From Saliphagus infecundisoli (GTDB taxonomy: Archaea; Halobacteriota; Halobacteria; Halobacteriales; Natrialbaceae): 62,638 nucleotides of DNA. The position numbers and the translations under genes were made by a program. The stretch spans positions 1-62,638 of the forward strand of contig NZ_JAIWHV010000023.1 of assembly GCF_020177375.1 (NCBI RefSeq). The letters are read 5' to 3'. Below, one piece after another: positions 1 through 62,638 of this stretch. The notes beneath the pieces were generated by a model. That model did no database searches and had not been told where the DNA came from. It saw nothing but the letters and a program-made list of their open reading frames with translations. Position 1 is the first letter of the stretch. Each line of letters starts with the position of its first letter.

Positions 1-160
1 ACGGACTGTGGCCAAGCTCCAACATGGCGACGGCACGCCGTCGCCGTGCTTCCAATTCTTCTTTCGTTCCGACTGGACGTGTCACAATGTTCAAACTAGG
101 CGTCGAGTGAAGATAGCTCTTTGCTCGATGAAAAGCTCAATATCGAGGACAATCCGGGGC
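1..160. other. Left edge without a recognised gene
   Basis: No convincing reading frame is visible. Positions 121-160 resemble the stretches just before the right arms at 1339 and 16887 (a shared pattern of CTCxATGAAAA and CTCAA). This is therefore probably the promoter-side flank of another cassette that continues beyond the left edge. Confidence 0.4.
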
Positions 161-170
161 GTGGGGTAAC
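161..170 (-). promoter_or_regulatory. Lone arm of the cassette inverted repeat
   Basis: GTGGGGTAAC matches the right arm of the inverted-repeat pairs at 1339, 4624, 12823, 15851 and 16887. No left arm lies between this site and the window edge. It sits just after the stop codon of the gene at 171-437, as expected for the promoter of a further minus-strand cassette to the left. Confidence 0.6.
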
Positions 171-437
171 TCACGATCGAGGGGGTTCAACGCGGTCGAT
201 CGACTCGAGATGGACGGTGTCGCGCAACTCGCCGTCGTGGCGAACATCGGTGATGATACGAATGTCGCCATCCATGTCGAACCGCTTAGCAATATCGAGG
301 AGATCGAAGAGGCCAGCGTCAGCGTCTCGATCTAATACGAGGATCAGGTACCCCCGAGTCGGGATCCAGCCGTCTTCGACGAGTGCGAGCGACTGAAACT
401 GCTCGAGCGCTTTCTCCGGGTTGTCTGAAGAGCCCAT
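171..437 (-). CDS. Small acidic protein, last gene of cassette A
   Basis: This is an 88-residue acidic protein starting at the ATG at 437, the first start after the stop of the zinc-ribbon gene upstream (472). A longer frame reaches back to 539 but would overlap that gene. The sequence alternates hydrophobic and acidic stretches, including the core GYLILVLDRDADAGLFDLLD and a closing strand with RIITDVRHDGELRDTVHLES, which suggests a compact alpha/beta fold. There is no Cys cluster, signal peptide or membrane segment. Function unknown; it is the fourth gene of cassette A and has no counterpart in the duplicate cassette near 16 kb. Confidence 0.7.
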   Translation of the reverse strand: MGSSDNPEKALEQFQSLALVEDGWIPTRGYLILVLDRDADAGLFDLLDIAKRFDMDGDIRIITDVRHDGELRDTVHLESIDRVEPPRS

Positions 438-471
438 CGGGGGTATGGTTTCGATATGTGCTGGCAGTAGG

Positions 472-618
472 TTAATTGTTGAGGCCAGCGGTGGCTCCGT
501 CGTAGCGGTCTGTCTGGCTTCGACAGTGGGGACAAGCATGGAGCGTGCCCTGGTTGTCCGCGAACACGAGTTTGTACTGGTCGCTGACGTGACCGCCGCA
601 GTTCTCGCACTTAGCCAT
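472..618 (-). CDS. 48-residue zinc-ribbon protein (cassette A)
   Basis: The protein opens MAKCENCGGHV and carries a second pair, CPHC, about 27 residues later, so it can form a four-Cys zinc ribbon. The ATG at 618 overlaps the end of the preceding gene by 8 bases, which indicates translational coupling. A close paralogue of the same length lies at 16016-16162 (CENC and CPNC). Small single zinc ribbons of this kind are common in haloarchaea and may bind nucleic acid or partner proteins, but no function can be assigned. Confidence 0.8.
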   Translation of the reverse strand: MAKCENCGGHVSDQYKLVFADNQGTLHACPHCRSQTDRYDGATAGLNN

Positions 619-796
619 CGGTACTCTCCGTCTCTGTGAGCTGATCGTAGAGAGCGAGCGTCGTCTCGAGTTCGCCGATCGACTCGGTGAGCGTTAACGG
701 TTCAAGGAGGTGGTTTTCGAGACGGTCAAGGGTTTCGAGCGTATCATCGAGTTCGGTTTTGACTCGGTTGCTCGACCAGGAATTGCGGGGGCTCAT
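611..796 (-). CDS. 61-residue helical acidic protein (cassette A)
   Basis: The protein begins MSPRNSWSSNRVKTELDDTL and continues with heptad-like Leu spacing, so it is probably one or two amphipathic helices or a short coiled coil. It overlaps the upstream zinc-ribbon gene by 4 bases and the downstream one by 8. Its paralogue at 16155-16343 keeps the pattern (shared core LTLxxSIxELETT). Function unknown; conservation in both cassette copies and the tight overlaps argue that it is expressed. Confidence 0.75.
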   Translation of the reverse strand: MSPRNSWSSNRVKTELDDTLETLDRLENHLLEPLTLTESIGELETTLALYDQLTETESTDG

Positions 797-1122
797 CGGT
801 TCTCACCCCTGCGTTGGGGGCACCCCGGAGCGTGGGGCAGACGATCGCGGCCACCGAGGTCGACGAGGAGCTCGCGCTGGCAATCCCGACACCGGACGTA
901 GGCTTTCCCGCCCTGTTCGGGTGGCTCGGTGTGGTACGTGTACGCCGATTCGACCGTCGTCTTACCACCGCTGTCGGCAATCGTTGCACCGTCGGTGATG
1001 GCGTCTCGATCTCGTAGCGCACGAACTCGGGCTGCGGTCCGCTGTCGGAGTTCGCGACCTGCGTCGGTTTCGTAGTGGTCGGCTCGCTGTGCGATCGCGT
1101 CGATCTGGCGCTGTTGTGCCAT
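793..1122 (-). CDS. 109-residue protein with C-terminal zinc ribbon (cassette A)
   Basis: The N-terminal half is charged and helical (MAQQRQIDAIAQRADHYETD). The C-terminal third has CRDC followed by a His and a further Cys (HAPGC), a plausible zinc site. The paralogue at 16340-16669 has the same length and is nearly identical in the N-terminal 30 residues and around CRDC. The ATG at 1122 is preceded by GGAGG and the repeated leader hairpin. First gene of cassette A; function unknown. Confidence 0.8.
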   Translation of the reverse strand: MAQQRQIDAIAQRADHYETDAGRELRQRTAARVRALRDRDAITDGATIADSGGKTTVESAYTYHTEPPEQGGKAYVRCRDCQRELLVDLGGRDRLPHAPGCPQRRGENR

Positions 1123-1164
1123 CTAACTTCGCCTCCACCCCTCTCAGGGGACGACCAACACCAC
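1123..1164 (-). promoter_or_regulatory. Cassette leader hairpin, copy a
   Basis: Read on the minus strand: GTGGTGTTGGTCG, then the stem CCCCT-GAG-AGGGG (1138-1150 region), then TGGAGG about 10 nt before the ATG at 1122. The hairpin directly abuts the Shine-Dalgarno sequence. Copy a-prime at 16670 has TCCCT/AGGGA in the stem, a paired change that keeps the base pairing. Confidence 0.7.
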
Positions 1165-1196
1165 GAGCGGGCTGCGAGGAGTGGTTCTAGTAGATG

Positions 1197-1348
1197 GTTA
1201 CCCCACGTAATTGGCGTTTTCAGCCGCCAATGAGACAGGCACGACGGACCGACTATCCACATTGGAGTTGCAATCTGTTTCGGAACGGTGCTCATCTCTT
1301 TCTCAATGAAAACCTCAAAATCGCTTTTAGATGGATCTGTGGGGTAAC
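1197..1348 (-). promoter_or_regulatory. Long-spaced inverted repeat, cassette A promoter
   Basis: GTTACCCCAC at 1197-1206 and GTGGGGTAAC at 1339-1348 are exact inverted copies with a 132-base spacer. The spacer holds an AT-rich TCTAAAA element about 13 nt inside the right arm (minus orientation) and a small hairpin, ATTGGCG/CGCCAAT, near the left arm. The matching pair at 16744-16896 has a 133-base spacer. Probably an operator plus promoter for cassette A. Confidence 0.6.
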
Positions 1349-1445
1349 TAAAGCGTCTTCCATGCGAGTCGTGTTCTCGAGCGATTCAGAATGCGAAAAT
1401 TCCAGGTTGCTCTCGCCTGATTCTCGCGTTACGTACAGGTCAAGC
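1349..1445 (-). pseudogene. 3-prime remnant of an unknown gene, shared with 16.9 kb
   Basis: The minus strand reads LYVTRESGESNLEFSHSES followed by LENTTRMEDA. The copy at 16897-16990 reads almost the same and ends MEDA-stop. Here the stop has become a Leu codon that reads on into the inverted repeat. The DNA match between the two copies breaks off just upstream (about 1440). This is the tail of a lost gene carried along with the cassette duplication. From 1446 to 1630 I see no gene. Confidence 0.45.
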
Positions 1446-1630
1446 AGGTAACGGCGCAGCAACCTATTCCTCCGATATCTGCCAAGAGAAGCCTGCTAAA
1501 TATAGAGAGTATGAAGCAAAACGCTTCAAGCATGTCCTCGAATGAGGGTTTCAACAAGGTAGCCAATCTGGTATTTTGAGGACATAAACCATCTCAATGA
1601 AATGTTCATTCCACATATCACTGGTCTCAT

Positions 1631-2557
1631 CTAATATCTCTGATGGACGTTTGCTGGCTCGATATTTAACTTCTTAATCCGTTCGACCATCCTGTCATCC
1701 TCTAATTGGAAATGTCCAGGAGGCCCCCCTATTGCCTCCTCAAGATTATCAGTCTGGTAGACGTCGAAATGGCCCGATTCAACTTTCGAAAAGTGGTTCT
1801 GACCCATATGGTCTTTATATACCAACCACAGATGGATATCAAGATTGTTAATGGTATTCTCTCGAAGAATTTGAAGAACATCTGTGAAGATGATAGTCTC
1901 TGCTGGAATACCACGTTCAAACCCTAAAAATCCGATCTCGGCTTGATACTCGGCTGTTTCCCCTGGTTCTAGATACCCTCCATAATGTCGCATCTGGTCG
2001 GATTCAAACTGCTTAGGCGACACGAGAGAGTCGAGAGCAGGCCGTAAGTTAAATGGCCGTCCATCCATCTCTAAGCGGATATCATCTATCAGAATAAAGC
2101 TATCTCCATCATAGTAGAGTAATTCACACCACAGGTTAAGATGGTTCGCAACTCCTTCTCCCTTATTGGCAAGTTTCACAGTGTACAAATTATTCTCAAC
2201 CCCGAAATCCGGATTACTCAAAATGGGTGATGATTCTAAAACCTCGATATCTGGCTCGAATTGAGTTCTGTTTAGGGAAACTTGTCTCTCCAATATCTCA
2301 TTTTGTTTATCTTGGATGTCAGTTTGCTTTGCTATAAGTTCCGTTTGTCGCTCTTGGGCAATCCCGAGATTCAAGTACAGGAAGGCGAGAATAATGGCAA
2401 AAATGAGCGAACCTGCAGGTGCTACAGCTTGTGTCAACTCTAAGTAAGAGAACTGGGTTAAGGGAGCGATGATAAACACAGCAGGAAAACCAAGTAAAAC
2501 TATGCTCGAAAGTAGCAATAATAGCCAATATCTTTTGTCAACTTCTTTTCCCCACAT
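1631..2557 (-). CDS. Membrane-anchored protein with coiled coil, unknown
   Basis: This 308-residue protein has two N-terminal transmembrane segments (about 10-32 and 43-63). A polar coiled-coil stretch rich in Gln and Glu follows (about 65-95), then a soluble domain of some 200 residues with a beta-rich pattern (DxEVLESSP, YTVKLANKGEGVANHL) resembling CARDB-like folds, although I cannot assign it. The base composition is clearly lower in GC than the flanking cassettes and the codon use is mixed, which suggests separate acquisition. It is not preceded by the cassette leader. Haloarchaea carry many such two-helix anchored proteins next to defence or mobile genes. Confidence 0.75.
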   Translation of the reverse strand: MWGKEVDKRYWLLLLLSSIVLLGFPAVFIIAPLTQFSYLELTQAVAPAGSLIFAIILAFLYLNLGIAQERQTELIAKQTDIQDKQNEILERQVSLNRTQFEPDIEVLESSPILSNPDFGVENNLYTVKLANKGEGVANHLNLWCELLYYDGDSFILIDDIRLEMDGRPFNLRPALDSLVSPKQFESDQMRHYGGYLEPGETAEYQAEIGFLGFERGIPAETIIFTDVLQILRENTINNLDIHLWLVYKDHMGQNHFSKVESGHFDVYQTDNLEEAIGGPPGHFQLEDDRMVERIKKLNIEPANVHQRY

Positions 2558-2806
2558 ACTATCAGTATCTCATGCTAACAAAACTTTACTCTTGCTCTAA
2601 CTCACATCAGACAGAGGATCAGTTTTCCGCTGACTACCCCAACTGCTGCATTCGCGCTGTGTATGCAGCACGACTCTATCGATATCCATATGATTTTACA
2701 GAAGTGATCGCGTTAGGTTCGCACTCCGATGTAACATTGGTCGAGTTTCGCCGATCGACAGAGCGGCGCTATCGTTACATACAGGTGACTGAAGTAGCGG
2801 CTCTCG
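2558..2806. other. AT-rich intergenic stretch
   Basis: The plus-strand frame here (starting 2572) has Cys- and Arg-rich, non-acidic codon use unlike haloarchaeal proteins, so I treat it as non-coding. No promoter or repeat is clear. Confidence 0.4.
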
Positions 2807-3022
2807 CTACTGTCCAATTGACCGTTCATTTTCTGTCCACTTTTCGTCGAAACGAGGACCTTTCCTCACAACGTGCTCGTCTCTGTCCCAGTTCACCACT
2901 TCTTCCCTCTCTAATTCCGTGAGAGACAAGTGACTCAATTGGAGGCGGAGCTTCGCTACATCTTCGTCGGCTGAAGGAGGGTCATTATACAACACATTTT
3001 CAGACTGGTTCTTTCCGATCAT
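2807..3022 (-). pseudogene. Truncated winged-helix (DUF7344-like) fragment
   Basis: The 71-residue frame holds LRLQLSHLSLTELEREEVVN followed by WDRD and VVRKG. This matches the end of haloarchaeal winged-helix proteins of the DUF7344 type (helix LxHxHLPKLEDAGVVDYD), as I remember that family. The N-terminal recognition region (DALSNxRRRHVLYxL) is missing, so it is either a short derivative or a remnant. It has no cassette leader. Confidence 0.4.
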
Positions 3023-3157
3023 AGCTAATAGAGACAGGAGCCGAATACGGATTAACTCCGGAGATTTTCACTAATCTCTTGTTTTTAATTAACCGAGATA
3101 CTTTCTGTGGCGCATGATCAGTAAGCACGCTCGATGTAACACGACCGCACGTATTGC

Positions 3158-3475
3158 TCATTGAGTAGCGACTGGCCGACCGGAGAGGTTTCGAACGCGT
3201 TGGAGATTATACGCCGAGTCGAGGACGGCCGTTCGAATCGCGACTGCGGCTCGATGTTTGCACGCCCCCTGGTGGTGCTCGTCTGCTGGACACGTGCAAC
3301 TGTCCGGCAAGCCGCCGTCGATCGTCACGAGGTACTCGTGGTCGCTCGGGTCTTCGTGGCTCGCGTTGCGGACGACCACACCCTGTTCGATGAGTTCGAA
3401 CTCGAAGGCTTCGTATTGAGCGCGTTCGAGCGTCCGCTCGGTCGTGTCAAGGCGATCAAGTGGATGTGCTGGCAT
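3158..3475 (-). CDS. SWIM zinc-finger protein
   Basis: This 105-residue protein has the SWIM signature CxCx(n)CxH: CTCPADEHHQGACKHRAAVA at about 60-80, following a strand-rich N-terminal half. SWIM domains bind zinc and mediate DNA or protein contacts; stand-alone small SWIM proteins are frequent in haloarchaea. The ATG at 3475 lies a few bases after the stop of the frameshifted zinc-ribbon gene upstream, so it is the last gene of the 4496-3158 cassette group. Specific role unknown. Confidence 0.85.
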   Translation of the reverse strand: MPAHPLDRLDTTERTLERAQYEAFEFELIEQGVVVRNASHEDPSDHEYLVTIDGGLPDSCTCPADEHHQGACKHRAAVAIRTAVLDSAYNLQRVRNLSGRPVATQ

Positions 3476-3478
3476 GGG

Positions 3479-3708
3479 TTACTCACAGTCGGGACAGATG
3501 AGCGGCAGGTCGAGATTCTCGGCGGTTTCCCAGCGGTCTCTCTCTCGACCACTCCAAACCTTCCGCAGAAATCACAGCTGGTGTTCGTCTGCTCTGGATC
3601 GGTTAGCACTTCGACGCGGGAATTGGCCGACCTGGACTCGAGGGTCAGCGGTGGTTCAGGCGTGAACTCTGCGACGATCGGATCTGAAGCTTCGCTGGCG
3701 GTGATCAT
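3479..3708 (-). pseudogene. Zinc-ribbon gene with a single-base frameshift
   Basis: The first frame from the ATG at 3708 reads an acidic N-terminus and reaches CDFCG. The second frame then reads KVWSGRERDRWETAENLDLP and ends with CPDCE and a stop at 3479. Together they make a normal CxxC...CxxC zinc ribbon of 76 residues if one base is restored near 3568 (GGAAGG read as GGNAAGG). The total length, 230 bases, is one short of a multiple of three. It could be a true mutation, a sequencing error or, less likely, programmed slippage. Confidence 0.6.
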
Positions 3709-3747
3709 CTCGACTCTCAGCGCTCAGGAGAGCGATCAACACAACCT
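3709..3747 (-). promoter_or_regulatory. Cassette leader hairpin, divergent copy j
   Basis: Minus strand: GTTGTGTTGATCG, then the stem CGCTC-TCCT-GAGCG (3721-3734), then the start codon at 3708 about 12 nt on. The stem sequence differs completely from the CCCC/GGGG versions yet keeps five pairs in the same position. Confidence 0.45.
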
Positions 3748-3787
3748 GGGGCGCAACCCAGTGAGCTGTCCTGTCTTCTCCCACTGA

Positions 3788-3940
3788 TTAATACGACGGC
3801 CCTGTATGGAAGCTGCGGACCTCACAGTTCTCGTTGCGACAGCGAGCACGCGTGAAGCCCATCCTTCTGGCCAGTTTGTTCTGGTATTGGCAGTGGGGAC
3901 AGCGGTACGTTCCGCTCCGGGATTGGGTGTTCTGATTCAT
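3788..3940 (-). CDS. 50-residue zinc-ribbon protein
   Basis: The protein reads MNQNTQSRSGTYRCPHCQYQ, then a basic stretch and a second pair, CRNENC, giving a CxxC...Cx4C zinc site. The start at 3940 is fixed by the leader hairpin and GGAGG directly upstream. Basic residues between the Cys pairs suggest nucleic-acid binding, but this is inference. Confidence 0.75.
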   Translation of the reverse strand: MNQNTQSRSGTYRCPHCQYQNKLARRMGFTRARCRNENCEVRSFHTGPSY

Positions 3941-3984
3941 CTCTGTTCGCCTCCACCCCTCTCCGAAGGGTCGACCAACGCCAC
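3941..3984 (-). promoter_or_regulatory. Cassette leader hairpin, copy b
   Basis: Minus strand: GTGGCGTTGGTCG, then ACCCTTC-GGA-GAGGGGT (a seven-pair stem with one G-U), then GGAGG and the ATG at 3940. Confidence 0.7.
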
Positions 3985-4033
3985 GGCTGTGTGCTTCGGA
4001 TCCAGTGACCAGTTGGGGGCGGTTCCACCGGTA

Positions 4034-4258
4034 TCAGACACTGTCTTCGCTCTCTGTACCGTCTTCAGCTTCCAACTGACAGGCCAGCGAACAGTAGTCG
4101 GGCAACCCAAGGTTGAGCGTTTTGTGGCTGTTCTCGGGAATCGGTTCGGTGCAGACTGGACACGGGTCGCCAGCCGTGTCGTTCATCGGAATCGGCCGTG
4201 CGATCCCTCGATCGCGAAGACCGTCGAGGATCTTCGCTTCGATTTCCTTCTCACTCAT
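4034..4258 (-). CDS. 74-residue zinc-ribbon protein
   Basis: The protein starts MSEKEIEAKILDGLRDRGIA, then has CPVC and, after about 28 residues, CSLAC, forming a four-Cys zinc site; the tail is acidic. The ATG at 4258 overlaps the end of the upstream gene by 8 bases, so the two are coupled. A longer frame from 4279 is less likely. Unknown function; second gene of its cassette. Confidence 0.75.
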   Translation of the reverse strand: MSEKEIEAKILDGLRDRGIARPIPMNDTAGDPCPVCTEPIPENSHKTLNLGLPDYCSLACQLEAEDGTESEDSV

Positions 4259-4496
4259 CGTGATCACCGCCATCCTCAACGGGATCGACCTGGATGGTGA
4301 GCTGGCAGATCGGACACTCGAGGACGAGTGGGGATGCCGTTCGAATCGTGAGAAACGTCGGATCGTGCGACCACGCCGTCCCCAAGCACTGCACTCGAGG
4401 GATCGACGTCGTGGTTCGATGAGGCGACTCGTGGTCAGGGGTTGAACACTGGTGTTGCATCTGAGGGTCCTTGTCAGGACGAGTTGATCGCGTCAT
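4251..4496 (-). CDS. 81-residue small protein with CPIC motif
   Basis: The start at 4496 (MTRSTRPDKDPQMQHQC) is chosen because the leader hairpin ends 7 nt upstream. Cys and His pairs (HQCSTPDH, CLG, CPICQ) could form a treble-clef or zinc-ribbon site, and the protein ends in an acidic run. It is the first gene of the cassette whose promoter carries the inverted repeat at 4592-4633. Function unknown. Confidence 0.7.
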   Translation of the reverse strand: MTRSTRPDKDPQMQHQCSTPDHESPHRTTTSIPRVQCLGTAWSHDPTFLTIRTASPLVLECPICQLTIQVDPVEDGGDHDE

Positions 4497-4529
4497 CCCT
4501 CTGCCCCTCTCCAAGGGACGAACACCACC
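4497..4529 (-). promoter_or_regulatory. Cassette leader hairpin, copy c
   Basis: Minus strand: GTGGTGTTCG, then TCCCTTGGAGAGGGG (a CCC/GGG stem), then CAGAGGG directly before the ATG at 4496. The spacing to the start is shorter than in copies a and b. Confidence 0.6.
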
Positions 4530-4591
4530 ACCGGCTGGCGTTCGTGCGATCGGGCAGCCACTGGTCTGATGGTGGGGCTTGATCTGGGTGA

Positions 4592-4633
4592 GTTACCCCA
4601 CGAGTGTTGATCATCTCTCGGTCGTGGGGTAAC
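4592..4633 (-). promoter_or_regulatory. Inverted repeat with 22-nt spacer, cassette c
   Basis: GTTACCCCAC (4592-4601) and GTGGGGTAAC (4624-4633) lie 32 bp apart start to start, the same as at 12791 and 15819. The right arm overlaps the last codons of the gene at 4611-5021. About 60 nt separate the repeat from leader c. Probably an operator. Confidence 0.65.
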
Positions 4634-5021
4634 TATGCTCGTCCTCGTTCTCGTTCTTTGGCTCTCGATTCCAAGCTGGTTCCCACTCACAGTCGTCGTG
4701 AACGTGGTCTGCGCGCGCCGAAAACCAGTGCCGGTGGTAGCCAATGTTCTCGGTCCCAAGCCACTTTCCCGAAGCGACCGGGGCATACTCCTCGGTTTCG
4801 GGGATTTTCTCGCCATCGTCGACCGACCAGGTGTACGTGCCGTCGAACTCTGTGATGAACCCCTGATCGCCCGCTGGTTCCCGAAGTGTGCATTTCGTGT
4901 TGCAGTTCCTGCAGAACACGCCCTGGTATACGAGGTGGGTCCACTTGTCGGACCCACAGACTGGACACTTCACGACGTCGAACACGCCACTATAGCGGTC
5001 TTCGGTTTCGACGATTCCCAT
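4611..5021 (-). CDS. 136-residue zinc-ribbon protein
   Basis: The start at 5021 (MGIVETEDRYSGVFDVVKCP) is close behind the stop of the upstream gene. CPVC near residue 20 and CRNC near 38 form a zinc ribbon; the rest is acidic with Trp-rich beta strands (TYTWSVDDGEK, KWLGTENIGYHRHW). The 3-prime end contains the right arm of the next cassette's inverted repeat. Function unknown. Confidence 0.75.
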   Translation of the reverse strand: MGIVETEDRYSGVFDVVKCPVCGSDKWTHLVYQGVFCRNCNTKCTLREPAGDQGFITEFDGTYTWSVDDGEKIPETEEYAPVASGKWLGTENIGYHRHWFSARADHVHDDCEWEPAWNREPKNENEDEHSYPTTER

Positions 5022-5026
5022 ACTGA

Positions 5027-5371
5027 TCAAGCCTCACTTCCGTCGGGGTCGATGCGGGTGGTCCGTCCAACTTTCCCGTGAGCGCCGGCCAACACCTGTG
5101 AGACGTGATCGAGCATCGCGATGTCGGTGACGATCGTGTTCCCGTCTTTCTGGAGAACGACCACACCGCTGTCGTGGAGCCAGACGGAGACGCCGATGCC
5201 CCAGTGGTGCCATCGGTCAGCCGAGAGGGCTGCCGACGAAAGCGACAGGCTCTCCTCACCGCGTTCGATAGCAGCCCGAACGCCGTTGCGAAGCTCCCAC
5301 GCCTGCGACTCGGTCAGCGTCTCCGAAGCAGCCTCAGCACTGTCGACGTGGGCCAACAGGTTGGCGACCAT
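5027..5371 (-). CDS. 114-residue hypothetical protein
   Basis: The start at the ATG 5371 overlaps the stop of a short upstream frame (TGATG), typical of coupled haloarchaeal genes; a GTG at 5410 is possible. The first 40 residues are helical (MVANLLAHVDSAEAASETLT) and the rest is beta-rich with Trp and His (RWHHWGIGVSVWLHDSGVVV). No Cys. Function unknown; it precedes the zinc-ribbon gene at 4611 in the same cassette. Confidence 0.65.
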   Translation of the reverse strand: MVANLLAHVDSAEAASETLTESQAWELRNGVRAAIERGEESLSLSSAALSADRWHHWGIGVSVWLHDSGVVVLQKDGNTIVTDIAMLDHVSQVLAGAHGKVGRTTRIDPDGSEA

Positions 5372-5469
5372 CACGTCCCACCCCCGGTGTCGGTGGTCGT
5401 CGCAATCCACCCGTTATCGAGTCGAGTGGTCGGTAGCTGTGCTACTGCCAGTTCGTCTGTGCGAAACCT
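5371..5469 (-). pseudogene. Short coupled frame lacking a start codon
   Basis: The frame reads FRTDELAVAQLPTTRLDNGW and ends just before the ATG at 5371, with TGA and ATG sharing a base. At the position where leader d predicts the start there is AGG instead of ATG. Either the start codon was lost by mutation or the frame is not used. Confidence 0.35.
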
Positions 5470-5510
5470 CTCTGAAACCCCAGCCCTCTCTGAGGGTCGA
5501 CCAACGCCAC
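5470..5510 (-). promoter_or_regulatory. Cassette leader hairpin, copy d
   Basis: Minus strand: GTGGCGTTGGTCGA, then CCCTC-AGA-GAGGG, then TGGGG. The AGG codon at 5469 occupies the expected start position. Confidence 0.6.
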
Positions 5511-5528
5511 TGGCCGTCCGCTGCTCGT

Positions 5529-5559
5529 TCGAGAGAGCGATATGCCGACGCTCTCTCGA
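5529..5559. promoter_or_regulatory. Perfect 11-bp inverted repeat upstream of cassette d
   Basis: TCGAGAGAGCG (5529-5539) and CGCTCTCTCGA (5549-5559) are exact inverted copies around a 9-nt loop. They lie about 20 nt upstream of leader d, where other cassettes have the GTTACCCCAC pair. Could be an operator or an RNA hairpin. From 5560 to 5840 no gene is seen. Confidence 0.5.
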
Positions 5560-5840
5560 CGCGTCACGATCGCGGTCTGACAGGGATCATCGAAGCAGTC
5601 CATAGTTTTGAAGTAGATCTATTCAGAAGTTGTCAGAAACGCCGTGCAAGATGTAACGCGCGTATCTCGCACAAGAAGGAATCATATCGAGGATCCACGA
5701 ATGATCCTCCGATTCGACGAGGGATGCTGTGAGGAGTGTTTCAGAGACGAGAGCTATACCAGATAGTCTGGTTTGACCACCCTTCGACTACTACAAAGAT
5801 TATCGTAACAGTCTTTGGCGAACAGGTCAGACTGATTTAT

Positions 5841-6047
5841 ATGGAACGCAAGACGATCTCCGTCACGGGAATGTCGTGCAACGGGTGCGAACAGAACGTC
5901 GAGAACGCCCTCCAGACCGCCGAGGGGGTCACCCGCGTCGACGCCGACCACGATGGTGACACCGTTTAACTCGTCGTACAGGATGACGTTGTGGACGACG
6001 ACATCGAAGTCGCCATCAAGGACGCGGGCTACGACGTAACGGCCTAA
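5841..6047 (+). pseudogene. copZ: copZ/merP-like metallochaperone with nonsense codon
   Basis: The frame starts MERKTISVTGMSCNGCEQNV, a complete heavy-metal-associated domain with the GMSCxxC metal site. At 5967 a TAA interrupts it; the same frame continues VVQDDVVDDDIEVAIKDAGY to a natural stop at 6045. A one-base change (GAA to TAA) explains this. The 42-residue product keeps the metal site but loses the last helix and strand of the fold. The 3-prime end converges with and overlaps the ATPase gene by 4 bases. Chaperones of this family hand Cu or Hg to P-type ATPases or MerA. Confidence 0.75.
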
Positions 6048-8317
6048 TCGGCAGTCGCTCCTTCTTCTACGACCCCGCCTGTGTCACCGTTTTCGACGGC
6101 GAAGTCAGTGTTGACACCCTCGCCGGAGAGGAGCTGACTCGCGAAGCTGTTGGCCAGCACCGCCGACACGGACAGCACCATCGCAATCATCGCGAACACG
6201 GGGTGGACGAGGCCAGTCGTCGCCGCCGCGACACCAATACCGTTGAACGAGAACGCTGCTACGAGATTTTGTCGAGTTTTCCGGTAGCTCTCTCGGCCGA
6301 TCTCGTGGGCGTCCATCACGCCGCCCAGCCGATCGCCCATCAGCACGATGTCGGCGGACTCGATGGCGATGTCCGTCCCCGCGCCGATAGCGATGCCGAT
6401 GTCGGCCTGCGTGAGTGCCGGGGCGTCGTTAATGCCGTCGCCAACCATCGCCACGCGGTGCCCTTCATCCTGCAGATGACCGATCTCCTCGCGCTTCTCG
6501 TCGGGCAGCACGTCGGCCATCACGCGGTCGATGCCTACCTCCTCGGCGACCGCTTCGGCGGTACGCGCGTTGTCACCGGTGATCATGACGGGCGTGATAC
6601 CGGTGTCGTGCATTCGCTGGACGGTCGCAGCGGCGTCGACCTTGATTTCATCGCCGATGCCGATCAGGCCCACAAGATCGCCGTCACGGACGACGCCCGA
6701 GACCGTGAGGCCGCGATGCTGGAGGCGCTCGATCTCAGCGGCCACACGCGAGAGATCGATGCCCTCGTCAGCGAGCCAGCCCGGCTTCCCCACGAGGACG
6801 TCGTCACCGTCGGCGGTTGCCCGGATGCCCTTGCCGGTGACAGAATCGAACGTCTCGGGGTCGGCGTATTCCACGCCACGCTCGTCGGCACACTCGAGAA
6901 TTGCGCCGGCGAGCGGATGTTCGGAGAACGCCTCTGCACCCGCTGCCGTCGCCAGCACCTCGGACTCAGCACCATCGAGTCCAACGACCTCGCTGACGGC
7001 GGGCTCGCCGACCGTGATGGTGCCTGTCTTGTCCAAGACCATGCGGTCGACGTCGGGGAAGATCTGGAAGGCGTCCCCGGAGCGCATCAGAATGCCGTGG
7101 TTTGCCGCCTTTCCGCCGCCGCGGATTAGGGCGAGCGGCGTCGCCATCCCGAGCGCACAGGGATACCCGAGGACGAGAACGGCCAGCGCCGCGAAGGCAC
7201 CGCGCTGAACGTTCGGGCTGGCATCCCACGTGAACGGCGTGACCAGCCAGAACAGGAAGGCCAGCGCGGCGATGGTCAAAACGGTGGGGACGAAGTACCG
7301 CAGAACGCGGTCGGCGAGTTGAATGATCCCGGGTTTCATTGCTCGCGCTTCTTCAATCTCGTGAGCGACCTGATTCAGAAACGCGTCCTCGCCGGTCTCG
7401 GTGACTTCGACCAACAGCGTGCTGGTCTCGTTGACGCTGCCACCGATCACCTCGTCGCCTGCAGATTTCTCCTCGGGGATGGACTCGCCGGTGGCAACCG
7501 ACTCATCGACGGTTGATTTGCCGTCGACGACCTCGCCGTCGACGGGGATGTTCTCACCGGGTTTGACGCGGACGCGGTCGCCGACATCAAGATCGTCGAC
7601 CGGGACTTCCTTGGCGCCGTCCTCGGTGATGCGGCGTGCGGTGTCCGGTTGGAGGTCGAGGAGGCTCTGGACGGCCTGCGACGCTCGCGTACGGACGATG
7701 AGGCTGGTATACTCCGAGAGAATGTGATAGGTGGTGATGAATACGGAGACGGCGAAGAAGTGGACGGTCGGGAACCCCGGAAAGACGGACAGACCGAGGA
7801 ATCCGCCGAGCAACCCGGCGAAGGCGCCCGCCTCCAACAGGACGTGCTGGTTGAGGATGCCCCGACGAAGGCTCTGATAGGCCTTCTCCTTGATGTAGCG
7901 GCCGGGGCCGAACATCGTTCCAAGGGCCAGCGTGAGCGCACCGAGATCCATCGCCAGCGATTCGGACTCGAAACGGCCCATCACGACTATCATCCAACCC
8001 ATCAACGCGGCGACGACGATAGAGGCGCTCCCCGCGAGGACGAGCCGACGCTTACCGTCGGCGAGTTCGGCCTGCTGCTCTTCGTACCGCTTCTCCTTGT
8101 CCGGGTCGCGGATCGAGTAACCGAGGTCGCGGAGCGTGTCCTTCACTTCGACCTCGTCGATGCGGTCGTCGTCGTACTGGACGAGTACCTCCTCGTGGGC
8201 GAGGCTCACATCGACGTCCTCAACCCCGTCGGTGCGGTGGTATGCCTTCTCGATGCTCTCCGCGCAGAACGAGCAAGACATTCCGCCGACGTTGAACTGT
8301 TTCTGTGTCGTTCCCAT
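6044..8317 (-). CDS. Heavy-metal P1B-type ATPase with YPC motif
   Basis: A 757-residue efflux ATPase. It has an N-terminal HMA domain (GMSCSFC at 12-18), membrane segments, the actuator TGES at 277-280, the phosphorylation site DKTGT at 429-433, SEHP further on, and GDGINDAPAL near the C-terminus. The membrane metal site, CPC in copper pumps, reads YPC (385-387, in LGYPCALGMATPL). This is a distinct subgroup whose ion I cannot state; its place beside merA suggests a thiophilic metal such as Hg, Cu or Cd. It is divergent from the ArsR-like regulator at 8451. Confidence 0.9.
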   Translation of the reverse strand: MGTTQKQFNVGGMSCSFCAESIEKAYHRTDGVEDVDVSLAHEEVLVQYDDDRIDEVEVKDTLRDLGYSIRDPDKEKRYEEQQAELADGKRRLVLAGSASIVVAALMGWMIVVMGRFESESLAMDLGALTLALGTMFGPGRYIKEKAYQSLRRGILNQHVLLEAGAFAGLLGGFLGLSVFPGFPTVHFFAVSVFITTYHILSEYTSLIVRTRASQAVQSLLDLQPDTARRITEDGAKEVPVDDLDVGDRVRVKPGENIPVDGEVVDGKSTVDESVATGESIPEEKSAGDEVIGGSVNETSTLLVEVTETGEDAFLNQVAHEIEEARAMKPGIIQLADRVLRYFVPTVLTIAALAFLFWLVTPFTWDASPNVQRGAFAALAVLVLGYPCALGMATPLALIRGGGKAANHGILMRSGDAFQIFPDVDRMVLDKTGTITVGEPAVSEVVGLDGAESEVLATAAGAEAFSEHPLAGAILECADERGVEYADPETFDSVTGKGIRATADGDDVLVGKPGWLADEGIDLSRVAAEIERLQHRGLTVSGVVRDGDLVGLIGIGDEIKVDAAATVQRMHDTGITPVMITGDNARTAEAVAEEVGIDRVMADVLPDEKREEIGHLQDEGHRVAMVGDGINDAPALTQADIGIAIGAGTDIAIESADIVLMGDRLGGVMDAHEIGRESYRKTRQNLVAAFSFNGIGVAAATTGLVHPVFAMIAMVLSVSAVLANSFASQLLSGEGVNTDFAVENGDTGGVVEEGATAD

Positions 8318-8450
8318 CTTGAGTCATCCTTGTCACGGGACGCCCATAACCATTACGATAGAAATTATAACGGTGTCAGGTATTTCGAACCGTAGTCGGA
8401 TGCGTGGCGTTACTCTTACTACCGTTGTTCTCCTACCCGATGGCAAGGAA
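8318..8450. promoter_or_regulatory. Divergent promoter region, ATPase and regulator
   Basis: The 130-bp spacer between two divergent starts contains TTACGATA (8353-8360) beside an AT-rich stretch, GAAATTATAA. The inverse word TATCGTAA lies at 5801-5808 upstream of the broken copZ. The shared word may be the operator of the regulator at 8451. Confidence 0.4.
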
Positions 8451-9005
8451 ATGGCCCTGCTTGAATCCGACGTGCCGATCCGCGAGGTCGTCACGACCGA
8501 CCCTGAGAAGGCGAAAGCCCTCGAGAATGACGTGCGAGCGAAGATACTGGACATGCTCGCCGAGGAAGAGATGACGATCGAGGGGATTCATGAAGAACTG
8601 CAGCGGCGCGGCGAGGACAAGGCCGAGACGACAGCGCGGCACCACGTGAACGTCCTGAAGGACGCCGAAATGGTCGAGATTGCCCGGCTTGAGGAGGCCG
8701 GTGGCGGCACGCGGAAGTACTACAAGTCGAACACGCGAGTCTTCTCCTATGACCTTCCGGAAGGGGCCGACGAGAGCCTCACGGGGACGCAGGCTACCGC
8801 GACTGAGGAGTTGGAGTCGCTCGTTGAGACGCTGTACACGGAACACGGCGACGAGATAGAGGCGGTCGCCCGCGAGATGAAGCCCTGCGAGTACTGCGAA
8901 ACCCAGTACTACGAGGAGTTCGTCCTCCGTGAACTGTTGAACCAGGCCCTCATCGATCTGAGCGAAACCGGTGGCCTCGAAGACGTGTTCGGGGAGAACG
9001 ACTGA
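8451..9005 (+). CDS. ArsR-like winged-helix metal regulator
   Basis: A 184-residue protein starting at the ATG 8451. The ArsR-type winged helix spans about 20-100 (NDVRAKILDMLAEEEMTIEG, then TTARHHVNVLKDAEMVEI). The C-terminal part has a Cys pair, KPCEYCETQYYEEF, likely the metal-sensing site. It is divergent from the P1B ATPase at 6044 and tail-to-tail with merA (4 bases apart). By position it should repress or activate the ATPase and copZ in response to metal; which metal is not visible. The long frame starting at 8136 is an artefact. Confidence 0.85.
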   Translation: MALLESDVPIREVVTTDPEKAKALENDVRAKILDMLAEEEMTIEGIHEELQRRGEDKAETTARHHVNVLKDAEMVEIARLEEAGGGTRKYYKSNTRVFSYDLPEGADESLTGTQATATEELESLVETLYTEHGDEIEAVAREMKPCEYCETQYYEEFVLRELLNQALIDLSETGGLEDVFGEND

Positions 9006-9008
9006 GCA

Positions 9009-10448
9009 TCACTCGACGCAACAGCTCATCTTCGAGGTGTCCCGGCGGAACGCCTGACAGGCGTGTTTGAACGCCTCGGAGAACGTCGGGAATGGATGGA
9101 TTGTGTCGATGATGTCATCGACGGTGAGGTCGAACTTCACGGCCAGCGTCGCCTCGGGGATCATGTCGGCGGCCCGTGGCCCAACCATGTGGACGCCGAC
9201 GATTTCGTCGGTTTCGTGGTGCTTGACGACCTGCACCAACCCACGCGTGTCCTCGACGGCCTTCGCCTTCGGGACGTCGTCCATCTTCACCGTTCGGCAC
9301 GTGCAGGTACCGTGCTCGTTCATATACTCCAATTCGGTGGTGCCGACGCTGGCGACTTCAGGGCTGGTGAACACCACCTTCGGGACAGTGTGGTAGTCGA
9401 TGGTTGAGCCCTCGTCGCCGGATGCGTTATTAACGGCGTGGTTACCCTCCTTGGCGGCAACGGTCTCCAGCATCGGCTCCCCGATGCAGTCTCCGGCCGC
9501 GTACACGTCCGGATTTCCAGTCTGGAACCCGTCATCCACGACGATGGCGCCCGATCCGTCAGTCTCGATACCGATCTCATCTAGTCCGATGTCGTCGGTG
9601 TTCGGGCTGACACCGGTAGCGACGAAGAGGTCGGCAGCCGTGAACGTCTGTGAGTCGCCGGCAACCGTGGCCTCGACGGTGACGCCGTATCCCGTCTCGC
9701 TTCCCTCGGAGACCCGCTCGATGTCCACACCCGTCTCGACGGTGATTCCCTCCGCCTCGAAGCACCGCTGGAGTTCACGCCCGAGCTGGCCCTCCATCTC
9801 AGACAGGACGCGGTTCGACCGCTGGAGGATCGTCACGTCCGTTCCCATATGGTGGAGGATCTGGCCCCACTCAAGCGCGACATAGCCACCACCGATCATC
9901 ACGATGCTCGTGGGGAGGTCGCAGCGTTCGAGGATGGTCTCGCTGGTCTCGTATTCCACTGTGTCAATTCCGTCGATAGGCACGATATCCGGAGAACTAC
10001 CGGTCGCCACGAGCGCCTTCTCTCCGGAAATCGTCGTGCCGGCGTCGGCACCATCGACAACCCCGATGGTCGTGTTGTCGACGAGGCAGCCGTATCCCTC
10101 GTAGATGTCTGTGCCGAAGTGTTCCGCCACGTCGATGTAGTTCTGTTCGCGGAGCGAGGCGACGATCTCGTCCTTCTCGTCGATGGCTGCCGCCCAGTTC
10201 GTTGCCGGTTGGTCGTCGTCGTATTCGACCGCATCAAAGGGAGTGTTCGGCGGCTCGTAGGCCGTCTTTCCCACTTCCAGGAGGTGCTTGCTCGGGATAC
10301 AGCCGACGTTCACGCACGTCCCGCCGAGTGGCAGTCCAGTGTTCACTATCGCGATTGAGAGGTCGCGCCGGTCGGCCTCTGTGATGGCCGCAAAGGCCGC
10401 TGAGCCGCCGCCGAGAATTACGAGGTCATACGAGCGAGAAGTCGTCAT
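9009..10448 (-). CDS. merA: Mercury(II) reductase
   Basis: A 479-residue flavoprotein disulfide reductase that reduces Hg(II) to Hg(0) with NADPH. It shows the FAD-binding GGGSAAF near 13, the redox pair in GGTCVNVGCIPSK (Cys 45 and 50), the NADPH-binding GGGYVALEWGQ, and YAAGDCIGEP. The C-terminal pair SCCVE (Cys 476-477) is the MerA-specific site that passes Hg to the active site and separates it from lipoamide dehydrogenase. There is no N-terminal HMA extension; the separate HMA gene at 5841 could have supplied it. It is divergent from the HxlR regulator at 10527. Confidence 0.93.
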   Translation of the reverse strand: MTTSRSYDLVILGGGSAAFAAITEADRRDLSIAIVNTGLPLGGTCVNVGCIPSKHLLEVGKTAYEPPNTPFDAVEYDDDQPATNWAAAIDEKDEIVASLREQNYIDVAEHFGTDIYEGYGCLVDNTTIGVVDGADAGTTISGEKALVATGSSPDIVPIDGIDTVEYETSETILERCDLPTSIVMIGGGYVALEWGQILHHMGTDVTILQRSNRVLSEMEGQLGRELQRCFEAEGITVETGVDIERVSEGSETGYGVTVEATVAGDSQTFTAADLFVATGVSPNTDDIGLDEIGIETDGSGAIVVDDGFQTGNPDVYAAGDCIGEPMLETVAAKEGNHAVNNASGDEGSTIDYHTVPKVVFTSPEVASVGTTELEYMNEHGTCTCRTVKMDDVPKAKAVEDTRGLVQVVKHHETDEIVGVHMVGPRAADMIPEATLAVKFDLTVDDIIDTIHPFPTFSEAFKHACQAFRRDTSKMSCCVE

Positions 10449-10526
10449 CTTGGTCTATAGTTTGTAACGCGAAGTTATTATACTGTGGAGTCCAAAGCTA
10501 TTGAGTAGGTTGGAGGCCTCTAAGTA

Positions 10527-10889
10527 ATGGCAGACGCTACTTCTTCACCGGAACCGACGTGCGACGTTGACGGGACGTGTTACTGTCCACTGACGGGCGT
10601 GATCAACACGCTCAGTCGAAAATACGCGATGCAGTTGGTGAGCATCATCGGCGCCCACGACTCGCTTCGCTTCGCCGAGATTGAAGACCACCTCGCGAGT
10701 GCCAGCACCTCGACGATCTCGAAGCGGTTGGACGAGTTCAAGGAGGCTGGACTGGTGTCGCGCACGCAGTACAACGAGATTCCGCCGCGCGTGGAGTATG
10801 CACTGACCGAGGAAGGTCACGAAGTGCGCGAGCGGCTCGAACCACTGCTGGAGTGGACGATGACTCGATCTGGCACGGCCACTCAATAA
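10527..10889 (+). CDS. HxlR-type regulator with N-terminal Cys cluster
   Basis: A 120-residue HxlR winged helix (PLTGVINTLSRKYAMQLVSI, then STISKRLDEFKEAGLVSR). Three Cys sit at the N-terminus (CDVDGTCYC), well placed to sense Hg or another thiophilic metal. The gene has GGAGG about 10 nt before the ATG and is divergent from merA with 78 bases between them, so it is the best candidate for the merA regulator. Confidence 0.85.
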   Translation: MADATSSPEPTCDVDGTCYCPLTGVINTLSRKYAMQLVSIIGAHDSLRFAEIEDHLASASTSTISKRLDEFKEAGLVSRTQYNEIPPRVEYALTEEGHEVRERLEPLLEWTMTRSGTATQ

Positions 10890-11060
10890 GCACCTCTATT
10901 GGTTAGCTGAATGAACTCAAATTGCTCGGAACAAACAAGGTCAGTCTACTGAACTCACTCTCTAAGTCTTGCACGCCGATTTCAACATATCTTCTATCTA
11001 TCCACATCAACTAGTGTGAGAATCTCCGCTACCCCCTCTGAATCTACCATGGAGTAACGG

Positions 11061-12689
11061 CTAGTTGTCGGCAGTTTCACCTCCGTCGGCGACCGTCTGG
11101 GGCGTCTCGTACTGGGTGACAGTCGGCTGGTTCGTCGGAAGCAGCAGGTGCTTCACGAGTGCTTTGCCGAGGCTAACTGGCACAGCGTTCCCGATCTGCT
11201 TCGTGATCTGAGTCTTGTTCCCGGCGAACTCGTACGCTTCGGGAAAGCCTTGGGCCACAGCAAGCTCCCGTGGTTGGAGCATCCGGTAGCGGAGATCGAG
11301 TCCCCACGGGTAACAGTCTGGGATGCACAGCGCGTGACGATCTTTCGTCGTTACCGTCGGGAGCGGCTCGTCGATTGACTCCACGTCGGAATTCCCGTAG
11401 TATTCCACCAGGAACGGACGAGCAAGGTACGGATCGGACCCAGTTGCGGTGATCGTCGGGTACGGCTCCTCGATCTCGTGCGTTCGGGGACACTGCCCTT
11501 CTCGTTCGCTCTTGTATGGGACGAGAAACGGCCAAACGAGGTGCCCATCGTGGTTTTTCGCCGTCACCGTGCGGAGTGAACACTCGTCCGGCTCGTAGGT
11601 CGTGTTTGAGTGCAGCCCTCGGAACGCTCCGTTTCGTGGAAGAACGAACGGGTCAGTGTGGATACAGTGGATCGCCCCCCGCGTGGCGACCGTCGGGACG
11701 GGACTTTCGGTGGCGTCCTTCGCCAGTGCGTTCGAGTGCTGTCCCATCACCATCGTCGTCGAAAACTCGGTCTCATCGGCGTCAGGATCGGCTGCTGGCC
11801 CCTCCACGAGGAACGGATCGTCGCGTTCGTCGGCTGTGTGCTCGAGATCGTCGAGGGCAACCACGTCGTCTTGCATCGCTTCGACGTCTTCGGGCGTGAT
11901 CTCGGCGATGGCGTCTGCGTACGGCGCGAGACTGTCGGCACAGTGTTGGCGGATGCCTTCGGCGATCCGCTGCATCGTGTTGTTCGACAGGGGCCGAGAG
12001 CGCGTCCAGATCGAGTCGCCGAGCTCGTCCCAGTCGATGATCTCCGCAGCACTGCGCCACTCGTCGGTACCCGGCTCGTCGCCGTTCTGACTGTGGGTTG
12101 GGTCGGGGAACGCGGGACGATAGTCCCGACGCGCCATGACGAAGAAGCGGCGGCGAGAGGTTGCATCACCGTAGTCCGCCGCGTTCAACGTCGTGTGGCG
12201 AACCGAATAGCGGTCGGCCTCCAGCTGGGTTTTCCAGGCGTCGAATTTCGTCCCGTCACGCGTCGGTTCACCATCGACGATGGGTCCCCACGATTTGAAC
12301 TCGGGGACGTTCTCGAGGAGAACCGACTCGGGTTGGAGTTTGCCGATCCAGTCGAGGACGTGCATCGGGCTCGCACGCTGCTGTTCGGTCACCGGCTTGC
12401 CGCCTCGGGCGGCCGAGAAGTGCGTACACTCGGGAGCGGCGATGAGGAGATCGACGGCTCCAGGGTCGACGACGTCGGGCGGGTAGAGTTCCTCGACTTT
12501 CGCGTTGAGGTGCGCCGCCCACGGGTGGTTTCGTTGGTGAGTTTCGATAGCCTTCCCCCAGTGATTGACTGCAACGAGTTCGACGTCGCGGTCCAACTCT
12601 TCGCAGGCTTCTGCGAGGGCCGTTGAAAGACCCCCACCGCCGCAAAACAGGTCCACGGCACGAACGGCCTCGTCTGATCGGTTTGTCAT
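11061..12689 (-). CDS. DNA (cytosine-5) methyltransferase
   Basis: A 542-residue C5-MTase using S-adenosylmethionine. Motif I DLFCGGGG is at 13-20, motif IV PECTHFS with catalytic Cys 88, motif VI ENVPEF near 127, and motif VIII SRRRFF. A large target-recognition region follows, then motifs IX/X with AQGFPEAYEF and QIGNAVP. The start at 12689, not 12782, is set by leader e and GGAGG 15 nt upstream. No restriction enzyme is adjacent, so it looks like an orphan, perhaps self-protection or regulation of a mobile element. Its promoter carries the cassette inverted repeat, which ties it to the zinc-ribbon array. The 10890-11060 gap shows no gene. Confidence 0.93.
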   Translation of the reverse strand: MTNRSDEAVRAVDLFCGGGGLSTALAEACEELDRDVELVAVNHWGKAIETHQRNHPWAAHLNAKVEELYPPDVVDPGAVDLLIAAPECTHFSAARGGKPVTEQQRASPMHVLDWIGKLQPESVLLENVPEFKSWGPIVDGEPTRDGTKFDAWKTQLEADRYSVRHTTLNAADYGDATSRRRFFVMARRDYRPAFPDPTHSQNGDEPGTDEWRSAAEIIDWDELGDSIWTRSRPLSNNTMQRIAEGIRQHCADSLAPYADAIAEITPEDVEAMQDDVVALDDLEHTADERDDPFLVEGPAADPDADETEFSTTMVMGQHSNALAKDATESPVPTVATRGAIHCIHTDPFVLPRNGAFRGLHSNTTYEPDECSLRTVTAKNHDGHLVWPFLVPYKSEREGQCPRTHEIEEPYPTITATGSDPYLARPFLVEYYGNSDVESIDEPLPTVTTKDRHALCIPDCYPWGLDLRYRMLQPRELAVAQGFPEAYEFAGNKTQITKQIGNAVPVSLGKALVKHLLLPTNQPTVTQYETPQTVADGGETADN

Positions 12690-12734
12690 CTTTTGAACCC
12701 TCCACCCCTTGTCGAGGGGGTCGAACAACGCCAC
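12690..12734 (-). promoter_or_regulatory. Cassette leader hairpin, copy e (methyltransferase)
   Basis: Minus strand: GTGGCGTTGTTCG, then ACCCCCTCGACAAGGGGT (a five-pair stem with the loop changed), then GGAGG and 10 nt to the ATG at 12689. Confidence 0.7.
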
Positions 12735-12790
12735 CGACGTGCGGTGCAGTCCGCAGCCCGTCGAGTTGAGGAACAGCGGCAAGGTTCCAA

Positions 12791-12832
12791 GTTACCCCAC
12801 GCCCTCGTATTCTGTTTCCTCCGTGGGGTAAC
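12791..12832 (-). promoter_or_regulatory. Inverted repeat with 22-nt spacer, methyltransferase promoter
   Basis: GTTACCCCAC (12791-12800) and GTGGGGTAAC (12823-12832). Spacing is identical to 4592-4633 and 15819-15860 while the spacer sequence is unrelated, so the arms rather than the spacer are under selection. Confidence 0.65.
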
Positions 12833-12891
12833 GAAGAGAGTCCCATCGAGAGAGGTGGTGAGCAAACCGGCGATACCGCCGCCGGTTAGGA

Positions 12892-13041
12892 TCACTGTTC
12901 GTTGTGGTTCGCGTCTCGAATTCTCGAAGCCGCCTCGTCGATCGCGTCTTGAAGATCGGCACGCTTGAAGGTGGCCGGACGACTCGATCCTGCAAACGTC
13001 GACGTCCGGGGAGCGTAGCCGGCCCAGTGGTCGTCGCGACC
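12892..13041 (-). pseudogene. In-frame continuation after UAG of the 13042 gene
   Basis: After the TAG at 13042-13044 the same frame continues open for 49 codons, GRDDHWAGYAPRTSTFAGSS and onward, to a TGA at 12892. It is acidic, with a C-terminal helix DLQDAIDEAASRIRDANHNE, and has no start codon of its own. It reads like the second half of a 119-residue protein cut by a nonsense codon, or a readthrough extension. Confidence 0.45.
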
Positions 13042-13254
13042 CTACTCCAACTTGTAGAGCCGAGAGTGCTCGGCGTCGCAGAGTGAGATCGTCTCTTTCG
13101 TCACGTTGACGTACGCCAGTCGGTCGAGATCGAGCGATTCACAATAGACCTCAATCCGTTTGCGGTCTTCGAAGCTCCCTGTCCGTAGCTGGAGCCGCTC
13201 TAGATCACCGCCCCCAAACCTGGAAAGCATCGTTTGGCTCTCTTCAGAAGGCAT
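13042..13254 (-). CDS. 70-residue protein, possibly truncated by UAG
   Basis: The protein is MPSEESQTMLSRFGGGDLER followed by alternating strands and helices (RIEVYCESLDLDRLAYVNVT). It is acidic with no zinc site. Its ATG overlaps the stop of the 20-codon frame at 13244-13306. It ends at a TAG after which the frame stays open for 49 codons, so the ancestral protein was probably about 119 residues. Unknown function. Confidence 0.6.
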   Translation of the reverse strand: MPSEESQTMLSRFGGGDLERLQLRTGSFEDRKRIEVYCESLDLDRLAYVNVTKETISLCDAEHSRLYKLE

Positions 13255-13306
13255 CGGTGGTCACCTTGACCGAGTCGTCTGTTCGTGACATCTCGCTCCA
13301 TCCCAT
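13244..13306 (-). CDS. 20-residue mini-ORF behind leader f
   Basis: MGWSEMSRTDDSVKVTTDAF begins at the ATG 10 nt after leader f and overlaps the next gene by 11 bases. It could be a leader peptide that couples ribosomes to the downstream gene, or simply the place where that gene's translation is initiated. Confidence 0.4.
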   Translation of the reverse strand: MGWSEMSRTDDSVKVTTDAF

Positions 13307-13343
13307 CGTACCTCTGCCCCTCTCGGGGGGTGACCAACGCCAC
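13307..13343 (-). promoter_or_regulatory. Cassette leader hairpin, copy f
   Basis: Minus strand: GTGGCGTTGGTCA, then CCCCCCGAGAGGGG, then CAGAGG before the ATG at 13306. It lies between two genes with no GTTACCCCAC pair, showing that the leader also occurs inside longer gene runs. Confidence 0.6.
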
Positions 13344-13367
13344 CGGATGTGCGGTGCGCGCAGGCAG

Positions 13368-13541
13368 TCACGCCGGGGTTGCTGGGTCGTGGCTGTCGGG
13401 ATCGTCACACGAGCAGCCGATCGCGGCGACGTCGCCACAGTTGGGACACTCGTAGATCGGAATCACGTCCGAGCCCCGCTGGGGCAGCGGTCCTTCTTTC
13501 GGCCCCTCGTAGCCACACTCGGAACAGTGAGAGCGACTCAT
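13368..13541 (-). CDS. 57-residue double zinc-ribbon-like protein
   Basis: The protein starts MSRSHCSECGYEGPKEGPLP, then YECPNCG and a further CSCDD, giving CxxC and CxxC pairs about 26 residues apart plus two extra Cys. The ATG shares ATGA with the stop of the upstream gene. Too short for routine gene calling but clearly coding by its zinc pattern and coupling. Confidence 0.7.
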   Translation of the reverse strand: MSRSHCSECGYEGPKEGPLPQRGSDVIPIYECPNCGDVAAIGCSCDDPDSHDPATPA

Positions 13542-13930
13542 CGGTCTCGCCGTGCTTCCTCGCGGACCCAGTGGGCCGCCTGCTGGTGGTCAGCAACCAG
13601 TTCGTGCGTTGTGGTCTTCCCAGCGAGCAGCCGGCCGGTCTCGACATCGGTCACGACGTCGGAGCGAGCGACTGCCGAGAGCAGATCGCTCGCGATTGAA
13701 GCCATCGTCGCTGCCCGTTCGTGGGCGTAGGCGTCGTGTTCGTGATCGAGCGCGGGCTCGGCGGGCCGGTCGGCCTCGAGTTCGGCGAGGCGCAGGATCG
13801 CCCGTGCACCCCAGCAGTCGAACTTGGTGTCGTCGAGGTGGTCCGACTCGTGAACCACGTCGTGTAACTGCTCGGCACGATCGCGGATGATCGGTGCATA
13901 CGCCTCGGCATCGATCTCCTCGTCAGTCAT
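13538..13930 (-). CDS. 130-residue helical acidic protein
   Basis: The start at 13930 (MTDEEIDAEAYAPIIRDRAE) overlaps the upstream gene by 8 bases; the much longer frame to 14227 is an artefact. It is strongly helical, acidic and His-rich (DVVHESDHLDD, LDHEHDAYAHER), with a basic C-terminal end. It could be a small DNA- or metal-binding helical protein; function unknown. Confidence 0.7.
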   Translation of the reverse strand: MTDEEIDAEAYAPIIRDRAEQLHDVVHESDHLDDTKFDCWGARAILRLAELEADRPAEPALDHEHDAYAHERAATMASIASDLLSAVARSDVVTDVETGRLLAGKTTTHELVADHQQAAHWVREEARRDR

Positions 13931-14243
13931 CCCGATCGGCCCCCACATTGCCGGAGTGCTCGCCGACCGGGCACCACCACTGGACGACAACCGTCCCGTT
14001 ATCGAGATCATCGACATCGTACTCGGCGCCGTCTGGGATCGGCAACGTGACGTGTTCCTCGCCGGCCTCTTCGGGGTAGCCCTCGGCCGGTTCCGAGCGG
14101 TCGTCGCCGTACTCGGCGTCTGGTACCGGATCATCGATCCCGCCGGGTCGACCGTAGCCGGGAACGGCGTGAGGGTCCGAATCAAGCGCCCGCCGCCGTT
14201 CCTCTCGAGCGCCCTGATGGAGCTCACGGAGTTCGGGATCCAT
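13923..14243 (-). CDS. 106-residue acidic protein
   Basis: The start at 14243 (MDPELRELHQGAREERRRAL) shares a base with the stop of the 33-residue gene upstream. The middle is Pro-, Gly- and Asp-rich and probably disordered; the end has WWCPVGEHSGN with a single Cys. Unknown function; internal member of a coupled run. Confidence 0.65.
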   Translation of the reverse strand: MDPELRELHQGAREERRRALDSDPHAVPGYGRPGGIDDPVPDAEYGDDRSEPAEGYPEEAGEEHVTLPIPDGAEYDVDDLDNGTVVVQWWCPVGEHSGNVGADRDD

Positions 14244-14344
14244 CAGCACCACCCCTCGTCGGGTTCACTCGAGAGGCTGCTGTCGTCTTCGGTGAGCGGT
14301 ACGTCTTCGTCGAACGTGCGGTCGTAGACCTCGAGTAGTGGCAT
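14243..14344 (-). CDS. 33-residue acidic mini-protein
   Basis: MPLLEVYDRTFDEDVPLTED and a short acidic tail ending in WC. It has haloarchaeal codon use and acidity and is coupled to the next gene through TGATG. An overlapping frame, MKAVARPLEV, starts at 14381 directly after leader g and may be a decoy or upstream ORF. Confidence 0.5.
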   Translation of the reverse strand: MPLLEVYDRTFDEDVPLTEDDSSLSSEPDEGWC

Positions 14345-14381
14345 TCGAACTCACTTCCAGGGGACGAGCTACTGCCTTCAT

Positions 14382-14420
14382 CTCGCCCCTCTACCCCTCT
14401 CGGGGGTGAATCGACACTAC
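14382..14420 (-). promoter_or_regulatory. Cassette leader hairpin, copy g
   Basis: Minus strand: GTGTCGATTC, then ACCCC-CGAGA-GGGGT, then TAGAGGGG. The preceding bases GCACCGCAC also occur before copies e and f. Confidence 0.55.
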
Positions 14421-14469
14421 CGTGCGGTGCGGACAGGTGTCTCGGTGACGTGTCCGGGCTGGATACGGG

Positions 14470-14607
14470 CTACGGTGGCTGTGGGGCAGCCCCGCGTTCG
14501 AGCGAGTTGAACCCGCCGAGATTCGCGTGCAGGAGTTCGCCCGGTTGAACGACGTATCGACAGGCGTGGACCGGATGCCGGCACTTGATGAGCCCGGCAC
14601 CCTCGTG
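14470..14607 (-). pseudogene. Start-less remnant frame
   Basis: The frame reads GAGLIKCRHPVHACRYVVQP, then GELLHANLGGFNSLERGAAP, to a stop at 14470. The codon use looks genuine, but TGA codons lie just upstream and no start is available. Probably the end of a decayed gene. Confidence 0.3.
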
Positions 14608-14652
14608 TCAGAGTCACCCTCTCGAATCAAGCTGATGGAGAGGTTATACTTT

Positions 14653-15036
14653 TCACAGGTGTGTTTCGGAGGGGTCGAAAAACGTCTTGTAATCGTCGCC
14701 GAGGGCATAAAGGAAGTCCTCGGTGACTTGCGCGACGCGCTTGTCGATTTCGGACTCGTAAATCGGGCGGAGAGCCCAGAGCATCACGTGTGAGTTCTGT
14801 CGGGAAAGAGCTTTACCCTCATCGAGGTCGGTGTAGGTGATTTTCCGTGCCCACGCGTTGTCCGTATAGAATCCAGTGGTGAGAAACGCAGCAGTGTAGG
14901 CAGGATCTTCGACAGTCTCGTTGTATCGGTCAGGATGTTTGTCGTCAGAAATAATGAGGGCAGGACGACTGGATTTAGCATCATATGGATCATGGTCGAG
15001 AACGACAACTGCTCCCTGTGGGTAATAAGTATCCAT
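14653..15036 (-). CDS. PemK/MazF-like toxin
   Basis: A 127-residue protein starting at the ATG 15036, 14 nt after the stop of the HTH gene. The pattern YYPQGAVVVLDHDPYDAKSS, then RPALIISDDKHP, is the opening of the PemK/MazF fold (G..V..D..P...RP..I.S). MazF-type toxins cleave mRNA. Pairing with the HTH gene upstream fits a type II toxin-antitoxin module; the TTG at 15060 is a less likely start. Confidence 0.7.
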   Translation of the reverse strand: MDTYYPQGAVVVLDHDPYDAKSSRPALIISDDKHPDRYNETVEDPAYTAAFLTTGFYTDNAWARKITYTDLDEGKALSRQNSHVMLWALRPIYESEIDKRVAQVTEDFLYALGDDYKTFFDPSETHL

Positions 15037-15049
15037 AACTGAGGGCACG

Positions 15050-15505
15050 TCACTCGTCAAGATCCGGCATCTCGGCTATCGTCTCGAGATCCGCTTCATG
15101 GTCTCCCTGTTCCGCATCGACATTCGGCTGCGGGAGACGTTCTTGGCCGAGGTCGGGAAGGTCACTAGCCCAGTTTGGGTTCTCTTCGAAATAGTCGTCG
15201 TCGAACATTCGTTCCAACGTGTTGGCGTCTTTGAACGACCGGAGGCGACGATAGATAGCATCGCGTCGATCATGATTGATATGAACGTGGTCGCCGTCGG
15301 AATGCCGTTCAATGACTCCCTTTTCCACGAGACGGTCCACGGTTTTGTAGACGCTCGTTTGCTTCACGTCGGCGTGCTCTGCGAGCTCGGTCTTCGTGAA
15401 GGCAGTATTCGGGTATTTGCTGAGGACGGCAAGTACCCGGGCTTCGTTGGTTCCCGGCCGAACATCGATAGGATCGTCGCCGTCATGCTGAATTTCAATT
15501 GGCAT
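15050..15505 (-). CDS. MarR-like HTH protein, probable antitoxin
   Basis: A 151-residue protein starting at the ATG 15505. The winged helix spans about 20-90 (EARVLAVLSKYPNTAFTKTE, then VKQTSVYKTVDRLVEKGVIE). An acidic C-terminal tail (PNWASDLPDLGQ...) could bind the toxin. It sits immediately upstream of the PemK-like gene, the usual antitoxin-first order. It may repress its own promoter. Confidence 0.75.
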   Translation of the reverse strand: MPIEIQHDGDDPIDVRPGTNEARVLAVLSKYPNTAFTKTELAEHADVKQTSVYKTVDRLVEKGVIERHSDGDHVHINHDRRDAIYRRLRSFKDANTLERMFDDDYFEENPNWASDLPDLGQERLPQPNVDAEQGDHEADLETIAEMPDLDE

Positions 15506-15615
15506 AGTTGGTGTCAACCTATGTCTGATTATGTCTTATGACGTCAGGCCATAAAAAGTCTGCGGAGCAACATTCCTCACACAGATCGATCTTTCCGTTA
15601 GGAATGGGGAGACGC

Positions 15616-15780
15616 TTATCCCCGAAACGAAGCCAGATCACTCAGGTTCTCACCCCGATCTTCGTTCGACACGAGCATCCACGGCAGGAGCTGTTCGATG
15701 TTGTCGCTGCTTGGAGTATTGCCATAATACCACGCGGAGGACAGTCGTTCCCCCGCAGCCCTCCAGGGGATGAACAACAT
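15616..15780 (-). other. Leader h region with uncertain short frames
   Basis: Behind leader h are a 27-codon frame from 15725 (MAILQAATTSNSS, CRGCSC) and an overlapping frame with acidic codon use (YYGNTPSSDNIEQLLPWMLV) that ends at 15616 and could start at 15780. Neither is convincing; the second may be a remnant of a larger gene. Confidence 0.3.
15751..15780 (-). promoter_or_regulatory. Cassette leader hairpin, degenerate copy h
   Basis: Minus strand: ATGTTGTTCATCCCCTGGAG and on to GCGGGGG, aligning with GTGTTGGTCGTCCCC of copy a. The stem is CCC/GGG only. Confidence 0.4.
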
Positions 15781-15818
15781 CTCCGAGCACAACGGGTGCG
15801 TTGGTCGCCGTTTGCGGA

Positions 15819-15860
15819 GTTACCCCACGGCCTGGACTAACCTCTCCTCTGTGGGGTAAC
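15819..15860 (-). promoter_or_regulatory. Inverted repeat with 22-nt spacer, toxin-antitoxin side
   Basis: GTTACCCCAC (15819-15828) and GTGGGGTAAC (15851-15860), about 40 nt before leader h. Same 32-bp phasing as the two other short-spaced pairs. Confidence 0.65.
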
Positions 15861-15926
15861 TCACGAGACGAGTGGCTGGGCGGGGAGCTGTTCGACCGCT
15901 GCTTTGGTCTGCTTCGCTGGCGTCAT
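15861..15926 (-). CDS. 21-residue mini-ORF behind leader i
   Basis: MTPAKQTKAAVEQLPAQPLV-S starts right after leader i and stops next to the right arm of the inverted repeat. It could be a real micro-protein or the cut-back start of a lost gene. Confidence 0.35.
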   Translation of the reverse strand: MTPAKQTKAAVEQLPAQPLVS

Positions 15927-15968
15927 CTCTCTTCGCACTCCTGGTCTTCTGGAGTGAACCAACACGAC
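15927..15968 (-). promoter_or_regulatory. Cassette leader hairpin, divergent copy i
   Basis: Minus strand: CTGGTCGTGTTGGTT, then the stem CACTCC/GGAGTG (15936-15941 with 15951-15956), then GAAGAGAG and the ATG at 15926. The six-pair stem has a sequence unrelated to the other copies, and here the GGAG ribosome-binding core lies inside the 3-prime arm. Confidence 0.5.
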
Positions 15969-16015
15969 CAGTGGGAGCAAGCTGCTGGCCGCTCCCACCT
16001 TCCACCCTCCGTCGG

Positions 16016-16162
16016 TTACTGGGCCAGATCTGCCCCAGCGCCCTCGAAGATGTCAGTTTGGGACCGGCAGTTCGGGCAAGCGTGGAGCGTCCCATCGTTG
16101 CCAGCGAATACCCTGGCGTATTGTTCTGTCACGTGACTGCCACAGTTCTCGCAGTTAGGCAT
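16016..16162 (-). CDS. 48-residue zinc-ribbon protein (cassette A-prime)
   Basis: MPNCENCGSHVTEQYARVFA, then CPNC. Same length and Cys spacing as the paralogue at 472-618. The ATG at 16162 overlaps the upstream gene by 8 bases, as in cassette A. Confidence 0.8.
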   Translation of the reverse strand: MPNCENCGSHVTEQYARVFAGNDGTLHACPNCRSQTDIFEGAGADLAQ

Positions 16163-16343
16163 CGTCGGCCTCCATCTCGGCGAGGTGGTCGTAGAAAGCG
16201 ATCGTCGTCTCGAGTTCGACGATCGAGTCGTTGAGCGTCAGCGGCTCGGCAAGGTGCTCGTCGAGCCGGCGGAGATTCTCAAGCGCGTCTTCAAGCTCGG
16301 ATTTCACCCGATCGGATGACCAGGATTGGCGGGTGGGACTCAT
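16155..16343 (-). CDS. 62-residue helical acidic protein (cassette A-prime)
   Basis: Paralogue of 611-796, with MSPTRQSWSSDRVKSELEDA and the same LTLNDSIVELETT core. It overlaps the upstream 109-residue gene by 4 bases. Predicted amphipathic helices; function unknown. Confidence 0.75.
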   Translation of the reverse strand: MSPTRQSWSSDRVKSELEDALENLRRLDEHLAEPLTLNDSIVELETTIAFYDHLAEMEADDA

Positions 16344-16669
16344 CGCGACTCACCCGTGCGTTGGGGGCATCCTGGTGCGTGGGGCAAGCGATCTCGCCCG
16401 CCGAGTTCGACGAGGAGTTCGCGCTCGCAGTCGCGGCACCGGACGTACGCTTCCCCGCCCTGTTCAGGTGGCTCGATGTGACGAGTGTAGGCCTGTTCGG
16501 ACGAGCTGTCACCACCACTGTCGGTGATCAGTCCTCCGTCGGGGGCGACGTCTCGGTTCCGGAGGGCGCGAACTCGGGCTGCTGCACGCTGGCGGAGTTC
16601 GCGCCCCGCGTTGGTTTCGTAGTGATCAGCTCGCTGTACGATCGCGTCGATCTGGCGCTGTTGTGCCAT
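16340..16669 (-). CDS. 109-residue zinc-ribbon protein (cassette A-prime)
   Basis: Paralogue of 793-1122 with the same length, the same N-terminus (MAQQRQIDAIVQRADHYETN) and the same CRDC...HAPGC zinc site. The middle part (about 45-60) differs most. First gene of cassette A-prime, preceded by leader a-prime and the long-spaced inverted repeat. Confidence 0.8.
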   Translation of the reverse strand: MAQQRQIDAIVQRADHYETNAGRELRQRAAARVRALRNRDVAPDGGLITDSGGDSSSEQAYTRHIEPPEQGGEAYVRCRDCERELLVELGGRDRLPHAPGCPQRTGESR

Positions 16670-16711
16670 CTAACTTCGCCTCCATCCCTCTCAGGGAGAG
16701 ACCAACACCAC
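16670..16711 (-). promoter_or_regulatory. Cassette leader hairpin, copy a-prime
   Basis: Minus strand: GTGGTGTTGGTCTC, then TCCCT-GAG-AGGGA, then TGGAGG. Compared with copy a the outer pair changed from C-G to T-A on both sides, a compensatory change supporting an RNA structure. Confidence 0.7.
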
Positions 16712-16743
16712 GAGCGGGCTGCGGGGAGTGGTTCTAGTGGACG

Positions 16744-16896
16744 GTTACCCCACGTAATTGGCGTTTTCAGCCAGCAATGAGACATGCACGACGGATCGAC
16801 TATCTACATCGAAGTTTCAACCTGTGTAGAGATAGTGGCAGTCTCATTCTCAATGAAAACCTCAAAATCAATTTTAGATCGGAAACGTGGGGTAAC
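16744..16896 (-). promoter_or_regulatory. Long-spaced inverted repeat, cassette A-prime promoter
   Basis: GTTACCCCAC (16744-16753) and GTGGGGTAAC (16887-16896), 133-nt spacer. It contains the AT-rich ATCTAAAATTGATTTT element on the minus strand, matching the promoter-like element of cassette A. Confidence 0.6.
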
Positions 16897-16990
16897 TCAA
16901 GCATCTTCCATGCGAACCGTGTTCTTGAGCGAGTCAGGGCGCGAAAATTCCAGCTTGCTCTCGCCTGATTCTCGCGTTACGTACAGGTGA
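16897..16990 (-). pseudogene. 3-prime remnant of an unknown gene (MEDA tail)
   Basis: The minus strand reads RYLRHLYVTRESGESKLEFS, then RPDSLKNTVRMEDA and a stop at 16897. A TGA lies a few codons upstream, so the frame is truncated. Counterpart of 1349-1445. From 16991 to 17112 no gene is seen. Confidence 0.45.
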
Positions 16991-17112
16991 CGCAGATAGC
17001 GGGACGACAATCACTCCCTCCGCGGCAAAGGTGTATTGAGACAGATTCAAGCGGTCGTTCTTGAGAGGGTTAGAGGCGGCATGGACGTTTCAGCGGCTAT
17101 TCGCAGCGACGG

Positions 17113-17862
17113 TTAGTCAAAGCTGTTCCGTACGGTCCCGAGATCGTCGATAAGTACTGCTGGCGTCGGCGTGTTACTCCCGTCGTAGGCACGTTCGACG
17201 TAACCATCTCGGTTGACGAGCACCGTCAGGACGACGTGAACGAACGGGGCGTTGCCACCGTCGTGCTCCGTGTTCTGTTGGTCTCCGTCCGTTTGGTTAT
17301 TGCTCTGATTCCCCCGTGGCTCCAGATCGTACGTCTCGGTCTTCTCGACGCCAACGCCGAACGTCTCGTTGACGACGGACGTCACACGGTCAAATGACGA
17401 CGGGCGGAGGAACTGCCAGTTATCGGCTGTGGGATCGGCACCTCGGTCTTCGCTAAACGCCTGTAGGCGCTCGGCAGTATCGAACTGGGGATCAAACGTG
17501 ATCGGAAGGAGAGCGATCTCGTCTCCGTACCCGTTTTCGGCGGCGTCCACCTGGACCTGTGCTAAATTGCTGGTGAGCACCGGACAGGGGCCCATACATC
17601 GGGTGAAGATGAATGTGACGAGAACGTGACGATCACCTTCAAATTCGGTCGTCGTCACCTCGCGATCGTGCAACGGCGATGGGAGCGTCACTTCGGGAAG
17701 TTGTTCCTCGAACGCCGGAAACGAGAGCGCTTCACTCTCCGCTCGCCGCCACTCCGGTTTGTCGAGGACTGTTGGGCCAGAATCCCGAAACGTACTGAGA
17801 CATCCTGCCCCAAGAATCGATCCGACGGCCGCGGTATGGCGAAGATAGGAACGCCGGTCCAT
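17113..17862 (-). CDS. sco1: Sco1/SenC-type copper chaperone lipoprotein
   Basis: A 249-residue protein starting at 17862 with a Tat-type signal (MDRRSYLRHTAAVGSILGAG) and a lipobox Cys (GAGC). The thioredoxin-like domain carries CMGPCP, the Sco CxxxC copper site, and a His-containing loop (FVHVVLTVLV) late in the sequence. Sco proteins load copper into the CuA site of cytochrome oxidases at the outer face of the membrane. An Asn/Gln/Asp-rich insertion (about 195-215) is unusual. Divergent from the halocyanin gene at 17956. The frame extending to 18414 is spurious. Confidence 0.88.
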   Translation of the reverse strand: MDRRSYLRHTAAVGSILGAGCLSTFRDSGPTVLDKPEWRRAESEALSFPAFEEQLPEVTLPSPLHDREVTTTEFEGDRHVLVTFIFTRCMGPCPVLTSNLAQVQVDAAENGYGDEIALLPITFDPQFDTAERLQAFSEDRGADPTADNWQFLRPSSFDRVTSVVNETFGVGVEKTETYDLEPRGNQSNNQTDGDQQNTEHDGGNAPFVHVVLTVLVNRDGYVERAYDGSNTPTPAVLIDDLGTVRNSFD

Positions 17863-17955
17863 GCATAGCACAATTGGAGACATGTATAACCATGGTCTGG
17901 TTTGATTGTCGAAGGGGGCACAAGGCCTATGGAAAATCTTCCCTGATGATGATGT

Positions 17956-18600
17956 ATGCACAGACGGGAACTGCTCAAAGCGGTCAGCGGCATGCTCAGT
18001 GTCGGCGTTGCCACGACTGCGATGACCCCCGTCGGAGCCCAAGAGGAAGCGAACGAGAGCGGCGGCGGCGAGGACGGTGGCGGAGAAGCAACCGGCAACG
18101 GAAGCGAGGGTGGTAATGAGACCGGAGGCGGTGGTAACGAGAGCGCCGGCAATGAGACTGGCGGTAGCGGAGGTGGCGCGACGGAGACGATCGACGTCGT
18201 GGACAACGCATTCGAGCCCGAGGAGCTCGCAATCGAACCGGGAACAACCGTCGAGTGGGCCTGGCAGAACACCGCAAACCAGCACAACGTCAACCCGACG
18301 TCCCAGCCGGGTGAAGCCAACTGGGAGGGTCACATGTCCTTGGAGAGCGGGGACTTCTCCTTCCAGTCCACGTTCGACGTGGAAGGCGAGTACGAGTACC
18401 AGTGTGACCCCCACGCGAGTCTCGGGATGGTCGGTACCATCACCGTCAGTTCTGGGGCGGGCTCGGCAGCCGAAGGCCCGATCCAGCTCGTCCCCGACGC
18501 GGCCTGGACACTCGTGATTGCAACCGTCGCGGGGATGCTCGCGACGTTGTCGCTAGCCTATGCGTTCATTCGCTTTGGCGGCTCGAACCCCCAACAGTAG
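17956..18600 (+). CDS. Halocyanin-like cupredoxin with C-terminal anchor
   Basis: A 214-residue protein. It has a Tat signal (MHRRELLKAVSGMLSVGVAT), a Gly/Glu/Asn-rich linker (about 30-75), a plastocyanin fold with type-1 copper ligands (His in NQHNVNP; Cys, His and Met in YQCDPHASLGM) and a C-terminal transmembrane helix. It carries electrons to or from respiratory complexes. Divergent from sco1, so the two probably share a promoter region. The word GAAAATCTTCCCT upstream (17932-17944) recurs at 18785. Confidence 0.88.
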   Translation: MHRRELLKAVSGMLSVGVATTAMTPVGAQEEANESGGGEDGGGEATGNGSEGGNETGGGGNESAGNETGGSGGGATETIDVVDNAFEPEELAIEPGTTVEWAWQNTANQHNVNPTSQPGEANWEGHMSLESGDFSFQSTFDVEGEYEYQCDPHASLGMVGTITVSSGAGSAAEGPIQLVPDAAWTLVIATVAGMLATLSLAYAFIRFGGSNPQQ

Positions 18601-18936
18601 TCCCGAACACTAATCAGAAGGCGTAGTTGGCCCTCTGATGACTTCCATGTCGGAAAGAGTGATCAGCGAAGCAGTGGAATCCTTGCAGAGAAAGCATGAG
18701 AAGCGTTACTGAATCGTCAGAAAACTCGAAATAACTTCACAATGTGGCTGATGGATTCTAGGTAGCTCTTGGCTTATATTCCCCGAAAATCTTCCCTACA
18801 GTGGGTCACCGTGCAGTAATCGCCGGTAGGAAGACCGCTTCTGCGGCGGGTACTACCCTGATGGGACATGAATTAGAAGCTACTACCGACTCCGAGTACC
18901 ACGGTTGAGACGACGAGATAGTCCATAGTCCGCAAC
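18601..18936. other. Intergenic region with possible IS200/IS605 end
   Basis: No intact gene. The segment 18811-18905 (GGTAGGAAGACCGCTTCTGC, then a CATGAATTAGAAGC motif) resembles the right ends of haloarchaeal IS200/IS605-type (TnpB) elements as I remember them, a region that in intact elements encodes the guide RNA. No transposase or tnpB remains, so this is at most a scar. Confidence 0.3.
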
Positions 18937-21399
18937 TCATTGAAGCAACGATCGCGAGGAGTTCGTGACGACCAGCAGGCTACTGGCCCCCATCGCGAGA
19001 GCGGCGAACAAGGGGTTGAGCAGTCCGGTTATCGCCAGCGGGATCGCGACCGCATTGTAACAGAATGCCCAGCCGATGTTGCCTTTGACCCGGCGATCAG
19101 TCGCGCGTGCGAGTTCGAAGACGGTATCGACCGACGAGAGATCGTCATCTACGAGTGCGACGTCGGCGGCGTCCGCGGCCATTGCGGTTCCGCCGCCCAG
19201 TGCGATCCCGAGGTCCGATGCCGCGAGCGCCGGCGCATCGTTGGTGCCGTCGCCGACCATCACCGTCCGTCCCGTCTGCTTGAGGCGCTCGACAGTCTCA
19301 GCCTTTCCCTCGGGAGGGACGCCGGCAAACACACGGGAGATCGACGGATCGTCCCGAAACTGGCCCGCAGCACGGGCGTCGTCACCGGTGAGCACGACGA
19401 CCTCGGTGTCGGTCGCTGCGATCGCCGACAGCGTCTCCGACCAGTCTTCCCGGAGGTCGTCGCCGACGACAATTACGCCCTCGGCAGTCCCGTTTCGACC
19501 AACGGCGACCGGCACGCGCCCTGCCTCGCGGCTCTCGGCGATCCGCCCCACGATCCCCTCGGGGACTGTCCACCCTCGCTCGCGAAACAGGTCCGGATGG
19601 CCGACGACGACCTCCTTGCCGTCTATGACCCCGGAGACACCGTTTCGATGGCTCTCGAAAGACTCGATGCCGTCGGTGCAGTCGGCCTCCGTCGTGTCGG
19701 TCTCCCTGGCCCCTTCCATCTCACCCACTGTCGATGCCGGCTCGACCGTTCCTCCGTCGGCGAGCCGGCGCTCGGCGGCGATCGCCCGGCCGACCGGATG
19801 GGCCGACCGCGACTCGAGCCTGGCGGCCAGAGAGAGCAACTCGTCGCCGAGGTCGGTTTCGACGACGGTCATCTCGCCGGTGGTCAGGGTGCCGGTCTTG
19901 TCAAAGACGACGGTGTCGGCCTCGCGGATGCGCTCGAAGACGGTGTCGTCGAAGACGACGATTGAGCGCTCCAGGGCGTCCCTGATCCCGGCGGCGACCG
20001 CGAGTGGCGTCGCCAGCCCGAGCGCACACGGACAAGAGACGATCAATACGGTGAGTCCGACGAGTAAGGCGTCGGTGACCCCGGCGCCCGTTGCGAGGTA
20101 GACTGCGGTGACGACGACCGAGAGCGCGAGGACGAGCGGGACGAAGATCGTCGCGAGCTTGTCGGCGAGCTTCTGGATCCCATGGCTTGAACTCTGGAGG
20201 TCCCAGACGAGTTCGGTCACCCGGTCCAAGCTGCTCGTTGCGTCCTCGCCGACCCGGACGGTGACCGCGCCGTCGGTCACCAGTGAGCCACCGACGACGG
20301 GGTCGCCGACACTTTTGCCAACAGGCAATGACTCGCCGGTGACGACTGCCTCGTCGATCGCGACCTCACCGGAGACGACCTCGCCGTCAATGGGCACGCG
20401 TTCGCCCGCACGAACCAGCACGCGGTCGCCCGGTTCGAGGTCGTCGACAGCGACCTCGACGTGGCTCCCGTCAGCCTCGATACGGCGGGCATCATCGATT
20501 CGGACGGCCGTGAGATCGGAGAGCCGTTCGGTCGCCTGCTCCTTGATCGTCGACTCGTAGTAGTTGCCCACCGAAACGATGACGATGATCGCGACGGTGA
20601 CGTCGTAGTAGACGTGGTTGCCACCGACGGCGATCGACAATGTGCTGTAGAGGTAGGCGCTGACGGCCGCGATCGCGACAAGCAGGTCCATGTTCGGCGA
20701 GCGGGTCTTCGCGGCGACGTAGGCTCCCTGGAGGATCGGCTTGCCAGTAACGCCCAAGATGATCGTCGTCATCGCGGCGATGGTGAGATAGAACGGTGTT
20801 GCGAGGTCACTCGCAAGTGTCTGTGTGAAGAACTCGGTCGTCCGCTCGTCGTAGAGCAGCCCCCCGAAGTAGGTAGGGTAGATGATGAGAACGTACTGCA
20901 ACATGACGGTCATTCCCATGAGCACGCCGACGATGACCCGCCCGATCATCCAGTTGTCGGCCTTGCGGCGGCTGACCGCGTCGTCGCGAGAATAGGCGCT
21001 GTAGCCGAGCCCGCTGATCGCCTCCTGAAGCTCAGTCTCAGAGACGAGGTCGGGATCGTGGTCGATCCGGACCGTATCCGTCACGTAGCTCGAATCGGCG
21101 TTGCTCACGCCCTCGGTTGCGACCGCGGCCGACTCGATGAACGCCTCGCAGGTCGCACAGTGCATCCCGTCGACCTCGAGATAGGTCGCCTCGTGGTCGT
21201 CGGGGACCTCCCGCTCGGTCCCCTCCGAGCGTTCGCGACGGACATCCTCGGCCCCGACGTCCTCGACATCCCCGAGGGCGGCGTGGACGTCCCGACAGCC
21301 CACACAACAGAAGCGGTTCCCTTCGTCGTCGGTGACGTCGCTCCCTGTAACGGGGAGTTCACACAGCGTACAGCCGGCGGCGTTTACGTGATCAGTCAT
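18937..21399 (-). CDS. CcoI/FixI-type copper P1B ATPase
   Basis: An 820-residue copper transporter. The N-terminus has a Cys-rich metal-binding domain (CTLCELP and RFCCVGC, 10-36) and an HMA domain with GMHCATC (CATC 81-84). Membrane helices carry SCPCALGLATP (CPC near 460), DKTGT and GDGTNDAPALA follow, and the protein ends in SSRSLLQ. The Cys-rich head plus HMA is typical of pumps that feed copper to cytochrome oxidase assembly. It overlaps the next gene by 4 bases (ATGA), and that gene encodes the usual DsbD/UreH-like partner. Confidence 0.92.
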   Translation of the reverse strand: MTDHVNAAGCTLCELPVTGSDVTDDEGNRFCCVGCRDVHAALGDVEDVGAEDVRRERSEGTEREVPDDHEATYLEVDGMHCATCEAFIESAAVATEGVSNADSSYVTDTVRIDHDPDLVSETELQEAISGLGYSAYSRDDAVSRRKADNWMIGRVIVGVLMGMTVMLQYVLIIYPTYFGGLLYDERTTEFFTQTLASDLATPFYLTIAAMTTIILGVTGKPILQGAYVAAKTRSPNMDLLVAIAAVSAYLYSTLSIAVGGNHVYYDVTVAIIVIVSVGNYYESTIKEQATERLSDLTAVRIDDARRIEADGSHVEVAVDDLEPGDRVLVRAGERVPIDGEVVSGEVAIDEAVVTGESLPVGKSVGDPVVGGSLVTDGAVTVRVGEDATSSLDRVTELVWDLQSSSHGIQKLADKLATIFVPLVLALSVVVTAVYLATGAGVTDALLVGLTVLIVSCPCALGLATPLAVAAGIRDALERSIVVFDDTVFERIREADTVVFDKTGTLTTGEMTVVETDLGDELLSLAARLESRSAHPVGRAIAAERRLADGGTVEPASTVGEMEGARETDTTEADCTDGIESFESHRNGVSGVIDGKEVVVGHPDLFRERGWTVPEGIVGRIAESREAGRVPVAVGRNGTAEGVIVVGDDLREDWSETLSAIAATDTEVVVLTGDDARAAGQFRDDPSISRVFAGVPPEGKAETVERLKQTGRTVMVGDGTNDAPALAASDLGIALGGGTAMAADAADVALVDDDLSSVDTVFELARATDRRVKGNIGWAFCYNAVAIPLAITGLLNPLFAALAMGASSLLVVTNSSRSLLQ

Positions 21400-22214
21400 C
21401 TCGGTGTGATCTCAGTGGTTGGCATGATCGCCCCGGCCATGCCGACGTCAACCCCGTCGTAAAATGGGAGGCTGGGATGGGGGACGTGGATCCCGATGCT
21501 CATCAGGCCGTGGGCAAAGAGGACGTAGCCGAGTGCGACAAAGGCGACCCCGAGCAGCCGATGGACCCGCCGGCGGTGAACGGCGTCGACGGACTCGATG
21601 ACCGTCCCGTAGGCGAATACTGTCGGGATGGTCCCGACTCCGAGAGCGGCGAGGGCGACCGCGCCGCCGGTCGGCGAGCCGGTCGTGAACGCATAAAGAT
21701 AGGCGGGGTAGAGCACGGGGCAGGGAAGCAATCCGTGGACCGCGCCGAGAGCGACGATCCCTGGCCCGTTCGCGAGGCGGTCGACGTGCGAGAGCAGCCA
21801 GCCGGTCACCCGCTCGAGGCCCGGAATCGAGAGTCCCCCGGTGGTCCGCCCGGCCAGATAGTAGATCCCGGTCGCGATGACGAAGCCGCCGACGAGCAGG
21901 CCGACGCTGCCACGAAGCGGTTCGACCGCCGCGGTCACCGAGTCGGTCGTAACGAACAGTATCCCCCCGAGCGCGCCGAAGACGGCCCCGATAATGGTAT
22001 AACTCGCCGTCCGACCGAGATTGAACAGCGCGTGCTGGCGGACCTCGTACGTCGTGAGGTGGGCCCCGCGGCTCTCGTGGCTCTCGCGGCTTCGATCCAT
22101 CCGGTCGGAGTAGATCGTCACGAGCGGGCCACACATCCCGAGGCAGTGGGCACCGGCAAGCAGGCCGATGACCAGAAACAGCGCCACGTCGACCCCGAGG
22201 AGGGTAGGTACGTC
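21396..22214 (-). CDS. Sulfite-exporter/UreH-like membrane protein (CcoH-like)
   Basis: A multi-pass membrane protein with GAHCLGMCGPLV near the N-terminus and HGLLPCPVLYPAYLYA in the middle, the signature of the DsbD_2/UreH-like family. This family accompanies FixI/CcoI copper ATPases and is thought to help copper or thiol handling in oxidase maturation. No ATG starts the frame; I take the GTG at 22214, though a GTG at 22271 would add 19 basic residues. The 22215-22462 gap shows no gene. Confidence 0.8.
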   Translation of the reverse strand, partial: DVPTLLGVDVALFLVIGLLAGAHCLGMCGPLVTIYSDRMDRSRESHESRGAHLTTYEVRQHALFNLGRTASYTIIGAVFGALGGILFVTTDSVTAAVEPLRGSVGLLVGGFVIATGIYYLAGRTTGGLSIPGLERVTGWLLSHVDRLANGPGIVALGAVHGLLPCPVLYPAYLYAFTTGSPTGGAVALAALGVGTIPTVFAYGTVIESVDAVHRRRVHRLLGVAFVALGYVLFAHGLMSIGIHVPHPSLPFYDGVDVGMAGAIMPTTEITPR

Positions 22215-22462
22215 CACGGTCTGGTCCTTGTCTCGGCTATCGGCCCGACGAGGTAATGGGTTTCGCCTCACCGGCGTCTCCGGGCCGGTCTTCGAGAGGG
22301 CCCAGACGACCTCCGCCGATCCGATCGTACCTCACGGCCGTGATCGGGATGACGACGATCGGATGGTCGATCCCGCGATCATCTGTGTGACGCTTCTCAC
22401 GGGGCTATTCGTCGTCGATACCGGGGCTGAATCGCTTGGGCCAGTCGCGTGGAGTCGACCGA

Positions 22463-24283
22463 TTAATGGTTCTCGGTCCGCATCTGCCAGAGGTCGTCGA
22501 AGGTGATTACCTCGACGTTATCGGTGTCGACAATGTATTGGAGGAACTCTTCGTACTCACCCTCATTGACGGTGTTATCGAGGTCGAAGTCGTGGAAGTT
22601 GAAGATCGCACACTGATTGTATTCGGCCGCAAGGTCGATACTTTCCTTACAGATTTCTAAGTCGTACCCGATCGTCCGGGGGAGGACGAGGGGGTCGAAG
22701 CCGTAGACGCCTGTGAGATTGGTGTTGCCGGCCTGGTTGAAGCCGCCAGCGTAGTAATAATCGCTGACGATGTCGAGAACGGTCGCGTTGAAGTTGTTAT
22801 GGGGGAACGTGAGGAAGTTCGCGCCCTCAAAGCCGCTGTTGACCTTGAATTGCTTGTCGGTTTCGATGGTGTCCCTGAGTTCGTCAGGGTCCATCTCTCC
22901 AAGGCGGGTGTGGGAGCCGTGGCCGACGATCTGGTCGCCGGCCTCCTGACGTTCTAAGAGTTCCCCGCGGGTCATTACGTCCTCGCGGCCGCCGATGATC
23001 CACTGGCGAACGATTGATTGGGCGGCGTTGACACCGTACTCATCATGCAGCGGTGAGGCTTCGTCGTAGAACCCCCGCATCCCGTCGTCCCAGCTGAGTA
23101 CGACGTAGCCAGAATCGGGTTGGTCGTGGGTACGGATGTCGTCGACCCAGACTTCGGCTTCCTCGCCCGTATGGTGGACTCGGACCTCGAGGGTCGAGAG
23201 GAAGTCCATCTCGGGAGGATACTCATCTTCGGCGACGACACCGGGGGAGGTGCGGAACCAGCCGGGATCGTCGCCGCCGTAGGCGATCGAGCGGAGCTGA
23301 TAGGTTCGGGAACTGCCGTAGACGTCGACGAAGCGGAGCTCGATAGCGATATTTTCGGGGGTCGTTGTTCGAACGGCCATCGAGAAATCGAGGTCGGTTA
23401 GGTCGGGGTTGTCACTTTCGAGGTCGCGCTCGATGACCATGTTCGTGCCCTCCTCTTCGGTGTACATTCGGACGCTCTGGGAGCCGGTAAAGGAGACGTC
23501 AGCATCCTCCTCGGCGTTGCCTTCCGTGATCGACCAGTTCGAGAGATCCTCGAAGTCGTCGAAGGAGTCGCCGGGTTGGGCGTACTCCTCGCGGCTGTTG
23601 TACTCCGTCTCAACGGCGAGGCCGCTCCCGCCTTCCTCGAGGGTGACCGTCGTCTCGGCGTCGTCGCCATCGATTTCGACGGTCTCCTCGTTTTCAGCGT
23701 ACTCCTCGGCGCTGGCGAGAACGGTGTACTCGCCGTCGGCCAGCCCGGTAAGCTCGACCGTGCCGTCGCCGCCGGTTTCGCTCTCGTACTCGCCGGAAGC
23801 GGCCGCGTCTCCTTCGGAGGCCGTCTCGTTACCGGACCCACTCTCGTTGGCGTCCGTTTCGTTTCCGGTCTCGTTGGCACTCGTCTCGTTGCCGGCGTCG
23901 TCCCCCTCCTCGGGAGCATCTCCGTCCGTGAGCTGGTCGCCCTCGAGCCAGACGGTCGCTCCCTCGATCGGATCGCCGTCCCCGGTCTCGACGGTCACGG
24001 AAAGTGAGTAACCGTCCTCGGTGTCGGACTCATTGCCCTCGCCAGCGTCGGACTCGTTGCCCTCGTCCGTGCCGTTGTCCTCGTCGGTTTCGTTTCCGGC
24101 GTCGCTTTCGTTGGTGTCGTCGGTTTCGTCAGTCTCGTTTGTGTCGTTACCCTCATTGCCGGTCTCGTTGGGATCTTCCCCGTCGTTGCCACCGTCAAAG
24201 GCGGAGCAACCGGCGATTCCGGAGACGGCTGCGACCCCGGAGAGCGCGAGCATTCGACGTCGTGTCGTCGGTTCGGGAACCAT
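22463..24283 (-). CDS. Polysaccharide-deacetylase lipoprotein
   Basis: A 606-residue exported protein. It has a Tat plus lipobox signal (TRRRMLALSGVAAVSGIAGC), a long Asp/Glu/Asn/Thr linker with NET repeats (many N-glycosylation sequons), a carboxypeptidase-regulatory-like beta domain (about 100-210), a jelly-roll-like domain, and a C-terminal NodB-type deacetylase domain. That domain starts at VVLSWDDGMRGFYDEA with the Asp-Asp metal site, then HGSHTRLGE and FPHNNFN. It probably removes acyl groups from a surface polysaccharide or glycoprotein glycan. Unrelated to the metal genes around it. Confidence 0.88.
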   Translation of the reverse strand: MVPEPTTRRRMLALSGVAAVSGIAGCSAFDGGNDGEDPNETGNEGNDTNETDETDDTNESDAGNETDEDNGTDEGNESDAGEGNESDTEDGYSLSVTVETGDGDPIEGATVWLEGDQLTDGDAPEEGDDAGNETSANETGNETDANESGSGNETASEGDAAASGEYESETGGDGTVELTGLADGEYTVLASAEEYAENEETVEIDGDDAETTVTLEEGGSGLAVETEYNSREEYAQPGDSFDDFEDLSNWSITEGNAEEDADVSFTGSQSVRMYTEEEGTNMVIERDLESDNPDLTDLDFSMAVRTTTPENIAIELRFVDVYGSSRTYQLRSIAYGGDDPGWFRTSPGVVAEDEYPPEMDFLSTLEVRVHHTGEEAEVWVDDIRTHDQPDSGYVVLSWDDGMRGFYDEASPLHDEYGVNAAQSIVRQWIIGGREDVMTRGELLERQEAGDQIVGHGSHTRLGEMDPDELRDTIETDKQFKVNSGFEGANFLTFPHNNFNATVLDIVSDYYYAGGFNQAGNTNLTGVYGFDPLVLPRTIGYDLEICKESIDLAAEYNQCAIFNFHDFDLDNTVNEGEYEEFLQYIVDTDNVEVITFDDLWQMRTENH

Positions 24284-24652
24284 TTTGACTTAAGAGCCGC
24301 GTGGGTAGGTTGTTATAGTTTATGTATCTGTTCTAAGCTGGGAACGGAGGCTGATCGCCGAAGCGTCAGTTATTCGTTCAAAAGCTTTCTCAATGAGTTA
24401 CACCGAATACGGACATACTCGGATCATCTGTAGACACAGACTGGTAGCGAATTGGAAGTACTCCATTGAGGATTTGGATCTCGATCCTCGGCGTGAAATG
24501 TCGATATGATTGGCCGAACTACAGTAACGGAGCATCTCGAATTGATATTCTCTATACGGCTGAAATCGTAGGATTCTGTTATATTTTGCCTCCCTGCTGA
24601 ATCAGATTAAGTTCACTCACTTGACGAAATCGAATTCGATATCTGGAGACGA
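24284..24652. other. AT-rich intergenic region
   Basis: About 370 bases with many stops on both strands and no recognisable promoter repeat, RNA or IS end. Nothing can be assigned. Confidence 0.4.
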
Positions 24653-24883
24653 CTAAGTGGTGTTTGCGTCGGGAGCAATCCATTGTTTGATGAGTTCGTT
24701 CACATTATAGAAGAGGACGCCAACAGAGACGAGAGTTGTGCTGAAATAAATAATCAACCCTGGCGGACCACCGATCGATGTGCCAATTGCACCTCCTCCG
24801 AAACCAATAACCGTGAGTTCGACCCACGTCACTACGATCCGAGACAGCAATCGGGGTTCCGAATTGGACGGTATTGATGTCAT
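24653..24883 (-). CDS. 76-residue membrane protein downstream of cydB
   Basis: Two transmembrane segments (about 15-37 and 42-62) separated by a Gly-rich turn (GFGGGAIGTSIGGPPG). It lies 94 bases after cydB on the same strand and could be a small oxidase accessory subunit in the manner of CydX, but there is no sequence signature for this. Confidence 0.6.
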   Translation of the reverse strand: MTSIPSNSEPRLLSRIVVTWVELTVIGFGGGAIGTSIGGPPGLIIYFSTTLVSVGVLFYNVNELIKQWIAPDANTT

Positions 24884-24977
24884 CGTCTCTGATCACCATA
24901 TTTGCTAACCGATTTTGAGTTCTTCATTAGATTCTGTTTCTGCAACTCAACGACACGCTGTTGCCTAATCATATGTC

Positions 24978-25982
24978 TCATCCGTAAGATTCCTCAGTAT
25001 CGACGGGACCACTGAACGCTGAATAGAGCACGACAAAGTACACGAGCACGATCGGGAGCAGCACGCTCGCCATGATCGACATGAGATTGAGCGGAAGCGT
25101 AGAGATGATGGCCTCCCGGATAGTGAGTCCTGCGGTCCGGTCGACGAAGGGGAACAGAAGGGTTGCGACGAGCCCTACGAGTCCGAAGACGAGGGCGGCT
25201 GTCGTTGCGAACGCGGCGTAGTACCGGTTACTACGGAGCGCGACGATATAGATTCCTGTCAGGGTGGCAGTGAGGATCACAAGTGCGACGATGAGGGGTG
25301 ATCGGAACGAAGAGCGCAGCCCTGGTTCAGTCATATATATCGCCCCGAGAGTACTGATCGCTACACCAAGATAGCCCACGGCAGCTCGGACACCGTAGTC
25401 TCGCATTTCACCTCGTAGCGCGCCGCGGGTTTTCAGCCCGAGGAATGCCGCACCGTCGACGATCGTGAGGGCAAGGACTGTGACACCGCCTAGGATCCCC
25501 ACTGGGGTGATGAGGCCGGTCGCTCCGACTAGCCAGTTCATGATGAACAGACCCAACAGAAACGGCGTAACGGTACTCCCGATAACGAACGAGTAGCCCC
25601 AGAGTGTCCGCCAGCGGCTGTCTTCACGCTCCTCGTACATTTCTGGGGCGAGCCCTCGGAGACCGAGAGCGGCCAGAATTGCGAACATCAACAGATAGTA
25701 TCGGCTGAAGAGGTTCGCATAGACGGACGGAAACGCTGCGAATAGTGCTCCACCGAAGACGACAAGCCAGACTTCGTTCCCGTCCCAGAACGGCCCGACA
25801 GCCGCCAACAACTGTTCCTTCTCGTGATCGTCGTTACGGGTCGCAAATAGCACGCCCACGCCGAAGTCGAACCCATCGAGAAAGAGGAACATACCGAGGA
25901 TGAAAAACAGCAGCGCAAACCAGAGCTCGGCGAGCGGTAATCCGAATAGCGGCTTCGTGGCCAACGATCCGACGTTAGTCAC
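24978..25982 (-). CDS. cydB: Cytochrome bd ubiquinol oxidase subunit II
   Basis: A 334-residue membrane protein with the CydB opening FFILGMFLFLDGFDFGVGVL and VGPFWDGNEVWLVVFGGALF, and eight or nine predicted helices. With CydA it forms the quinol oxidase that reduces oxygen to water. The ATG overlaps the end of cydA by 8 bases, so the two are one operon. A bd-type oxidase next to metal-stress genes fits a role under low oxygen or when heme-copper oxidases fail. Confidence 0.93.
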   Translation of the reverse strand: MTNVGSLATKPLFGLPLAELWFALLFFILGMFLFLDGFDFGVGVLFATRNDDHEKEQLLAAVGPFWDGNEVWLVVFGGALFAAFPSVYANLFSRYYLLMFAILAALGLRGLAPEMYEEREDSRWRTLWGYSFVIGSTVTPFLLGLFIMNWLVGATGLITPVGILGGVTVLALTIVDGAAFLGLKTRGALRGEMRDYGVRAAVGYLGVAISTLGAIYMTEPGLRSSFRSPLIVALVILTATLTGIYIVALRSNRYYAAFATTAALVFGLVGLVATLLFPFVDRTAGLTIREAIISTLPLNLMSIMASVLLPIVLVYFVVLYSAFSGPVDTEESYG

Positions 25983-27399
25983 TAGACGTCACCTCTGACT
26001 CTGGGGCACGGGTAGATTCACTCTGCGTGAGTTCGTCTTTCGCTGGCGGCCCCGCGCGGATGATACGACCGACGACGTATGTGTAGAGGCCCAATAACAG
26101 GATGTACCCGGTAACGAACCCGAGGAGTGTGAATGTTGCTTCGGCGCCTGTGAGATTCGGAGAGACGCTGGCACTCGTCTTCATCACCCCTTGAATGACC
26201 CATGGTTGTCTCCCGACCTCGGTGACGATCCAGCCGACCTCTACGGCGACGAATCCCAGGAGAGATGACGCCATCAACGCTTTATGCAGCAAGCCATCCT
26301 CGAAGAGCTCCCCGCGCCACCATCGATAGGTACCCCAGAGGGCCAGCAGAATGAACCAGAAGCCGAGCGCAACCATGATTCGGAACGCCCAGAAGACGAT
26401 CGCCACTGGAGGAGATTTCGTCGAGAAGGTTTCGAGGCCACGTATCGTAGCCTGTGGGTTTCCTCCACTTGCGAGCCAGGATGCTCCACCCGGAATGCCG
26501 ATGCCAAAGAGATCTTTCGTGCGTGGATTCAGGAGATCGTTGACGTCCATCGGGAATGCAACAATATACTCGGGGACGTAGGAGTCGGTTTCCCAGACGG
26601 CTTCCATTGCGGCGAATTTTTGGGGTTGGGTTTCCAAGACGTGGCGGGCATACCCGTCGCCCTGAATCACCTGCAGTGGGGCTGTGATGAGGAGGACAAC
26701 GAGCGCGATTTTGAGCGTCTTCTCCCAGACGTTGATGTGTTCAATTGAGTAGCCCCAGACGTGATGCCGGAACACGTAGTAGGCAGCAACGCCAGCCATG
26801 AAGAGTGCGACCGACTCAACGGCAGCGTTCTGCATGTGGATGAACATATAGGGGAACCTCGGATTGAGATAGGCTGCGAGCGGGTCGGTAAGCCTCACAA
26901 TTTGCTGGTCGTTCTCCACGACAATCTCGAACCCACGCGGCGTCTGCATCCACGAGTTCGCGATGAGGATCCAGACGGCCGAGAGCCACGTGCCGAGCCC
27001 GACGGCAATACTTGACAAGAAGTACAGCCGATCCGATACACGGCCACGGCCGAAGACGAAGATCCCAAGGAACGTCGCTTCCAGCATAAACGCCATCATC
27101 CCTTCGAGGGCGAGTGGACCCCCGAACAGCTCCCCGGCGGTTGTCGAGAACGCGGCGAAGTTCGTTCCAAATTCGAACTCAAGAACGAGCCCGGTCACGG
27201 TACCCACAACGAAGCTCACTGCAAAGATTTGTGTCCAGAACCGACGGAGCTGTTCGTACACTGGCTGTTTGGTACGAATTTCTTTCCATGTGAAATAGAT
27301 GAGAAACGGTGCGAGGCCCATACTCATCACTGGGAAGATGATATGGACGATCGTGGTAAGCGCAAACTGGAGACGACTAGCAAGAACGGGATCAACCAT
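25975..27399 (-). CDS. cydA: Cytochrome bd ubiquinol oxidase subunit I
   Basis: A 474-residue subunit carrying hemes b558, b595 and d. Seen are the N-terminal His in TTIVHIIFPVMSMG, GPLALEGMMAFMLEATFLG with the conserved Glu, FIHMQNAAVES with the axial His, and GRQPWVIQGVMKT in the quinol-linked part. Its Q-loop is short, as in archaeal and cyanide-insensitive types. The start at 27399 has AGGTGG five bases upstream. Divergent from the halocyanin at 27586. Confidence 0.93.
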   Translation of the reverse strand: MVDPVLASRLQFALTTIVHIIFPVMSMGLAPFLIYFTWKEIRTKQPVYEQLRRFWTQIFAVSFVVGTVTGLVLEFEFGTNFAAFSTTAGELFGGPLALEGMMAFMLEATFLGIFVFGRGRVSDRLYFLSSIAVGLGTWLSAVWILIANSWMQTPRGFEIVVENDQQIVRLTDPLAAYLNPRFPYMFIHMQNAAVESVALFMAGVAAYYVFRHHVWGYSIEHINVWEKTLKIALVVLLITAPLQVIQGDGYARHVLETQPQKFAAMEAVWETDSYVPEYIVAFPMDVNDLLNPRTKDLFGIGIPGGASWLASGGNPQATIRGLETFSTKSPPVAIVFWAFRIMVALGFWFILLALWGTYRWWRGELFEDGLLHKALMASSLLGFVAVEVGWIVTEVGRQPWVIQGVMKTSASVSPNLTGAEATFTLLGFVTGYILLLGLYTYVVGRIIRAGPPAKDELTQSESTRAPESEVTSSD

Positions 27400-27585
27400 C
27401 GGCCCCACCTCGATGGATGTCTCTCTTGGTCTGAACGATGACCTCCAAATTGAGCAAAACGTGGGCCCTTGTCGGATAGCAGATCATCACTCAGACTTTG
27501 CGACTTCGGTACGTCAAATGAAGGCGGTGTCCTACTTATTGGGAATCCACCTTGGCTCCATATACCAGGGCCTTTGAAAGTGAGT

Positions 27586-28146
27586 ATGGAGCGCCGACAG
27601 ATGCTCAAGACAGCCGGAATTCTCGCTACAGGTGGCGTAACTAGTCTCGCAGGATGTAGTTCTGGAAACGGAAATGGTGATGGCGGTGAACCGGCCACGA
27701 CTGAGACAGAGGGGACCGATGGCTCGGGCAGTTCGAATACGGTCATGATGGTCACCGAGGACAGCGAGTATTATTTCGATCCGATCGGCCTGTTCGTCGA
27801 ATCCGGAGAGACAGTCACGTTCGAAATCGAGAGTGGAAGTCATTCGGCGACTGCCTACGAGGAAGAAACGAGTTCGGCATCGGTAACCCGGATACCTGAC
27901 GGAGCAGAAACGTTCAATAGCGAAACACTGAGTGAACAGGGCGCGACCTACGAGCACACGTTTGAGACCACCGGTACATACGATTACTTCTGTATTCCAC
28001 ACAAGACCCAGGGGATGATCGGACGGATCGTCGTCGGCGAACCAGGCGGCCCTGCTGAAGGGAGTATGCCGCCGGACGGAGACGTTCCCGAGAGTCAGAC
28101 CATCGTCGACCAAGGTAGCGTCTCATACAGCGAGTTCTCTGGGTGA
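27586..28146 (+). CDS. Halocyanin-like cupredoxin lipoprotein
   Basis: A 186-residue protein. It has a Tat signal and lipobox (MERRQMLKTAGILATGGVTS, then LAGC), an acidic linker, and a plastocyanin fold with His in SGSHSATAY and Cys, His and Met in YFCIPHKTQGM. A likely electron donor or acceptor on the outer face of the membrane. It is transcribed away from cydA across a 186-base spacer, suggesting shared control with the bd oxidase. Confidence 0.85.
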   Translation: MERRQMLKTAGILATGGVTSLAGCSSGNGNGDGGEPATTETEGTDGSGSSNTVMMVTEDSEYYFDPIGLFVESGETVTFEIESGSHSATAYEEETSSASVTRIPDGAETFNSETLSEQGATYEHTFETTGTYDYFCIPHKTQGMIGRIVVGEPGGPAEGSMPPDGDVPESQTIVDQGSVSYSEFSG

Positions 28147-28218
28147 CATCCACCCCAGCATAAACAGTAGACGCCGAATCAAAGTGAAGCCGGAAGATGT
28201 TCTACCTTCCCGCCGGCC

Positions 28219-28389
28219 TCATTGAGGAAAACAGGAACAGAACGTCGCGGAAGGAATCGAACATCGAGGACCGCCGCCGTTGTCCCGAGCCTGGAGAGCT
28301 GTTTCACCACACTCGGGACAGGGAGCTTGCTCCCAGGCGTGCTTGTAGCGCTGCTCGATGATGGCGTCGAGCGGCTCGAGGCGGAACAC
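28219..28389 (-). pseudogene. Zinc-ribbon transposase-like fragment
   Basis: From a GTG at 28389 the frame reads VFRLEPLDAIIEQRYKHAWE, then APCPECGETALQARDNGGGP and RC before the frame degenerates. The charged N-terminus and CPEC pair resemble the start of some haloarchaeal transposases, but I cannot name the family. No intact gene lies in 28147-28548. Confidence 0.3.
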
Positions 28390-28548
28390 TTGCCTGGCGC
28401 TCGACAACCTCCTGTAGCATCCCGCCGAAAGCTGTCTGTTGGAACACATCCACTAGCAGACGGCGGGATGCTGTAGTTCCTACGCGACTGTTTCACCAGA
28501 TTCGGCAAGAGCGTTAATTGATCCGCCAATCGATCCACTGCCCGGCGA

Positions 28549-30927
28549 TCAGCGATCCAGCAGGCCGGTATCCAGCGTCGGGCCCTTCCGCTTGCCGCCG
28601 AAGAACCGGCCGCCGGCGGTGAGCAGGTAGAGGACCCCGAGCCCAAGGAGGTAGGTGAAGGCGAGGGGGAATGCGAGCAGGAGCATTGTCAGGATCCCAG
28701 AGGGGCTGGCGAAGGCCGCGGCGGTGAATATCGCGACGATGACGACCCGCCAGCCTTTGAGCATCGTCCGGTAGGGGACGAGCCCGCCGACGTGGAACAG
28801 CATCATCGTGACGACGATGTTAAACAGGAAGCCGATGCCGATGGTGGTGAAGATCACCATCCAGCTGAAGTGTTTGATCCGGTAGGAGATCACCATCCCA
28901 GCGTCGATCGAATCGGAGATTAGGTACGAGATCACCGAGGGGGCGATCCAGAAGAACCCAAGGAAGGTTCCGAGCGCGAAGCCGGCGATCAAGGCGCCGC
29001 CCCAGACGATGAACACTCGGCGGTCGCCCCGAGCCAGCCCGCGTTCTTTCAGCGCCGGCCAGGCGTAGTAGAGGATCAGCGGGAGGACGGCGATGATCCC
29101 CGCGATCACGCTCACCTTCACCTCGAAGATCAGCACCTCGACAGGGTGGAGGGCGATGACGAAGTCGCCCTGCTGGATCAGCGTCTGGGTGTCGGCAGTC
29201 GGCGAGATATCGGTTCCCTGGAGTTCCGCCAGCGAGACCAGCAACTCGTGGGGCACGTTCGAGACGAACGCCTCGAGGATGATCCCGAGTCCGCCGGAGT
29301 AAAGCCCCATGAACACTCCGCCCATCACGACCATGAACAGGCCGACGATGCGGAACATCCGCGAGGTGAGACTCTGGAAGATGAAGGCAATGTCGTAGGC
29401 GTAGCCGCCGATGTCCTCCTCGGTCGTCTCTTCCTCGGTAAAGGAGTTCACGATGTCGGCGGCGGTACTCGAGAAGACGTTGTCCTCCTCCTCCTCGTCG
29501 GGAGCGGGTGCTCCCTCGCCCCCGCCGCCAGCGGCCCCGGCGTCGTCCGCGGTCGCGGAGGCGTCGCCGGTGGCGGCCGTGCCTGCAGCGCCGACCTCCC
29601 CTTCGGCGGTCGGCCCCTCGTCCTCGGCGTGGAGGGTATCGAACCGGTCCAAGATCGCCTGGGCCTTCTCGCGGTCGTCGTCGAACATCGCCTGGCGGGC
29701 GTGGTCCATCGCCTCCTCCTCGTCCATCTCGAGGAACGCCTGTGGCGGGACGGCGTCGATCGCGTCGGCATCGAGGACGTCGATGCCGATCTCCTCGGGC
29801 TCGCCGGTCCGGATCTGGTCGATCCGGGGGTGGACCGGCTCCTGGAGCACCTTGATCGTGTAGGCAAAGAGCGCGAGGAAGCCGATGACGCCGGCGACGA
29901 GCAGGCCCGCCAGGAGCGCACCCGCAGTGCCGTACTCGGCGCCGAGGGTCTCGAGGGCGGTCGGCCCGCCCGGCCGGATCGCCCCGGGGAGGAGGGGATA
30001 GAGTTCGTCCTCGAGGACGTCGAAGCCGCCGAAGGCGACGAAGCCGGCAACGGCGATCCAGACCGCACCGAGGGTCCCGCCGGCTTGGAGCGCCCGCTTC
30101 CGGAGCAGGCTGGTGCCGCCGATCGCCTCGGCGGCGCCCCGCCTGCGGGTGTTGGTCAGCAGTTTCGCGAGCCCGAGGCTGAAGGCGTAGAGGACGGTCA
30201 GTGGGATCATCCACATGACCAGCGTGAAGGGGTCTGGCGGCGAGAACAAGGCGCCGAAGACGGCGATGGCGACGATGGAGTGGCGCCACTTGTCCCGGAA
30301 GGTCTCGTAGGGGACGATTTCGGTATAGGCGAGCGCGCCCATGAAGAGGGGAAGCTGGGCGGCAAGCCCGAAGGAGATGGTGAGCAACGCCATGAACTCG
30401 GTGAACTCGGTGATCCCGAAGTTGGGATTGACGCCCGCGCTGTCGGCATTGCCCGCGAGGAACTCGAAGGCAAACGGAAAGAAGACGACGTAGGCGTAGA
30501 CGATCCCGACGCAGAAAAGCCCCAGCGCGGTCACGACGAAGCCGACGATCGATGCCTTCGAGATCGGGATCGCCGACTCGTATCCCCGCTCCCTGATCGG
30601 TTCCCGAGCGAAGTAGAGGACAGCGGGGATCGAGAGGATTGCGCCGACGATCATTCCGATCTTCGCCTGCAATAGGAGGACCTCGAACGGCGTTCGGGTG
30701 ATGACGTCGGTCTGCCCGGCGAGCTGGCTCGACATCTCTGCTTCCGCCGTCGCCTTGAGGAACTCCCAGACGTAGATCCGGAGGGCGTAAAAGGAGCCGA
30801 TGAAGCCGATGACGAAGACGATGAAGATCTTCTGAAGATGGTTCTGTGCGATCGAGAGCACCTCGGCGATCGTCTGCCTACCGCTGTCGATCGCCCGGAG
30901 GGCGTCTTCGTCGACGGCGGAGCTCAT
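28549..30927 (-). CDS. tatCt: Fused double TatC translocase (TatCt type)
   Basis: A 792-residue protein with two TatC domains in one chain. Domain 1 spans about 1-290 (starts near QNHLQKIFIVFVIGFIGSFY, with PFEVLLLQAKIGMIVG and TEFMALLTISFGLAAQLPLF). A charged linker follows (about 390-500: Ala/Glu/Asp/Gly-rich, cytoplasmic), then domain 2 (HPVEVLIFEVKVSVIAGIIA). Such fusions are typical of haloarchaea, which export many proteins by the Tat route; several neighbours here have Tat signals. The partner tatCo gene, often divergent and adjacent, is not in this window. High-GC, regular haloarchaeal codon use. Confidence 0.9.
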   Translation of the reverse strand: MSSAVDEDALRAIDSGRQTIAEVLSIAQNHLQKIFIVFVIGFIGSFYALRIYVWEFLKATAEAEMSSQLAGQTDVITRTPFEVLLLQAKIGMIVGAILSIPAVLYFAREPIRERGYESAIPISKASIVGFVVTALGLFCVGIVYAYVVFFPFAFEFLAGNADSAGVNPNFGITEFTEFMALLTISFGLAAQLPLFMGALAYTEIVPYETFRDKWRHSIVAIAVFGALFSPPDPFTLVMWMIPLTVLYAFSLGLAKLLTNTRRRGAAEAIGGTSLLRKRALQAGGTLGAVWIAVAGFVAFGGFDVLEDELYPLLPGAIRPGGPTALETLGAEYGTAGALLAGLLVAGVIGFLALFAYTIKVLQEPVHPRIDQIRTGEPEEIGIDVLDADAIDAVPPQAFLEMDEEEAMDHARQAMFDDDREKAQAILDRFDTLHAEDEGPTAEGEVGAAGTAATGDASATADDAGAAGGGGEGAPAPDEEEEDNVFSSTAADIVNSFTEEETTEEDIGGYAYDIAFIFQSLTSRMFRIVGLFMVVMGGVFMGLYSGGLGIILEAFVSNVPHELLVSLAELQGTDISPTADTQTLIQQGDFVIALHPVEVLIFEVKVSVIAGIIAVLPLILYYAWPALKERGLARGDRRVFIVWGGALIAGFALGTFLGFFWIAPSVISYLISDSIDAGMVISYRIKHFSWMVIFTTIGIGFLFNIVVTMMLFHVGGLVPYRTMLKGWRVVIVAIFTAAAFASPSGILTMLLLAFPLAFTYLLGLGVLYLLTAGGRFFGGKRKGPTLDTGLLDR

Positions 30928-31045
30928 CGCGTACCCGTACGGTACTTATATCCAGTTATCAACCTTTCGTGTCGGGAGCTTCAGATGATCACCCGTCCTT
31001 CCACCGAGATCTCCGTCGTCCCGGAGTGATCGTAAGAAAAAAGGC

Positions 31046-31198
31046 CTACGCTCTTACCGTGTCTGATGAGACACGTTGAGGGCGAAGGAGCCAATAAACG
31101 CCGGAATTCTCTCGCCTTTGAAGATAGATTCCGGGGGCCATATCGGCTGTGAACTCGATCATGTGTCGTTCAGCGGGGGCGACGTTCGTGACGTCCAT
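31046..31198 (-). pseudogene. Remnant of a multicopper oxidase/nitrite reductase C-terminus
   Basis: MDVTNVAPAERHMIEFTADM, then APGIYLQRRENSG, resembles the end of copper nitrite reductases (VAPGExHxIEFTADxDPGIYLMHCHKVNH), but the His/Cys copper ligands after GIYL are gone. It lies between tatCt and an exported protein gene. The rest of 30928-31294 shows no gene. Confidence 0.3.
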
Positions 31199-31294
31199 GT
31201 CATGTCTCGCCAGTATTGTATATAGGGTAACACAGCATTTCGACAATCGAACCCGAAACGATAGATGAGTTCTCATCGAATCTCATCCTGTCGT

Positions 31295-31873
31295 ATGGAC
31301 TTTAATTCATCCCACTCGGCTGATCGTGTCGACAAGGCAAACCATTCCACAACTAGACGCCGAGTTCTTAAAACGAGCGCCGGTGTAGTCGCAGCCACAA
31401 GTGCTTTTCCGGTGCTAAGTGGAACGGCAGCTGCTCACTTTCCGGATCAGCTTGAACTTGATGTCAAACCTGGCTGTGCGGACAATCCTCTCGACGTACA
31501 GAACGACGATGACGTCCCAATTGCTGTCCTCTCAACAGAATTCGTCGATGGAGATGGAGAGACCGTGATGTTCGATCCGACAGAGCGGGATGTTCGCTAT
31601 CGGTTCGGTGCGCCCGACGCTGTTGAGAGTGGTGGCGGTGCACGCCCCGTTCACGATGGCCATTGTACTGATGAAGGAACGCTCATTCTCCATTTCCCGG
31701 TCGAAGACATGGATCTTGATGGCGATGAGACAACTGGCAAACTCCTCTGGGAACGTGACGAAACTGGCGAACACGGGTATGCCGGAACCGACGAAATCAC
31801 TGTGACTACTCCTTCCAGTGATTCTGCAAACGATCTCAGATTCCCACGATTCGGAAGATTCGCACCATTTTGA
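31295..31873 (+). CDS. Exported beta-rich protein, unknown
   Basis: A 192-residue protein with a Tat signal (STTRRRVLKTSAGVVAATSA, then SGTAAA as a likely cleavage site). The mature part has LDVKPGCADNPLDVQNDDDV then PIAVLST, and later DMDLDGDETTG. This matches a bacterial extracellular domain with the pattern IxPGSxPNxINxxSxGxxPVAIL, usually of unknown function; I infer kinship from that pattern. The frame from 31265 would add 10 residues. Confidence 0.7.
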   Translation: MDFNSSHSADRVDKANHSTTRRRVLKTSAGVVAATSAFPVLSGTAAAHFPDQLELDVKPGCADNPLDVQNDDDVPIAVLSTEFVDGDGETVMFDPTERDVRYRFGAPDAVESGGGARPVHDGHCTDEGTLILHFPVEDMDLDGDETTGKLLWERDETGEHGYAGTDEITVTTPSSDSANDLRFPRFGRFAPF

Positions 31874-31979
31874 GATATATGAAATAACTGATGTAAGAAG
31901 GGGAAACAAAAGAAAATAACGCTGGCAGTATGTTGCCTCTCCCCATCCTAATCGGCCACGTTCGAAGCTCAGGGAGCTA

Positions 31980-32330
31980 TTAGGTTTGTTTATTTTTGAT
32001 AGAAGGGGTATCTGTTGGTGATCCACTTCGATACACTGTATAAAGAATGATAATTGAAATGAGGAAATCGAAGCTATGTTCAATCAAATGATGGATTGTC
32101 ATCGGAACGACTCCAAGAACGGTGCCAAGTCCGACAACGGAGCGAGCCACAAGCATCCCCAATACGAACGTAATTAAGAGGTAGCGGAGCGTCTGTCGTC
32201 TTGAGTACGCGATAAGACCGAGCCCAAACAAGACGATCGTCCCGACTACCGCAAGAACGATTATAAGAACGAGAACTGGGGCAAGTTGCGGATCCAGCCA
32301 TTCGCTACTACGAGAGCTCACAGCGAGCAT
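31980..32330 (-). CDS. 116-residue four-helix membrane protein (DUF7471-like)
   Basis: Start at 32330 (MLAVSSRSSEWLDPQLAPVL). Three or four transmembrane segments with a basic loop SRRQTLRYL and a membrane-embedded HHLIEHSFDF stretch. Divergent from the double winged-helix regulator at 32546, a pairing frequent in haloarchaea near copper and oxidase genes. The His pair could bind a metal, but this is inference. Confidence 0.7.
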   Translation of the reverse strand: MLAVSSRSSEWLDPQLAPVLVLIIVLAVVGTIVLFGLGLIAYSRRQTLRYLLITFVLGMLVARSVVGLGTVLGVVPMTIHHLIEHSFDFLISIIILYTVYRSGSPTDTPSIKNKQT

Positions 32331-32545
32331 GGATGATAGGGATTCGAGTGGTAGACTATCTATTCGCTTCGGTGCAACTCCTCTGGAAAGTCGGAGACAC
32401 GGGGTAAATGCTTGCTTTGATATCGAAAGGAATTGGAAAGACGTTATCACTGTCTTCCCATTCGATAAAAATCAGCGAAAGCCATTATTCCACTGGCTCA
32501 CTATCTTCGATATCAGCTTCCCTTCAAACCACTCCAAATAATCTT

Positions 32546-33073
32546 ATGTCCGAGACGCGACAACAAATCCGAACGCATGTCAACGAGAACGTTGGTATAC
32601 ATTTCAACGAACTCGTTAGGCAGTCAGAGTGTGCGCCAGGTCAGGTTCAGTATCATATCCATCGCTTAATCGATGAGGACGTTCTCATTCGCAGTGAATT
32701 CTATGGCCGAACCCACTACTACCCACCTCAATACGACGAGTGGGAACGTGGAGCACTTGCGTTATTCCGGCGTGAAACGGCTCGTGAAATTGTTGTCCAC
32801 CTTATCGAACATGAATCGGCCGACCCCAACGAGACCGCCGAGGCGCTTGGTATTGCCCGAAGCACCCTTGAGTACCACGTCTCTCATCTTGTTGAACAAG
32901 AGATTGTCGAAAAGCAGTACAACATGCGAAATCAGGTCACACTCTGTTTAGCCCAACCAGACCAAATTGGTCCGTTACTGGTGGAAGTGACGCCAACAGT
33001 TCCCGATCGATTCATTGATCGGTTCACAAGACTCGTCGACAGTCTACTCGAACCATCCTCTGAATCACCGTAG
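32546..33073 (+). CDS. Two-domain winged-helix regulator
   Basis: A 175-residue protein with two winged helices in tandem: the first around FNELVRQSECAPGQVQYHIH, the second around ETAEALGIARSTLEYHVSHL. Proteins of this build (DUF7343-like double wHTH) are common haloarchaeal regulators. It starts at the ATG 32546 after an AT-rich promoter. It probably controls the divergent membrane gene and perhaps the ATPase at 33162. Confidence 0.8.
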   Translation: MSETRQQIRTHVNENVGIHFNELVRQSECAPGQVQYHIHRLIDEDVLIRSEFYGRTHYYPPQYDEWERGALALFRRETAREIVVHLIEHESADPNETAEALGIARSTLEYHVSHLVEQEIVEKQYNMRNQVTLCLAQPDQIGPLLVEVTPTVPDRFIDRFTRLVDSLLEPSSESP

Positions 33074-33161
33074 CTGGCGCGCTATACCGGAAGAAACGTG
33101 TTGACGCCTCCTTTTCAAGTGAAGTGAGGAAACCAATTAGTTATCATATTTGGGTTGACTC

Positions 33162-35687
33162 TCATCTCTTGTCATCGGGGAGCAACCGACGAGAGCTATT
33201 CACACCAATTAAGCCAGCAGAGACAATCGCGGCAAATATCACAGTTACGGGATTTAGAAGGCCAATGATTGCAATCGGAATGGTGATCGCATTGTAGCAG
33301 AGTGCGAGCGCGTTGTTCTGCCGGACCCGTGAGCGCGCGGCGTGTGCTAATTCGAACGCAGTCTCGACGGATCCGAGGTCGTCCGTCGAGATCGCTATAT
33401 CGGCGGCATCAGCTGCAAGTGCCGTTCCGCTTCCTAGTGAGATTCCAAGATCTGCTACCGCGAGTGCCGGAGCGTCGTTGGTTCCGTCGCCGACCATAGC
33501 GACGTTGCGATCGTTTGCCAGCCGACGGATTGTCTCTGTCTTTCCTGCTGGGGGAACGCCTGCAAACACCTGATCGACGGCTGTATGTCGGTCGAAGAAC
33601 TCTGCCGCCTCTGCGTCGTCGCCGGTCAGGACGACCACGTCGACGCCGCGCTCGTCAAGTTGGTTGAGGGTCTCCTCCCAGTCCTCGCGTGGTTCGTCTC
33701 CGACAATCACGACGCCTTCGGCTTGGCCATCGCGGCCTACGATAACTGGCAGATGACCGAATCCGCGGGCCTGTTTGACACGCTGTTCGATCTCTTCACT
33801 CACTCTCCAATCCTCTGCAGCGAACAGGTCTAGTGAACCGACTGCAACTGATCGGCCGGTGACTGTCCCAGTGATCCCGGTCGCATGACTCGAAAACTCC
33901 GAAACGGGATCACTCTCTGGCTCCGCGATTGTATCGGGGGCCCCATCGGTTTGCATCGGATCGGTTTGGTCTTCGGAACGACCGAATGCGGCGACAATGG
34001 CTTCAGCTGCTGGGTGTGATGCTCGACGCTCCAGCATAGCGACGTCCTGGAGAAGGTCCGCCGGCGCATTAGCCTCGAGCACTTCCATTGAACCCGTCGT
34101 CAGCGTCCCAGTTTTGTCGAAAACCACTACGTCGATTTCACGGAGCCGTTCGAAGATCGTTTCGTCGAAGACGATGATGCCATGCTCCATCATCATACGA
34201 AGACAGCTGGCGACCGAGAGGGGTGTTGCAAGTCCCAGCGCCCATGGAGAGGTGACCAAGAATACGCCGAGCATTGCGAGGACCGTACTTGCAACTGAAC
34301 CGGTCGAGACGTAAATGCCGGCCCCAGTGCCGAGCGCCGCAAGAACGAGGACCGGAGCGACAAATGTGGCCATCCGATCTGCACGCCGCTGGATCCTGTG
34401 ATCCGTACTCTGGATGTTCCACACGGACTGCATGATTCGGTCGATACTACTTGTCCGCGCTTCATTGACTTCGACGAGCGCAGCATCGTTTGTGACAATC
34501 GATCCTCCGAGGACGTCCTCACCAGGGGATCGCCTGACTGGAACCGACTCGCCGGTTACGATCGATTCGTCAACGGTACAGGCCTGATCGACTAGCGTTC
34601 CGTCGACGGGAATCCGCTCTCCCGTGCGGACCAACACACGATCACCTGCCGTCACCTCCTCGACGGGGACGACGTGTGTCGTCCCGTCGTCGCTGTAGCG
34701 TCGTGCCTCGTCGACCTGAGAGACTGTGAGGTCCGTAAGACGTTCGAGCGCACGCTGCTTGATCGATGTTTCATAAAAGGCAGCACCGGTGACAGCTGCA
34801 GCGACGACCAACGTGAGGTCAAAGAATACGTCATTCTCACCGGCGATGATCGCGGCTGCACTGTACAGGTACGCACTGCAGACGGTAAACGCGACGAGAA
34901 GATCCGTATTCGGCTGCTTAGTCCGAAGGCTGGCGTATGCTCCACGCAGTACCGGCAGTCCCGTGAACAGCAACACAAGTCCTGTGAGACCGAGGTAGAG
35001 ACGTAGGAAGAGAGCACCTGAAGACCCCTGGAGTTGGAAGGAGTTCTCATAGAGTTCGAGGAACGTCGTATCAACCATATCCGCCAGGTGGGCAGGATAC
35101 ACGAGGACGGCGTAGGGGAGAAGAAGAAATGCCCCAAACAGGACGCCAGCCGCATAGCGAAAGCTGAGAAACTCATCTGACCGACGTTTACGCATTCCCT
35201 CCATCTCTCTAGAGCGGAGTGGGGCGTCCGCCTCGGCCTGGCGAGAACCCGCAGCGTCGCCTCGTAGGTATGCGTCGTAGCCGAGCGTGCTGAGCGCGTC
35301 TATGAGGTCCTGCTGGGTTACGTGGTTATCGTGCTCCACACGCACGGTCTCGGTGACATAGCTGGCCGTCGCGTCGGCTACTCCGTCTAGTGCCATTGCC
35401 CGGGACTCAAGGTACTCCTCGCAGGTCGCTGAGTGCATCCCGTCAACCCGGAAGAAGGTCTGGTCTCGGTGGTTCGACTCCCCGGGTGGCGAACTCTCGG
35501 TCGCTGCTGGAGACGTTTCGGAACAATCCGAGCCCTTGGCCTGGATCGGTCCGTCAAGTGTCTCGTCAATCTCGCGGCAGCCCTGCGAGCAGTACCACTC
35601 GTCGGACGGAGCGTCCGCAATTCCTGACGCAAAGTCGATTGTCCGACCACATAGCTCGCAGGTGGCATTGGGATGTGTGTCGTCCAT
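33162..35687 (-). CDS. FixI-like P1B ATPase with lost copper ligands
   Basis: An 841-residue paralogue of the gene at 18937. The layout is the same: a Cys-rich head (CELCGR, YCSQGC), an HMA domain, eight helices, TGES, DKTGT, GDGTNDAPALA and an SSRRLLP end. Two metal sites differ. The HMA motif GMHCATC reads GMHSATC, and the membrane CPC reads SPW (480-482, TSPWALGLATP). Catalytic ATPase motifs are intact, so it is not simply decayed. It may move another substrate or act as a regulator. The start at 35687 is an ATG; a GTG at 35702 is possible. Confidence 0.9.
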   Translation of the reverse strand: MDDTHPNATCELCGRTIDFASGIADAPSDEWYCSQGCREIDETLDGPIQAKGSDCSETSPAATESSPPGESNHRDQTFFRVDGMHSATCEEYLESRAMALDGVADATASYVTETVRVEHDNHVTQQDLIDALSTLGYDAYLRGDAAGSRQAEADAPLRSREMEGMRKRRSDEFLSFRYAAGVLFGAFLLLPYAVLVYPAHLADMVDTTFLELYENSFQLQGSSGALFLRLYLGLTGLVLLFTGLPVLRGAYASLRTKQPNTDLLVAFTVCSAYLYSAAAIIAGENDVFFDLTLVVAAAVTGAAFYETSIKQRALERLTDLTVSQVDEARRYSDDGTTHVVPVEEVTAGDRVLVRTGERIPVDGTLVDQACTVDESIVTGESVPVRRSPGEDVLGGSIVTNDAALVEVNEARTSSIDRIMQSVWNIQSTDHRIQRRADRMATFVAPVLVLAALGTGAGIYVSTGSVASTVLAMLGVFLVTSPWALGLATPLSVASCLRMMMEHGIIVFDETIFERLREIDVVVFDKTGTLTTGSMEVLEANAPADLLQDVAMLERRASHPAAEAIVAAFGRSEDQTDPMQTDGAPDTIAEPESDPVSEFSSHATGITGTVTGRSVAVGSLDLFAAEDWRVSEEIEQRVKQARGFGHLPVIVGRDGQAEGVVIVGDEPREDWEETLNQLDERGVDVVVLTGDDAEAAEFFDRHTAVDQVFAGVPPAGKTETIRRLANDRNVAMVGDGTNDAPALAVADLGISLGSGTALAADAADIAISTDDLGSVETAFELAHAARSRVRQNNALALCYNAITIPIAIIGLLNPVTVIFAAIVSAGLIGVNSSRRLLPDDKR

Positions 35688-35771
35688 CGGTGAGGTTCGC
35701 ACGTGTGTCGTTCTCAGAGATGGGTACGGAAACGTGTTTCCGACGCGGGTCAGCCGGGCCTATCCGAGACA

Positions 35772-35933
35772 CTACTGTCCGATTCTATGTCGATGTGAGT
35801 CGTGCATCAGTCCGTCAAGAGGGGCTTGATTGTCCATCATTCCGACGAACCGCGGGACCGCCTGCCAGTACGCGTCAAACTCCTTGCCGTGCTGTTCTTG
35901 GAGCCAGAATTCTCCGCCAGCCACCAATACTTC
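35772..35933 (-). pseudogene. Fragment like an isoprenylcysteine methyltransferase end
   Basis: The minus-strand frame GGEFWLQEQHGKEFDAYWQA, then VPRFVG, resembles the C-terminal helix of ICMT/PEMT-family membrane methyltransferases (E..L...G.E...Y...VPRFL). It has no N-terminal part and ends in an unrelated His-rich tail at 35772. Confidence 0.35.
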
Positions 35934-35941
35934 CCTATGAA

Positions 35942-36088
35942 ATGGGATTCGCGGTAGGCGGGATGATCATTGTTATCGCGGATGAAATCATTCCGGGGGC
36001 ATATTCGGAAGGAGACGGACGCCTCGCTACTATTTCTCTGGTTGTTTGTATTGCTGTAATGTTTGGTATTGATGTTGCCCTTGAATAA
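35942..36088 (+). pseudogene. 3-prime fragment of a ZIP metal transporter
   Basis: MGFAVGGMIIVIADEIIPGA, then YSEGDGRLATISLVVCIAVM and FGIDVALE, is the last two helices of GufA/ZupT-type ZIP transporters (GAMIYVVVEELIPEA, then LATLGLxxGFxxMMxLDVAL). The upstream six helices are missing. It meets the ICMT-like fragment end to end, a deletion junction. Confidence 0.5.
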
Positions 36089-36257
36089 GTTAGCCCGAAG
36101 CAGCTTCTAACGGTTACTTCTCGCTTGTAGCATGCTTTGTTTTCCATTAGGTAGTTAAGCAAAGAGTTATTTTTAATTATGTATAATTCGGCACCTTATT
36201 GCGCAAATTTGCCACAGAGAGAAAAGACACTTCAGCGGTCATTTTCTTCGTGTTGAT

Positions 36258-36452
36258 ATGGGTACCAGCCGTCTGATCTTCGCGATCAGCGTCATCATAT
36301 TGACTGGTATAGCTCTCTTCGTGGCGATGAATTCCTATTGGAATTCCGGCGGCCTAGCTATGCTTGGCTACTTGCTCGCCTTCTTCGGTACGATCGCTCT
36401 GATCCCGTTGGTTCTCCGCGACAAATTAAACAAGTCTTGGTCAGAAAAGTGA
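36258..36452 (+). CDS. 64-residue two-helix membrane protein
   Basis: MGTSRLIFAISVIILTGIAL, then a second helix LAMLGYLLAFFGTIALIPLV and a basic C-terminus. Haloarchaeal codon use and a full two-helix layout support coding. No family recognised. Confidence 0.55.
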   Translation: MGTSRLIFAISVIILTGIALFVAMNSYWNSGGLAMLGYLLAFFGTIALIPLVLRDKLNKSWSEK

Positions 36453-36885
36453 CGTATGAGGCTCAGGGCGGAGTGGCATAGGCTTGGATGAACTTCGTTG
36501 CCTGGTGATTCCTGTCTGGTGACAGGACGTGCATCGTCTATGCAAGCCGTCAAGCATATCGATAGCTCAGGATGGCGAGTTGTACGCCATCATTGTTCGA
36601 TAGACTCGCGAGTGGGACGATTATGGGCTAATTCAGGAAGGACCGACACCGACCCTGTATACGAATCTCTCGCCGACGCTGAAGATCCGTATCATCGATC
36701 GATGGCACCAAATCGTGAACTCGAACGCCGGATATATCGATAACTCAAACTGAGTCCAGAAGCGTATTCTCCAGTCACGTCCTGTCGGCTTTCTACCGGC
36801 TCCTGATCAACCCAGAGGGAGGGCCTGTCCGACTGTTCGGTGCAGATTCAGCAGATAGATCCGTTTGGAAGAGAACCGTTCAACA
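36453..36885. other. Intergenic region with no clear gene
   Basis: A plus-strand frame at 36498-36743 is open but has no acidic bias or motif and is probably chance. A remnant cannot be excluded. Confidence 0.35.
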
Positions 36886-38100
36886 ATGGCCCAGGATCGC
36901 TTCCGAGTGCGGGCATCCGGTGACTACACGCAGTCGCGATCAACAAGGTTCGTCGGCGCCACCGGAAAACTCGCCGTCCTGTTAGTTGTATTGCTCCAGA
37001 TCCCAGTCGTAACGGCGCACGGTGAGGCAGAGTCGACGGCACTGAGTCAGTCTCATGGTCTGGCTGCAATTTTCGTGGGGCTGGCCCTCGTCGGCGGCGC
37101 AGTTGCGCTAAAGCGCACCGAACGGATCACCCCGACGACGGCGCTCTACGCTGCCTTTGCCGGTCTCGCCGTCGTCACGATCGGAGCAATGGTGTTTGAC
37201 GGACTCGCACCTGACGCGTCCTACAGCGCCAGTACGATGCCGATCCCCCGCTCGTGGTATCCGCCGATGGCCTTGTTAACCGGCGTCGGAATCGCGGTTG
37301 TCAGTTTCGTCGTCGGGTGGCTCAAATGGCCAGGCCGACCGCGGTACACGTCCCTCGGAATCCTGATCGGACTTTGGGTCGCGTACCCGACGTTGATTCC
37401 CGGCCCTGCCAGCACGACGAACCCGCTGGGGTACGTGATCGTGCTCGCCACGCCCGTACTCCTAGGATACATCGTCTGGAAAGATGCGCAGGATGGGATC
37501 CGTGTCGCGTTGCACGACGCGACAGCCCGTCGGTTTGGAATCGGCGTCGGATTCCTCCTCGCCATGTACTTCTCGGCGCTGAGCGGCTATCTGACGTTCT
37601 TCCCGAGTGAGGGATCACCTCACCACACGATCGTGTCAATCGAAACCGTCCAGTACCAGCTCGTTCAATGGCCAACCCTCGAGGTATTCCTCCCACAGGT
37701 TCCGTTCTTTGTCGCCGTATCAATCGGATCAGTCGTCCTCGTCGGTAGCCTAAGTACACTCGTCGGGCTCAACGCCGCGCTGATTGCCTACCAGTGGCGA
37801 TCTGAGCGCGTCGCGATCGCCGGAACCACCGAGGGAACGGCCGGAACGAGCGCCATTGTCGGCTCCTGTGCGTGTGGCTGCTGCGGACCGATCGTTGCCC
37901 AAGTTGTCGTACTCGTTGCTGGGCCGTCGATCGCGGCGCCGCTCTACTGGGTGTTCGTCGACTCAAAGTCTCCGTTCACGATGCTCTTCCTGGTGGCGAG
38001 CATTGGGCTCTTCACAGGTGGGCTAGTCTACGCGACGAAGCAAGCAAGCGATTTCGGGGCCCCTGTAACCAGTTCACCAGCCGCTGTCAATGACGGATGA
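36886..38100 (+). CDS. Multi-pass membrane protein with CACGCC cluster
   Basis: A 404-residue protein starting at the ATG 36886. There is a signal-like first helix, then a short loop with His (TAHGEAESTALSQSHG), and eight to ten further helices. Near residue 330 is SCACGCCGPIVAQVVVLVAG, four Cys at the start of a helix, with a Pro as in metal-transport motifs. No family is recognised. Surrounding copper, Sco and Dsb genes suggest metal or heme delivery, but this is inference only. Confidence 0.75.
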   Translation: MAQDRFRVRASGDYTQSRSTRFVGATGKLAVLLVVLLQIPVVTAHGEAESTALSQSHGLAAIFVGLALVGGAVALKRTERITPTTALYAAFAGLAVVTIGAMVFDGLAPDASYSASTMPIPRSWYPPMALLTGVGIAVVSFVVGWLKWPGRPRYTSLGILIGLWVAYPTLIPGPASTTNPLGYVIVLATPVLLGYIVWKDAQDGIRVALHDATARRFGIGVGFLLAMYFSALSGYLTFFPSEGSPHHTIVSIETVQYQLVQWPTLEVFLPQVPFFVAVSIGSVVLVGSLSTLVGLNAALIAYQWRSERVAIAGTTEGTAGTSAIVGSCACGCCGPIVAQVVVLVAGPSIAAPLYWVFVDSKSPFTMLFLVASIGLFTGGLVYATKQASDFGAPVTSSPAAVNDG

Positions 38101-38235
38101 CGTGTCCGGTTAGCCCTCGGTCGAGTTGAGGAAGCCGAGATTCTGCTACTGGATGGCGTTGGAATGGTAGTCCCAGGAGTCGGCATCGTATGTCTGCCTG
38201 GCAACCTATCGAGTTCCAAGGCAGCTATTCAATCG

Positions 38236-38560
38236 GAATGGCCGGAGTGATCCAAATCGCTCGACAAGGTCGACAATTAGCTCCCGACGATTTCGGTGAC
38301 GTACCCGTTGTAGACTTTGATCTTACATACAAAACGATGTACCGGCGCGTCGAGTGCTTTGCCAGAGCGCTCAATGCGCCTTCCCTCGATCTCGTTGGAC
38401 CGGTCGAAATAAACGAAGTGTACGTCTCTGCCGGGATGCAAAGTCGCGCGCGTGACTTCTGGTCGCACTCGCGTGGGCAAGAGTCGTACGATGGCAACAA
38501 GGATCGTCCTCTTGTTCGCACTCAACAACCCCAAGAAACTCGCCAAAACGCTATGAATCG
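38236..38560 (+). pseudogene. IS1595-type transposase remnant
   Basis: The frame contains DLTYKTMYRRVECFARALNA, then LDLVGPVEINEVYVSAG and a SRSRG-like stretch, matching the core of haloarchaeal IS1595 transposases (YRRVERFARALDAP...VEIDEVYVSAGKKGRE). Both ends are degenerate. It explains much of the gene-free 38101-38710 stretch. Confidence 0.5.
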
Positions 38561-38710
38561 ATCTCCTATCTTGCATGTCCAATAGAGCAGGGTGGCGGAG
38601 TCCTAATTCACGGGACAGCACGTGGATTTTTTGGCCTGGATAAATATCGCAGGTGGACCTCAATGCTGCTGTCGCGAGTCCAATAGTGAGGAGCAAAGAT
38701 TGGCGAGCGG

Positions 38711-39439
38711 TTACATCCCGCCTGTCGCCGTCAGGTATGCGCTCGCAAACTGTACCGCATTGTACGCACCGTGAATCACGGCCGGAACAGCGAGGTTATC
38801 GGTGTACTCGTATGTTGCGCCCAGTGCCAGGGCGAGAACGAATGCGATACCGACATACACCAGCTTCCCTTCACCGGACAGCGAAAAGAGATGAATCGAC
38901 GCGAAGAGGACGCTCGCAAGAACGATTGCATAGGCCGGATGCAGTGTTTCTCGGAGCGTACCCTGAACCAGTCCCCGGTATAACAGTTCCTCTCCCGGAC
39001 CGACTAGCAGAAACGAGAGAGGAACGAGCAGTAGAAATACTGCTGGATTCTGATGACCAATCGTCACGATCTGATTTTGTGCCGACTCGAGTCCGAGCAA
39101 AGAGATGATCGTCGACGCGATTACGAGCAGGCCTAGGAGCGTAACTATTCCGGCGATGGTCACGGCAACATCTCGCCTGTCCGGAATCGTAACCGGGACG
39201 AAGTCGAAGCCGAGATCGCGGAATCTGAGATAGAGGACAGCGACCCCCCCGAACGTTACTCCTTGCAACAGGACTGTACTCAACACGAGACGCAACGATG
39301 GACGAGCTGTGACATCGATTCCGAATACGGCCAGAAGTATGGCAGCGACGGTAATGACGACCGATCCGATGATTGTGGAGCCGTACGTGAGTCCTATCGC
39401 ACTCACAACTGAGCGGACTGGTGAAGTTGATTCCGTCAT
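38711..39439 (-). CDS. CPBP-family intramembrane metalloprotease
   Basis: A 242-residue, eight-helix protein starting at 39439. It has the CPBP/Abi motifs: GPGEELLYRGLVQG (EEXXXR-type Glu pair), SIHLFSLSGEG and VIHGAYNAVQF with the zinc-binding His. Members cleave proteins within the membrane or confer bacteriocin immunity. No link to neighbours is visible. Confidence 0.85.
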   Translation of the reverse strand: MTESTSPVRSVVSAIGLTYGSTIIGSVVITVAAILLAVFGIDVTARPSLRLVLSTVLLQGVTFGGVAVLYLRFRDLGFDFVPVTIPDRRDVAVTIAGIVTLLGLLVIASTIISLLGLESAQNQIVTIGHQNPAVFLLLVPLSFLLVGPGEELLYRGLVQGTLRETLHPAYAIVLASVLFASIHLFSLSGEGKLVYVGIAFVLALALGATYEYTDNLAVPAVIHGAYNAVQFASAYLTATGGM

Positions 39440-39530
39440 TTGAAGGAACTGATAACGGAGCGGTCTGTACAAGCTATACGCGAAGCTTCGATAGTTCGTC
39501 GTGTTGTCGAATTGTTATTGAGTTTTATCA

Positions 39531-39965
39531 TTAGTTGTGGCGTCTTGTTTCGTTCCGCCTCACAGCCATCCTCGACCAGCTGAGCCCTGCGGCTATGACG
39601 AGCATGAATGCGAGAAGTGAGAGGTTCGGAATCGTCAGTCCAAATATCGGCGCCTGCCATTGGACAGCAGCACACGATCCATCGAAAGAACAGGTGGTTG
39701 TCGTCGCCTGCAGTACTGAGTGATAAGCTGCGGTTACTCCACCGAGGACTGAAAGCGGGATAACAGTCCGCCAGACTGCAGGACGGGCTTCGATCGTTGC
39801 GACACCGAGGACGACGACTAGCGGGTACATCAGAATTCGTTGGTACCAACAGAGGTCACACGGTACCAGTCCGAGACCGAGGCTAAACCAGAGACTTCCA
39901 GCTGTCGCGATCGCGACGACGAGTGTTGCACTGCCCAATACGAGCCGGACTCGGTCATGACCCAT
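39531..39965 (-). CDS. dsbB: DsbB-type disulfide-forming membrane protein
   Basis: A 144-residue, four-helix protein with the DsbB pair CDLCWYQRILMYP and a second extracytoplasmic pair, CSFDGSC. It passes electrons from DsbA to quinones. Its ATG at 39965 overlaps the end of the DsbA-like gene by 11 bases, so the two are an operon. The frame could also start at 40007. Confidence 0.88.
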   Translation of the reverse strand: MGHDRVRLVLGSATLVVAIATAGSLWFSLGLGLVPCDLCWYQRILMYPLVVVLGVATIEARPAVWRTVIPLSVLGGVTAAYHSVLQATTTTCSFDGSCAAVQWQAPIFGLTIPNLSLLAFMLVIAAGLSWSRMAVRRNETRRHN

Positions 39966-40698
39966 TTGCGAGTTGTTCGATGAAGGTACGGATTCGTTGT
40001 TCGTCACTCAGCGGGTTGACCATTTCGCCATCGATTATGAGTGCGGGGGTTCCCGAAATGCCGGCGTCGGCTGCTGCCTGACTCGTCTCCCGAATCGGTG
40101 ATTCGTAGGCCTGCTCCTGAATCTTCGTTCGGAACTGTCCCGTCTCCGTTACTCCGGCCTCCTCAGCGAATGAAACGAGTTTGTCAGTGGTAGCCCACGT
40201 CTCACTCTCGGGTGGTTGATTGGCGAATACGTATTCATGATATCGCCAGTAGGTTTCAGGATCCACGTTCCAGGCTGCGAGCCCAGCTTGAGCAGCACGG
40301 GGGGCATCAGAGCCGAGGAAAGGTTCACCGTCAATATAGGCTAACGAGCGGAATTGTAAGCTAATGTCACCGGGCTCAACGTAGTCTGTGACGATATCGC
40401 CGAGGAAACCCGTGCTGAAGTCCGCACAGTACGGACATTTCCAGTTTCCATAGTAGGTCACAGTCGGTTGATCGGCTGACCCCGTCATCGCATACGTGGC
40501 TGACGCGGGGTCGTCTGGGACCGGCGCGTTTGCTACTGGGCCATCTACATCAGTATTTGATGACTCATTGTTTTCGCCACCGAGACATCCACTGAGTGCG
40601 ACTACTCCACTCGTCGCGAGGAACCGGCGTCGCGTTAGCAGTCCACGTTCTTCACCCAATGGCGTGAACAGGGTCGAGATGCGTTCGCTATCGGTCAT
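39955..40698 (-). CDS. DsbA-like thioredoxin-fold lipoprotein
   Basis: A 247-residue protein. It has a Tat plus lipobox signal (LTRRRFLATSGVVALSGC) and a thioredoxin fold with KCPYCADFS as the redox site, plus cis-Pro in ISGTPALIIDG. It forms or shuffles disulfides in exported proteins with DsbB. Many Cys-bearing copper proteins nearby (Sco, cupredoxins) are plausible clients. It lies 10 bases after the broken heme A synthase on the same strand. Confidence 0.88.
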   Translation of the reverse strand: MTDSERISTLFTPLGEERGLLTRRRFLATSGVVALSGCLGGENNESSNTDVDGPVANAPVPDDPASATYAMTGSADQPTVTYYGNWKCPYCADFSTGFLGDIVTDYVEPGDISLQFRSLAYIDGEPFLGSDAPRAAQAGLAAWNVDPETYWRYHEYVFANQPPESETWATTDKLVSFAEEAGVTETGQFRTKIQEQAYESPIRETSQAAADAGISGTPALIIDGEMVNPLSDEQRIRTFIEQLANGS

Positions 40699-40708
40699 GC
40701 TTCTTCAA

Positions 40709-41247
40709 TCATACTGTGGGTTTCTGAACTCGTCTGTTACGAAGGTAGGCCGTGAGTACGGTTGTGAGCAGGCTGAGGAGAATGAGAGTGGTGACTCCGA
40801 GGTGCGTTGTGATGATTATCGGTTTGAGGTTCTCTGTGATAGTCAGTCCTCCGAGTAAGACCTGAACTGGAAGCAAGACGAGTGCCGTTGTTGCGGACCA
40901 TTTGACTAGTGTATCGTCTGGATAGACGATCCACAATCCAACTGCTGTCCCCGCGATGAAGAGGCCAGCAGTCATCGCAAGTCCCCGGTGCGCCCATTCG
41001 GCGAATATCTGGAGGGCAGAATATGGAGAATTTGCGATGATGTCGGGTTGGAGGAAAAGCACCCAGGTGCCATAGCAGGTCGGCCAGTCGGGGCAGAAAA
41101 GTCCGCACCGATTGCACTCGTATAGGCGCCGAGAAGCATCACGATATACACCAGAACCAGCGTCAGGCTGGCGATGTGCTCGTACTCCACTGGAGTTTCT
41201 GAAATCGTCCTTTGCAGGTAGTTCGAGTTCGTTGACTTTTGAGCCAT
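40709..41247 (-). pseudogene. ctaA: Half-size heme A synthase with frameshift
   Basis: From the ATG at 41247 (MAQKSTNSNYLQRTISETPV) the first frame reads one helix to YTSAIGAD. The next frame then reads FCPDWPTCYG and three more helices (EWAHRGLAMTAGLFIAGTAV, then THLGVTTLILLSLLTTVLTA). The join is at the AAAA run 41097-41100; 539 bases is one short of a multiple of three. The restored 179-residue, four-helix protein with CxxxxxC is like archaeal half-size CtaA, which makes heme A for cytochrome oxidase. It is either inactivated or a homopolymer sequencing error. Confidence 0.7.
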
Positions 41248-41423
41248 ATATCGGTTGGTGGGGAGATCCCAAATTACAATGTGGCTTGTTGAAGCGATGG
41301 TGACAAAAGTATAGGTCGGATTCCCATCGAATGGGATTCCGCCATCTATTCATTGTGGAGTCATCCCACAGCATTGTTAAGAAGACCCACGATTTGCTGG
41401 GAGATTACCTACGTACGAAGTTT

Positions 41424-42386
41424 ATGAGACATCAAGGACAAACCCACGAACGGTCGTCAGATAGTCGCGAGCGGGACTCAGAGTCTGTTGAGGGTGAAAC
41501 GTGTCCCGAGTGTCAAGGCCAAATCACCCAGGATGGTGACCGGGGTGAAGCGGCTTGTGAGAGCTGTGGATTGATTTTCGAGGAGAGCCGGGTCGACCAC
41601 GGTCCTGAATGGCGCGCGTTCATGTCGGACGAACGTGATGAAAAGAGCCGCGTTGGTGCCCCGACAACGCAGCTGATACACGACAAGGGACTGAGTACGA
41701 CGATTGGCTGGCAGGACAGGGACGCCTACGGACAGGCGGTTTCCGGTCGCAAACGCGCTCAGTTGCAGCGCCTTCGAACGTGGGACGAGCGGTTCCGGAC
41801 GAAAGATGCCCACGAGCGGAATCTCAGGCAAGCGCTCGGTGAAATTAGCCGCATGGCGTCTGCTCTCGGGCTTCCGGAATCGATTCAGGAAACCGCCGGT
41901 GTTCTGTACAGGCGTGCTGTAGAAGAGAATCTACTGCCTGGTCGCTCGATTGAGGGAATGTCGACGGCTTCGTTGTATGCGGCTGCCCGACAGCACGGAA
42001 TGCCACGGCCGTTGACGGAATTTGCCGACGTGAGCCGTGTCGAAAAAACCCGGATCCAACGAGCATACCGATATCTTTCCCGTGAACTTGGGTTGGAAAT
42101 CGAGCCGGAAAATCCGACTCAATATCTTCCACAATTCGCGTCATCGCTTGACGTGAGCGACGAAGCAGAACGGCGCTCTCGGGAACTTCTTGAGGTGGCA
42201 ACAGATAATGCCGTCCACAGTGGGAAGAGTCCAGCAGGATTGGCGGCCGCCGCTCTATATGCTGCGACCTGTCTCACGAACGAGCAGATCACACAGGAGA
42301 CGATAAGTGAGGTCGCCCACGTCAGTCAAGTAACGATCCGAAACCGATATCAGGAGCTTCTCGAGGTGTACGCGGAGCATGACTGA
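41424..42386 (+). CDS. tfb: Transcription initiation factor TFB
   Basis: A 320-residue TFIIB homologue. The zinc ribbon is CPECQGQITQDGDRGEAACE plus SC (about 26-48), a B-finger stretch follows (EWRAFMSDERDEKSRVGAP), and two cyclin repeats span about 110-310 (IEGMSTASLYAAARQHGMPR; SPAGLAAAALYAATCLTNEQ). It recruits RNA polymerase to TATA/BRE promoters. Haloarchaea have many TFBs; an island-borne one may serve the accessory genes. Start at 41424; the frame from 41331 adds an atypical leader. Confidence 0.93.
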   Translation: MRHQGQTHERSSDSRERDSESVEGETCPECQGQITQDGDRGEAACESCGLIFEESRVDHGPEWRAFMSDERDEKSRVGAPTTQLIHDKGLSTTIGWQDRDAYGQAVSGRKRAQLQRLRTWDERFRTKDAHERNLRQALGEISRMASALGLPESIQETAGVLYRRAVEENLLPGRSIEGMSTASLYAAARQHGMPRPLTEFADVSRVEKTRIQRAYRYLSRELGLEIEPENPTQYLPQFASSLDVSDEAERRSRELLEVATDNAVHSGKSPAGLAAAALYAATCLTNEQITQETISEVAHVSQVTIRNRYQELLEVYAEHD

Positions 42387-42445
42387 CCGAGCGGCCTGTT
42401 CGGACGACGTACAGTTACTGATGCGCCCATGATCCGATTTCTACT

Positions 42446-42673
42446 ATGAGCGAGTTCTCACTCCAGACCGAAATCGAAGTATTGGAAACGCTTGCTGATC
42501 GGTCACCTTGTCATGTGATGGAGGTCGCTAAAGCCGTCGATAGACATCCGATTACTGTCGACCAGACATGTGCCCGCCTCTATAATGACGAGTGTATCTG
42601 TTCACTCGGCCGAGGCCTCTACGAAATCACTAAAGAGGGAGAACAACGACTCGAAACTGAGCACCGGTCATAA
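42446..42673 (+). CDS. 75-residue winged-helix repressor-like protein
   Basis: Compact wHTH: TEIEVLETLADRSPCHVMEV, then HPITVDQTCARLYNDE and YEITKEGEQRLE. It resembles small PhiH1-repressor-like haloarchaeal regulators. It stands alone between tfb and the next regulator pair. Confidence 0.75.
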   Translation: MSEFSLQTEIEVLETLADRSPCHVMEVAKAVDRHPITVDQTCARLYNDECICSLGRGLYEITKEGEQRLETEHRS

Positions 42674-42836
42674 TACCCCGCTACAAGTGTCACCATGTCG
42701 ATCCTCATCTCGCGATTCTTCCGACAACTCTTCCATTATGAGCTGGGGGTTGCAATCTGTCTTGGATTCGTACCGTCGGGAGAATTCCCGAACGACAATC
42801 GGACATCATATCCCGACGAACACGTATAATCGAATA

Positions 42837-43214
42837 ATGGGAGACAGTTCAGTGTCGTCCGAGGACTCACCGACGTTACAGGATGTCCTCGATGCGCTGG
42901 ATGATCCTGAGTGCCGGGCCATTCTCCGCGAAACCGTTGAACCCATGACTGCAAACGAACTTATCGGTGCCTGTGACATCCCCAAGTCGACGTTGTATCG
43001 CAAATTAGAACTGCTCAGTTCCGGTTCTCTCGTGCGAGAGCAGGATACGATCAGCCCAGGTGGCGGACGAGTCACCCACTACGAACGGTCGTTCAATGAC
43101 GTGACGATCTCCATGGACGACACAGGCGAGTTTTCGGTGAGTGTCGAACGTTCACCGCAGTCTACCGACGAACGGCTTGCAGACATCTGGTCGATGATGG
43201 GGGACGAGGTATGA
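42837..43214 (+). CDS. Winged-helix regulator paired with membrane protein
   Basis: A 125-residue protein starting at 42837. The HTH core is DDPECRAILRETVEPMTANE, then IPKSTLYRKLELLSSGSLV; the C-terminal half is a beta-rich dimer part. It overlaps the next gene by 4 bases (ATGA). HTH plus DUF7521-type membrane protein is a recurrent haloarchaeal pair. Confidence 0.8.
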   Translation: MGDSSVSSEDSPTLQDVLDALDDPECRAILRETVEPMTANELIGACDIPKSTLYRKLELLSSGSLVREQDTISPGGGRVTHYERSFNDVTISMDDTGEFSVSVERSPQSTDERLADIWSMMGDEV

Positions 43215-43489
43215 ACGAAGTAATAACCGCGATTGCGGTGGTTAAGTTCGTAATCCTACTTCTCGGAGGTGGGATCACCTACATCGCGTTCAAAGCCTAT
43301 CAGCGGACTGGTGAGGATTCGCTCCGTGTTCTGGGTATCGGATTCGGTGTCATCACGCTCGGCGCTCTACTGACAGGCGTGGCCAACCAGTTCTTTTCCG
43401 TCTCACTAGCACGCGGTGTGCTCATTAACAGTGTGTTCGTCGCGCTTGGCCTTGCAATCATTATGTACTCTCTACATATTCAGAGATGA
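43211..43489 (+). CDS. 92-residue membrane protein (DUF7521-like)
   Basis: Three transmembrane segments: VVKFVILLLGGGITYIAFKA, LGIGFGVITLGALLTGVANQ, and one ending in LGLAIIMYSLHI. It is translationally coupled to the HTH gene upstream, so it may sense a membrane signal for that regulator. Confidence 0.75.
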   Translation: MNEVITAIAVVKFVILLLGGGITYIAFKAYQRTGEDSLRVLGIGFGVITLGALLTGVANQFFSVSLARGVLINSVFVALGLAIIMYSLHIQR

Positions 43490-43500
43490 TTTGGGTTTCG

Positions 43501-43914
43501 TCAGTCCATATTTACTGTCTGAAGCCACTGAAGTGCGGTTGACTGCTCTTCTGTCTCGAAATAGCGCATTTGGTCGGGTGCGACCGGCCAGATGGGCCGG
43601 ATTATTTTCCACCAATCAAAGAGCAATTTCGCCCAGACCGAATCGCCGACTGCGGCGTAGCGGCTGATCGTGAACTGTGACCCGTAGCGTAGGTCGGGAA
43701 TGATACCGTACAGGTGGGACAGAAACGTCGAACACGTCCAGTCCGGGACCACTTCTAGAACATGGACAGCACCATATTCGTTTGTTTTCTGGACGAGCAG
43801 TGAGTACAGTTCATCGTATCCCTGTCGGGTCCCCCGGCCGACTCGAATCGCGACGAGGTCTCCTTCGGTTTCATCGAGAATCTCAAACATCTGAGAGCTT
43901 GTGGTGGGAGCCAT
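43501..43914 (-). CDS. SpoIIAA-like (STAS) protein
   Basis: A 137-residue protein with MFEILDETEGDLVAIRVGRG near the start and VWAKLLFDWWKIIRPIWPVA later, the SpoIIAA-like/DUF3478 pattern of a STAS fold with surface-helix tryptophans. It follows the CDF exporter by 2 bases on the same strand. A role in lipid or ligand binding is possible; function not established. Confidence 0.75.
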   Translation of the reverse strand: MAPTTSSQMFEILDETEGDLVAIRVGRGTRQGYDELYSLLVQKTNEYGAVHVLEVVPDWTCSTFLSHLYGIIPDLRYGSQFTISRYAAVGDSVWAKLLFDWWKIIRPIWPVAPDQMRYFETEEQSTALQWLQTVNMD

Positions 43915-43916
43915 GC

Positions 43917-44852
43917 TTAGTGGTCGTGACTCGTACGATCGTCGGTCCCCATATCGATCTCCGTGTCACCCACGAGCTCGACGGTCGCGTGATCGATTCC
44001 ACGGTCCGAAAGAAGCTGGTGGACTCGAGAGCGGATCGTCTGTTGTTGGTCTAGGGATGTTGGCTCATATTGAAGCCGCACCGTCGCTACCGTCAGCTGA
44101 CTACATACTTGCCAGACGTGCAGGTCGTCGACGTACTCGACACCATCGATAGTCGTCAGTTCATCTCGAAGTCCATCCGGTGAGAAAGGGCTTCGCTCCA
44201 GGAGAATCGACGTGCTCCCGTGGAGCACCTTCCCTGCCGAAACGAGTATTAAGACACCAATGAGGACGGCAGCTACCGGGTCGGCGATGGGTAAATCGAA
44301 CATGACGACGGCTAGTGTCGATATGATCACTGCGACTGACCCACCAGCATCGCCAAGGAGATGGTAGAATGCCCCACGCTCGTTAAGGCTCATTTCTCCT
44401 CCCTGGACGATATAGACGGACCCCAAATTGACAAGCAAGCCGCCGACAGCGATGATCAACGTCATTGTGGGGTCAATCGCGACTGGATCCAAGAATCGTT
44501 GATAGGACTCCCACAGAATATATCCGACCATCGGAACGAGCAGTATCCCGTTGAGAAACGCAGCAATTGGCTCCAATCGATGGAGACCGTACGACCACTC
44601 ATCACCGCCTTCGAACCGTTCTGCAGTATAGCTCGCTCCGAATGCCATCGCGTACGCGAGCATGTCGAACAGCATGTGGAGCGCATCACTGATGAGGGCG
44701 ACCGAACCGAAGAGGATTCCACCAGCCAGTTCGACAAGAAACCCAAGAAAATTGATAACTGCGACGAGTGCAAGCCGACGCGTACTGCCGCCTGGTTCAG
44801 ATGGTGCTTCGTGTTCTGCCGTATCCTCCTGCGGATGCTCGTGCAGAGTCAT
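43917..44852 (-). CDS. CDF-family divalent cation exporter
   Basis: A 311-residue protein with six helices. Metal-site motifs are SDALHMLFDMLAYAMAF in helix 2 and HLLGDAGGSVAVI in helix 5 (HxxxD type, Zn/Cd selective), plus a C-terminal cytoplasmic domain (VEYVDDLHVWQVCSQLTVAT). His-rich ends (MTLHEHPQED; TSHDH) fit zinc. It exports Zn, Cd or Co in exchange for protons and lies beside the Zn/Cd ATPase at 45302. Confidence 0.9.
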   Translation of the reverse strand: MTLHEHPQEDTAEHEAPSEPGGSTRRLALVAVINFLGFLVELAGGILFGSVALISDALHMLFDMLAYAMAFGASYTAERFEGGDEWSYGLHRLEPIAAFLNGILLVPMVGYILWESYQRFLDPVAIDPTMTLIIAVGGLLVNLGSVYIVQGGEMSLNERGAFYHLLGDAGGSVAVIISTLAVVMFDLPIADPVAAVLIGVLILVSAGKVLHGSTSILLERSPFSPDGLRDELTTIDGVEYVDDLHVWQVCSQLTVATVRLQYEPTSLDQQQTIRSRVHQLLSDRGIDHATVELVGDTEIDMGTDDRTSHDH

Positions 44853-44856
44853 AAGT

Positions 44857-45300
44857 TCACATTAAAGTTAGTGCTATTTCGAATCCGAGATCTCTGGATT
44901 TTCTTGGGTAGATACCTAGGACGTATCTCCTTTCGTTGACGTCGAATCCTGTGCCGGAGATTCGACAGTGCCGAGGCTTCAGACTCGCATTGTGGCCGTC
45001 AATTGCAGTTTCGGGCTGATCTGATTCTTCGGTGAGGGACGTGTCCTGAGCGGAGGTTCCGACGAGATCCAACGGACGAATCCAGATGAACCAAACAACG
45101 GATATAGTCGTGCCGTAGCCGACGATCCACACGAGATCAACTACGGCAGAGAGGTTCGCCTCTTCGAGAGCATATACCAGAAAGCCTGAATTGATGAGTC
45201 CAACGAGAACAAACAACTGTCGCGACGAGAGACCGAACGGATATCCTCGCTGGTTGGCCTCGGTATGGGTACTGACGATTTTCTTGGTCTCTGTCCCCAT
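44857..45300 (-). CDS. 147-residue two- or three-helix membrane protein
   Basis: Helices at about 28-45 (RQLFVLVGLINSGFLVYALE) and 52-73 (VDLVWIVGYGTTISVVWFIW), then a polar tail with acidic and later basic stretches; the last 40 residues have atypical composition and might reflect a frameshift. It sits between the CDF and the Zn/Cd ATPase genes on the same strand. Confidence 0.6.
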   Translation of the reverse strand: MGTETKKIVSTHTEANQRGYPFGLSSRQLFVLVGLINSGFLVYALEEANLSAVVDLVWIVGYGTTISVVWFIWIRPLDLVGTSAQDTSLTEESDQPETAIDGHNASLKPRHCRISGTGFDVNERRYVLGIYPRKSRDLGFEIALTLM

Positions 45301-45301
45301 A

Positions 45302-47986
45302 TTATCCCTCTAGAGCGTTGGTTTCGGTGTCTGTCTCCGGCGTAATTCGAGAGAGTCGCATCGCATTCCCAGTGACGGCTGTCGTCATTCCGGCGTCGCC
45401 AGCGAGGACGGCGAGCCAGATGGGGACGTATCCGAACGGGACTGCGACTGCCAGACCGGCTTTGACAGCGAGACTCGACCAGATGTTCTGCCGGATGACG
45501 CCGTTCGCATCGTTTGCGAGTTCGTAGAGATACGGGAGCTTCGCAAGGTCATCGCCCATTAAGGCGATGTCGGCGGTTTCCAATGCGGTGTCGGTTCCGG
45601 CAGCTCCCATCGCCACGCCGACTGTGGCGGTGGCGAGTGCCGGTGCGTCATTGATGCCGTCACCGGTCATCGCAACGCCGTCGTACTCGTCGACGAGGTC
45701 CTCTATCGCGGTCACCTTCTCCTCGGGGAGCAATTCGGCCTGGTACTCGTCGACGCCGACCTGTTCGGCGATCGCGCGGGCAGTCCGCTCGTTGTCGCCC
45801 GTCAGCATCACCGTTCGGGAGACGCCGAGTTGATTGAGCCGTGTTACTGTTCGCTTCGCTTCCGGACGGATCTCGTCGGCGACCGCGATGACGCCTTCGA
45901 GCTCGTCTTCGGTTCCAACGAGGACAACGGTCTTCCCTTCTGCTTGGAGTTCGGGAACCGTCTCTTCGAGGAGGTCGAGACAGTTGTTCCGGTCGCAAAT
46001 CTGGCGGGCTGTCTGTGTCACAACACCCCTGTCCGTCGTTGCGTGAACGTGCGAGAGGTCGAAATCCAACTCCTCGAACAGCCCTGGCTTGCCAGCGAAA
46101 TGGGGAGTTCCGTCAAGGTCGGCACGCACACCCTTCCCAGTGATGCTCTCGAAATCGTCGATCTCGCGTTCGGCGACCCCCACGCTGCCGGCTTCAGCGA
46201 CGATTGCCTCGCCGATGGGATGTTCACTCCGCTGTTCGAGCCCATGTGCACACCGGAGGACGTCTTCCTCTGACTTCCCGTTCAATGGAACGACGTCAGT
46301 GACGGTGAGTTCACCTTTCGTGAGCGTTCCCGTTTTGTCGAACGCGACGACGTCGACGGCGCCCATCGCTTCGAGGTAGTTGCCGCCCTTGATTAGGACC
46401 CCATTCTTCGCGGCACTCGTGATCCCCGACACCACGGAAACGGGTGTTGAGATGACGAATGCACACGGACAGGCTAGTACCAGTAACGTCAGCCCGTAGA
46501 CGACGGCCGTAGGCCAGGCCGTCCCGAGGACGTATGGGCTTGCCACCATCGTCAGGATAGCGAAGGCGACGACGACTGGTGTGTAGTATGTCGAGAAGCG
46601 TTCGACGAACTGCTCACGCTCGGTCTTGTTCGACTGGGCGTCTTCAACCATCTCCACGATACGCGAGAGCGTGTTATCGCCAGCTTCGGAGGTGACCTCC
46701 GCCTCGAGATATCCCTCTTCGTTGATCGTGCCGGCGTACACCTCGTCACCTGTCGTCTTGTCGACGGGCACGCTTTCGCCCGTGATGGGCGCCTGATTGA
46801 CGGCGCTTTCACCGTCGACGACGGCCCCGTCCATCGGGATTTTCTCCCCCGGCTTTACGACGACAATGTCTCCGACAGCAACCTCATTGACGGGAACCGT
46901 CTTCGTGCTATCGTCCCGCTTGACGGTCGCCTCATCCGGTGAAAGGTCCATTAGCTCTCGGAGCGAGTTCCGGGCGCGATCCATCGAGTACCGCTCCAGC
47001 AGTTCGGCGACGCTGAACAGGAACGCGAGGGTGGCGGCCTCGAAGTAGAGCGCCTCACCGAAGGCGAGGCTCGCAACGAGCGCCCCGAGGATAGCCACCG
47101 ACATCAAGAAGTCGATATCGAGGTTCAGATTCCGTGCCGAGTAGTAGCCGTTGCGAAGAATCTCTTGACCACCGGAGGCGACGGCAACGAGGAACAGTGC
47201 ATCGGCAACAAACAGATCCGTGCCGAGAAGACTTGCAAGCTGTATATTCTGCCCAGTCAGGAAGAACTCGAAGAGCAAGCCGAGGGCGACGAATCCACCG
47301 CTAATCCATGTCTTGAGCGCTCGCGGACTCGTCCAGATACTCTCGCGCTCCTCAGTCGCTTCCTGACGTACTGATTCGTCGCTCGAAGTGTCTGTAACCT
47401 CGTACCCGCCACTCTCGATAGCACCGATGATATCGGCTTCTCCAGCCCTCGAAGAATCGTACGTGACGGCGACGGTTCCGGTCGTTGGCTGGGTTTCGTA
47501 TGTTGTGACACCACCGACCCTGTCGAGAGCATTTTCGATTTTGCCCGCGCACGAAGGGCAATCCATTTCTGGGACCGTGAATTCCGAGGTTACCTCGCCA
47601 GTGTCCTCCACGGTGTACCCGACCTTTTCAACCCGATCAGCTATCGCGGTGGCGCTTGTTTGCTCGCCGTCATAAGAGACTGTCAACGTTCCCGTCGTTA
47701 CTTGTGGGTCGACACTACGGATTCCGCCCAGTTTTTCGACACTGTTTTCGACCTTTCCTGCACAGGATGGGCAGTCCATTTCCGGGACCGAAAACTGTGC
47801 AACGTCCCCTTGATCTAATGGTGGGGAAGCGCCATCGACACTCCGTCTTGCGTGCTGTGTGTGTTCATGATCAACATGGTCGTGGTCATGCGTGTGCCTT
47901 TGCTCGTGAGATCCCTCTTCGTGCTCGTGGGCATGATCCGGTGATTCACCACTTCTGTCGTGGGAATCGTCGTCAGGTGAGGTCAT
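45302..47986 (-). CDS. zntA: Zn/Cd/Pb P1B ATPase (ZntA/CadA type)
   Basis: An 894-residue exporter with a His/Asp-rich N-terminus (1-48), two HMA domains (MDCPSCAGKVE near 70 and MDCPSCAGKIE near 141), eight helices with LACPCAFVISTP (CPC 506-508), DKTGT at 550-554, SEHP, and GDGINDAPALATATVGVAMG. The CPCAFVIS context and acidic first-HMA residue (MDCPSC) are typical of Zn/Cd/Pb pumps. Neighbours are a CDF exporter and a ZIP transporter, a coherent zinc-class metal block. Confidence 0.93.
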   Translation of the reverse strand: MTSPDDDSHDRSGESPDHAHEHEEGSHEQRHTHDHDHVDHEHTQHARRSVDGASPPLDQGDVAQFSVPEMDCPSCAGKVENSVEKLGGIRSVDPQVTTGTLTVSYDGEQTSATAIADRVEKVGYTVEDTGEVTSEFTVPEMDCPSCAGKIENALDRVGGVTTYETQPTTGTVAVTYDSSRAGEADIIGAIESGGYEVTDTSSDESVRQEATEERESIWTSPRALKTWISGGFVALGLLFEFFLTGQNIQLASLLGTDLFVADALFLVAVASGGQEILRNGYYSARNLNLDIDFLMSVAILGALVASLAFGEALYFEAATLAFLFSVAELLERYSMDRARNSLRELMDLSPDEATVKRDDSTKTVPVNEVAVGDIVVVKPGEKIPMDGAVVDGESAVNQAPITGESVPVDKTTGDEVYAGTINEEGYLEAEVTSEAGDNTLSRIVEMVEDAQSNKTEREQFVERFSTYYTPVVVAFAILTMVASPYVLGTAWPTAVVYGLTLLVLACPCAFVISTPVSVVSGITSAAKNGVLIKGGNYLEAMGAVDVVAFDKTGTLTKGELTVTDVVPLNGKSEEDVLRCAHGLEQRSEHPIGEAIVAEAGSVGVAEREIDDFESITGKGVRADLDGTPHFAGKPGLFEELDFDLSHVHATTDRGVVTQTARQICDRNNCLDLLEETVPELQAEGKTVVLVGTEDELEGVIAVADEIRPEAKRTVTRLNQLGVSRTVMLTGDNERTARAIAEQVGVDEYQAELLPEEKVTAIEDLVDEYDGVAMTGDGINDAPALATATVGVAMGAAGTDTALETADIALMGDDLAKLPYLYELANDANGVIRQNIWSSLAVKAGLAVAVPFGYVPIWLAVLAGDAGMTTAVTGNAMRLSRITPETDTETNALEG

Positions 47987-48095
47987 TACTCGCCACTAGC
48001 CACTGCACGTTTATTAAATCGACTGCTATAAAACCCCCTTTAAACACCAATCCTTAACAAAATATTCGGTCTAAATTATTAATCCTGTCCTCGGC

Positions 48096-48518
48096 TCATT
48101 CCACTCGAACTGTCCCGACCATCCCGGAGACCTCATGTGGAATACAAAAGTATCCGTATGTTCCAGGGTGATCGAACGTGTGGTCGTAGTTCTCGCCCGG
48201 AGCGATGAGTCCCTCCTTGACCCGGCTCCTTGCAGCACGCTCTGACTCGAAGCCACCACTTGCGAAGTACGCGGCCTCGTCTGGAATCTCGTCTTCATAC
48301 GCTGTGACCGTGTGCTCAATGTTGCTTTCGTTCGTCCACGTTACTGTCTCCCCAGGTTCGATCGTCACGGTCTGTGGCTCGAACGTGTGGCTGTCGGGCA
48401 TCGTGGCGGTCTGGCTTGACGATGACTGTCCATTCAAACACCCGGCGGTGATGAGAGTCGCCAGGGTAACAGCGCTAAGTCGCAACACCGCCCGTCGATC
48501 GTAAAACTCGAGTGACAT
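48096..48518 (-). CDS. Halocyanin-like cupredoxin lipoprotein
   Basis: A 140-residue protein with signal and lipobox (DRRAVLRLSAVTLATLITAG, C at about 27) and a plastocyanin fold with His in NIEHTVTAYEDE and the cluster YFCIPHEVSGM. It lies 24 bases downstream of the ZIP gene, so it is part of the MCO-ZIP-cupredoxin run, where it could exchange electrons with the multicopper oxidase. Confidence 0.85.
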   Translation of the reverse strand: MSLEFYDRRAVLRLSAVTLATLITAGCLNGQSSSSQTATMPDSHTFEPQTVTIEPGETVTWTNESNIEHTVTAYEDEIPDEAAYFASGGFESERAARSRVKEGLIAPGENYDHTFDHPGTYGYFCIPHEVSGMVGTVRVE

Positions 48519-48542
48519 TGTGACAAAATTGGGCGGGACCTA

Positions 48543-49793
48543 TTAGAGCGCCACGAAGAGGTCGGTCACGTACATAACGCTGAGACCGAGCAGGAATGCA
48601 AGCAGATTCGTAGCGCTGGCCACGCGACCGCCTGCATCCCGAACCATTCGTGCAATCTCCCAGTTGACCTGCAGGATTGCACCAACTCCAATTGCGAGGA
48701 AGAAGGCGCCGATCGTCGGCGAATATGCGAGACTACCGATCCAGCCACCGAGGATGACTGGTGCGCCGGCGATGACGCCGAGCGCGACGAAGTGCTTGAG
48801 CGACGGGCGTTTTCCGCGGGCGACCGGCGCAACAACAGCTGGGCCTTCCGTCACGTTGTGGAGCATAAATCCGATCACGAGGAATGCGCCGAGCGACACA
48901 CGCCCAAGTGCAAACGAACTCCCAATCGCCAGCCCCTCCGCAAGGTTGTGGAGGCCGATCCCTACCGCGACCAGATAGGCGATCCAGAGACCACTACTCG
49001 CCCGACTATCACCAGCGTCGACACGCCCCTCACGCCACGCGCTGATCGCCTGGACGAGTAATAGCGCGCCGAAGATCCCGAAAACGACCAAGAGATTGCC
49101 CTCGAACGCGCCTGGAACCCGCTCGGCGAGTTCGAACGCCTCGAACCCGGCGTCGAACGCCAAGAAGCCTAGTACACCGGCCGCAAATAAGAGAACGGCG
49201 TGCAGCCAGCGATCACTCATCGTCTTGATGTAGGGGAACCAGAGCATCCCTAGTGCGACCGGGATCACCCCGACGAACAGCCCGATGACGGCAAGCGTTC
49301 CGAGCAGACTGAGGCTAAATCCGGGTGACTGGCTCGGAGCGACGATCGTATTATGGAACGTCGCTCCGTCAGAGAGTACGAGAGCGACTTCAAGATCCCA
49401 CCCCGGATTCCAGTGATACGGGATTACGATCTGTGCGCTTTCCATCGGGGCGAGCGTTTGGTCACCACCGGCCCCTTCGACCTGGAAATCCCAGTATGCT
49501 TCGTCGACGAGAATCTGTGATATCGTCACGGATTCGGGCCCGTTATTCGTCACGTGCAGTACGACTGTTTCATCGCTCGGAAGCGTCGTGTGCGTGACCG
49601 TGACGTCGGGAAGTGGTTCACCGCTCTGAACACCGGCGAGCGGTGACGTGAACGCGAACACACCCAAGACGAGTACGAGCAATACGATCGGGAGTAACGC
49701 GCTGACCCACCGCGGAAGTCCGAGCGGTTGTGTGACCTCGTTCTCAGCTGGTACACCACTGTCAGTCGTCGAGTTTTGTGTCTTGTCCGCCAT
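48543..49793 (-). CDS. ZIP-family metal transporter with exported N-domain
   Basis: A 416-residue protein. One N-terminal helix (about 30-50), then a beta-rich extracytoplasmic domain (about 60-150: VTVTHTTLPSDETVVLHVTN), then ZIP helices with IGLHNLAEGLAIGSSFALG and FMLHNVTEGPAVVAPVA, the paired metal-binding helices. ZIP proteins bring Zn, Mn or Fe into the cytoplasm. The extra N-domain is unusual for ZIP. The gene starts 1 base after the multicopper oxidase stop, so the two are co-transcribed. Confidence 0.88.
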   Translation of the reverse strand: MADKTQNSTTDSGVPAENEVTQPLGLPRWVSALLPIVLLVLVLGVFAFTSPLAGVQSGEPLPDVTVTHTTLPSDETVVLHVTNNGPESVTISQILVDEAYWDFQVEGAGGDQTLAPMESAQIVIPYHWNPGWDLEVALVLSDGATFHNTIVAPSQSPGFSLSLLGTLAVIGLFVGVIPVALGMLWFPYIKTMSDRWLHAVLLFAAGVLGFLAFDAGFEAFELAERVPGAFEGNLLVVFGIFGALLLVQAISAWREGRVDAGDSRASSGLWIAYLVAVGIGLHNLAEGLAIGSSFALGRVSLGAFLVIGFMLHNVTEGPAVVAPVARGKRPSLKHFVALGVIAGAPVILGGWIGSLAYSPTIGAFFLAIGVGAILQVNWEIARMVRDAGGRVASATNLLAFLLGLSVMYVTDLFVAL

Positions 49794-49794
49794 G

Positions 49795-51051
49795 TTAGAC
49801 CACCTCGAAGAAGCTCATCCAGCCGAGTTCGGCGAACTCCGACTGGTGAGCATGAAACATGTACAGTCCCGGATCGTGGTCAGAGTAGTCGATCTCCAGA
49901 ATACCGCGCTGTGCCTGGCACTGCATGATCGTGTCGACGTTCTTGAGCGTCGGCGTCAATGTCGTCCCGTGGTCGTAGTAGTCGAAGAACTGCGAGTGAG
50001 TATGGAACGAATTGATGAGATCGAACTCCGTCGAATTGGAGAGGTACACGCGCTGGCGTTCGTTCTTATCGATCTGGATGGGGCGTTTCGTCTCGCCCGC
50101 CGTCCAGTTGCCGTTGCCGTCAGTGCCACCAACCCCGTATCCGAACGCCCGTGTGTTCACCGCGTAGACCTCATTGCCACCGTCGAAGTTGGTGTCGAAC
50201 GAGTTCATCACCATTACCATCTCGTTGACGGCGTCGTTCTCAGCGTACTCGTGATTCCGGCTCCTCGCCTCTTCGACGAGCTGGTCCTGGAAGTTGTCGG
50301 TAATCGGCCCAGGGTAATTGACGTAGTCGCGTGGGTTCTCACTGACGCGTTCGGGGTCCGGATCAACGATGATTGTGCCGTAGAGTCCACGATGGATGTG
50401 TTCTTTCAGTGGGAGCGAATGGCAGTGATAAAAGTGCGTGCCGGCGGGTTGGGCGATCCACTCGTAAGTGAAGGATTCACCCGTATTGAGGACGCCGGGG
50501 CCGTTCTGGGGAATTCCATCCATTCTCGGGTTGAGGTTCTTCAGGTGCGGATGAATCGTGTGAGCATGCCGCCCTAGGTTCGTGAACTTGACACGGATCA
50601 GGTCGCCCTCAACAGCGCGGATCGTCGGGCCCGGCACCTGGCCGTTGAATGCCCACGCCTGGAACTCGACGCCCGGTGCGATGGTGATCGTCGTGTCGAC
50701 GGCAGTGAACTCGAACTCCCGGACGGTTCGGCCGTCCTCCTCGTAGACCTGCTGAGGAACGTTATCCTGCCCGCTGTCTCCGATATTGAACGCCGTGAGG
50801 AACTCGTGCGGGTCGAAATCCAAATCCCGGTATTCGCCTACAGCACCGAAATTGCCGTGTTCATCCTCGTCCTCGTGATCGGACGAGGCACTTGTCCGAG
50901 AGCTCCCGAGTCCGACTGCTGCACTCCCGGCGACACCGAAACCGCCGAGTACCGTACGGCGACTGACGTTCGCTTCACCGGTGAGCGATTCGACCAATCG
51001 CTGTTCAAGTCGTTCTGTGACATTCGCTGCACTATCGTAATCTATCGATGG
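49795..51051 (-). CDS. Two-domain multicopper oxidase (NirK-like)
   Basis: A 418-residue exported enzyme with a Tat signal (SRRTVLGGFGVAGSAAVGLG). Copper motifs are HTIHPHLKN, HFYHCHSLPLKEHIHRGLYG, FHTHSQFFDYY and MFHAHQSEFAELGWM, covering type-1 and type-2/3 sites in a two-domain layout. It is related to copper nitrite reductases but more likely oxidises a metal, since it is co-transcribed with a ZIP transporter and controlled by a DtxR/MntR-type site. The substrate could be Mn(II) or Fe(II), by analogy with oxidase-coupled metal uptake. Confidence 0.88.
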   Translation of the reverse strand, partial: PSIDYDSAANVTERLEQRLVESLTGEANVSRRTVLGGFGVAGSAAVGLGSSRTSASSDHEDEDEHGNFGAVGEYRDLDFDPHEFLTAFNIGDSGQDNVPQQVYEEDGRTVREFEFTAVDTTITIAPGVEFQAWAFNGQVPGPTIRAVEGDLIRVKFTNLGRHAHTIHPHLKNLNPRMDGIPQNGPGVLNTGESFTYEWIAQPAGTHFYHCHSLPLKEHIHRGLYGTIIVDPDPERVSENPRDYVNYPGPITDNFQDQLVEEARSRNHEYAENDAVNEMVMVMNSFDTNFDGGNEVYAVNTRAFGYGVGGTDGNGNWTAGETKRPIQIDKNERQRVYLSNSTEFDLINSFHTHSQFFDYYDHGTTLTPTLKNVDTIMQCQAQRGILEIDYSDHDPGLYMFHAHQSEFAELGWMSFFEVV

Positions 51052-51120
51052 CATGATCTCCTCCGCTGGTCGAGCCTTCGAATACCCATATATCCTAGTT
51101 GACCCCATCCAATATATAAA

Positions 51121-51134
51121 TTAGCCCTATCTAA
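51121..51134. promoter_or_regulatory. TTAG-N6-CTAA site at the MCO-ZIP promoter
   Basis: TTAGCCCTATCTAA is palindromic in its outer arms and lies just upstream of the TATA-like TTTATATA of the minus-strand oxidase gene. The same arms and spacing occur at 51870-51883. It resembles the outer half of DtxR/IdeR boxes (TTAGG...CTAA). Confidence 0.55.
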
Positions 51135-51182
51135 ACTTTGAGTGGATCTAAACAAATAACGGGATGCGGACTTTCGAGCTTC

Positions 51183-51860
51183 TCAGTTAGCACCCTTAGT
51201 GAGAGATCGGGTAGATACAGAACGTGCAACTTCATCGGGTAGAGCAACTGGTTCGTCTCCACTATCAGGATCGAGTGTGACCATACCAAATGATGTGGTC
51301 TCGACAACGTCCACTACAGTTCCGGGGTGAATCCCGTGTTCGGACAGGTACCGGAGTAGAGCCGGATCTTTGTCCGGCACCCGTTCGATTCGAACGCTGT
51401 CGCCTACTTGATGATCAGCAAGCGTGTCCTCATATTTTGCTCCCGAAACGTCTAGATCCGCCGTGGGAATTGGGTCGCCATGGGGATCAACCGCTGGATC
51501 TTCCAGCTGCTCTGCAATCCGGTCGGCGAACTGACTGCTGATATGGTGTTCAAGGCGATCTGCTTCGTCGTGTACCTCTGCCCAATCATACTCAAGGTGG
51601 TCCGTTAGATATCGTTCTAAGAGCCGATGGTGGCGAATGATCTCGAGAGCAATAGGAACTCCAGTGTCCGTGAGCTTGACCCCCTGATAGGGTTCGTAAT
51701 GGACGAAATTACGCTCTGACAATTTTTTCATCATACTGGTAACCGTCGATTGTTCTACGTCCATATATTCAGCGAGAGCCGAGGTCCGTACCCGGCCATC
51801 CGTTTCGTTCTGGAGATAATAGATCGCTTTGAGATAGTCCTCCACGATCGCGCTCAACAT
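51183..51860 (-). CDS. DtxR/MntR-family metal-dependent regulator
   Basis: A 225-residue protein with the DtxR winged helix (MLSAIVEDYLKAIYYLQNET; MDVEQSTVTSMMKKLSERNF), a dimerisation domain with metal-ligand positions (HHRLLERYLTDHLEYDWAEV, HDEADRLEHHISS) and a C-terminal SH3-like FeoA domain (about 150-225). It represses metal-uptake genes when Mn or Fe is abundant. It should bind the TTAG-N6-CTAA sites found upstream of itself and of the oxidase-ZIP operon. Confidence 0.92.
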   Translation of the reverse strand: MLSAIVEDYLKAIYYLQNETDGRVRTSALAEYMDVEQSTVTSMMKKLSERNFVHYEPYQGVKLTDTGVPIALEIIRHHRLLERYLTDHLEYDWAEVHDEADRLEHHISSQFADRIAEQLEDPAVDPHGDPIPTADLDVSGAKYEDTLADHQVGDSVRIERVPDKDPALLRYLSEHGIHPGTVVDVVETTSFGMVTLDPDSGDEPVALPDEVARSVSTRSLTKGAN

Positions 51861-51869
51861 AGACGATAA

Positions 51870-51883
51870 TTAGGCCCGGCTAA
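51870..51883. promoter_or_regulatory. TTAG-N6-CTAA site at the regulator's own start
   Basis: TTAGGCCCGGCTAA lies between a TATA-like TTATAAAT (minus strand) and the ATG at 51860, about 10 nt away. Same palindrome class as 51121-51134, suggesting autoregulation. Confidence 0.5.
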
Positions 51884-52201
51884 ATTTATAATTTGCTATA
51901 TAACATATTCTCAATGTCACCAACTGTGAGTGCGCTCCTGATGTTCCGTGAGATCGTTCTGGTGTGTCTCATCTACAACACCAAGCGTGCCGTTCAGTAG
52001 TGAAATCCAGTGCTCTATGGCGATTCAATAGAGCCGTCGTAATGGAAGTACTTGCGTATCTCGCTGGCTACTGAGTATGGTAATCGACCGGCGGTGGACA
52101 GACCGGTCTCGTTTTCTCCCACACTTGTGGCTGTGGGGATTCGCGTTGGACTATGCGAATGCGCCACAAGAATAAAGAAGACATTGACCGTCTCTTCACC
52201 C

Positions 52202-54139
52202 ATGCCTGGAACAGTAACCGAGAAGCTCATCGAGGACCATCTCGTCGACGGCCAGCTGGAACCGGGCGAGGAGATCGCCCTCGAAATTGATCAGACGCTC
52301 ACCCAAGACGCCACGGGGACGATGGTGATGCTCGAACTCGAGGCGATGAACATCGAACACCTCGAAAGCGAACTCTCTGCACAGTACGTCGACCACAACC
52401 TCATCCAGGAGGACAACAAGAACCCCGACGACCACCTGTTTCTGAACAGCGCGTGCGAGAAGTGGGGCGTCTGGTTCTCGCCCGCCGGGAACGGCGTCTC
52501 CCATCCCGTTCACCAGGAACGGTTTGGCGTGCCAGGCAAGACGCTGCTCGGGTCGGACTCGCACACGCCCGCTGCGGGTGCCATGGGCATGCTCGCGATC
52601 GGCTCCGGCGGTCTCGATATCGCCATGGCGATGGCTGGCGAGCCCTACCACGTGAACATGCCCGAAGTGTGGGGCGTTGAGTTGCGTGGTGAACTCCCGG
52701 ACTGGTGCAGCGCCAAGGACGTGATCCTCGAGATGCTGCGTCGTCACGACGTTGATGGCGGTGTCGGGCGCGTCATTGAGTATCACGGCCCCGGGTTAGA
52801 CACCCTGACAGCGATGGATCGCCACGTGATCGCCAACATGGGCACCGAGTTGGGTGCCACCAGCACGGTGTTTCCGGCCGACGACGCAGTGAAAGAGTTC
52901 CTCGCTCAACAGCAGCGCGCAGACGAATTCCGCCCGTTGCACGCTGACGACGACGCCGAGTACCACGTGATAGAGACGATCCACCTTGACGAGATTGAGC
53001 CGTTGATCGCCAAACCGTCCAGCCCCGGCAACGTCGTTCCGGTGACGGACGTCCAGGGTGAGGACATTTACCAGGCATACATCGGATCCAGCGCGAACCC
53101 GGGACTCCGGGATTTCGCGGTACCGGCGATGATCGTGAAAGGAGAGCGCGTTCCATCGGCGGTCAGCTTCGACGTGAACCCCACCTCTCGACAGATGCTT
53201 GAGAACTTGACCGAGATGGGACATCTCGGAGAGTTATACGCGAGCGGCGCTCGCGTCCACCAGGCGGGGTGCAACGGGTGTATCGGGATGGGCCAGGCAC
53301 CAGCGTCCGGCCGAAACAGCCTCCGAACGGTGCCGCGGAACTTCCCCGGGCGCACCGGCACCCGTGAGGACAGCGTGTTCCTGTGCAGCCCCGAAACCGC
53401 GGCTGCGAGCGCGCTCACCGGCCAGATCACGGACCCACGCGCCCTCGAAGAGACGCACGGCATCGAATATCCGGAGTGGTCTGAACCGCAGGAGATCATC
53501 GTGGACGAATCGGCGTTGAGTCCGCCGCCGGAGACCCCGGGTGGCGAACTGGAGAAAGGACCCAACGTGAAATCCTTGCCGGAATTCGAGCGGGTCTCCG
53601 ACGCTATTACTGGCCCCGTGTTGATGAAAGTCGGCGACGACATCTCGACCGACGAGATCATGCCCGCTGGCTCGGACGTGCTTCCCTACCGGTCGAACAT
53701 CCCGAGGATCAGCGAGTGGGTGTTCGATCAGGTCGAGCAGGGGTTCTATGAGCGCGCCCAGGAGCAGGGCGCGCCGTGGCTTGTGGTGGGCGGGTCGAAC
53801 TACGGGCAGGGGAGTTCGCGCGAGCACGCGGCCCTGGCACCGTACTACCTGGGGATGCGGGCGGCGCTGGCGGTCAGCTACGCACGCATCCACTGGCAGA
53901 ATCTCGTGAACTTCGGCATCGTGCCACTCGAGTTCACTGATCGAGGCGACTACGAGGAGATCGATCAGGGCGATACACTCGAACTGCCCGACGTTCGCGA
54001 GGAGATGCAGAACGGCAGCGAGGTTACCGTGCGCAACGCCACACAGAACACGACGTTCTCAGCCGAGCACAGCCTGAGCCCGCGCCAGGTCGAAATCGTC
54101 CTGCAAGGTGGGTTGATTGAGGACTTCAAGCCGAGTTGA
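52202..54139 (+). CDS. acnA: Aconitate hydratase
   Basis: A 645-residue monomeric aconitase of the archaeal/AcnA-like type that converts citrate to isocitrate through a 4Fe-4S cluster. Seen are LLGSDSHTPAAGAMGMLAIG, the cluster Cys in GCNGCIGMGQAPASGRNSLR plus a preceding FLC, a swivel domain starting near DDISTDEIMPAGSDVLPYRS, and NYGQGSSREHAALAPYYLG. The start at 52202 follows a purine-rich leader. A central-metabolism gene, out of theme for the island; cluster iron or Mn control by the neighbouring regulator is possible but not shown. Confidence 0.93.
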   Translation: MPGTVTEKLIEDHLVDGQLEPGEEIALEIDQTLTQDATGTMVMLELEAMNIEHLESELSAQYVDHNLIQEDNKNPDDHLFLNSACEKWGVWFSPAGNGVSHPVHQERFGVPGKTLLGSDSHTPAAGAMGMLAIGSGGLDIAMAMAGEPYHVNMPEVWGVELRGELPDWCSAKDVILEMLRRHDVDGGVGRVIEYHGPGLDTLTAMDRHVIANMGTELGATSTVFPADDAVKEFLAQQQRADEFRPLHADDDAEYHVIETIHLDEIEPLIAKPSSPGNVVPVTDVQGEDIYQAYIGSSANPGLRDFAVPAMIVKGERVPSAVSFDVNPTSRQMLENLTEMGHLGELYASGARVHQAGCNGCIGMGQAPASGRNSLRTVPRNFPGRTGTREDSVFLCSPETAAASALTGQITDPRALEETHGIEYPEWSEPQEIIVDESALSPPPETPGGELEKGPNVKSLPEFERVSDAITGPVLMKVGDDISTDEIMPAGSDVLPYRSNIPRISEWVFDQVEQGFYERAQEQGAPWLVVGGSNYGQGSSREHAALAPYYLGMRAALAVSYARIHWQNLVNFGIVPLEFTDRGDYEEIDQGDTLELPDVREEMQNGSEVTVRNATQNTTFSAEHSLSPRQVEIVLQGGLIEDFKPS

Positions 54140-54422
54140 CTGAGAGCCGTATGGGGCCGACGTCCTTATTCGACTCACTCGCCCTCAGGGTGCCACTTCG
54201 TGTTGTCGGAGGCGCCACCTCAAACCATGATCATTTCTGTCCCGTTTCGACTATTTAAATTCGCCCTGAGACCGTCAGAGTCGGTCTGATGGCAAGAAAC
54301 GTTGAATCACAAGCCGAGTGTTCGTCGAATCGGTCATCGACTACTACGAGTGATTTTTACTCGCTGCTCGACGCGAGTGGCCCGCGCAATGTTTGAGCCT
54401 TTAGAGAGCTTACTAGGCTCAA

Positions 54423-54553
54423 ATGGCGACAGGTCGTCGGATAGAAGTGGCGAGACATTTATCGGAAGATCAGCTTGATGAGGCGATTAACGAAGCCCAG
54501 AAGGCGGACGAGACGCGTCTCGTCCGGCGGCTCTGTTTCGTCAAGAACCTCCT
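54423..54553 (+). mobile_element. IS630-type transposase 5-prime fragment
   Basis: MATGRRIEVARHLSEDQLDE, then KADETRLVRRLCFVKNLL, is the N-terminal HTH region of haloarchaeal IS630 transposases (ARHLSxxELDxAIxEAQKADETRLVRRLCFVKNLYxGDTR). It breaks off where the decayed ATPase on the other strand begins, so an IS insertion and deletion cut that gene. From 54140 to 54422 no gene is seen. Confidence 0.6.
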
Positions 54554-56319
54554 CTTGGAGTTCACTGACCCTCGTGTCTTTATCCTCAGGCAAGACTTCA
54601 GCAAAGACGGTATCAATGCCAAGTTCGTCGGCGGCTGCATTGGCAATATCCTCCGAGTCACCGGTTAGCATCGCCACATCCATTCCCAACTCGTGAAGCG
54701 CGTCCACGACCTGGTAGCTTTCCTCGCGGATGATGTCAGTAAGGGCGAAGGCAGCAACCGGTTCGCCCTCTTGAATGAGGTACTACTGTTTGTGTGTTCT
54801 CACCGGCTTCTTGGGCGAATTCAACAAGGATCAATGGAACGTCGCTGTCGAGTTGAGAGAGGAGATTAGGACCGCCGACATAGATCTCTTACCATCGATC
54901 GTTGCTCGAACACCACGGCCCTTGAGTGCCTCGAAGTTCGTGGCATTCTGTGCTGAGACCTCACGCTCGGTTGCCGCATTGCGGATGGCGTTCGGAATCG
55001 CCTTCGGCGCCAGCAGCGAGGGAGAGTGCCTCCTCTGCGGTAAGGGCATCCACGGTCGTTATATCCACGACACCCTGCTCACCTTCAGTGAGCGTCCTGT
55101 TTTGTCAAAAATCACTGTATCGAGTTCACGGGCTTGCTCCATGGCAACCCGATCACGGATGAGCATCCCGTTCCTAGCCGCCAACGACGTATTGATGGCG
55201 ACCACCAGCGGAATGGCGAGTCCCAATGCATGCGGACAGGAGATTACTAATACAGTGACAGCTCGTTCGATGACGGAGGCGCCAAATGTTATCGCGAACG
55301 TCCACACGATAACAGTGATAGCAGCGGACGCCACTGCGATGTAGAAGAGCTAACCTGCCGCACGATCCGCGAGAATCTGGGTTTGAAACTTACTCTGCTG
55401 GACTTCCTCAACGAGACGCATAATCCCGGCGAGGACCGTTTCCTCACCCGTGGCAGTAATCCGGACTCGAAGACTTCCGTCACCGTTAATGGTCCCTCCG
55501 ATTACTTCGTCACCAGGATCTTTGAACATCGGGCACGATTCGCCGGTGATCATTGACGTCGGACTTGCCTTCCTCGACGACGCCATCGGCAGGGACGCTC
55601 GCACCTGGACGAACAAGGACGAGGTCCCCTTCCGCTAAATCGGAAACGGGCACCTCTTCAGTCTCACCGTTGGTGATTCGTTCGGCTGTGTCGGGCATGA
55701 GCTGGGCTAGCTCATCGAGCGCGCTCGAGGCACGGCGAACGCTGCGCATCTCGATCCAATGCCCTAACAGCATAATATCTATCAGGGTCGCCAATTCCCA
55801 GAAAAACGCCGTTCTGCCGGGGAAAAGTACGGTCGAAAGACTGTAAATAAACGCAACGGTAATCGCCATCGAAATCAGCGTCATCATCCCAGGCGCTCGG
55901 TCCCGCAGTTCAGGGACAGCCATCCGGAGGAACGAAATGCCGCCGTATGCGAAGACGATTACCGCAAAAACAGGGTTGATTCACTCACTGCCGGGGAACG
56001 CTGGGACCGTGAACCCGAGCCGCTCTTGGAGCGTCTCACTGTAGAGTAATACTGGAAGTGAGAGCAAAAGATAGATGAAAAATCGCTGCCGGAACATCTC
56101 CTTATATCCTGCATACATTCCCATCCCTTCGTGATCGCCATGGCCATTCCCGTGGCCGTGGTCCGCATGGTCATCGTGCCGGTCGTGTTTTTCCTCTACC
56201 TCCTGACGCGTTTGATGTGTTTCAGCCTCCTCTTCAAGTAGTGACTGCTCCTGTGGCTCCGGCTTCTGATCGTCTCGGCCGACGCGCTCATTATCCGTAG
56301 TATGCTCCTGGTCTGATCG
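54554..56319 (-). pseudogene. copB: Decayed CopB-type P1B ATPase
   Basis: Pieces in several frames restore one ATPase: a His-rich N-terminus (HDRHDDHADHGHGNGHGDHE, about 56110-56190), LLSLPVLLYSETLQERLGF, a stop in GSE-stop-INPVF, [56 protein letters not shown] (CPH motif), IFDKTG, and MLTGDSEDIANAAADELGID. At least one in-frame stop and several frameshifts are seen, and the hinge GDGxNDAP part is missing at the IS630 junction. CPH pumps of the CopB class export Cu or Ag. Clearly non-functional. Confidence 0.85.
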
Positions 56320-56396
56320 TTGTGAGAATCCCGTACGTGACCGTCCATTGTATAGTCCTTGACCGTGTAGCCGCTTCAGTTGCTGGCGGGGTGGTT

Positions 56397-56774
56397 CTAA
56401 ATCTCCTCAGGGCGTGCGTGGGCGTTCGCCCGTTGGATGCGAGGCGCAGCATAGATGTTGTACATGGCAAGCGAGACGACGCCTATTCCGATGATGAAAT
56501 TATTCCAAAAGAGGAAACCAGAGATTTCAACCACGAAGGGGGCAATAAGGAGCCAGCCACCGAACAAGCCACTGACAGCTGCCGCGCGTCGACTTAGTAT
56601 TCCTCGGGAGTGTTTTTGAGAATAGTTATACCCGGCAATGACCAGAATGCCAATCCCGACGAAAACGTTATTCCACCGGGCTACAACCGGTGCTCCGAAA
56701 ATGAAAGACACAGAGAGTGACCAGAGCCCAAAGAGCCCGTTTGTTGCCACGGTCCACGTTGTTGGCGAAGTCAT
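56397..56774 (-). CDS. SPW-repeat membrane protein
   Basis: A 125-residue protein with four helices arranged as two similar halves (NGLFGLWSLSVSFIFGAPVV; SGLFGGWLLIAPFVVEISGF), each followed by a WNN motif (ARWNNVFVGI, LFWNNFIIGI). This is the SPW repeat family, widespread and of unknown function. It lies between the broken CopB and the Csp-like gene on the same strand. Confidence 0.8.
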   Translation of the reverse strand: MTSPTTWTVATNGLFGLWSLSVSFIFGAPVVARWNNVFVGIGILVIAGYNYSQKHSRGILSRRAAAVSGLFGGWLLIAPFVVEISGFLFWNNFIIGIGVVSLAMYNIYAAPRIQRANAHARPEEI

Positions 56775-56819
56775 GAGAAATACTCAGAAAGCGGACTGCG
56801 ACGTGTTTCGAGGCCGTCG

Positions 56820-57167
56820 TTAGGATGATGCCATCTCGCGACAGGTTTCCACGCACTCGCGCAGAACGTCGGCGCACACCTGGCAATGTTCCTCGTCGTG
56901 CTGTTCACACTCGTCCGCACATTCTTCGCAGGCATCTGCGCACGTCTCGGCAAGGTCAGCGCTGTAGTTGGATTGCCGAACCATGAAGCGCGCGTGGAGT
57001 GTGGTGAGGTCGGCAACATCACGACAGAGCCGCAGGCACTCCGCCATCTCTTCGCCTTCCCCTGCACACTCGTCCGCACACCATTCACACGCTTGCGCGG
57101 CTTCGAAACAGTTGTCAATACACTCTTCCATCGTCCCCTCGACGTGGTCGATCTGGGTCAGAGCCAT
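56820..57167 (-). CDS. Csp-like four-helix copper-storage protein
   Basis: A 115-residue protein with about 17 Cys in helical CxxxC and CxxC spacing (ECIDNCFEAAQACEWCADEC; ETCADACEECADECEQHDEE; CADVLRECVETC). This is the DUF326/Csp family, cytosolic tubes that bind many Cu(I) ions inside a four-helix bundle. There is no signal peptide, so it is cytosolic (Csp3-type). Its neighbour is a broken copper pump, so storage may now be the main local copper defence. The 57168-57441 gap shows no gene. Confidence 0.88.
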   Translation of the reverse strand: MALTQIDHVEGTMEECIDNCFEAAQACEWCADECAGEGEEMAECLRLCRDVADLTTLHARFMVRQSNYSADLAETCADACEECADECEQHDEEHCQVCADVLRECVETCREMASS

Positions 57168-57441
57168 TGCATGAATCGCTTCTCGGTGGATGTACTTTGT
57201 TATCGGTTGACCAAGCTCAGGCGCGGATTAATGAGATAGGGGTAATGGAGTCTGAGCCATCGAAATCGAAACAATGAGATCGCCTGGAAATGAGCGGTAA
57301 AGAGTTTCTTCCTTCCGATATTGAGACCCGACCAGTTTACTATAATCAAACTGAAGAACGGGACCTACTCCAATTTGTTGCAATTATAAAGTAATAGAAT
57401 ATAATCATAGGGTCTAGTGTAAAGCCGCTCTATGGCAGAGG

Positions 57442-57750
57442 ATGCCTATGGTCGATTCAACCGTCCATACTCTCAGTGTCCTGTTTGCGATCATCACCGG
57501 GACAGGCGCCGGGCTGTTTGCGCTGCTGTTTTGGCAGGTGTTCCATGACTCGCCATTCGGAACCATCATTGCATTACTCTCTGCGACGATATCCGGAATG
57601 ATCTTCTACCACGTATCCCTGTTTCTGCTTGCCCCAAATTCATTACTTCTTGATACGCTCAGAAGTGCACTGTATACGATTATTGCCGTCTTCCTGTGGT
57701 TAGTGATTGCAACCCATCAGGAGCTCGAGCACACTGCACCAGGAGGCTGA
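57442..57750 (+). CDS. Three-helix membrane protein
   Basis: A 102-residue protein starting at 57442 or 57448, with helices near TLSVLFAIITGTGAGLFALL, GTIIALLSATISGMIFYHVS and ALYTIIAVFLWLVIATHQEL. It is followed 5 bases later by a membrane protein with a wHTH tail, which suggests a two-gene sensory unit common in haloarchaea. No catalytic motif. Confidence 0.75.
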   Translation: MPMVDSTVHTLSVLFAIITGTGAGLFALLFWQVFHDSPFGTIIALLSATISGMIFYHVSLFLLAPNSLLLDTLRSALYTIIAVFLWLVIATHQELEHTAPGG

Positions 57751-57755
57751 TTCTC

Positions 57756-58349
57756 ATGATAGAGCCGATTCACTTGACGGCCTATAACTTAGTGATCGGC
57801 ATCATTACAGCAGTCGGAGTTCTATATTTTCTCTTCCTCAAGCCGACTGTCGTTGAGTATCATCAGTTTCTCTTCGTCACGATCGCCGGCTTGCTGGTGT
57901 TTCTCATTGGTGGGCCCATCGTCGAATTACTCGTCCCAGAACTGCTTCACTGGCTTCACGGGATTGCATCCCTGTTAGTGATTCTAGGGCTGTACAATCC
58001 CGTGAAGAACAAAATCCGCCGTGATGCATGGGCGGACGTTCTCTTGCGAGAGCCAAGCCAAGTTCGTGAACCTGAAGACTGGATGCTACCGGTTGACGAT
58101 ACGATTCTGGGGCTCTTCCACTCGACAGATCTTGTCTTGACGCCCTCAATTATCGCCTACAATACCGGTTATAGCAGGGATGAGGTGAATCGCAGGTTAG
58201 TTGAACTGGAAAAGCGGGGGTTCGTCAACAAGATTGAGCGAGGAAAATACCAGATCACCGCGCTCGGGCGGCAATACTTTGATGGATCAGTGTCGCACAG
58301 CCTTCGGAATCAGTTGCGACATCTCTGTCGCCTAGTATTAAAGAGCTGA
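57756..58349 (+). CDS. Membrane protein with C-terminal winged helix
   Basis: A 197-residue protein starting at 57756. Three N-terminal helices (NLVIGIITAVGVLYFLFLKP, then LFVTIAGLLVFLIGGPIVEL and LHGIASLLVILGLYNPVKNK), then a cytoplasmic winged helix (LTPSIIAYNTGYSRDEVNRR; LEKRGFVNKIERGKYQITAL). Probably a membrane-tethered transcription regulator. The 58350-58583 gap is AT-rich with no gene. Confidence 0.8.
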   Translation: MIEPIHLTAYNLVIGIITAVGVLYFLFLKPTVVEYHQFLFVTIAGLLVFLIGGPIVELLVPELLHWLHGIASLLVILGLYNPVKNKIRRDAWADVLLREPSQVREPEDWMLPVDDTILGLFHSTDLVLTPSIIAYNTGYSRDEVNRRLVELEKRGFVNKIERGKYQITALGRQYFDGSVSHSLRNQLRHLCRLVLKS

Positions 58350-58583
58350 CCTACACCAGCTCTTCTGTCTGGCCAGCTACTCAGACGACAAGATAGAATG
58401 TGAATTCGTAGTAACTTATCATATGGCAACTATTATATGTGATAGCGTAGATATAGTAGAGATTAAATCCTGACATAATAAATAGAAAGAATAATTGAAT
58501 ATATCGCGGGCGACTCAGGTTTGAGTAATTAGGAACAGTAGCGTAGAACCATATGATGGCCTCAGTAACGACGAAGCGCGGTT

Positions 58584-58937
58584 ATGAGAGGATTCCCTGT
58601 AAGCCGAGACGTACTTCCAGATACCTTGGTTTCATTTATCGGCGAATGTAATCCTCAAGCGATGACAGCAGACACGATTCGCACGTGGCTTGTCGAACGG
58701 ACGTATTCTGACGACGAACAGAACCTGATCATCCTCACCTACGCCACAACGGACGGTCAACAGTATTTCCGAAAGGAGCGGGCGCTCACATCCTTCACGG
58801 ACGTACGTGATACGACTGCAGCAGTCGAGGCCGAGCTAAACAACCTCGGCTCTGTTGACGACCCGGAGCTTCGAGAACAATATGCTACAGAAGCTCAGCG
58901 GATGGAAGATCTCCATGACCCCGATGATCTTATCTAA
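58584..58937 (+). CDS. 117-residue acidic hypothetical protein
   Basis: MRGFPVSRDVLPDTLVSFIG, then a mixed alpha/beta pattern and an acidic C-terminus. It is typical of haloarchaeal orphan proteins and has no motif. It precedes the HTH-10 regulator by about 50 bases on the same strand. Confidence 0.6.
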   Translation: MRGFPVSRDVLPDTLVSFIGECNPQAMTADTIRTWLVERTYSDDEQNLIILTYATTDGQQYFRKERALTSFTDVRDTTAAVEAELNNLGSVDDPELREQYATEAQRMEDLHDPDDLI

Positions 58938-58990
58938 TTCACCGAGGTGAGACACGGTCAGTTTTGGTGGTCCACAACCGATTACGAGGT

Positions 58991-59713
58991 ATGCGAGAGC
59001 TCATCTTCGCCCTTGACTACGAACCTGGGTCCAACACATTGGCAGATACACTCGCCGACCATCCCGACGCCAAAATCAGGTCTCTCTCGCTGCATGCCAC
59101 CGCCGAGAGTCTATGGCGCGTCGGCCACGCAACAGGTTCATCAGATGCTCTAGCGGCAATTAAAGACGTATTCCTCACCACAGACTACTATGCGGACTGT
59201 CTTGCGACGGAGGAGTGTGATGCTGACTCACGCACTCAAATCCTCGAACACACGGACGATATGCTCGTTCTCTATTCATACTGGGAGCGGACGCCATCGT
59301 GTACGTCAGTCCCCCACATCGCACTTGAATGCCTCGGAGATAGAGCACTGTTCGAGATGCACCACGAGCAGCGACGCTACAGGTGGCGCGTCATCTACTC
59401 AGAAGAGGGCGACGTACGTGCGTTTCTTGACAAACTCGAACATGCCGTTGCCGACTGTGCAGCGGTGGAGATGCTCTGTCTAGCAGACGTATCATCTACA
59501 TCCCTAGACGGATATACTGATATGGACGGATTACCACCAGAGCAGTCAGAAGCATTCAGAGCGGCCGTCGAACACGGCTATTACGAAACTCCCAGAGCGA
59601 TTGATCTCGGCGAACTTGCTGAGAAACTCGATATACCGCGTTCAACACTCACCTATCGCGTCCGTCGTGCCGAGGGGCAGATCGCAAAGCAGTTCGTCGA
59701 AACGGAGCGGTAA
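58991..59713 (+). CDS. HTH-10 (bat-type) transcription regulator
   Basis: A 240-residue protein starting at 58991 (MRELIFALDYEPGSNTLADT). The N-terminal sensory part has several Cys (ADCLATEECDADS), and the C-terminal HTH-10 is LPPEQSEAFRAAVEHGYYET, then IDLGELAEKLDIPRSTLTYR. It is immediately upstream of the P-type ATPase at 59808 and likely controls it; the Cys could sense metal. Confidence 0.85.
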   Translation: MRELIFALDYEPGSNTLADTLADHPDAKIRSLSLHATAESLWRVGHATGSSDALAAIKDVFLTTDYYADCLATEECDADSRTQILEHTDDMLVLYSYWERTPSCTSVPHIALECLGDRALFEMHHEQRRYRWRVIYSEEGDVRAFLDKLEHAVADCAAVEMLCLADVSSTSLDGYTDMDGLPPEQSEAFRAAVEHGYYETPRAIDLGELAEKLDIPRSTLTYRVRRAEGQIAKQFVETER

Positions 59714-59736
59714 CGGACGCTTCCACACCTCGTAAT

Positions 59737-59769
59737 TGGCGTACTCTAATTGTGGTTTGGAGTATGCCA
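59737..59769. promoter_or_regulatory. Inverted repeat upstream of the APC-type ATPase
   Basis: TGGCGTACTC (59737-59746) and GAGTATGCCA (59760-59769) are inverted copies with one mismatch around a 13-nt spacer. They lie about 40 nt before the ATG at 59808, where an operator is expected. Confidence 0.5.
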
Positions 59770-59807
59770 GACTAATCCTTATCCAGTAGCTACTCTTTTA
59801 TGAGCGT

Positions 59808-61712
59808 ATGAGCGAGACCGACGACACAGAGGAAAGCCATACGCAGTGGAGTGGGTCATGGTATAGCTTCCCTCCAATCCGAAATGCGCTCATCGCAGCC
59901 GGGATTGTGCTTCTCACATTCACATTCAGTCGCATTTACTCCCTGCCATTGGTGGCAGAGAACGGGCTGTACGCGATAGCGATGCTGATCGGTGGATTCC
60001 ACTGGGCGCAAGAGGGAATCGAGGAACTGGTCGGTGAGTTCGAGATCGATATCGAAATTCTGATGTTAGCCGCAACCGCCGGTGCAGCCTTTCTTGGCCT
60101 CTGGGAAGAGGCAGCGTTCCTCGTCATTCTCTATGGCGGTGCGGAAGGCGTCGAGGAATACACGTTCGCACGAACGCGAGCGTCGATCCGAAGCCTACTT
60201 GATCTCGCGCCCGAAGAGGCGCGGCTCATCATGGACGGAAGCTCACAGATGGTCCCCGCACGGGAGCTCAACGTGGGTGATGTCTTCCGCGTCAAACCTG
60301 GCGAATCGATCCCAACCGATGGCCGGGTTATCGATGGGCGTTCGACTGTCGATCAGGCAGCGGTCACCGGTGAATCCACTGCCGTCGATAAGCAAGAGGA
60401 TGACCAGGTGTTTGCCGGTACTGTCAATCAGGAGGGTGTCCTCGATATTGAAGCGACCACGACGTTCGAGGATAACACGCTCTCGCAGATGATCCATCTC
60501 GTCGAGGAGGCCCAGGAAGAAAAGGGGAAATCACAACTCTTCATCGAGAAGTTCGGCGGCGTCTATTCACCCGTCGTTCTCCTGGCCGCGGTCGGACTTA
60601 TGCTTGCGCCGTTCGCCATTGCGTTCCCGGACTACTGGACGAGGCGGGCAATTGTTCTGCTCGTCGCGGCTGCACCCTGCGCTCTGGTCATGTCGACGCC
60701 GATTGCGATTGCATCAGGTATCGGGCGAGCTGGCCGAGAGGGAGTCCTCGTCAAGGGCGGGATTCACCTCGAAAACTTGGGGAAAGTTGAGGCGATCGCC
60801 TTCGACAAGACCGGCACCCTTACTCGGGGCACGCCGGCGGTCACGGACGTTGTCGCATTCGAGGGAACCGAAGACGACGTACTCGGGCGAGCAGCGAGCG
60901 TCGAACAGTATTCCGAACACCATCTCGGGGAAGCGATCATGGAGGCCGCCGCTGAACGCGGACTCGAACAGACCGAGATTTCCGAGTTCAGCTCGATCAC
61001 CGGCTACGGGGCGCAAGCACAACTCATGGAGGAGACCGTGTACGTCGGGAAACCAGGGCTATTCGAGCGATTTGAACTCGACGTCGATGGGATTGCTGCA
61101 GTCGAGCAACTTCAAAACGAAGGGAAGACGGTCGTGCTCGTTGGGACCCAATCCCGAATTATGGGCGTCATCGCCCTCCGTGATGAGCCGCGTCCCGAGG
61201 CGAAGGACGTCATCCGTGAGCTTCACGACATGGGCGTAGAGGTCCTCATGCTCACGGGGGACAACGAGCAAACAGCGCAGGCAATTGCGTCAGAGCTCGG
61301 GATCGACGATGTACGGGCGGATCTGAAACCCGAAGAGAAGGTCGAAGCGGTCAAAGAACTCACAGCGACGTACGAGGCAGTCGGAATGGTCGGTGACGGC
61401 ATCAACGACGCCCCGGCACTGGCCCAGGCAACGGTTGGGATCGCTATGGGAACTGCGGGAACGGATGCCGCGATCGAAGCGGCTGATATCGCATTGATGG
61501 CGGATGATATCACGAAGGTCACGTACGCACTTCGACTCGGTAAGCGGGCACAGCGGATTAGCCGCGAGAACATCGTGTTTTCGCTGCTCGTGTTAGCCGC
61601 GCTCATTCCCGCTGCGTTGCTCGGTGTGATCGGAATCGCCATTGCCGTCGTCGCTCACGAGGGTTCTGAACTGCTGGCGATTGGAAACGGACTTCGGGTG
61701 AGACGAGGCTGA
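59808..61712 (+). CDS. P1B ATPase with APC motif (Zn/Cd/Co class)
   Basis: A 634-residue exporter without N-terminal metal domains. It has TGES near 187-190, the membrane motif AAPCALVMSTP (APC 289-291), DKTGT near 334, SEHH in place of SEHP, GDGINDAPALAQATVGIAMG, and the C-terminal helix VAHEGSELLAIGNGLRVRR. The HEGS end and the lack of HMA domains are features of P1B-4-like pumps (Co, Zn, Cd); the APC replaces the usual SPC or CPC. Probably co-transcribed with the CoA-ligase-like gene 13 bases downstream. Confidence 0.9.
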   Translation: MSETDDTEESHTQWSGSWYSFPPIRNALIAAGIVLLTFTFSRIYSLPLVAENGLYAIAMLIGGFHWAQEGIEELVGEFEIDIEILMLAATAGAAFLGLWEEAAFLVILYGGAEGVEEYTFARTRASIRSLLDLAPEEARLIMDGSSQMVPARELNVGDVFRVKPGESIPTDGRVIDGRSTVDQAAVTGESTAVDKQEDDQVFAGTVNQEGVLDIEATTTFEDNTLSQMIHLVEEAQEEKGKSQLFIEKFGGVYSPVVLLAAVGLMLAPFAIAFPDYWTRRAIVLLVAAAPCALVMSTPIAIASGIGRAGREGVLVKGGIHLENLGKVEAIAFDKTGTLTRGTPAVTDVVAFEGTEDDVLGRAASVEQYSEHHLGEAIMEAAAERGLEQTEISEFSSITGYGAQAQLMEETVYVGKPGLFERFELDVDGIAAVEQLQNEGKTVVLVGTQSRIMGVIALRDEPRPEAKDVIRELHDMGVEVLMLTGDNEQTAQAIASELGIDDVRADLKPEEKVEAVKELTATYEAVGMVGDGINDAPALAQATVGIAMGTAGTDAAIEAADIALMADDITKVTYALRLGKRAQRISRENIVFSLLVLAALIPAALLGVIGIAIAVVAHEGSELLAIGNGLRVRRG

Positions 61713-61724
61713 CGGAGAGGGAGT

Positions 61725-62306
61725 ATGACTGAGAGCTTCCTCGGACTGCTGTCCGACGTGCGCACGGCCAAAAAGCACGGTCCCGATGCGATTTCGAAGC
61801 GGCAACACGACCGTCTCGCCGAGATTGTGGCCTTCACACGCGCCAACTCCCCCTACTATCGTGAGCTGTATCGGGAGTTGCCAGAGCGAGTTGACGATCC
61901 GACGTTGCTGCCAGTCACCGACAAGAAGGAGTTGATGGCTCACTTCGATGACTCGGTCACGGATCGTGAGGTGACGCTTGAGAAAGCCCGCGCGTTCGTT
62001 GATGATCCGAATCAGATCGGCGCGCAGTTTCTGGGGAAATACACTGTCTCCATTACTTCCGGTACGACCGGGACGCGCGGGATCTTCCTCCAGGACGACC
62101 GGGCACTCGCGGTGACAAAAGCCCTCGCCGTCCGCATGATGAGCGACTGGCTGACCGCCAGCGATCTCCTCAGGATCCTCGCAGGTGGCGGGCGTCTTGC
62201 TATGGTGAATGCAACCGGCGGTCACTTCGCCTCGGCGACCGCCGCTGCTCGCCTGCGTACCGGTAGTCGCGTGCGCAGTAGTGCCGCTTCAGCCTTGAAC
62301 TACTAG
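61725..62306 (+). pseudogene. CoA-ligase-like (PaaK/CapK) gene cut by an IS
   Basis: The N-terminal 180 residues match phenylacetate-CoA-ligase-like adenylating enzymes: RLAEIVAFTRANSPYYRELY, then VSITSGTTGTRGIFLQDDRA, which is the ATP-binding SGTTG loop. After NATGGHFASATAAARLRT the sequence switches to IS-like DNA and soon stops. The full enzyme is about 430 residues, so the 3-prime part must lie beyond the element. Confidence 0.75.
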
Positions 62307-62638
62307 ATTTATTTCCTCAGAGCGCCTCTTAGTAGTATTCAGACGTGCTCTGAACCCACTCATGCCACGAACCCAGCAGTATGTTGTCGATCTGTCTGCC
62401 GACGAACGAGCCGAACTCGAAGCGATGTTAGCGGCTGGAACGCACAAAACGCGTGTTCTCACGCGAGCGCGCTGTCTCTTACATGCGGATGACGGCTTGA
62501 CTGACGAGCAAGTCAGTCAAGCCGTCGGCTGTCACCCGGGAACGGTTGCCCGATTCAGGAAACGCTACACCGAGGACGGCCTCGCGGCGATTCATCGCCG
62601 CAAGGCCGACCGCGTCTACGAGCGCAAACTCGACGGAC
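62278..62638 (+). mobile_element. IS630-family insertion sequence, left part
   Basis: The element begins near a TA at about 62276 within the CoA-ligase-like gene and runs off the window. It carries the transposase gene from 62362. The exact left end and its inverted repeat cannot be fixed without the other end. Confidence 0.55.
62362..62638 (+). CDS. IS630-family transposase, partial
   Basis: MPRTQQYVVDLSADERAELE, then KTRVLTRARCLLHADDGLTD and CHPGTVARFRKRYTEDGLAA, is the N-terminal HTH (Tc1/mariner-like) of haloarchaeal IS630 transposases. The catalytic DDE part lies beyond the window. It belongs to a different subtype from the fragment at 54423. Confidence 0.85.
   Translation, partial: MPRTQQYVVDLSADERAELEAMLAAGTHKTRVLTRARCLLHADDGLTDEQVSQAVGCHPGTVARFRKRYTEDGLAAIHRRKADRVYERKLDG

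Follow-up and report, generated by a model that had tools for sequence, protein, structure and literature searches.

A haloarchaeal PW subfamily of P1B ATPases with retained ATPase residues and a lost copper path

The usual view of P-type ATPases is that ATP hydrolysis is coupled to the binding of an ion or lipid. The window analysed here, a 62,638-nucleotide stretch of Saliphagus infecundisoli DNA, carries a gene for a P1B ATPase in which the membrane CPC motif reads SPW, and the question is whether such a protein is a dying copper pump, a pump for another substrate or an ATPase with a different job. Our results showed that in this protein and its relatives, referred to as PW proteins, the ATPase residues are retained, the copper path is lost and one Trp is fixed at the second Cys of CPC. 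The PW protein is probably working, with a new job, and not a dying pump, because this form recurs in roughly a third of the haloarchaeal species searched and is kept by selection.

The gene and its altered metal sites

Pfam domains E1-E2_ATPase, Hydrolase and HMA were found in the 841-aa protein (Table 1). The earlier note, made from the sequence, had read SPW for CPC and HSATC for HCATC with TGES, DKTGT and GDGTNDAP kept, and all of these readings were confirmed. The ligand loss that it described at two sites is real at both and goes further, the second Cys of CCxGC, the entry Met, the M6 Met and the second Ser being lost as well. C10, C13, C33, C37 and C89 of the N-terminal region stay in the PW group, whereas C86 of the HMA site (present in 12/118 proteins) and C34, the second Cys of CCxGC (11/110), are mostly lost. 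Cys370 of the A domain, which all PW proteins share, is a candidate for a redox or structural role.

Table 1. Features of the PW gene and of the compared loci in the window
Feature	Position	Strand	Remark
PW-type P1B ATPase gene	33162..35702	-	GTG start 35702, or ATG 35687 giving 841 aa
C10-x2-C13, first half of N-terminal Cys cluster	35649..35660	-	retained
C33 S34 Q G C37 (CSQGC)	35577..35591	-	CCxGC in CPC paralogues; remaining two Cys retained
HMA domain, residues 79-138	35274..35453	-	Pfam PF00403, E 1.8e-9
HSATC at HMA metal site, residues 85-89	35421..35435	-	CxxC changed to SxxC
MA-MB helices	35082..35192	-	PW-specific Y178, F184, F187, L189, P191
Cys370, A domain	34578..34580	-	invariant in PW; nearly always Ala/Gly in CPC
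TGES actuator loop, residues 378-381	34545..34556	-	intact; G379-E380 in 118/118
SPW replacing CPC in M4, residues 480-482	34242..34250	-	W482 in 118/118
DKTGT phosphorylation motif, residues 524-528	34104..34118	-	intact
GDGTNDAP hinge motif, residues 733-740	33468..33491	-	intact
YN of M5	33291..33296	-	AfCopA Y682/N683; retained
M6 region, AIVSA	33216..33230	-	MxxSS in CPC pumps
Intact CPC paralogue (HCATC, CPC, YN, MxxSS), for comparison	18937..21399	-	neighbours SCO1/SenC, blue copper, DsbD_2
411-aa membrane protein, nearest upstream gene	36865..38100	+	no Pfam family; linked to plasmid-type PW genes
Shared island: CAAX protease, DsbB, DsbA-like, CtaA/COX15, TFB	38711..42386		

The Cu+ ligand residues of AfCopA, as named in Salustros 2022 (PMC9433437), were located by counting along the alignment of the PW proteins to AfCopA. 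The C380 position is occupied by Ser in 86, Cys in 15, Thr in 10, Ala in 5 and Asn in 1 of the PW proteins, and the C382 position is Trp in all of them. The one Asn belongs to an NPW form (locus L166) with an intact HMA CxxC. The position of the entry residue M158 is mostly Thr (103; T261 in the window protein) and never Met (0/118). The M711 position has changed to Val, Ala or Leu (A820 in the window protein), with V, A, L, T, S, I and F among the residue types listed at 820 and no Met; that of S715 has changed to Gly, Ala or Thr (A824), Ser being lost in most PW proteins, and Ser is found at the S714 position in 25. The E205 equivalent is retained in 117/118 proteins, Y682 and N683 are retained (Tyr in 110, Phe in 4 and Asn in 114 of the 114 readable proteins), D336 is mostly retained, and so are the N-domain E/HP/G residues, TGE, DKTGT and TGD; Y798, N799, D290 and E306 are conserved across the group. 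Structure prediction, which the earlier note had proposed for the transport site, confirmed the P1B fold, but the AlphaFold model (mean pLDDT 70.7, pTM 0.58) is too weak for the geometry at the Trp.

Distribution, selection and regional rates

A scan of GTDB contigs gave 79 loci, about half of them with Ser, Cys, Thr or Ala before Pro-Trp. The search profile covered residues 172-310 only, with the motif outside it, and separated PW from CPC; 118 distinct proteins across all loci reached 135 bits with it. P481, W482, C370, G379, E380 and D524, none of which was used in choosing the proteins, are each present in all 118 of these haloarchaeal proteins, and chance is excluded for Pro-Trp because every homologue picked without using the motif has it. 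PW genes occur in 101 of the 292 haloarchaeal genomes searched and are near-universal in the window's own family (66/75 genomes), and the 124 genomes searched from other classes of the phylum gave no match to the PW profile at 1e-20. The tree of 81 proteins places all 37 PW rows together on a single side of one branch (SH-aLRT 100), adjacent to CPC proteins of haloarchaea; in this tree, which was built without bacterial FixI/CcoI, the group is nested among haloarchaeal proteins sharing the N-terminal Cys cluster and HMA. The PW proteins are a single-clade, selected, haloarchaeal subfamily of P1B ATPases. Our searches of the open-access literature found no description of the xPW group, and automatic labels such as 'copper/cation-translocating ATPase' are unsafe for it.

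The pairwise dN/dS of close PW genes ranged from 0.10 to 0.29 (median 0.164), which is no different from that of CPC genes (0.09-0.27, median 0.186). The earlier note had preferred a new function to simple decay, and would have given this up for a variant confined to this genome with relaxed selection over the gene; its preference is upheld, because the variant is widespread and selection across the gene is not relaxed.

The mean identities of the domains were compared at a matched overall identity of 0.55, and as the pairs share ancestry the values are descriptive and not a significance test. As compared to CPC proteins, PW proteins are less conserved in M3-M4 (0.46 versus 0.64) and M5-M6 (0.49 versus 0.67) and more conserved in the A domain (0.60 versus 0.56), HMA (0.58 versus 0.51) and MA-MB (0.54 versus 0.41). 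Conservation is thus reversed, M3-M4 and M5-M6 being the most conserved regions in CPC and the least conserved of the core in PW. The ML partition rates, PW versus CPC, agree with this profile for M3-M4 (1.13 versus 0.60), MA-MB (0.45 versus 0.74), the A domain (0.75 versus 1.11) and HMA, and for M5-M6 (0.90 versus 0.80) the agreement is weak, if any.

Because M3-M4 is relatively fast in PW and slow in CPC, the ligand positions 480, 820 and 824 drift, and constraint is tighter on the A domain, HMA and MA-MB, a role other than transport is favoured. As read from these sequences, PW proteins may be a P1B subfamily that is competent as an ATPase but not for Cu+ transport and has a regulatory or mechanical role, a reading for which we consider the balance to be even. 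The strongest alternative, which we regard as unlikely, is that the protein still pumps, W482 and YN forming a new site for a hard or divalent cation, a proton-coupled species or a hydrophobic molecule. The intact catalytic core, the purifying selection and the conserved W482 are in line with such a pump, conservation of Y798, N799, D290 and E306 is expected of it as well, and in P1B groups already known, changes from CPC to SPC or APC accompany an altered range of metals (PMC3922081). The 15 CPW members, which keep one membrane Cys, the small M5-M6 difference in ML rate, and the search for an obligate gene partner, which found none, also speak against the non-transport reading. However, a pump that had taken on another substrate would be expected to keep its site constant, and in PW proteins there is free variation at positions 480, 820, 823 and 824 and M3-M4 is relatively fast, opposite to the intact pumps; the pattern therefore fits loss of transport with retention of the cycle better. 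A new substrate is thus less likely than a regulatory or mechanical role, so that of the two new functions offered in the earlier note, a different substrate and a regulatory role, the rates favour the latter kind, neither being proven.

Paralogues and gene neighbourhood

The paralogy to the intact CPC pump of the window, which the earlier note had pointed out, is real (46% identity), but this pump is not the nearest paralogue. Two closer ones in the same genome, both PW, share 59% (SPW, contig 11) and 56% (CPW, contig 54) identity, and the genome has in all three PW genes (SPW, SPW, CPW) and three CPC genes of the same family. The window also encodes a P1B ATPase in which the motif is YPC (GYPCALGMAT) and the HMA CxxC is intact (6044-8317, minus strand), a form also found in other haloarchaeal loci, a 634-aa P1B ATPase with APC (AAPCALVMST) and without HMA (59808-61712, plus strand), and an ATPase remnant with an internal stop (55092-55959, minus strand), with intact pumps on the same contig.

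The island around the window gene holds blue copper proteins, cytochrome bd, TatC, CtaA, DsbA/DsbB, a CAAX protease, TFB and SCO. A 792-aa protein with two TatC stretches is encoded near the cytochrome bd genes (28549-30927, minus strand). On pCBA1229 and pNG600 the TFB-CtaA-Dsb-CAAX block likewise lies by PW genes, and other PW genes are adjoined by oxidase or copper genes. The copper/respiration island is absent around chromosomal copies, which are the rule in the home family; their neighbours are unrelated and vary, including MATE, phosphoribosyltransferase, sulfatase-like and peptide ABC genes (named from sequence), and were uninformative, and the second PW copy of the window's genome likewise lies among unrelated genes. 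Since chromosomal copies sit among unrelated genes, the core function does not include membership of the island. The 411-aa protein, which has an SCACGCCGP stretch and relatives in 60 of 292 haloarchaeal genomes, was considered as an obligate KdpA-like partner and rejected, since it is missing from 65 of the 66 home-family PW genomes and is a mere fragment in two other genomes with intact PW. No obligate gene partner was found, and the chromosomal PW neighbourhoods differ.

A more specific reading, in which the PW protein regulates the intact CPC paralogue or forms hetero-oligomers with it and tunes the delivery of copper to oxidases, appears improbable. A CPC paralogue is present in 92 of the 101 PW genomes, and outside the home family in 30/35 versus 111/182 genomes (odds ratio 3.8, p 0.006, kinship ignored), and the plasmid PW copies are located in respiration/copper islands; against this, nine PW genomes have no CPC match at the cut-off, where a more divergent copy is possible, and the chromosomal PW genes have no such surroundings.

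Function and relation to known P-type ATPases

The CPW members keep one membrane Cys, mostly with the HMA CxxC (9 of the 13 in which both N-terminal sites are readable), and could therefore retain some copper handling. That CPW carries Cu+ through this Cys and SPW is a residual weak copper pump is nevertheless very improbable, as CPW too lacks the entry Met, the second Cys, the M6 Met and the second Ser, and mutations in these motifs inactivate characterised pumps (PMC3922081). The losses of C480, C86 and C34 are associated by raw count (p 3e-8), the tree-aware independent pairs being too few to support a concerted loss. A decaying duplicate, which the ligand losses at several sites might suggest, is rejected in view of the open frame, the catalytic Asp and TGE in 118/118, a dN/dS like that of intact paralogues, the invariant W482 and the near-universal presence in one family.

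For the favoured non-transport role, the ancestor would be a haloarchaeal CopA2/FixI-like P1B ATPase in which Cu+ transport was lost once, at C482W, the ATPase cycle then being retained for a different job. The Trp may occupy the emptied ion cavity beside the retained Tyr-Asn of M5, and with the cavity filled in this way metal binding may no longer be required for phosphorylation. The E1-E2 cycle of the head would be coupled to HMA and the MA-MB platform, and these tightened parts may carry the new function. The protein would act as a switch, scaffold or regulator driven by ATP, for instance on copper or redox membrane proteins, and not as a pump. It is possible, and we suggest it tentatively, that the whole subfamily is a metal-independent, non-transporting ATP-driven switch with Trp replacing the ion in the membrane cavity. 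A natural, selected and widespread group with Trp in place of the ion site offers a direct test of an uncoupled cycle as a switch.

The PW protein passes the TIGR01525 heavy-metal P-type ATPase model (400 bits, cut-off 346) but falls below the cut-off of the TIGR01511 Cu-ATPase model (360.6 bits, cut-off 397), which the window CPC paralogue passes with 440, and with the kdpB model it reaches 150 bits, the cut-off there being 528. It has the features of the P1B superfamily (DKTGT, TGES, GDGxND, N-domain HP, MA-MB helices), and departs from P1B-1 by SPW in M4 (xPW in 118/118) and by the loss of MxxSS beside a retained YN, and from P1B-4 by SPW in place of SPC.

KdpB is a P-type ATPase that powers transport through another subunit, and it is also among the fold matches of the PW model, but unlike KdpB, PW has no conserved partner gene that we could find. 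The fold is similar to those of AfCopA and LpCopA (PDB 7r0g, 3rfu, 4bbj; Foldseek E 1e-36 to 1e-41) and the YN, E205 and D336 equivalents are shared, whereas those of M158, C380, C382, M711 and S715 are absent. Like CopA2/FixI/CcoI of P1B-1 (CcoI of Rhodobacter capsulatus, PMC8475189), PW proteins have an N-terminal metal-site region with HMA, the P1B topology and the catalytic core, and they are nested among CPC proteins of haloarchaea that are probably of this type; unlike these, they have xPW for CPC, a broken Asn-Met-Ser site in which Asn is kept, and a mostly broken HMA CxxC. An altered M4 motif is shared with P1B-4 (SPC) and the CPx variants (APC, CPH, CPS), but these keep Cys (or His/Ser) after Pro (PMC3922081), whereas PW proteins always have Trp there and probably lie in the Cu+/FixI-like branch.

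Follow-up and report, generated by a model that had tools for sequence, protein, structure and literature searches.

A predicted manganese-type repressor circuit linking a DtxR/MntR-type regulator to a multicopper oxidase-ZIP operon in Saliphagus infecundisoli

The locus described here raises the question of whether a DtxR-type regulator controls a neighbouring multicopper oxidase-ZIP operon, and in response to which metal. It has long been asked why microbes use copper oxidases to oxidise Mn and other metals; Mn oxidation in Pseudomonas putida GB-1 was reported to accompany higher intracellular Mn (PMC3798386). A sequence-only reading of the present DNA had proposed that TTAG-N6-CTAA sites at both promoters join these genes in a metal-controlled circuit, oxidation outside the cell being coupled to uptake by ZIP. 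The window, i.e. the whole stretch of 62,638 nt that was analysed, is contig C15 of the 4.53-Mb S. infecundisoli genome, which is in 76 contigs. A pattern scan placed the 14-mers where they had been read, at 51121 and 51870, these being the sole matches in the window, and the TATA-like elements reported beside them are likewise present. Shuffling of the window yielded a mean of 0.15 matches, with two or more sites in 1 of 100 shuffles. The features under discussion, all on the minus strand, are as follows.

45302-47986, minus strand: P1B-type metal ATPase, with its own TATA-like element and without a full box
48096-48518, minus strand: small cupredoxin (plastocyanin/azurin type), over the PF00127 cut-off
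48543-49793, minus strand: ZIP-family transporter, carrying an additional membrane helix and a beta-sandwich domain at its N-terminus
49795-51054, minus strand: two-domain multicopper oxidase, 419 aa, with a twin-arginine-like N-terminus (judged by eye)
51113-51120, minus strand: oxidase TATA box TTTATATA, abutting the operator, which lies on its upstream side
51121-51134, minus strand: oxidase-operon operator, forward letters TTAGCCCTATCTAA, minus strand TTAGATAGGGCTAA
51137-51151, minus strand: imperfect second operator, TTAG-N7-CAAA, on the upstream side of the main oxidase box
51183-51860, minus strand: DtxR/MntR (SirR)-type regulator, 225 aa, with HTH, metal-binding/dimerisation and FeoA/SH3 domains
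51870-51883, minus strand: regulator-promoter operator, forward TTAGGCCCGGCTAA, minus strand TTAGCCGGGCCTAA, between TATA box and ATG
51885-51892, minus strand: regulator TATA box ATTATAAA, 1 nt before the operator and about 28 nt from the ATG

The most probable start of the oxidase is 51054 (MPSID...), in preference to the ATG of the longer ORF at 51108, since an in-frame stop lies at most 54 nt upstream of the projected start in 21 of 38 loci and GGAGGAGATCATG at 51054 resembles a ribosome site. When the 437-aa ORF was scanned, both PF07732 (Cu-oxidase_3) and PF07731 (Cu-oxidase_2) scored over their cut-offs, and the best PDB match was 7rab (E=3e-107); none of the papers searched mentions 7rab or 7rac together with multicopper oxidase. 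Across 20 aligned sequences H168, H170, H210, H212, H351, H353, H401 and H403 are invariant, as are H165, C211 and H219. We take the eight His residues to be the trinuclear site and the latter three the type 1 site and, with both ligand sets complete, the oxidase should reduce oxygen. Assignment as the copper nitrite reductase NirK was rejected at 78.5 bits against a TIGR02376 cut-off of 296.3. The structural model of the oxidase has a mean pLDDT of 53.6.

The ZIP protein scores 25.3 bits against PF02535, below the gathering score of 35.1, which its Shinella relative exceeds at 36.6. It nevertheless resembles BbZIP both in sequence (E=8e-05) and in fold (E=1.2e-06), and carries the motifs HNLAEG and HNVTEG, whose H, N, E and G residues are invariant in 22 sequences. 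Its model (mean pLDDT 79.3) shows a BbZIP-like core preceded by an N-terminal helix and a beta-sandwich. The N-terminal region is also present in the aligned bacterial ZIPs and might contact the oxidase. The P1B-ATPase probably lies outside the oxidase-ZIP unit: its inclusion was rejected, as it is an inconstant neighbour with its own TATA-like element. More broadly, cupredoxin-like ORFs and five long ORFs resembling P-type metal ATPases by eye (6044-8317, 18937-21399, 33162-35702, 45302-47986 and 59808-61712, the fourth alone having been profile-scanned) give the contig, between 6044 and 61712, the look of a metal-homeostasis island. Three short minus-strand ORFs at 54459-55923 match separate P-type ATPase parts, the remains of a broken metal pump.

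Conservation of the two operators was assessed among relatives. Of 292 genomes in the class Halobacteria, 40 were found to encode the oxidase, S. infecundisoli included, and the loci of 37 of the 39 oxidase-bearing relatives (all but G236 and G253) were examined with the window (n=38). The named close relatives of the operon are haloarchaeal. Oxidase and ZIP adjoin in 36 of the 37 relatives, the exception being a partial oxidase match, and the cupredoxin is the next gene in most, not all. Of the 38 oxidase promoters, 26 carry TTAG-N6-CTAA within 200 nt upstream, as do 17 of the 18 regulator promoters; the Markov expectations are 0.1 and 0.03 loci, respectively. When 256x13 = 3,328 dyads were ranked at each promoter set, it came first in both; the runners-up at the oxidase (20, 11, 9, 8, 7 and 7) consist of fragments of these arms, singly or combined, and that at the regulator scores 7. 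A TTAG-N6-CAAA form, with CAAA for CTAA, is found in six further oxidase promoters. Among the six with neither form, four have an upstream regulator gene whose promoter is boxed; L066 and L075 have neither an oxidase box of either form nor a boxed upstream regulator gene.

This degree of conservation bears on whether the palindromes arose by chance, or are promoter DNA that simply travelled with a gene island of recent spread. Oxidases of distant genera share about 90% identity, several of their genes being on plasmids, so common descent accounts for some of the conserved spacing. On the other hand, the arms and the TATA element are nearly fixed across 15 close promoters while three central bases vary; when loci are grouped into 16 clusters at 85% oxidase identity, ten have the box and three the CAAA variant (13 of 16 together), leaving three with neither; and a strict form of the box recurs at unrelated genes class-wide. 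Chance or copying is thus an explanation to which we give hardly any credence.

The positions of the boxes suit repression at both promoters, judging from their geometry. The oxidase operator overlies the position of the BRE, directly 5' of the TATA box, and zero box-TATA spacing recurs in 15 relatives with the oxidase box at -79 or -80, by a simple consensus score. The block matching the second, imperfect operator is conserved in 15 aligned close-clade promoters, the window included. Divergent orthologues keep the box although the spacing differs; by consensus score the better TATA-like match precedes the box in some of them (L067, L069 and L073), the layout being unclear in others. At the regulator, the box lies at -22 to -27 from the start and the TATA element is the same in eight listed close relatives. 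The regulator mRNA is expected to be leaderless, and with the box ending about 8-13 nt 5' of the ATG, after the TATA-like element, a dimer bound there would be placed close to the 5' end of the transcript.

The opposite sign of control, with the regulator switching the operon on at high Mn and the oxidase protecting the cell by precipitating the excess, appears improbable. Archaeal activators can sit just upstream of BRE/TATA, where the oxidase box lies, and Bacillus subtilis MntR is reportedly bifunctional. However, the boxes occupy blocking positions, abutting TATA and expected to cover BRE in the close clade and following a TATA-like match in L067, L069 and L073; ZIP family members are mostly importers; and one of the bacterial dyads described below also occurs at a SitA-like importer. 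Repression remains the favoured sign.

A genome scan for the 14-bp pattern, suggested by the sequence-only reading, gave a divided answer. Genome-wide there is no enrichment: TTAG-N6-CTAA has 13 occurrences and its reversed control 34. Allowing one mismatch in a relaxed Mn-type pattern brings no enrichment either (22/28 vs 47/52 across the whole genome). Near metal genes the expected association was found: nine of the 13 places immediately precede a gene for metal transport, the oxidase or a metal regulator, so the proposal stands on that point. By eye from ORF starts, no reversed-pattern control precedes a recognisable metal gene among the 15 of 34 places inspected, and nine of these lie inside ORFs. 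Besides the two sites in the window, the nine comprise one at a ZnuA-type ABC operon (C6), which has 13 of 14 bases in common with the oxidase-operon operator, one at a PF11449 10TM exporter (C22:274097), and five at FecCD/Peripla_BP_2 siderophore/B12-type ABC genes (G000:C74:113094, 113129 and 114475; G000:C76:37493 and 39579; L011, L012), one FecCD/Peripla_BP_2-type protein at these places scoring just under its cut-off. Of the other four places, C22:24067 precedes a methyltransferase-like gene and C22:189209 lies in a region devoid of coding ORFs; the remaining two are C4:70366 and C11:699506.

Because all five FecCD-type places have the form TTAGG-N4-CCTAA, the 14-bp frame is not confined to a single class: it mixes at least two, a Mn-type box and the TTAGG-N4-CCTAA form at FecCD/siderophore-type ABC genes. 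The latter form is also present at C11:699506 and C22:24067, and two such boxes, 35 nt apart, precede one of the FecCD/Peripla_BP_2 genes. The pattern is thus probably not one regulon, and the notion that it alone defines one was rejected on the count of 13 against 34, the unenriched relaxed form and the mixed box classes. At C11:699506 (L007:4507-4520), TTAGGCCCACCTAA stands downstream of DpsA and about 110 nt before a functionally uncharacterised PF24042/PF24038 gene; a role as the DpsA promoter was rejected, the site being 229 nt beyond the DpsA stop codon. At C22:274097 (L010:4098-4111), TTAGATGGGTCTAA lies about 36 nt before the PF11449 10TM putative metal exporter, whose NCBIfam name is 'arsenic efflux'; the box itself suggests a manganese link.

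A more selective search employed the strict palindrome TTAGACNNGTCTAA, derived from the relatives' sites. It occurs at 68 places in 52 of 116 haloarchaeal genomes, compared with nine for the reversed control. Assigned by tblastn with a few marker proteins, its targets are 25 regulator genes, 21 MntA/ZnuA-type ABC genes, five GDT1/UPF0016 genes, three oxidases and three stand-alone ZIPs, so that 57 of the 68 sites fit Mn-type homeostasis by this assignment. Eleven fit no Mn-type gene, five of these being one locus in one genus (L087, L089, L090, L091 and L117), where the neighbours of the conserved box have no recognised metal role. The stand-alone ZIPs (L137, L139 and L149) are 44-45% identical to the core of the window ZIP, and each adjoins an MntR-like gene; the equivalent neighbourhood in S. 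infecundisoli (L083) has an MntR-like gene and no ZIP match. Neither the strict TTAGACNNGTCTAA nor a GDT1 match is found in the S. infecundisoli genome.

The regulator scores above the Pfam cut-offs for PF01325, PF02742 and PF04023. Its best NCBIfam model is MntR NF047407, at 205 bits against a higher cut-off of 350, and its PDB matches are 5zr4, 8pvt, ScaR, SloR and MntR. In alignments it has Asp at the positions of DtxR Met10 and Cys102, together with His and Glu-His, residues whose numbering and Mn-type metal-ligand roles we assume. The S. infecundisoli genome encodes three DtxR proteins (window, C11 and C76): the first two are 53% identical and have MntR-like ligand residues in common, and the third is without several of these. 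The promoter of the C11 paralogue has no full box, its best candidate showing three mismatches. One half of the regulator site TTAGCCGGGCCTAA is like the FecCD-type form and this, together with the unboxed C11 promoter, makes cross-talk with iron control possible.

An iron circuit, in which the regulator would respond to Fe(II), the oxidase would act as a ferroxidase and iron would enter through the ZIP or a partner in the manner of Fet3-Ftr1, must therefore be weighed. The regulator belongs to the DtxR family, the Haloferax DtxR protein TroR is said to be the primary regulator of iron homeostasis, and the TTAGG-N4-CCTAA version of the frame precedes FecCD/siderophore-type ABC genes in S. infecundisoli, one half of the window regulator box being of this TTAGG/CCTAA type. 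These points are outweighed by the 57 assigned strict sites, which include MntA-type ABC, GDT1 and ZIP genes and among which no siderophore gene was recognised (11 of 68 being unassigned), by Asp at the DtxR Met/Cys positions, presumably ligands, and by the bacterial partner regulators, both of which, when scanned, pass an MntR cut-off. We regard the iron reading as improbable. In Halobacterium, a review (PMC3600143) describes SirR as a Mn(II)-dependent autorepressor in whose deletion Mn(II) uptake genes go up, and a second review (PMC7380456) notes Mn-dependent control of GDT1 genes in four halobacteria from earlier work. Given the MntR-like ligands and these two reports, the sensed metal is most likely Mn, iron and copper being the main rivals.

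The oxidase-ZIP pair is also found in Alphaproteobacteria, where the best 80 of 509 loci, ranked against the Shinella sequence, were searched for MntR and Fur relatives as neighbours. ZIP follows the oxidase in all 80 of these best loci, overlapping starts being allowed, and a divergent MntR gene adjoins the pair in 30, the other 50 having no MntR match alongside. On Sulfitobacter and Shinella plasmids the pair is divergent from a gene annotated MntR, and both partner regulators score above the cut-off of an NCBIfam MntR model. The gene after the Microvirga pair belongs to the Fur family. The dyad search covered up to 500 nt upstream of the oxidase match. Within the best 80 of 509, TAGC-N4-GCTA lies upstream in 26 of the 30 MntR-linked loci and 14 of the 50 others, TGCAA-N11-TTGCA in 23 of the 50 loci without an MntR match, and one of the two dyads in 63 of 80, leaving 17 with neither. 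An extended TGCAA dyad, allowing one mismatch, occurs once at the oxidase in each of four searched genomes; the single further place, in one of the four, precedes a SitA-like Mn/Fe ABC gene, whose product matches PF01297 and has a Mn/Fe-binding protein as its best NCBIfam model, below the cut-off. The strict bacterial box ATAGCNNTTGCTAT has two extra matches in the four genomes, apparently in reading frames and not near recognised Mn genes. In Rhizobium leguminosarum, sitABCD and mntH are controlled by the Mn-responsive Mur (PMC5575495). We infer that the TGCAA dyad is a Mur box; a literature search returned no usable match for the Mur-box sequence.

The bacterial loci also bear on a copper circuit, in which the pair would acquire Cu or detoxify Cu(I), the role of the Mn-type regulator being no more than to report mis-metallation. 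The oxidase is a copper enzyme with cupredoxin and P1B-ATPase neighbours; copper genes and a metal-sensing repressor flank the Shinella pair and copper genes lie near that of Microvirga; and Nitrososphaera MCO1 and its adjacent permease are moderately up under Cu limitation (PMC7785015). Yet the regulator and boxes beside the pair are Mn-type in haloarchaea and at many bacterial loci (MntR and Fur relatives alone having been sought), and it is ZIP that is the near-constant neighbour, cupredoxin and ATPase being inconstant. A copper circuit accordingly seems unlikely.

Taken together, comparative genomics strongly supports the metal-controlled link from regulator to oxidase-ZIP operon that the sequence-only reading proposed: boxes are conserved at both promoters, the class-wide box set is mostly at Mn-type genes, and the pair stands beside MntR genes or Mn-type boxes at many bacterial loci. 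Most probably, a SirR/MntR-type, Mn(II)-dependent repressor represses both itself and the oxidase-ZIP-cupredoxin operon through the two sites. The binder of both sites would be the window's own SirR/MntR-type regulator or its chromosomal paralogue, as a metal-loaded dimer, most likely with Mn(II), recognising TTAG-N6-CTAA (class consensus TTAGACNNGTCTAA). Bound between TATA and start, the dimer would block the regulator promoter, giving autorepression; over BRE/TATA it would block the oxidase promoter. When Mn is scarce the oxidase-ZIP-cupredoxin operon would be made, the ZIP being a candidate importer and the putatively exported two-domain copper oxidase serving uptake. We infer the metal identity, the sign of regulation, the direction of transport, the oxidase substrate and the coupling to uptake; extracellular oxidation coupled to ZIP uptake would fit the strict gene pairing.

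The occurrence of the pair beside MntR-type switches in distant bacteria indicates that it probably helps cells obtain manganese. A broader proposal, which we put forward tentatively and with more doubt than conviction, is that oxidase and ZIP form a Mn-starvation-induced, O2-dependent Mn acquisition module, a Mn counterpart of Fet3-Ftr1, common to haloarchaea and Alphaproteobacteria and independently wired to archaeal SirR/MntR, bacterial MntR and a Mur-type Fur protein. The recurrence of an oxidase-importer pair beside Mn-type repressors or boxes in two domains makes the old question of metal oxidation directly testable. None of the papers covered by the literature search places the oxidase-ZIP pair in a Mn regulon or beside MntR genes or Mn-type dyads in bacteria, and priority for the pair under Mn-type control cannot be claimed.

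A SirR/MntR-type autorepressor with a palindromic box is of a known kind. Leyn and Rodionov (2015) reportedly derived archaeal DtxR regulons from comparative genomics, with TroA, ZIP and NRAMP targets and, as here, palindromic boxes; it is the work cited in a review for the Mn-dependent GDT1 genes of four halobacteria. Halobacterium SirR, compared by description (PMC3600143), is likewise haloarchaeal, of the DtxR family by name and autoregulated, with Mn-uptake ABC genes in its regulon; the regulator described here differs in being a second copy, often adjoining an oxidase-ZIP-cupredoxin target operon. Bacterial MntR (PRK11050 type) and rhizobial Mur (PMC5575495) are also Mn-responsive repressors, and an MntR gene or one of the two dyads stands at the oxidase-ZIP pair in many bacterial loci; the DNA boxes differ, and Mur is of the Fur family. 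Two cupredoxin domains and a complete copper-ligand set are found equally in the two-domain multicopper oxidases 7rab and 3gdc, and MCO1 of ammonia-oxidising archaea, likened by description, adjoins a zinc/iron permease (PMC7785015); unlike these, the present oxidase lies under a Mn-type operator. The ZIP core is that of BbZIP (PDB 5tsa, 8ght) by sequence and fold, with HN..EG motifs, whereas the window ZIP has the additional N-terminal helix and beta-sandwich domain. In yeast, Fet3-Ftr1 consists of a surface copper oxidase and a metal permease under starvation control. In the present system the genes of a copper oxidase and a metal permease are similarly paired, with ZIP in place of Ftr1 and Mn suspected instead of Fe.
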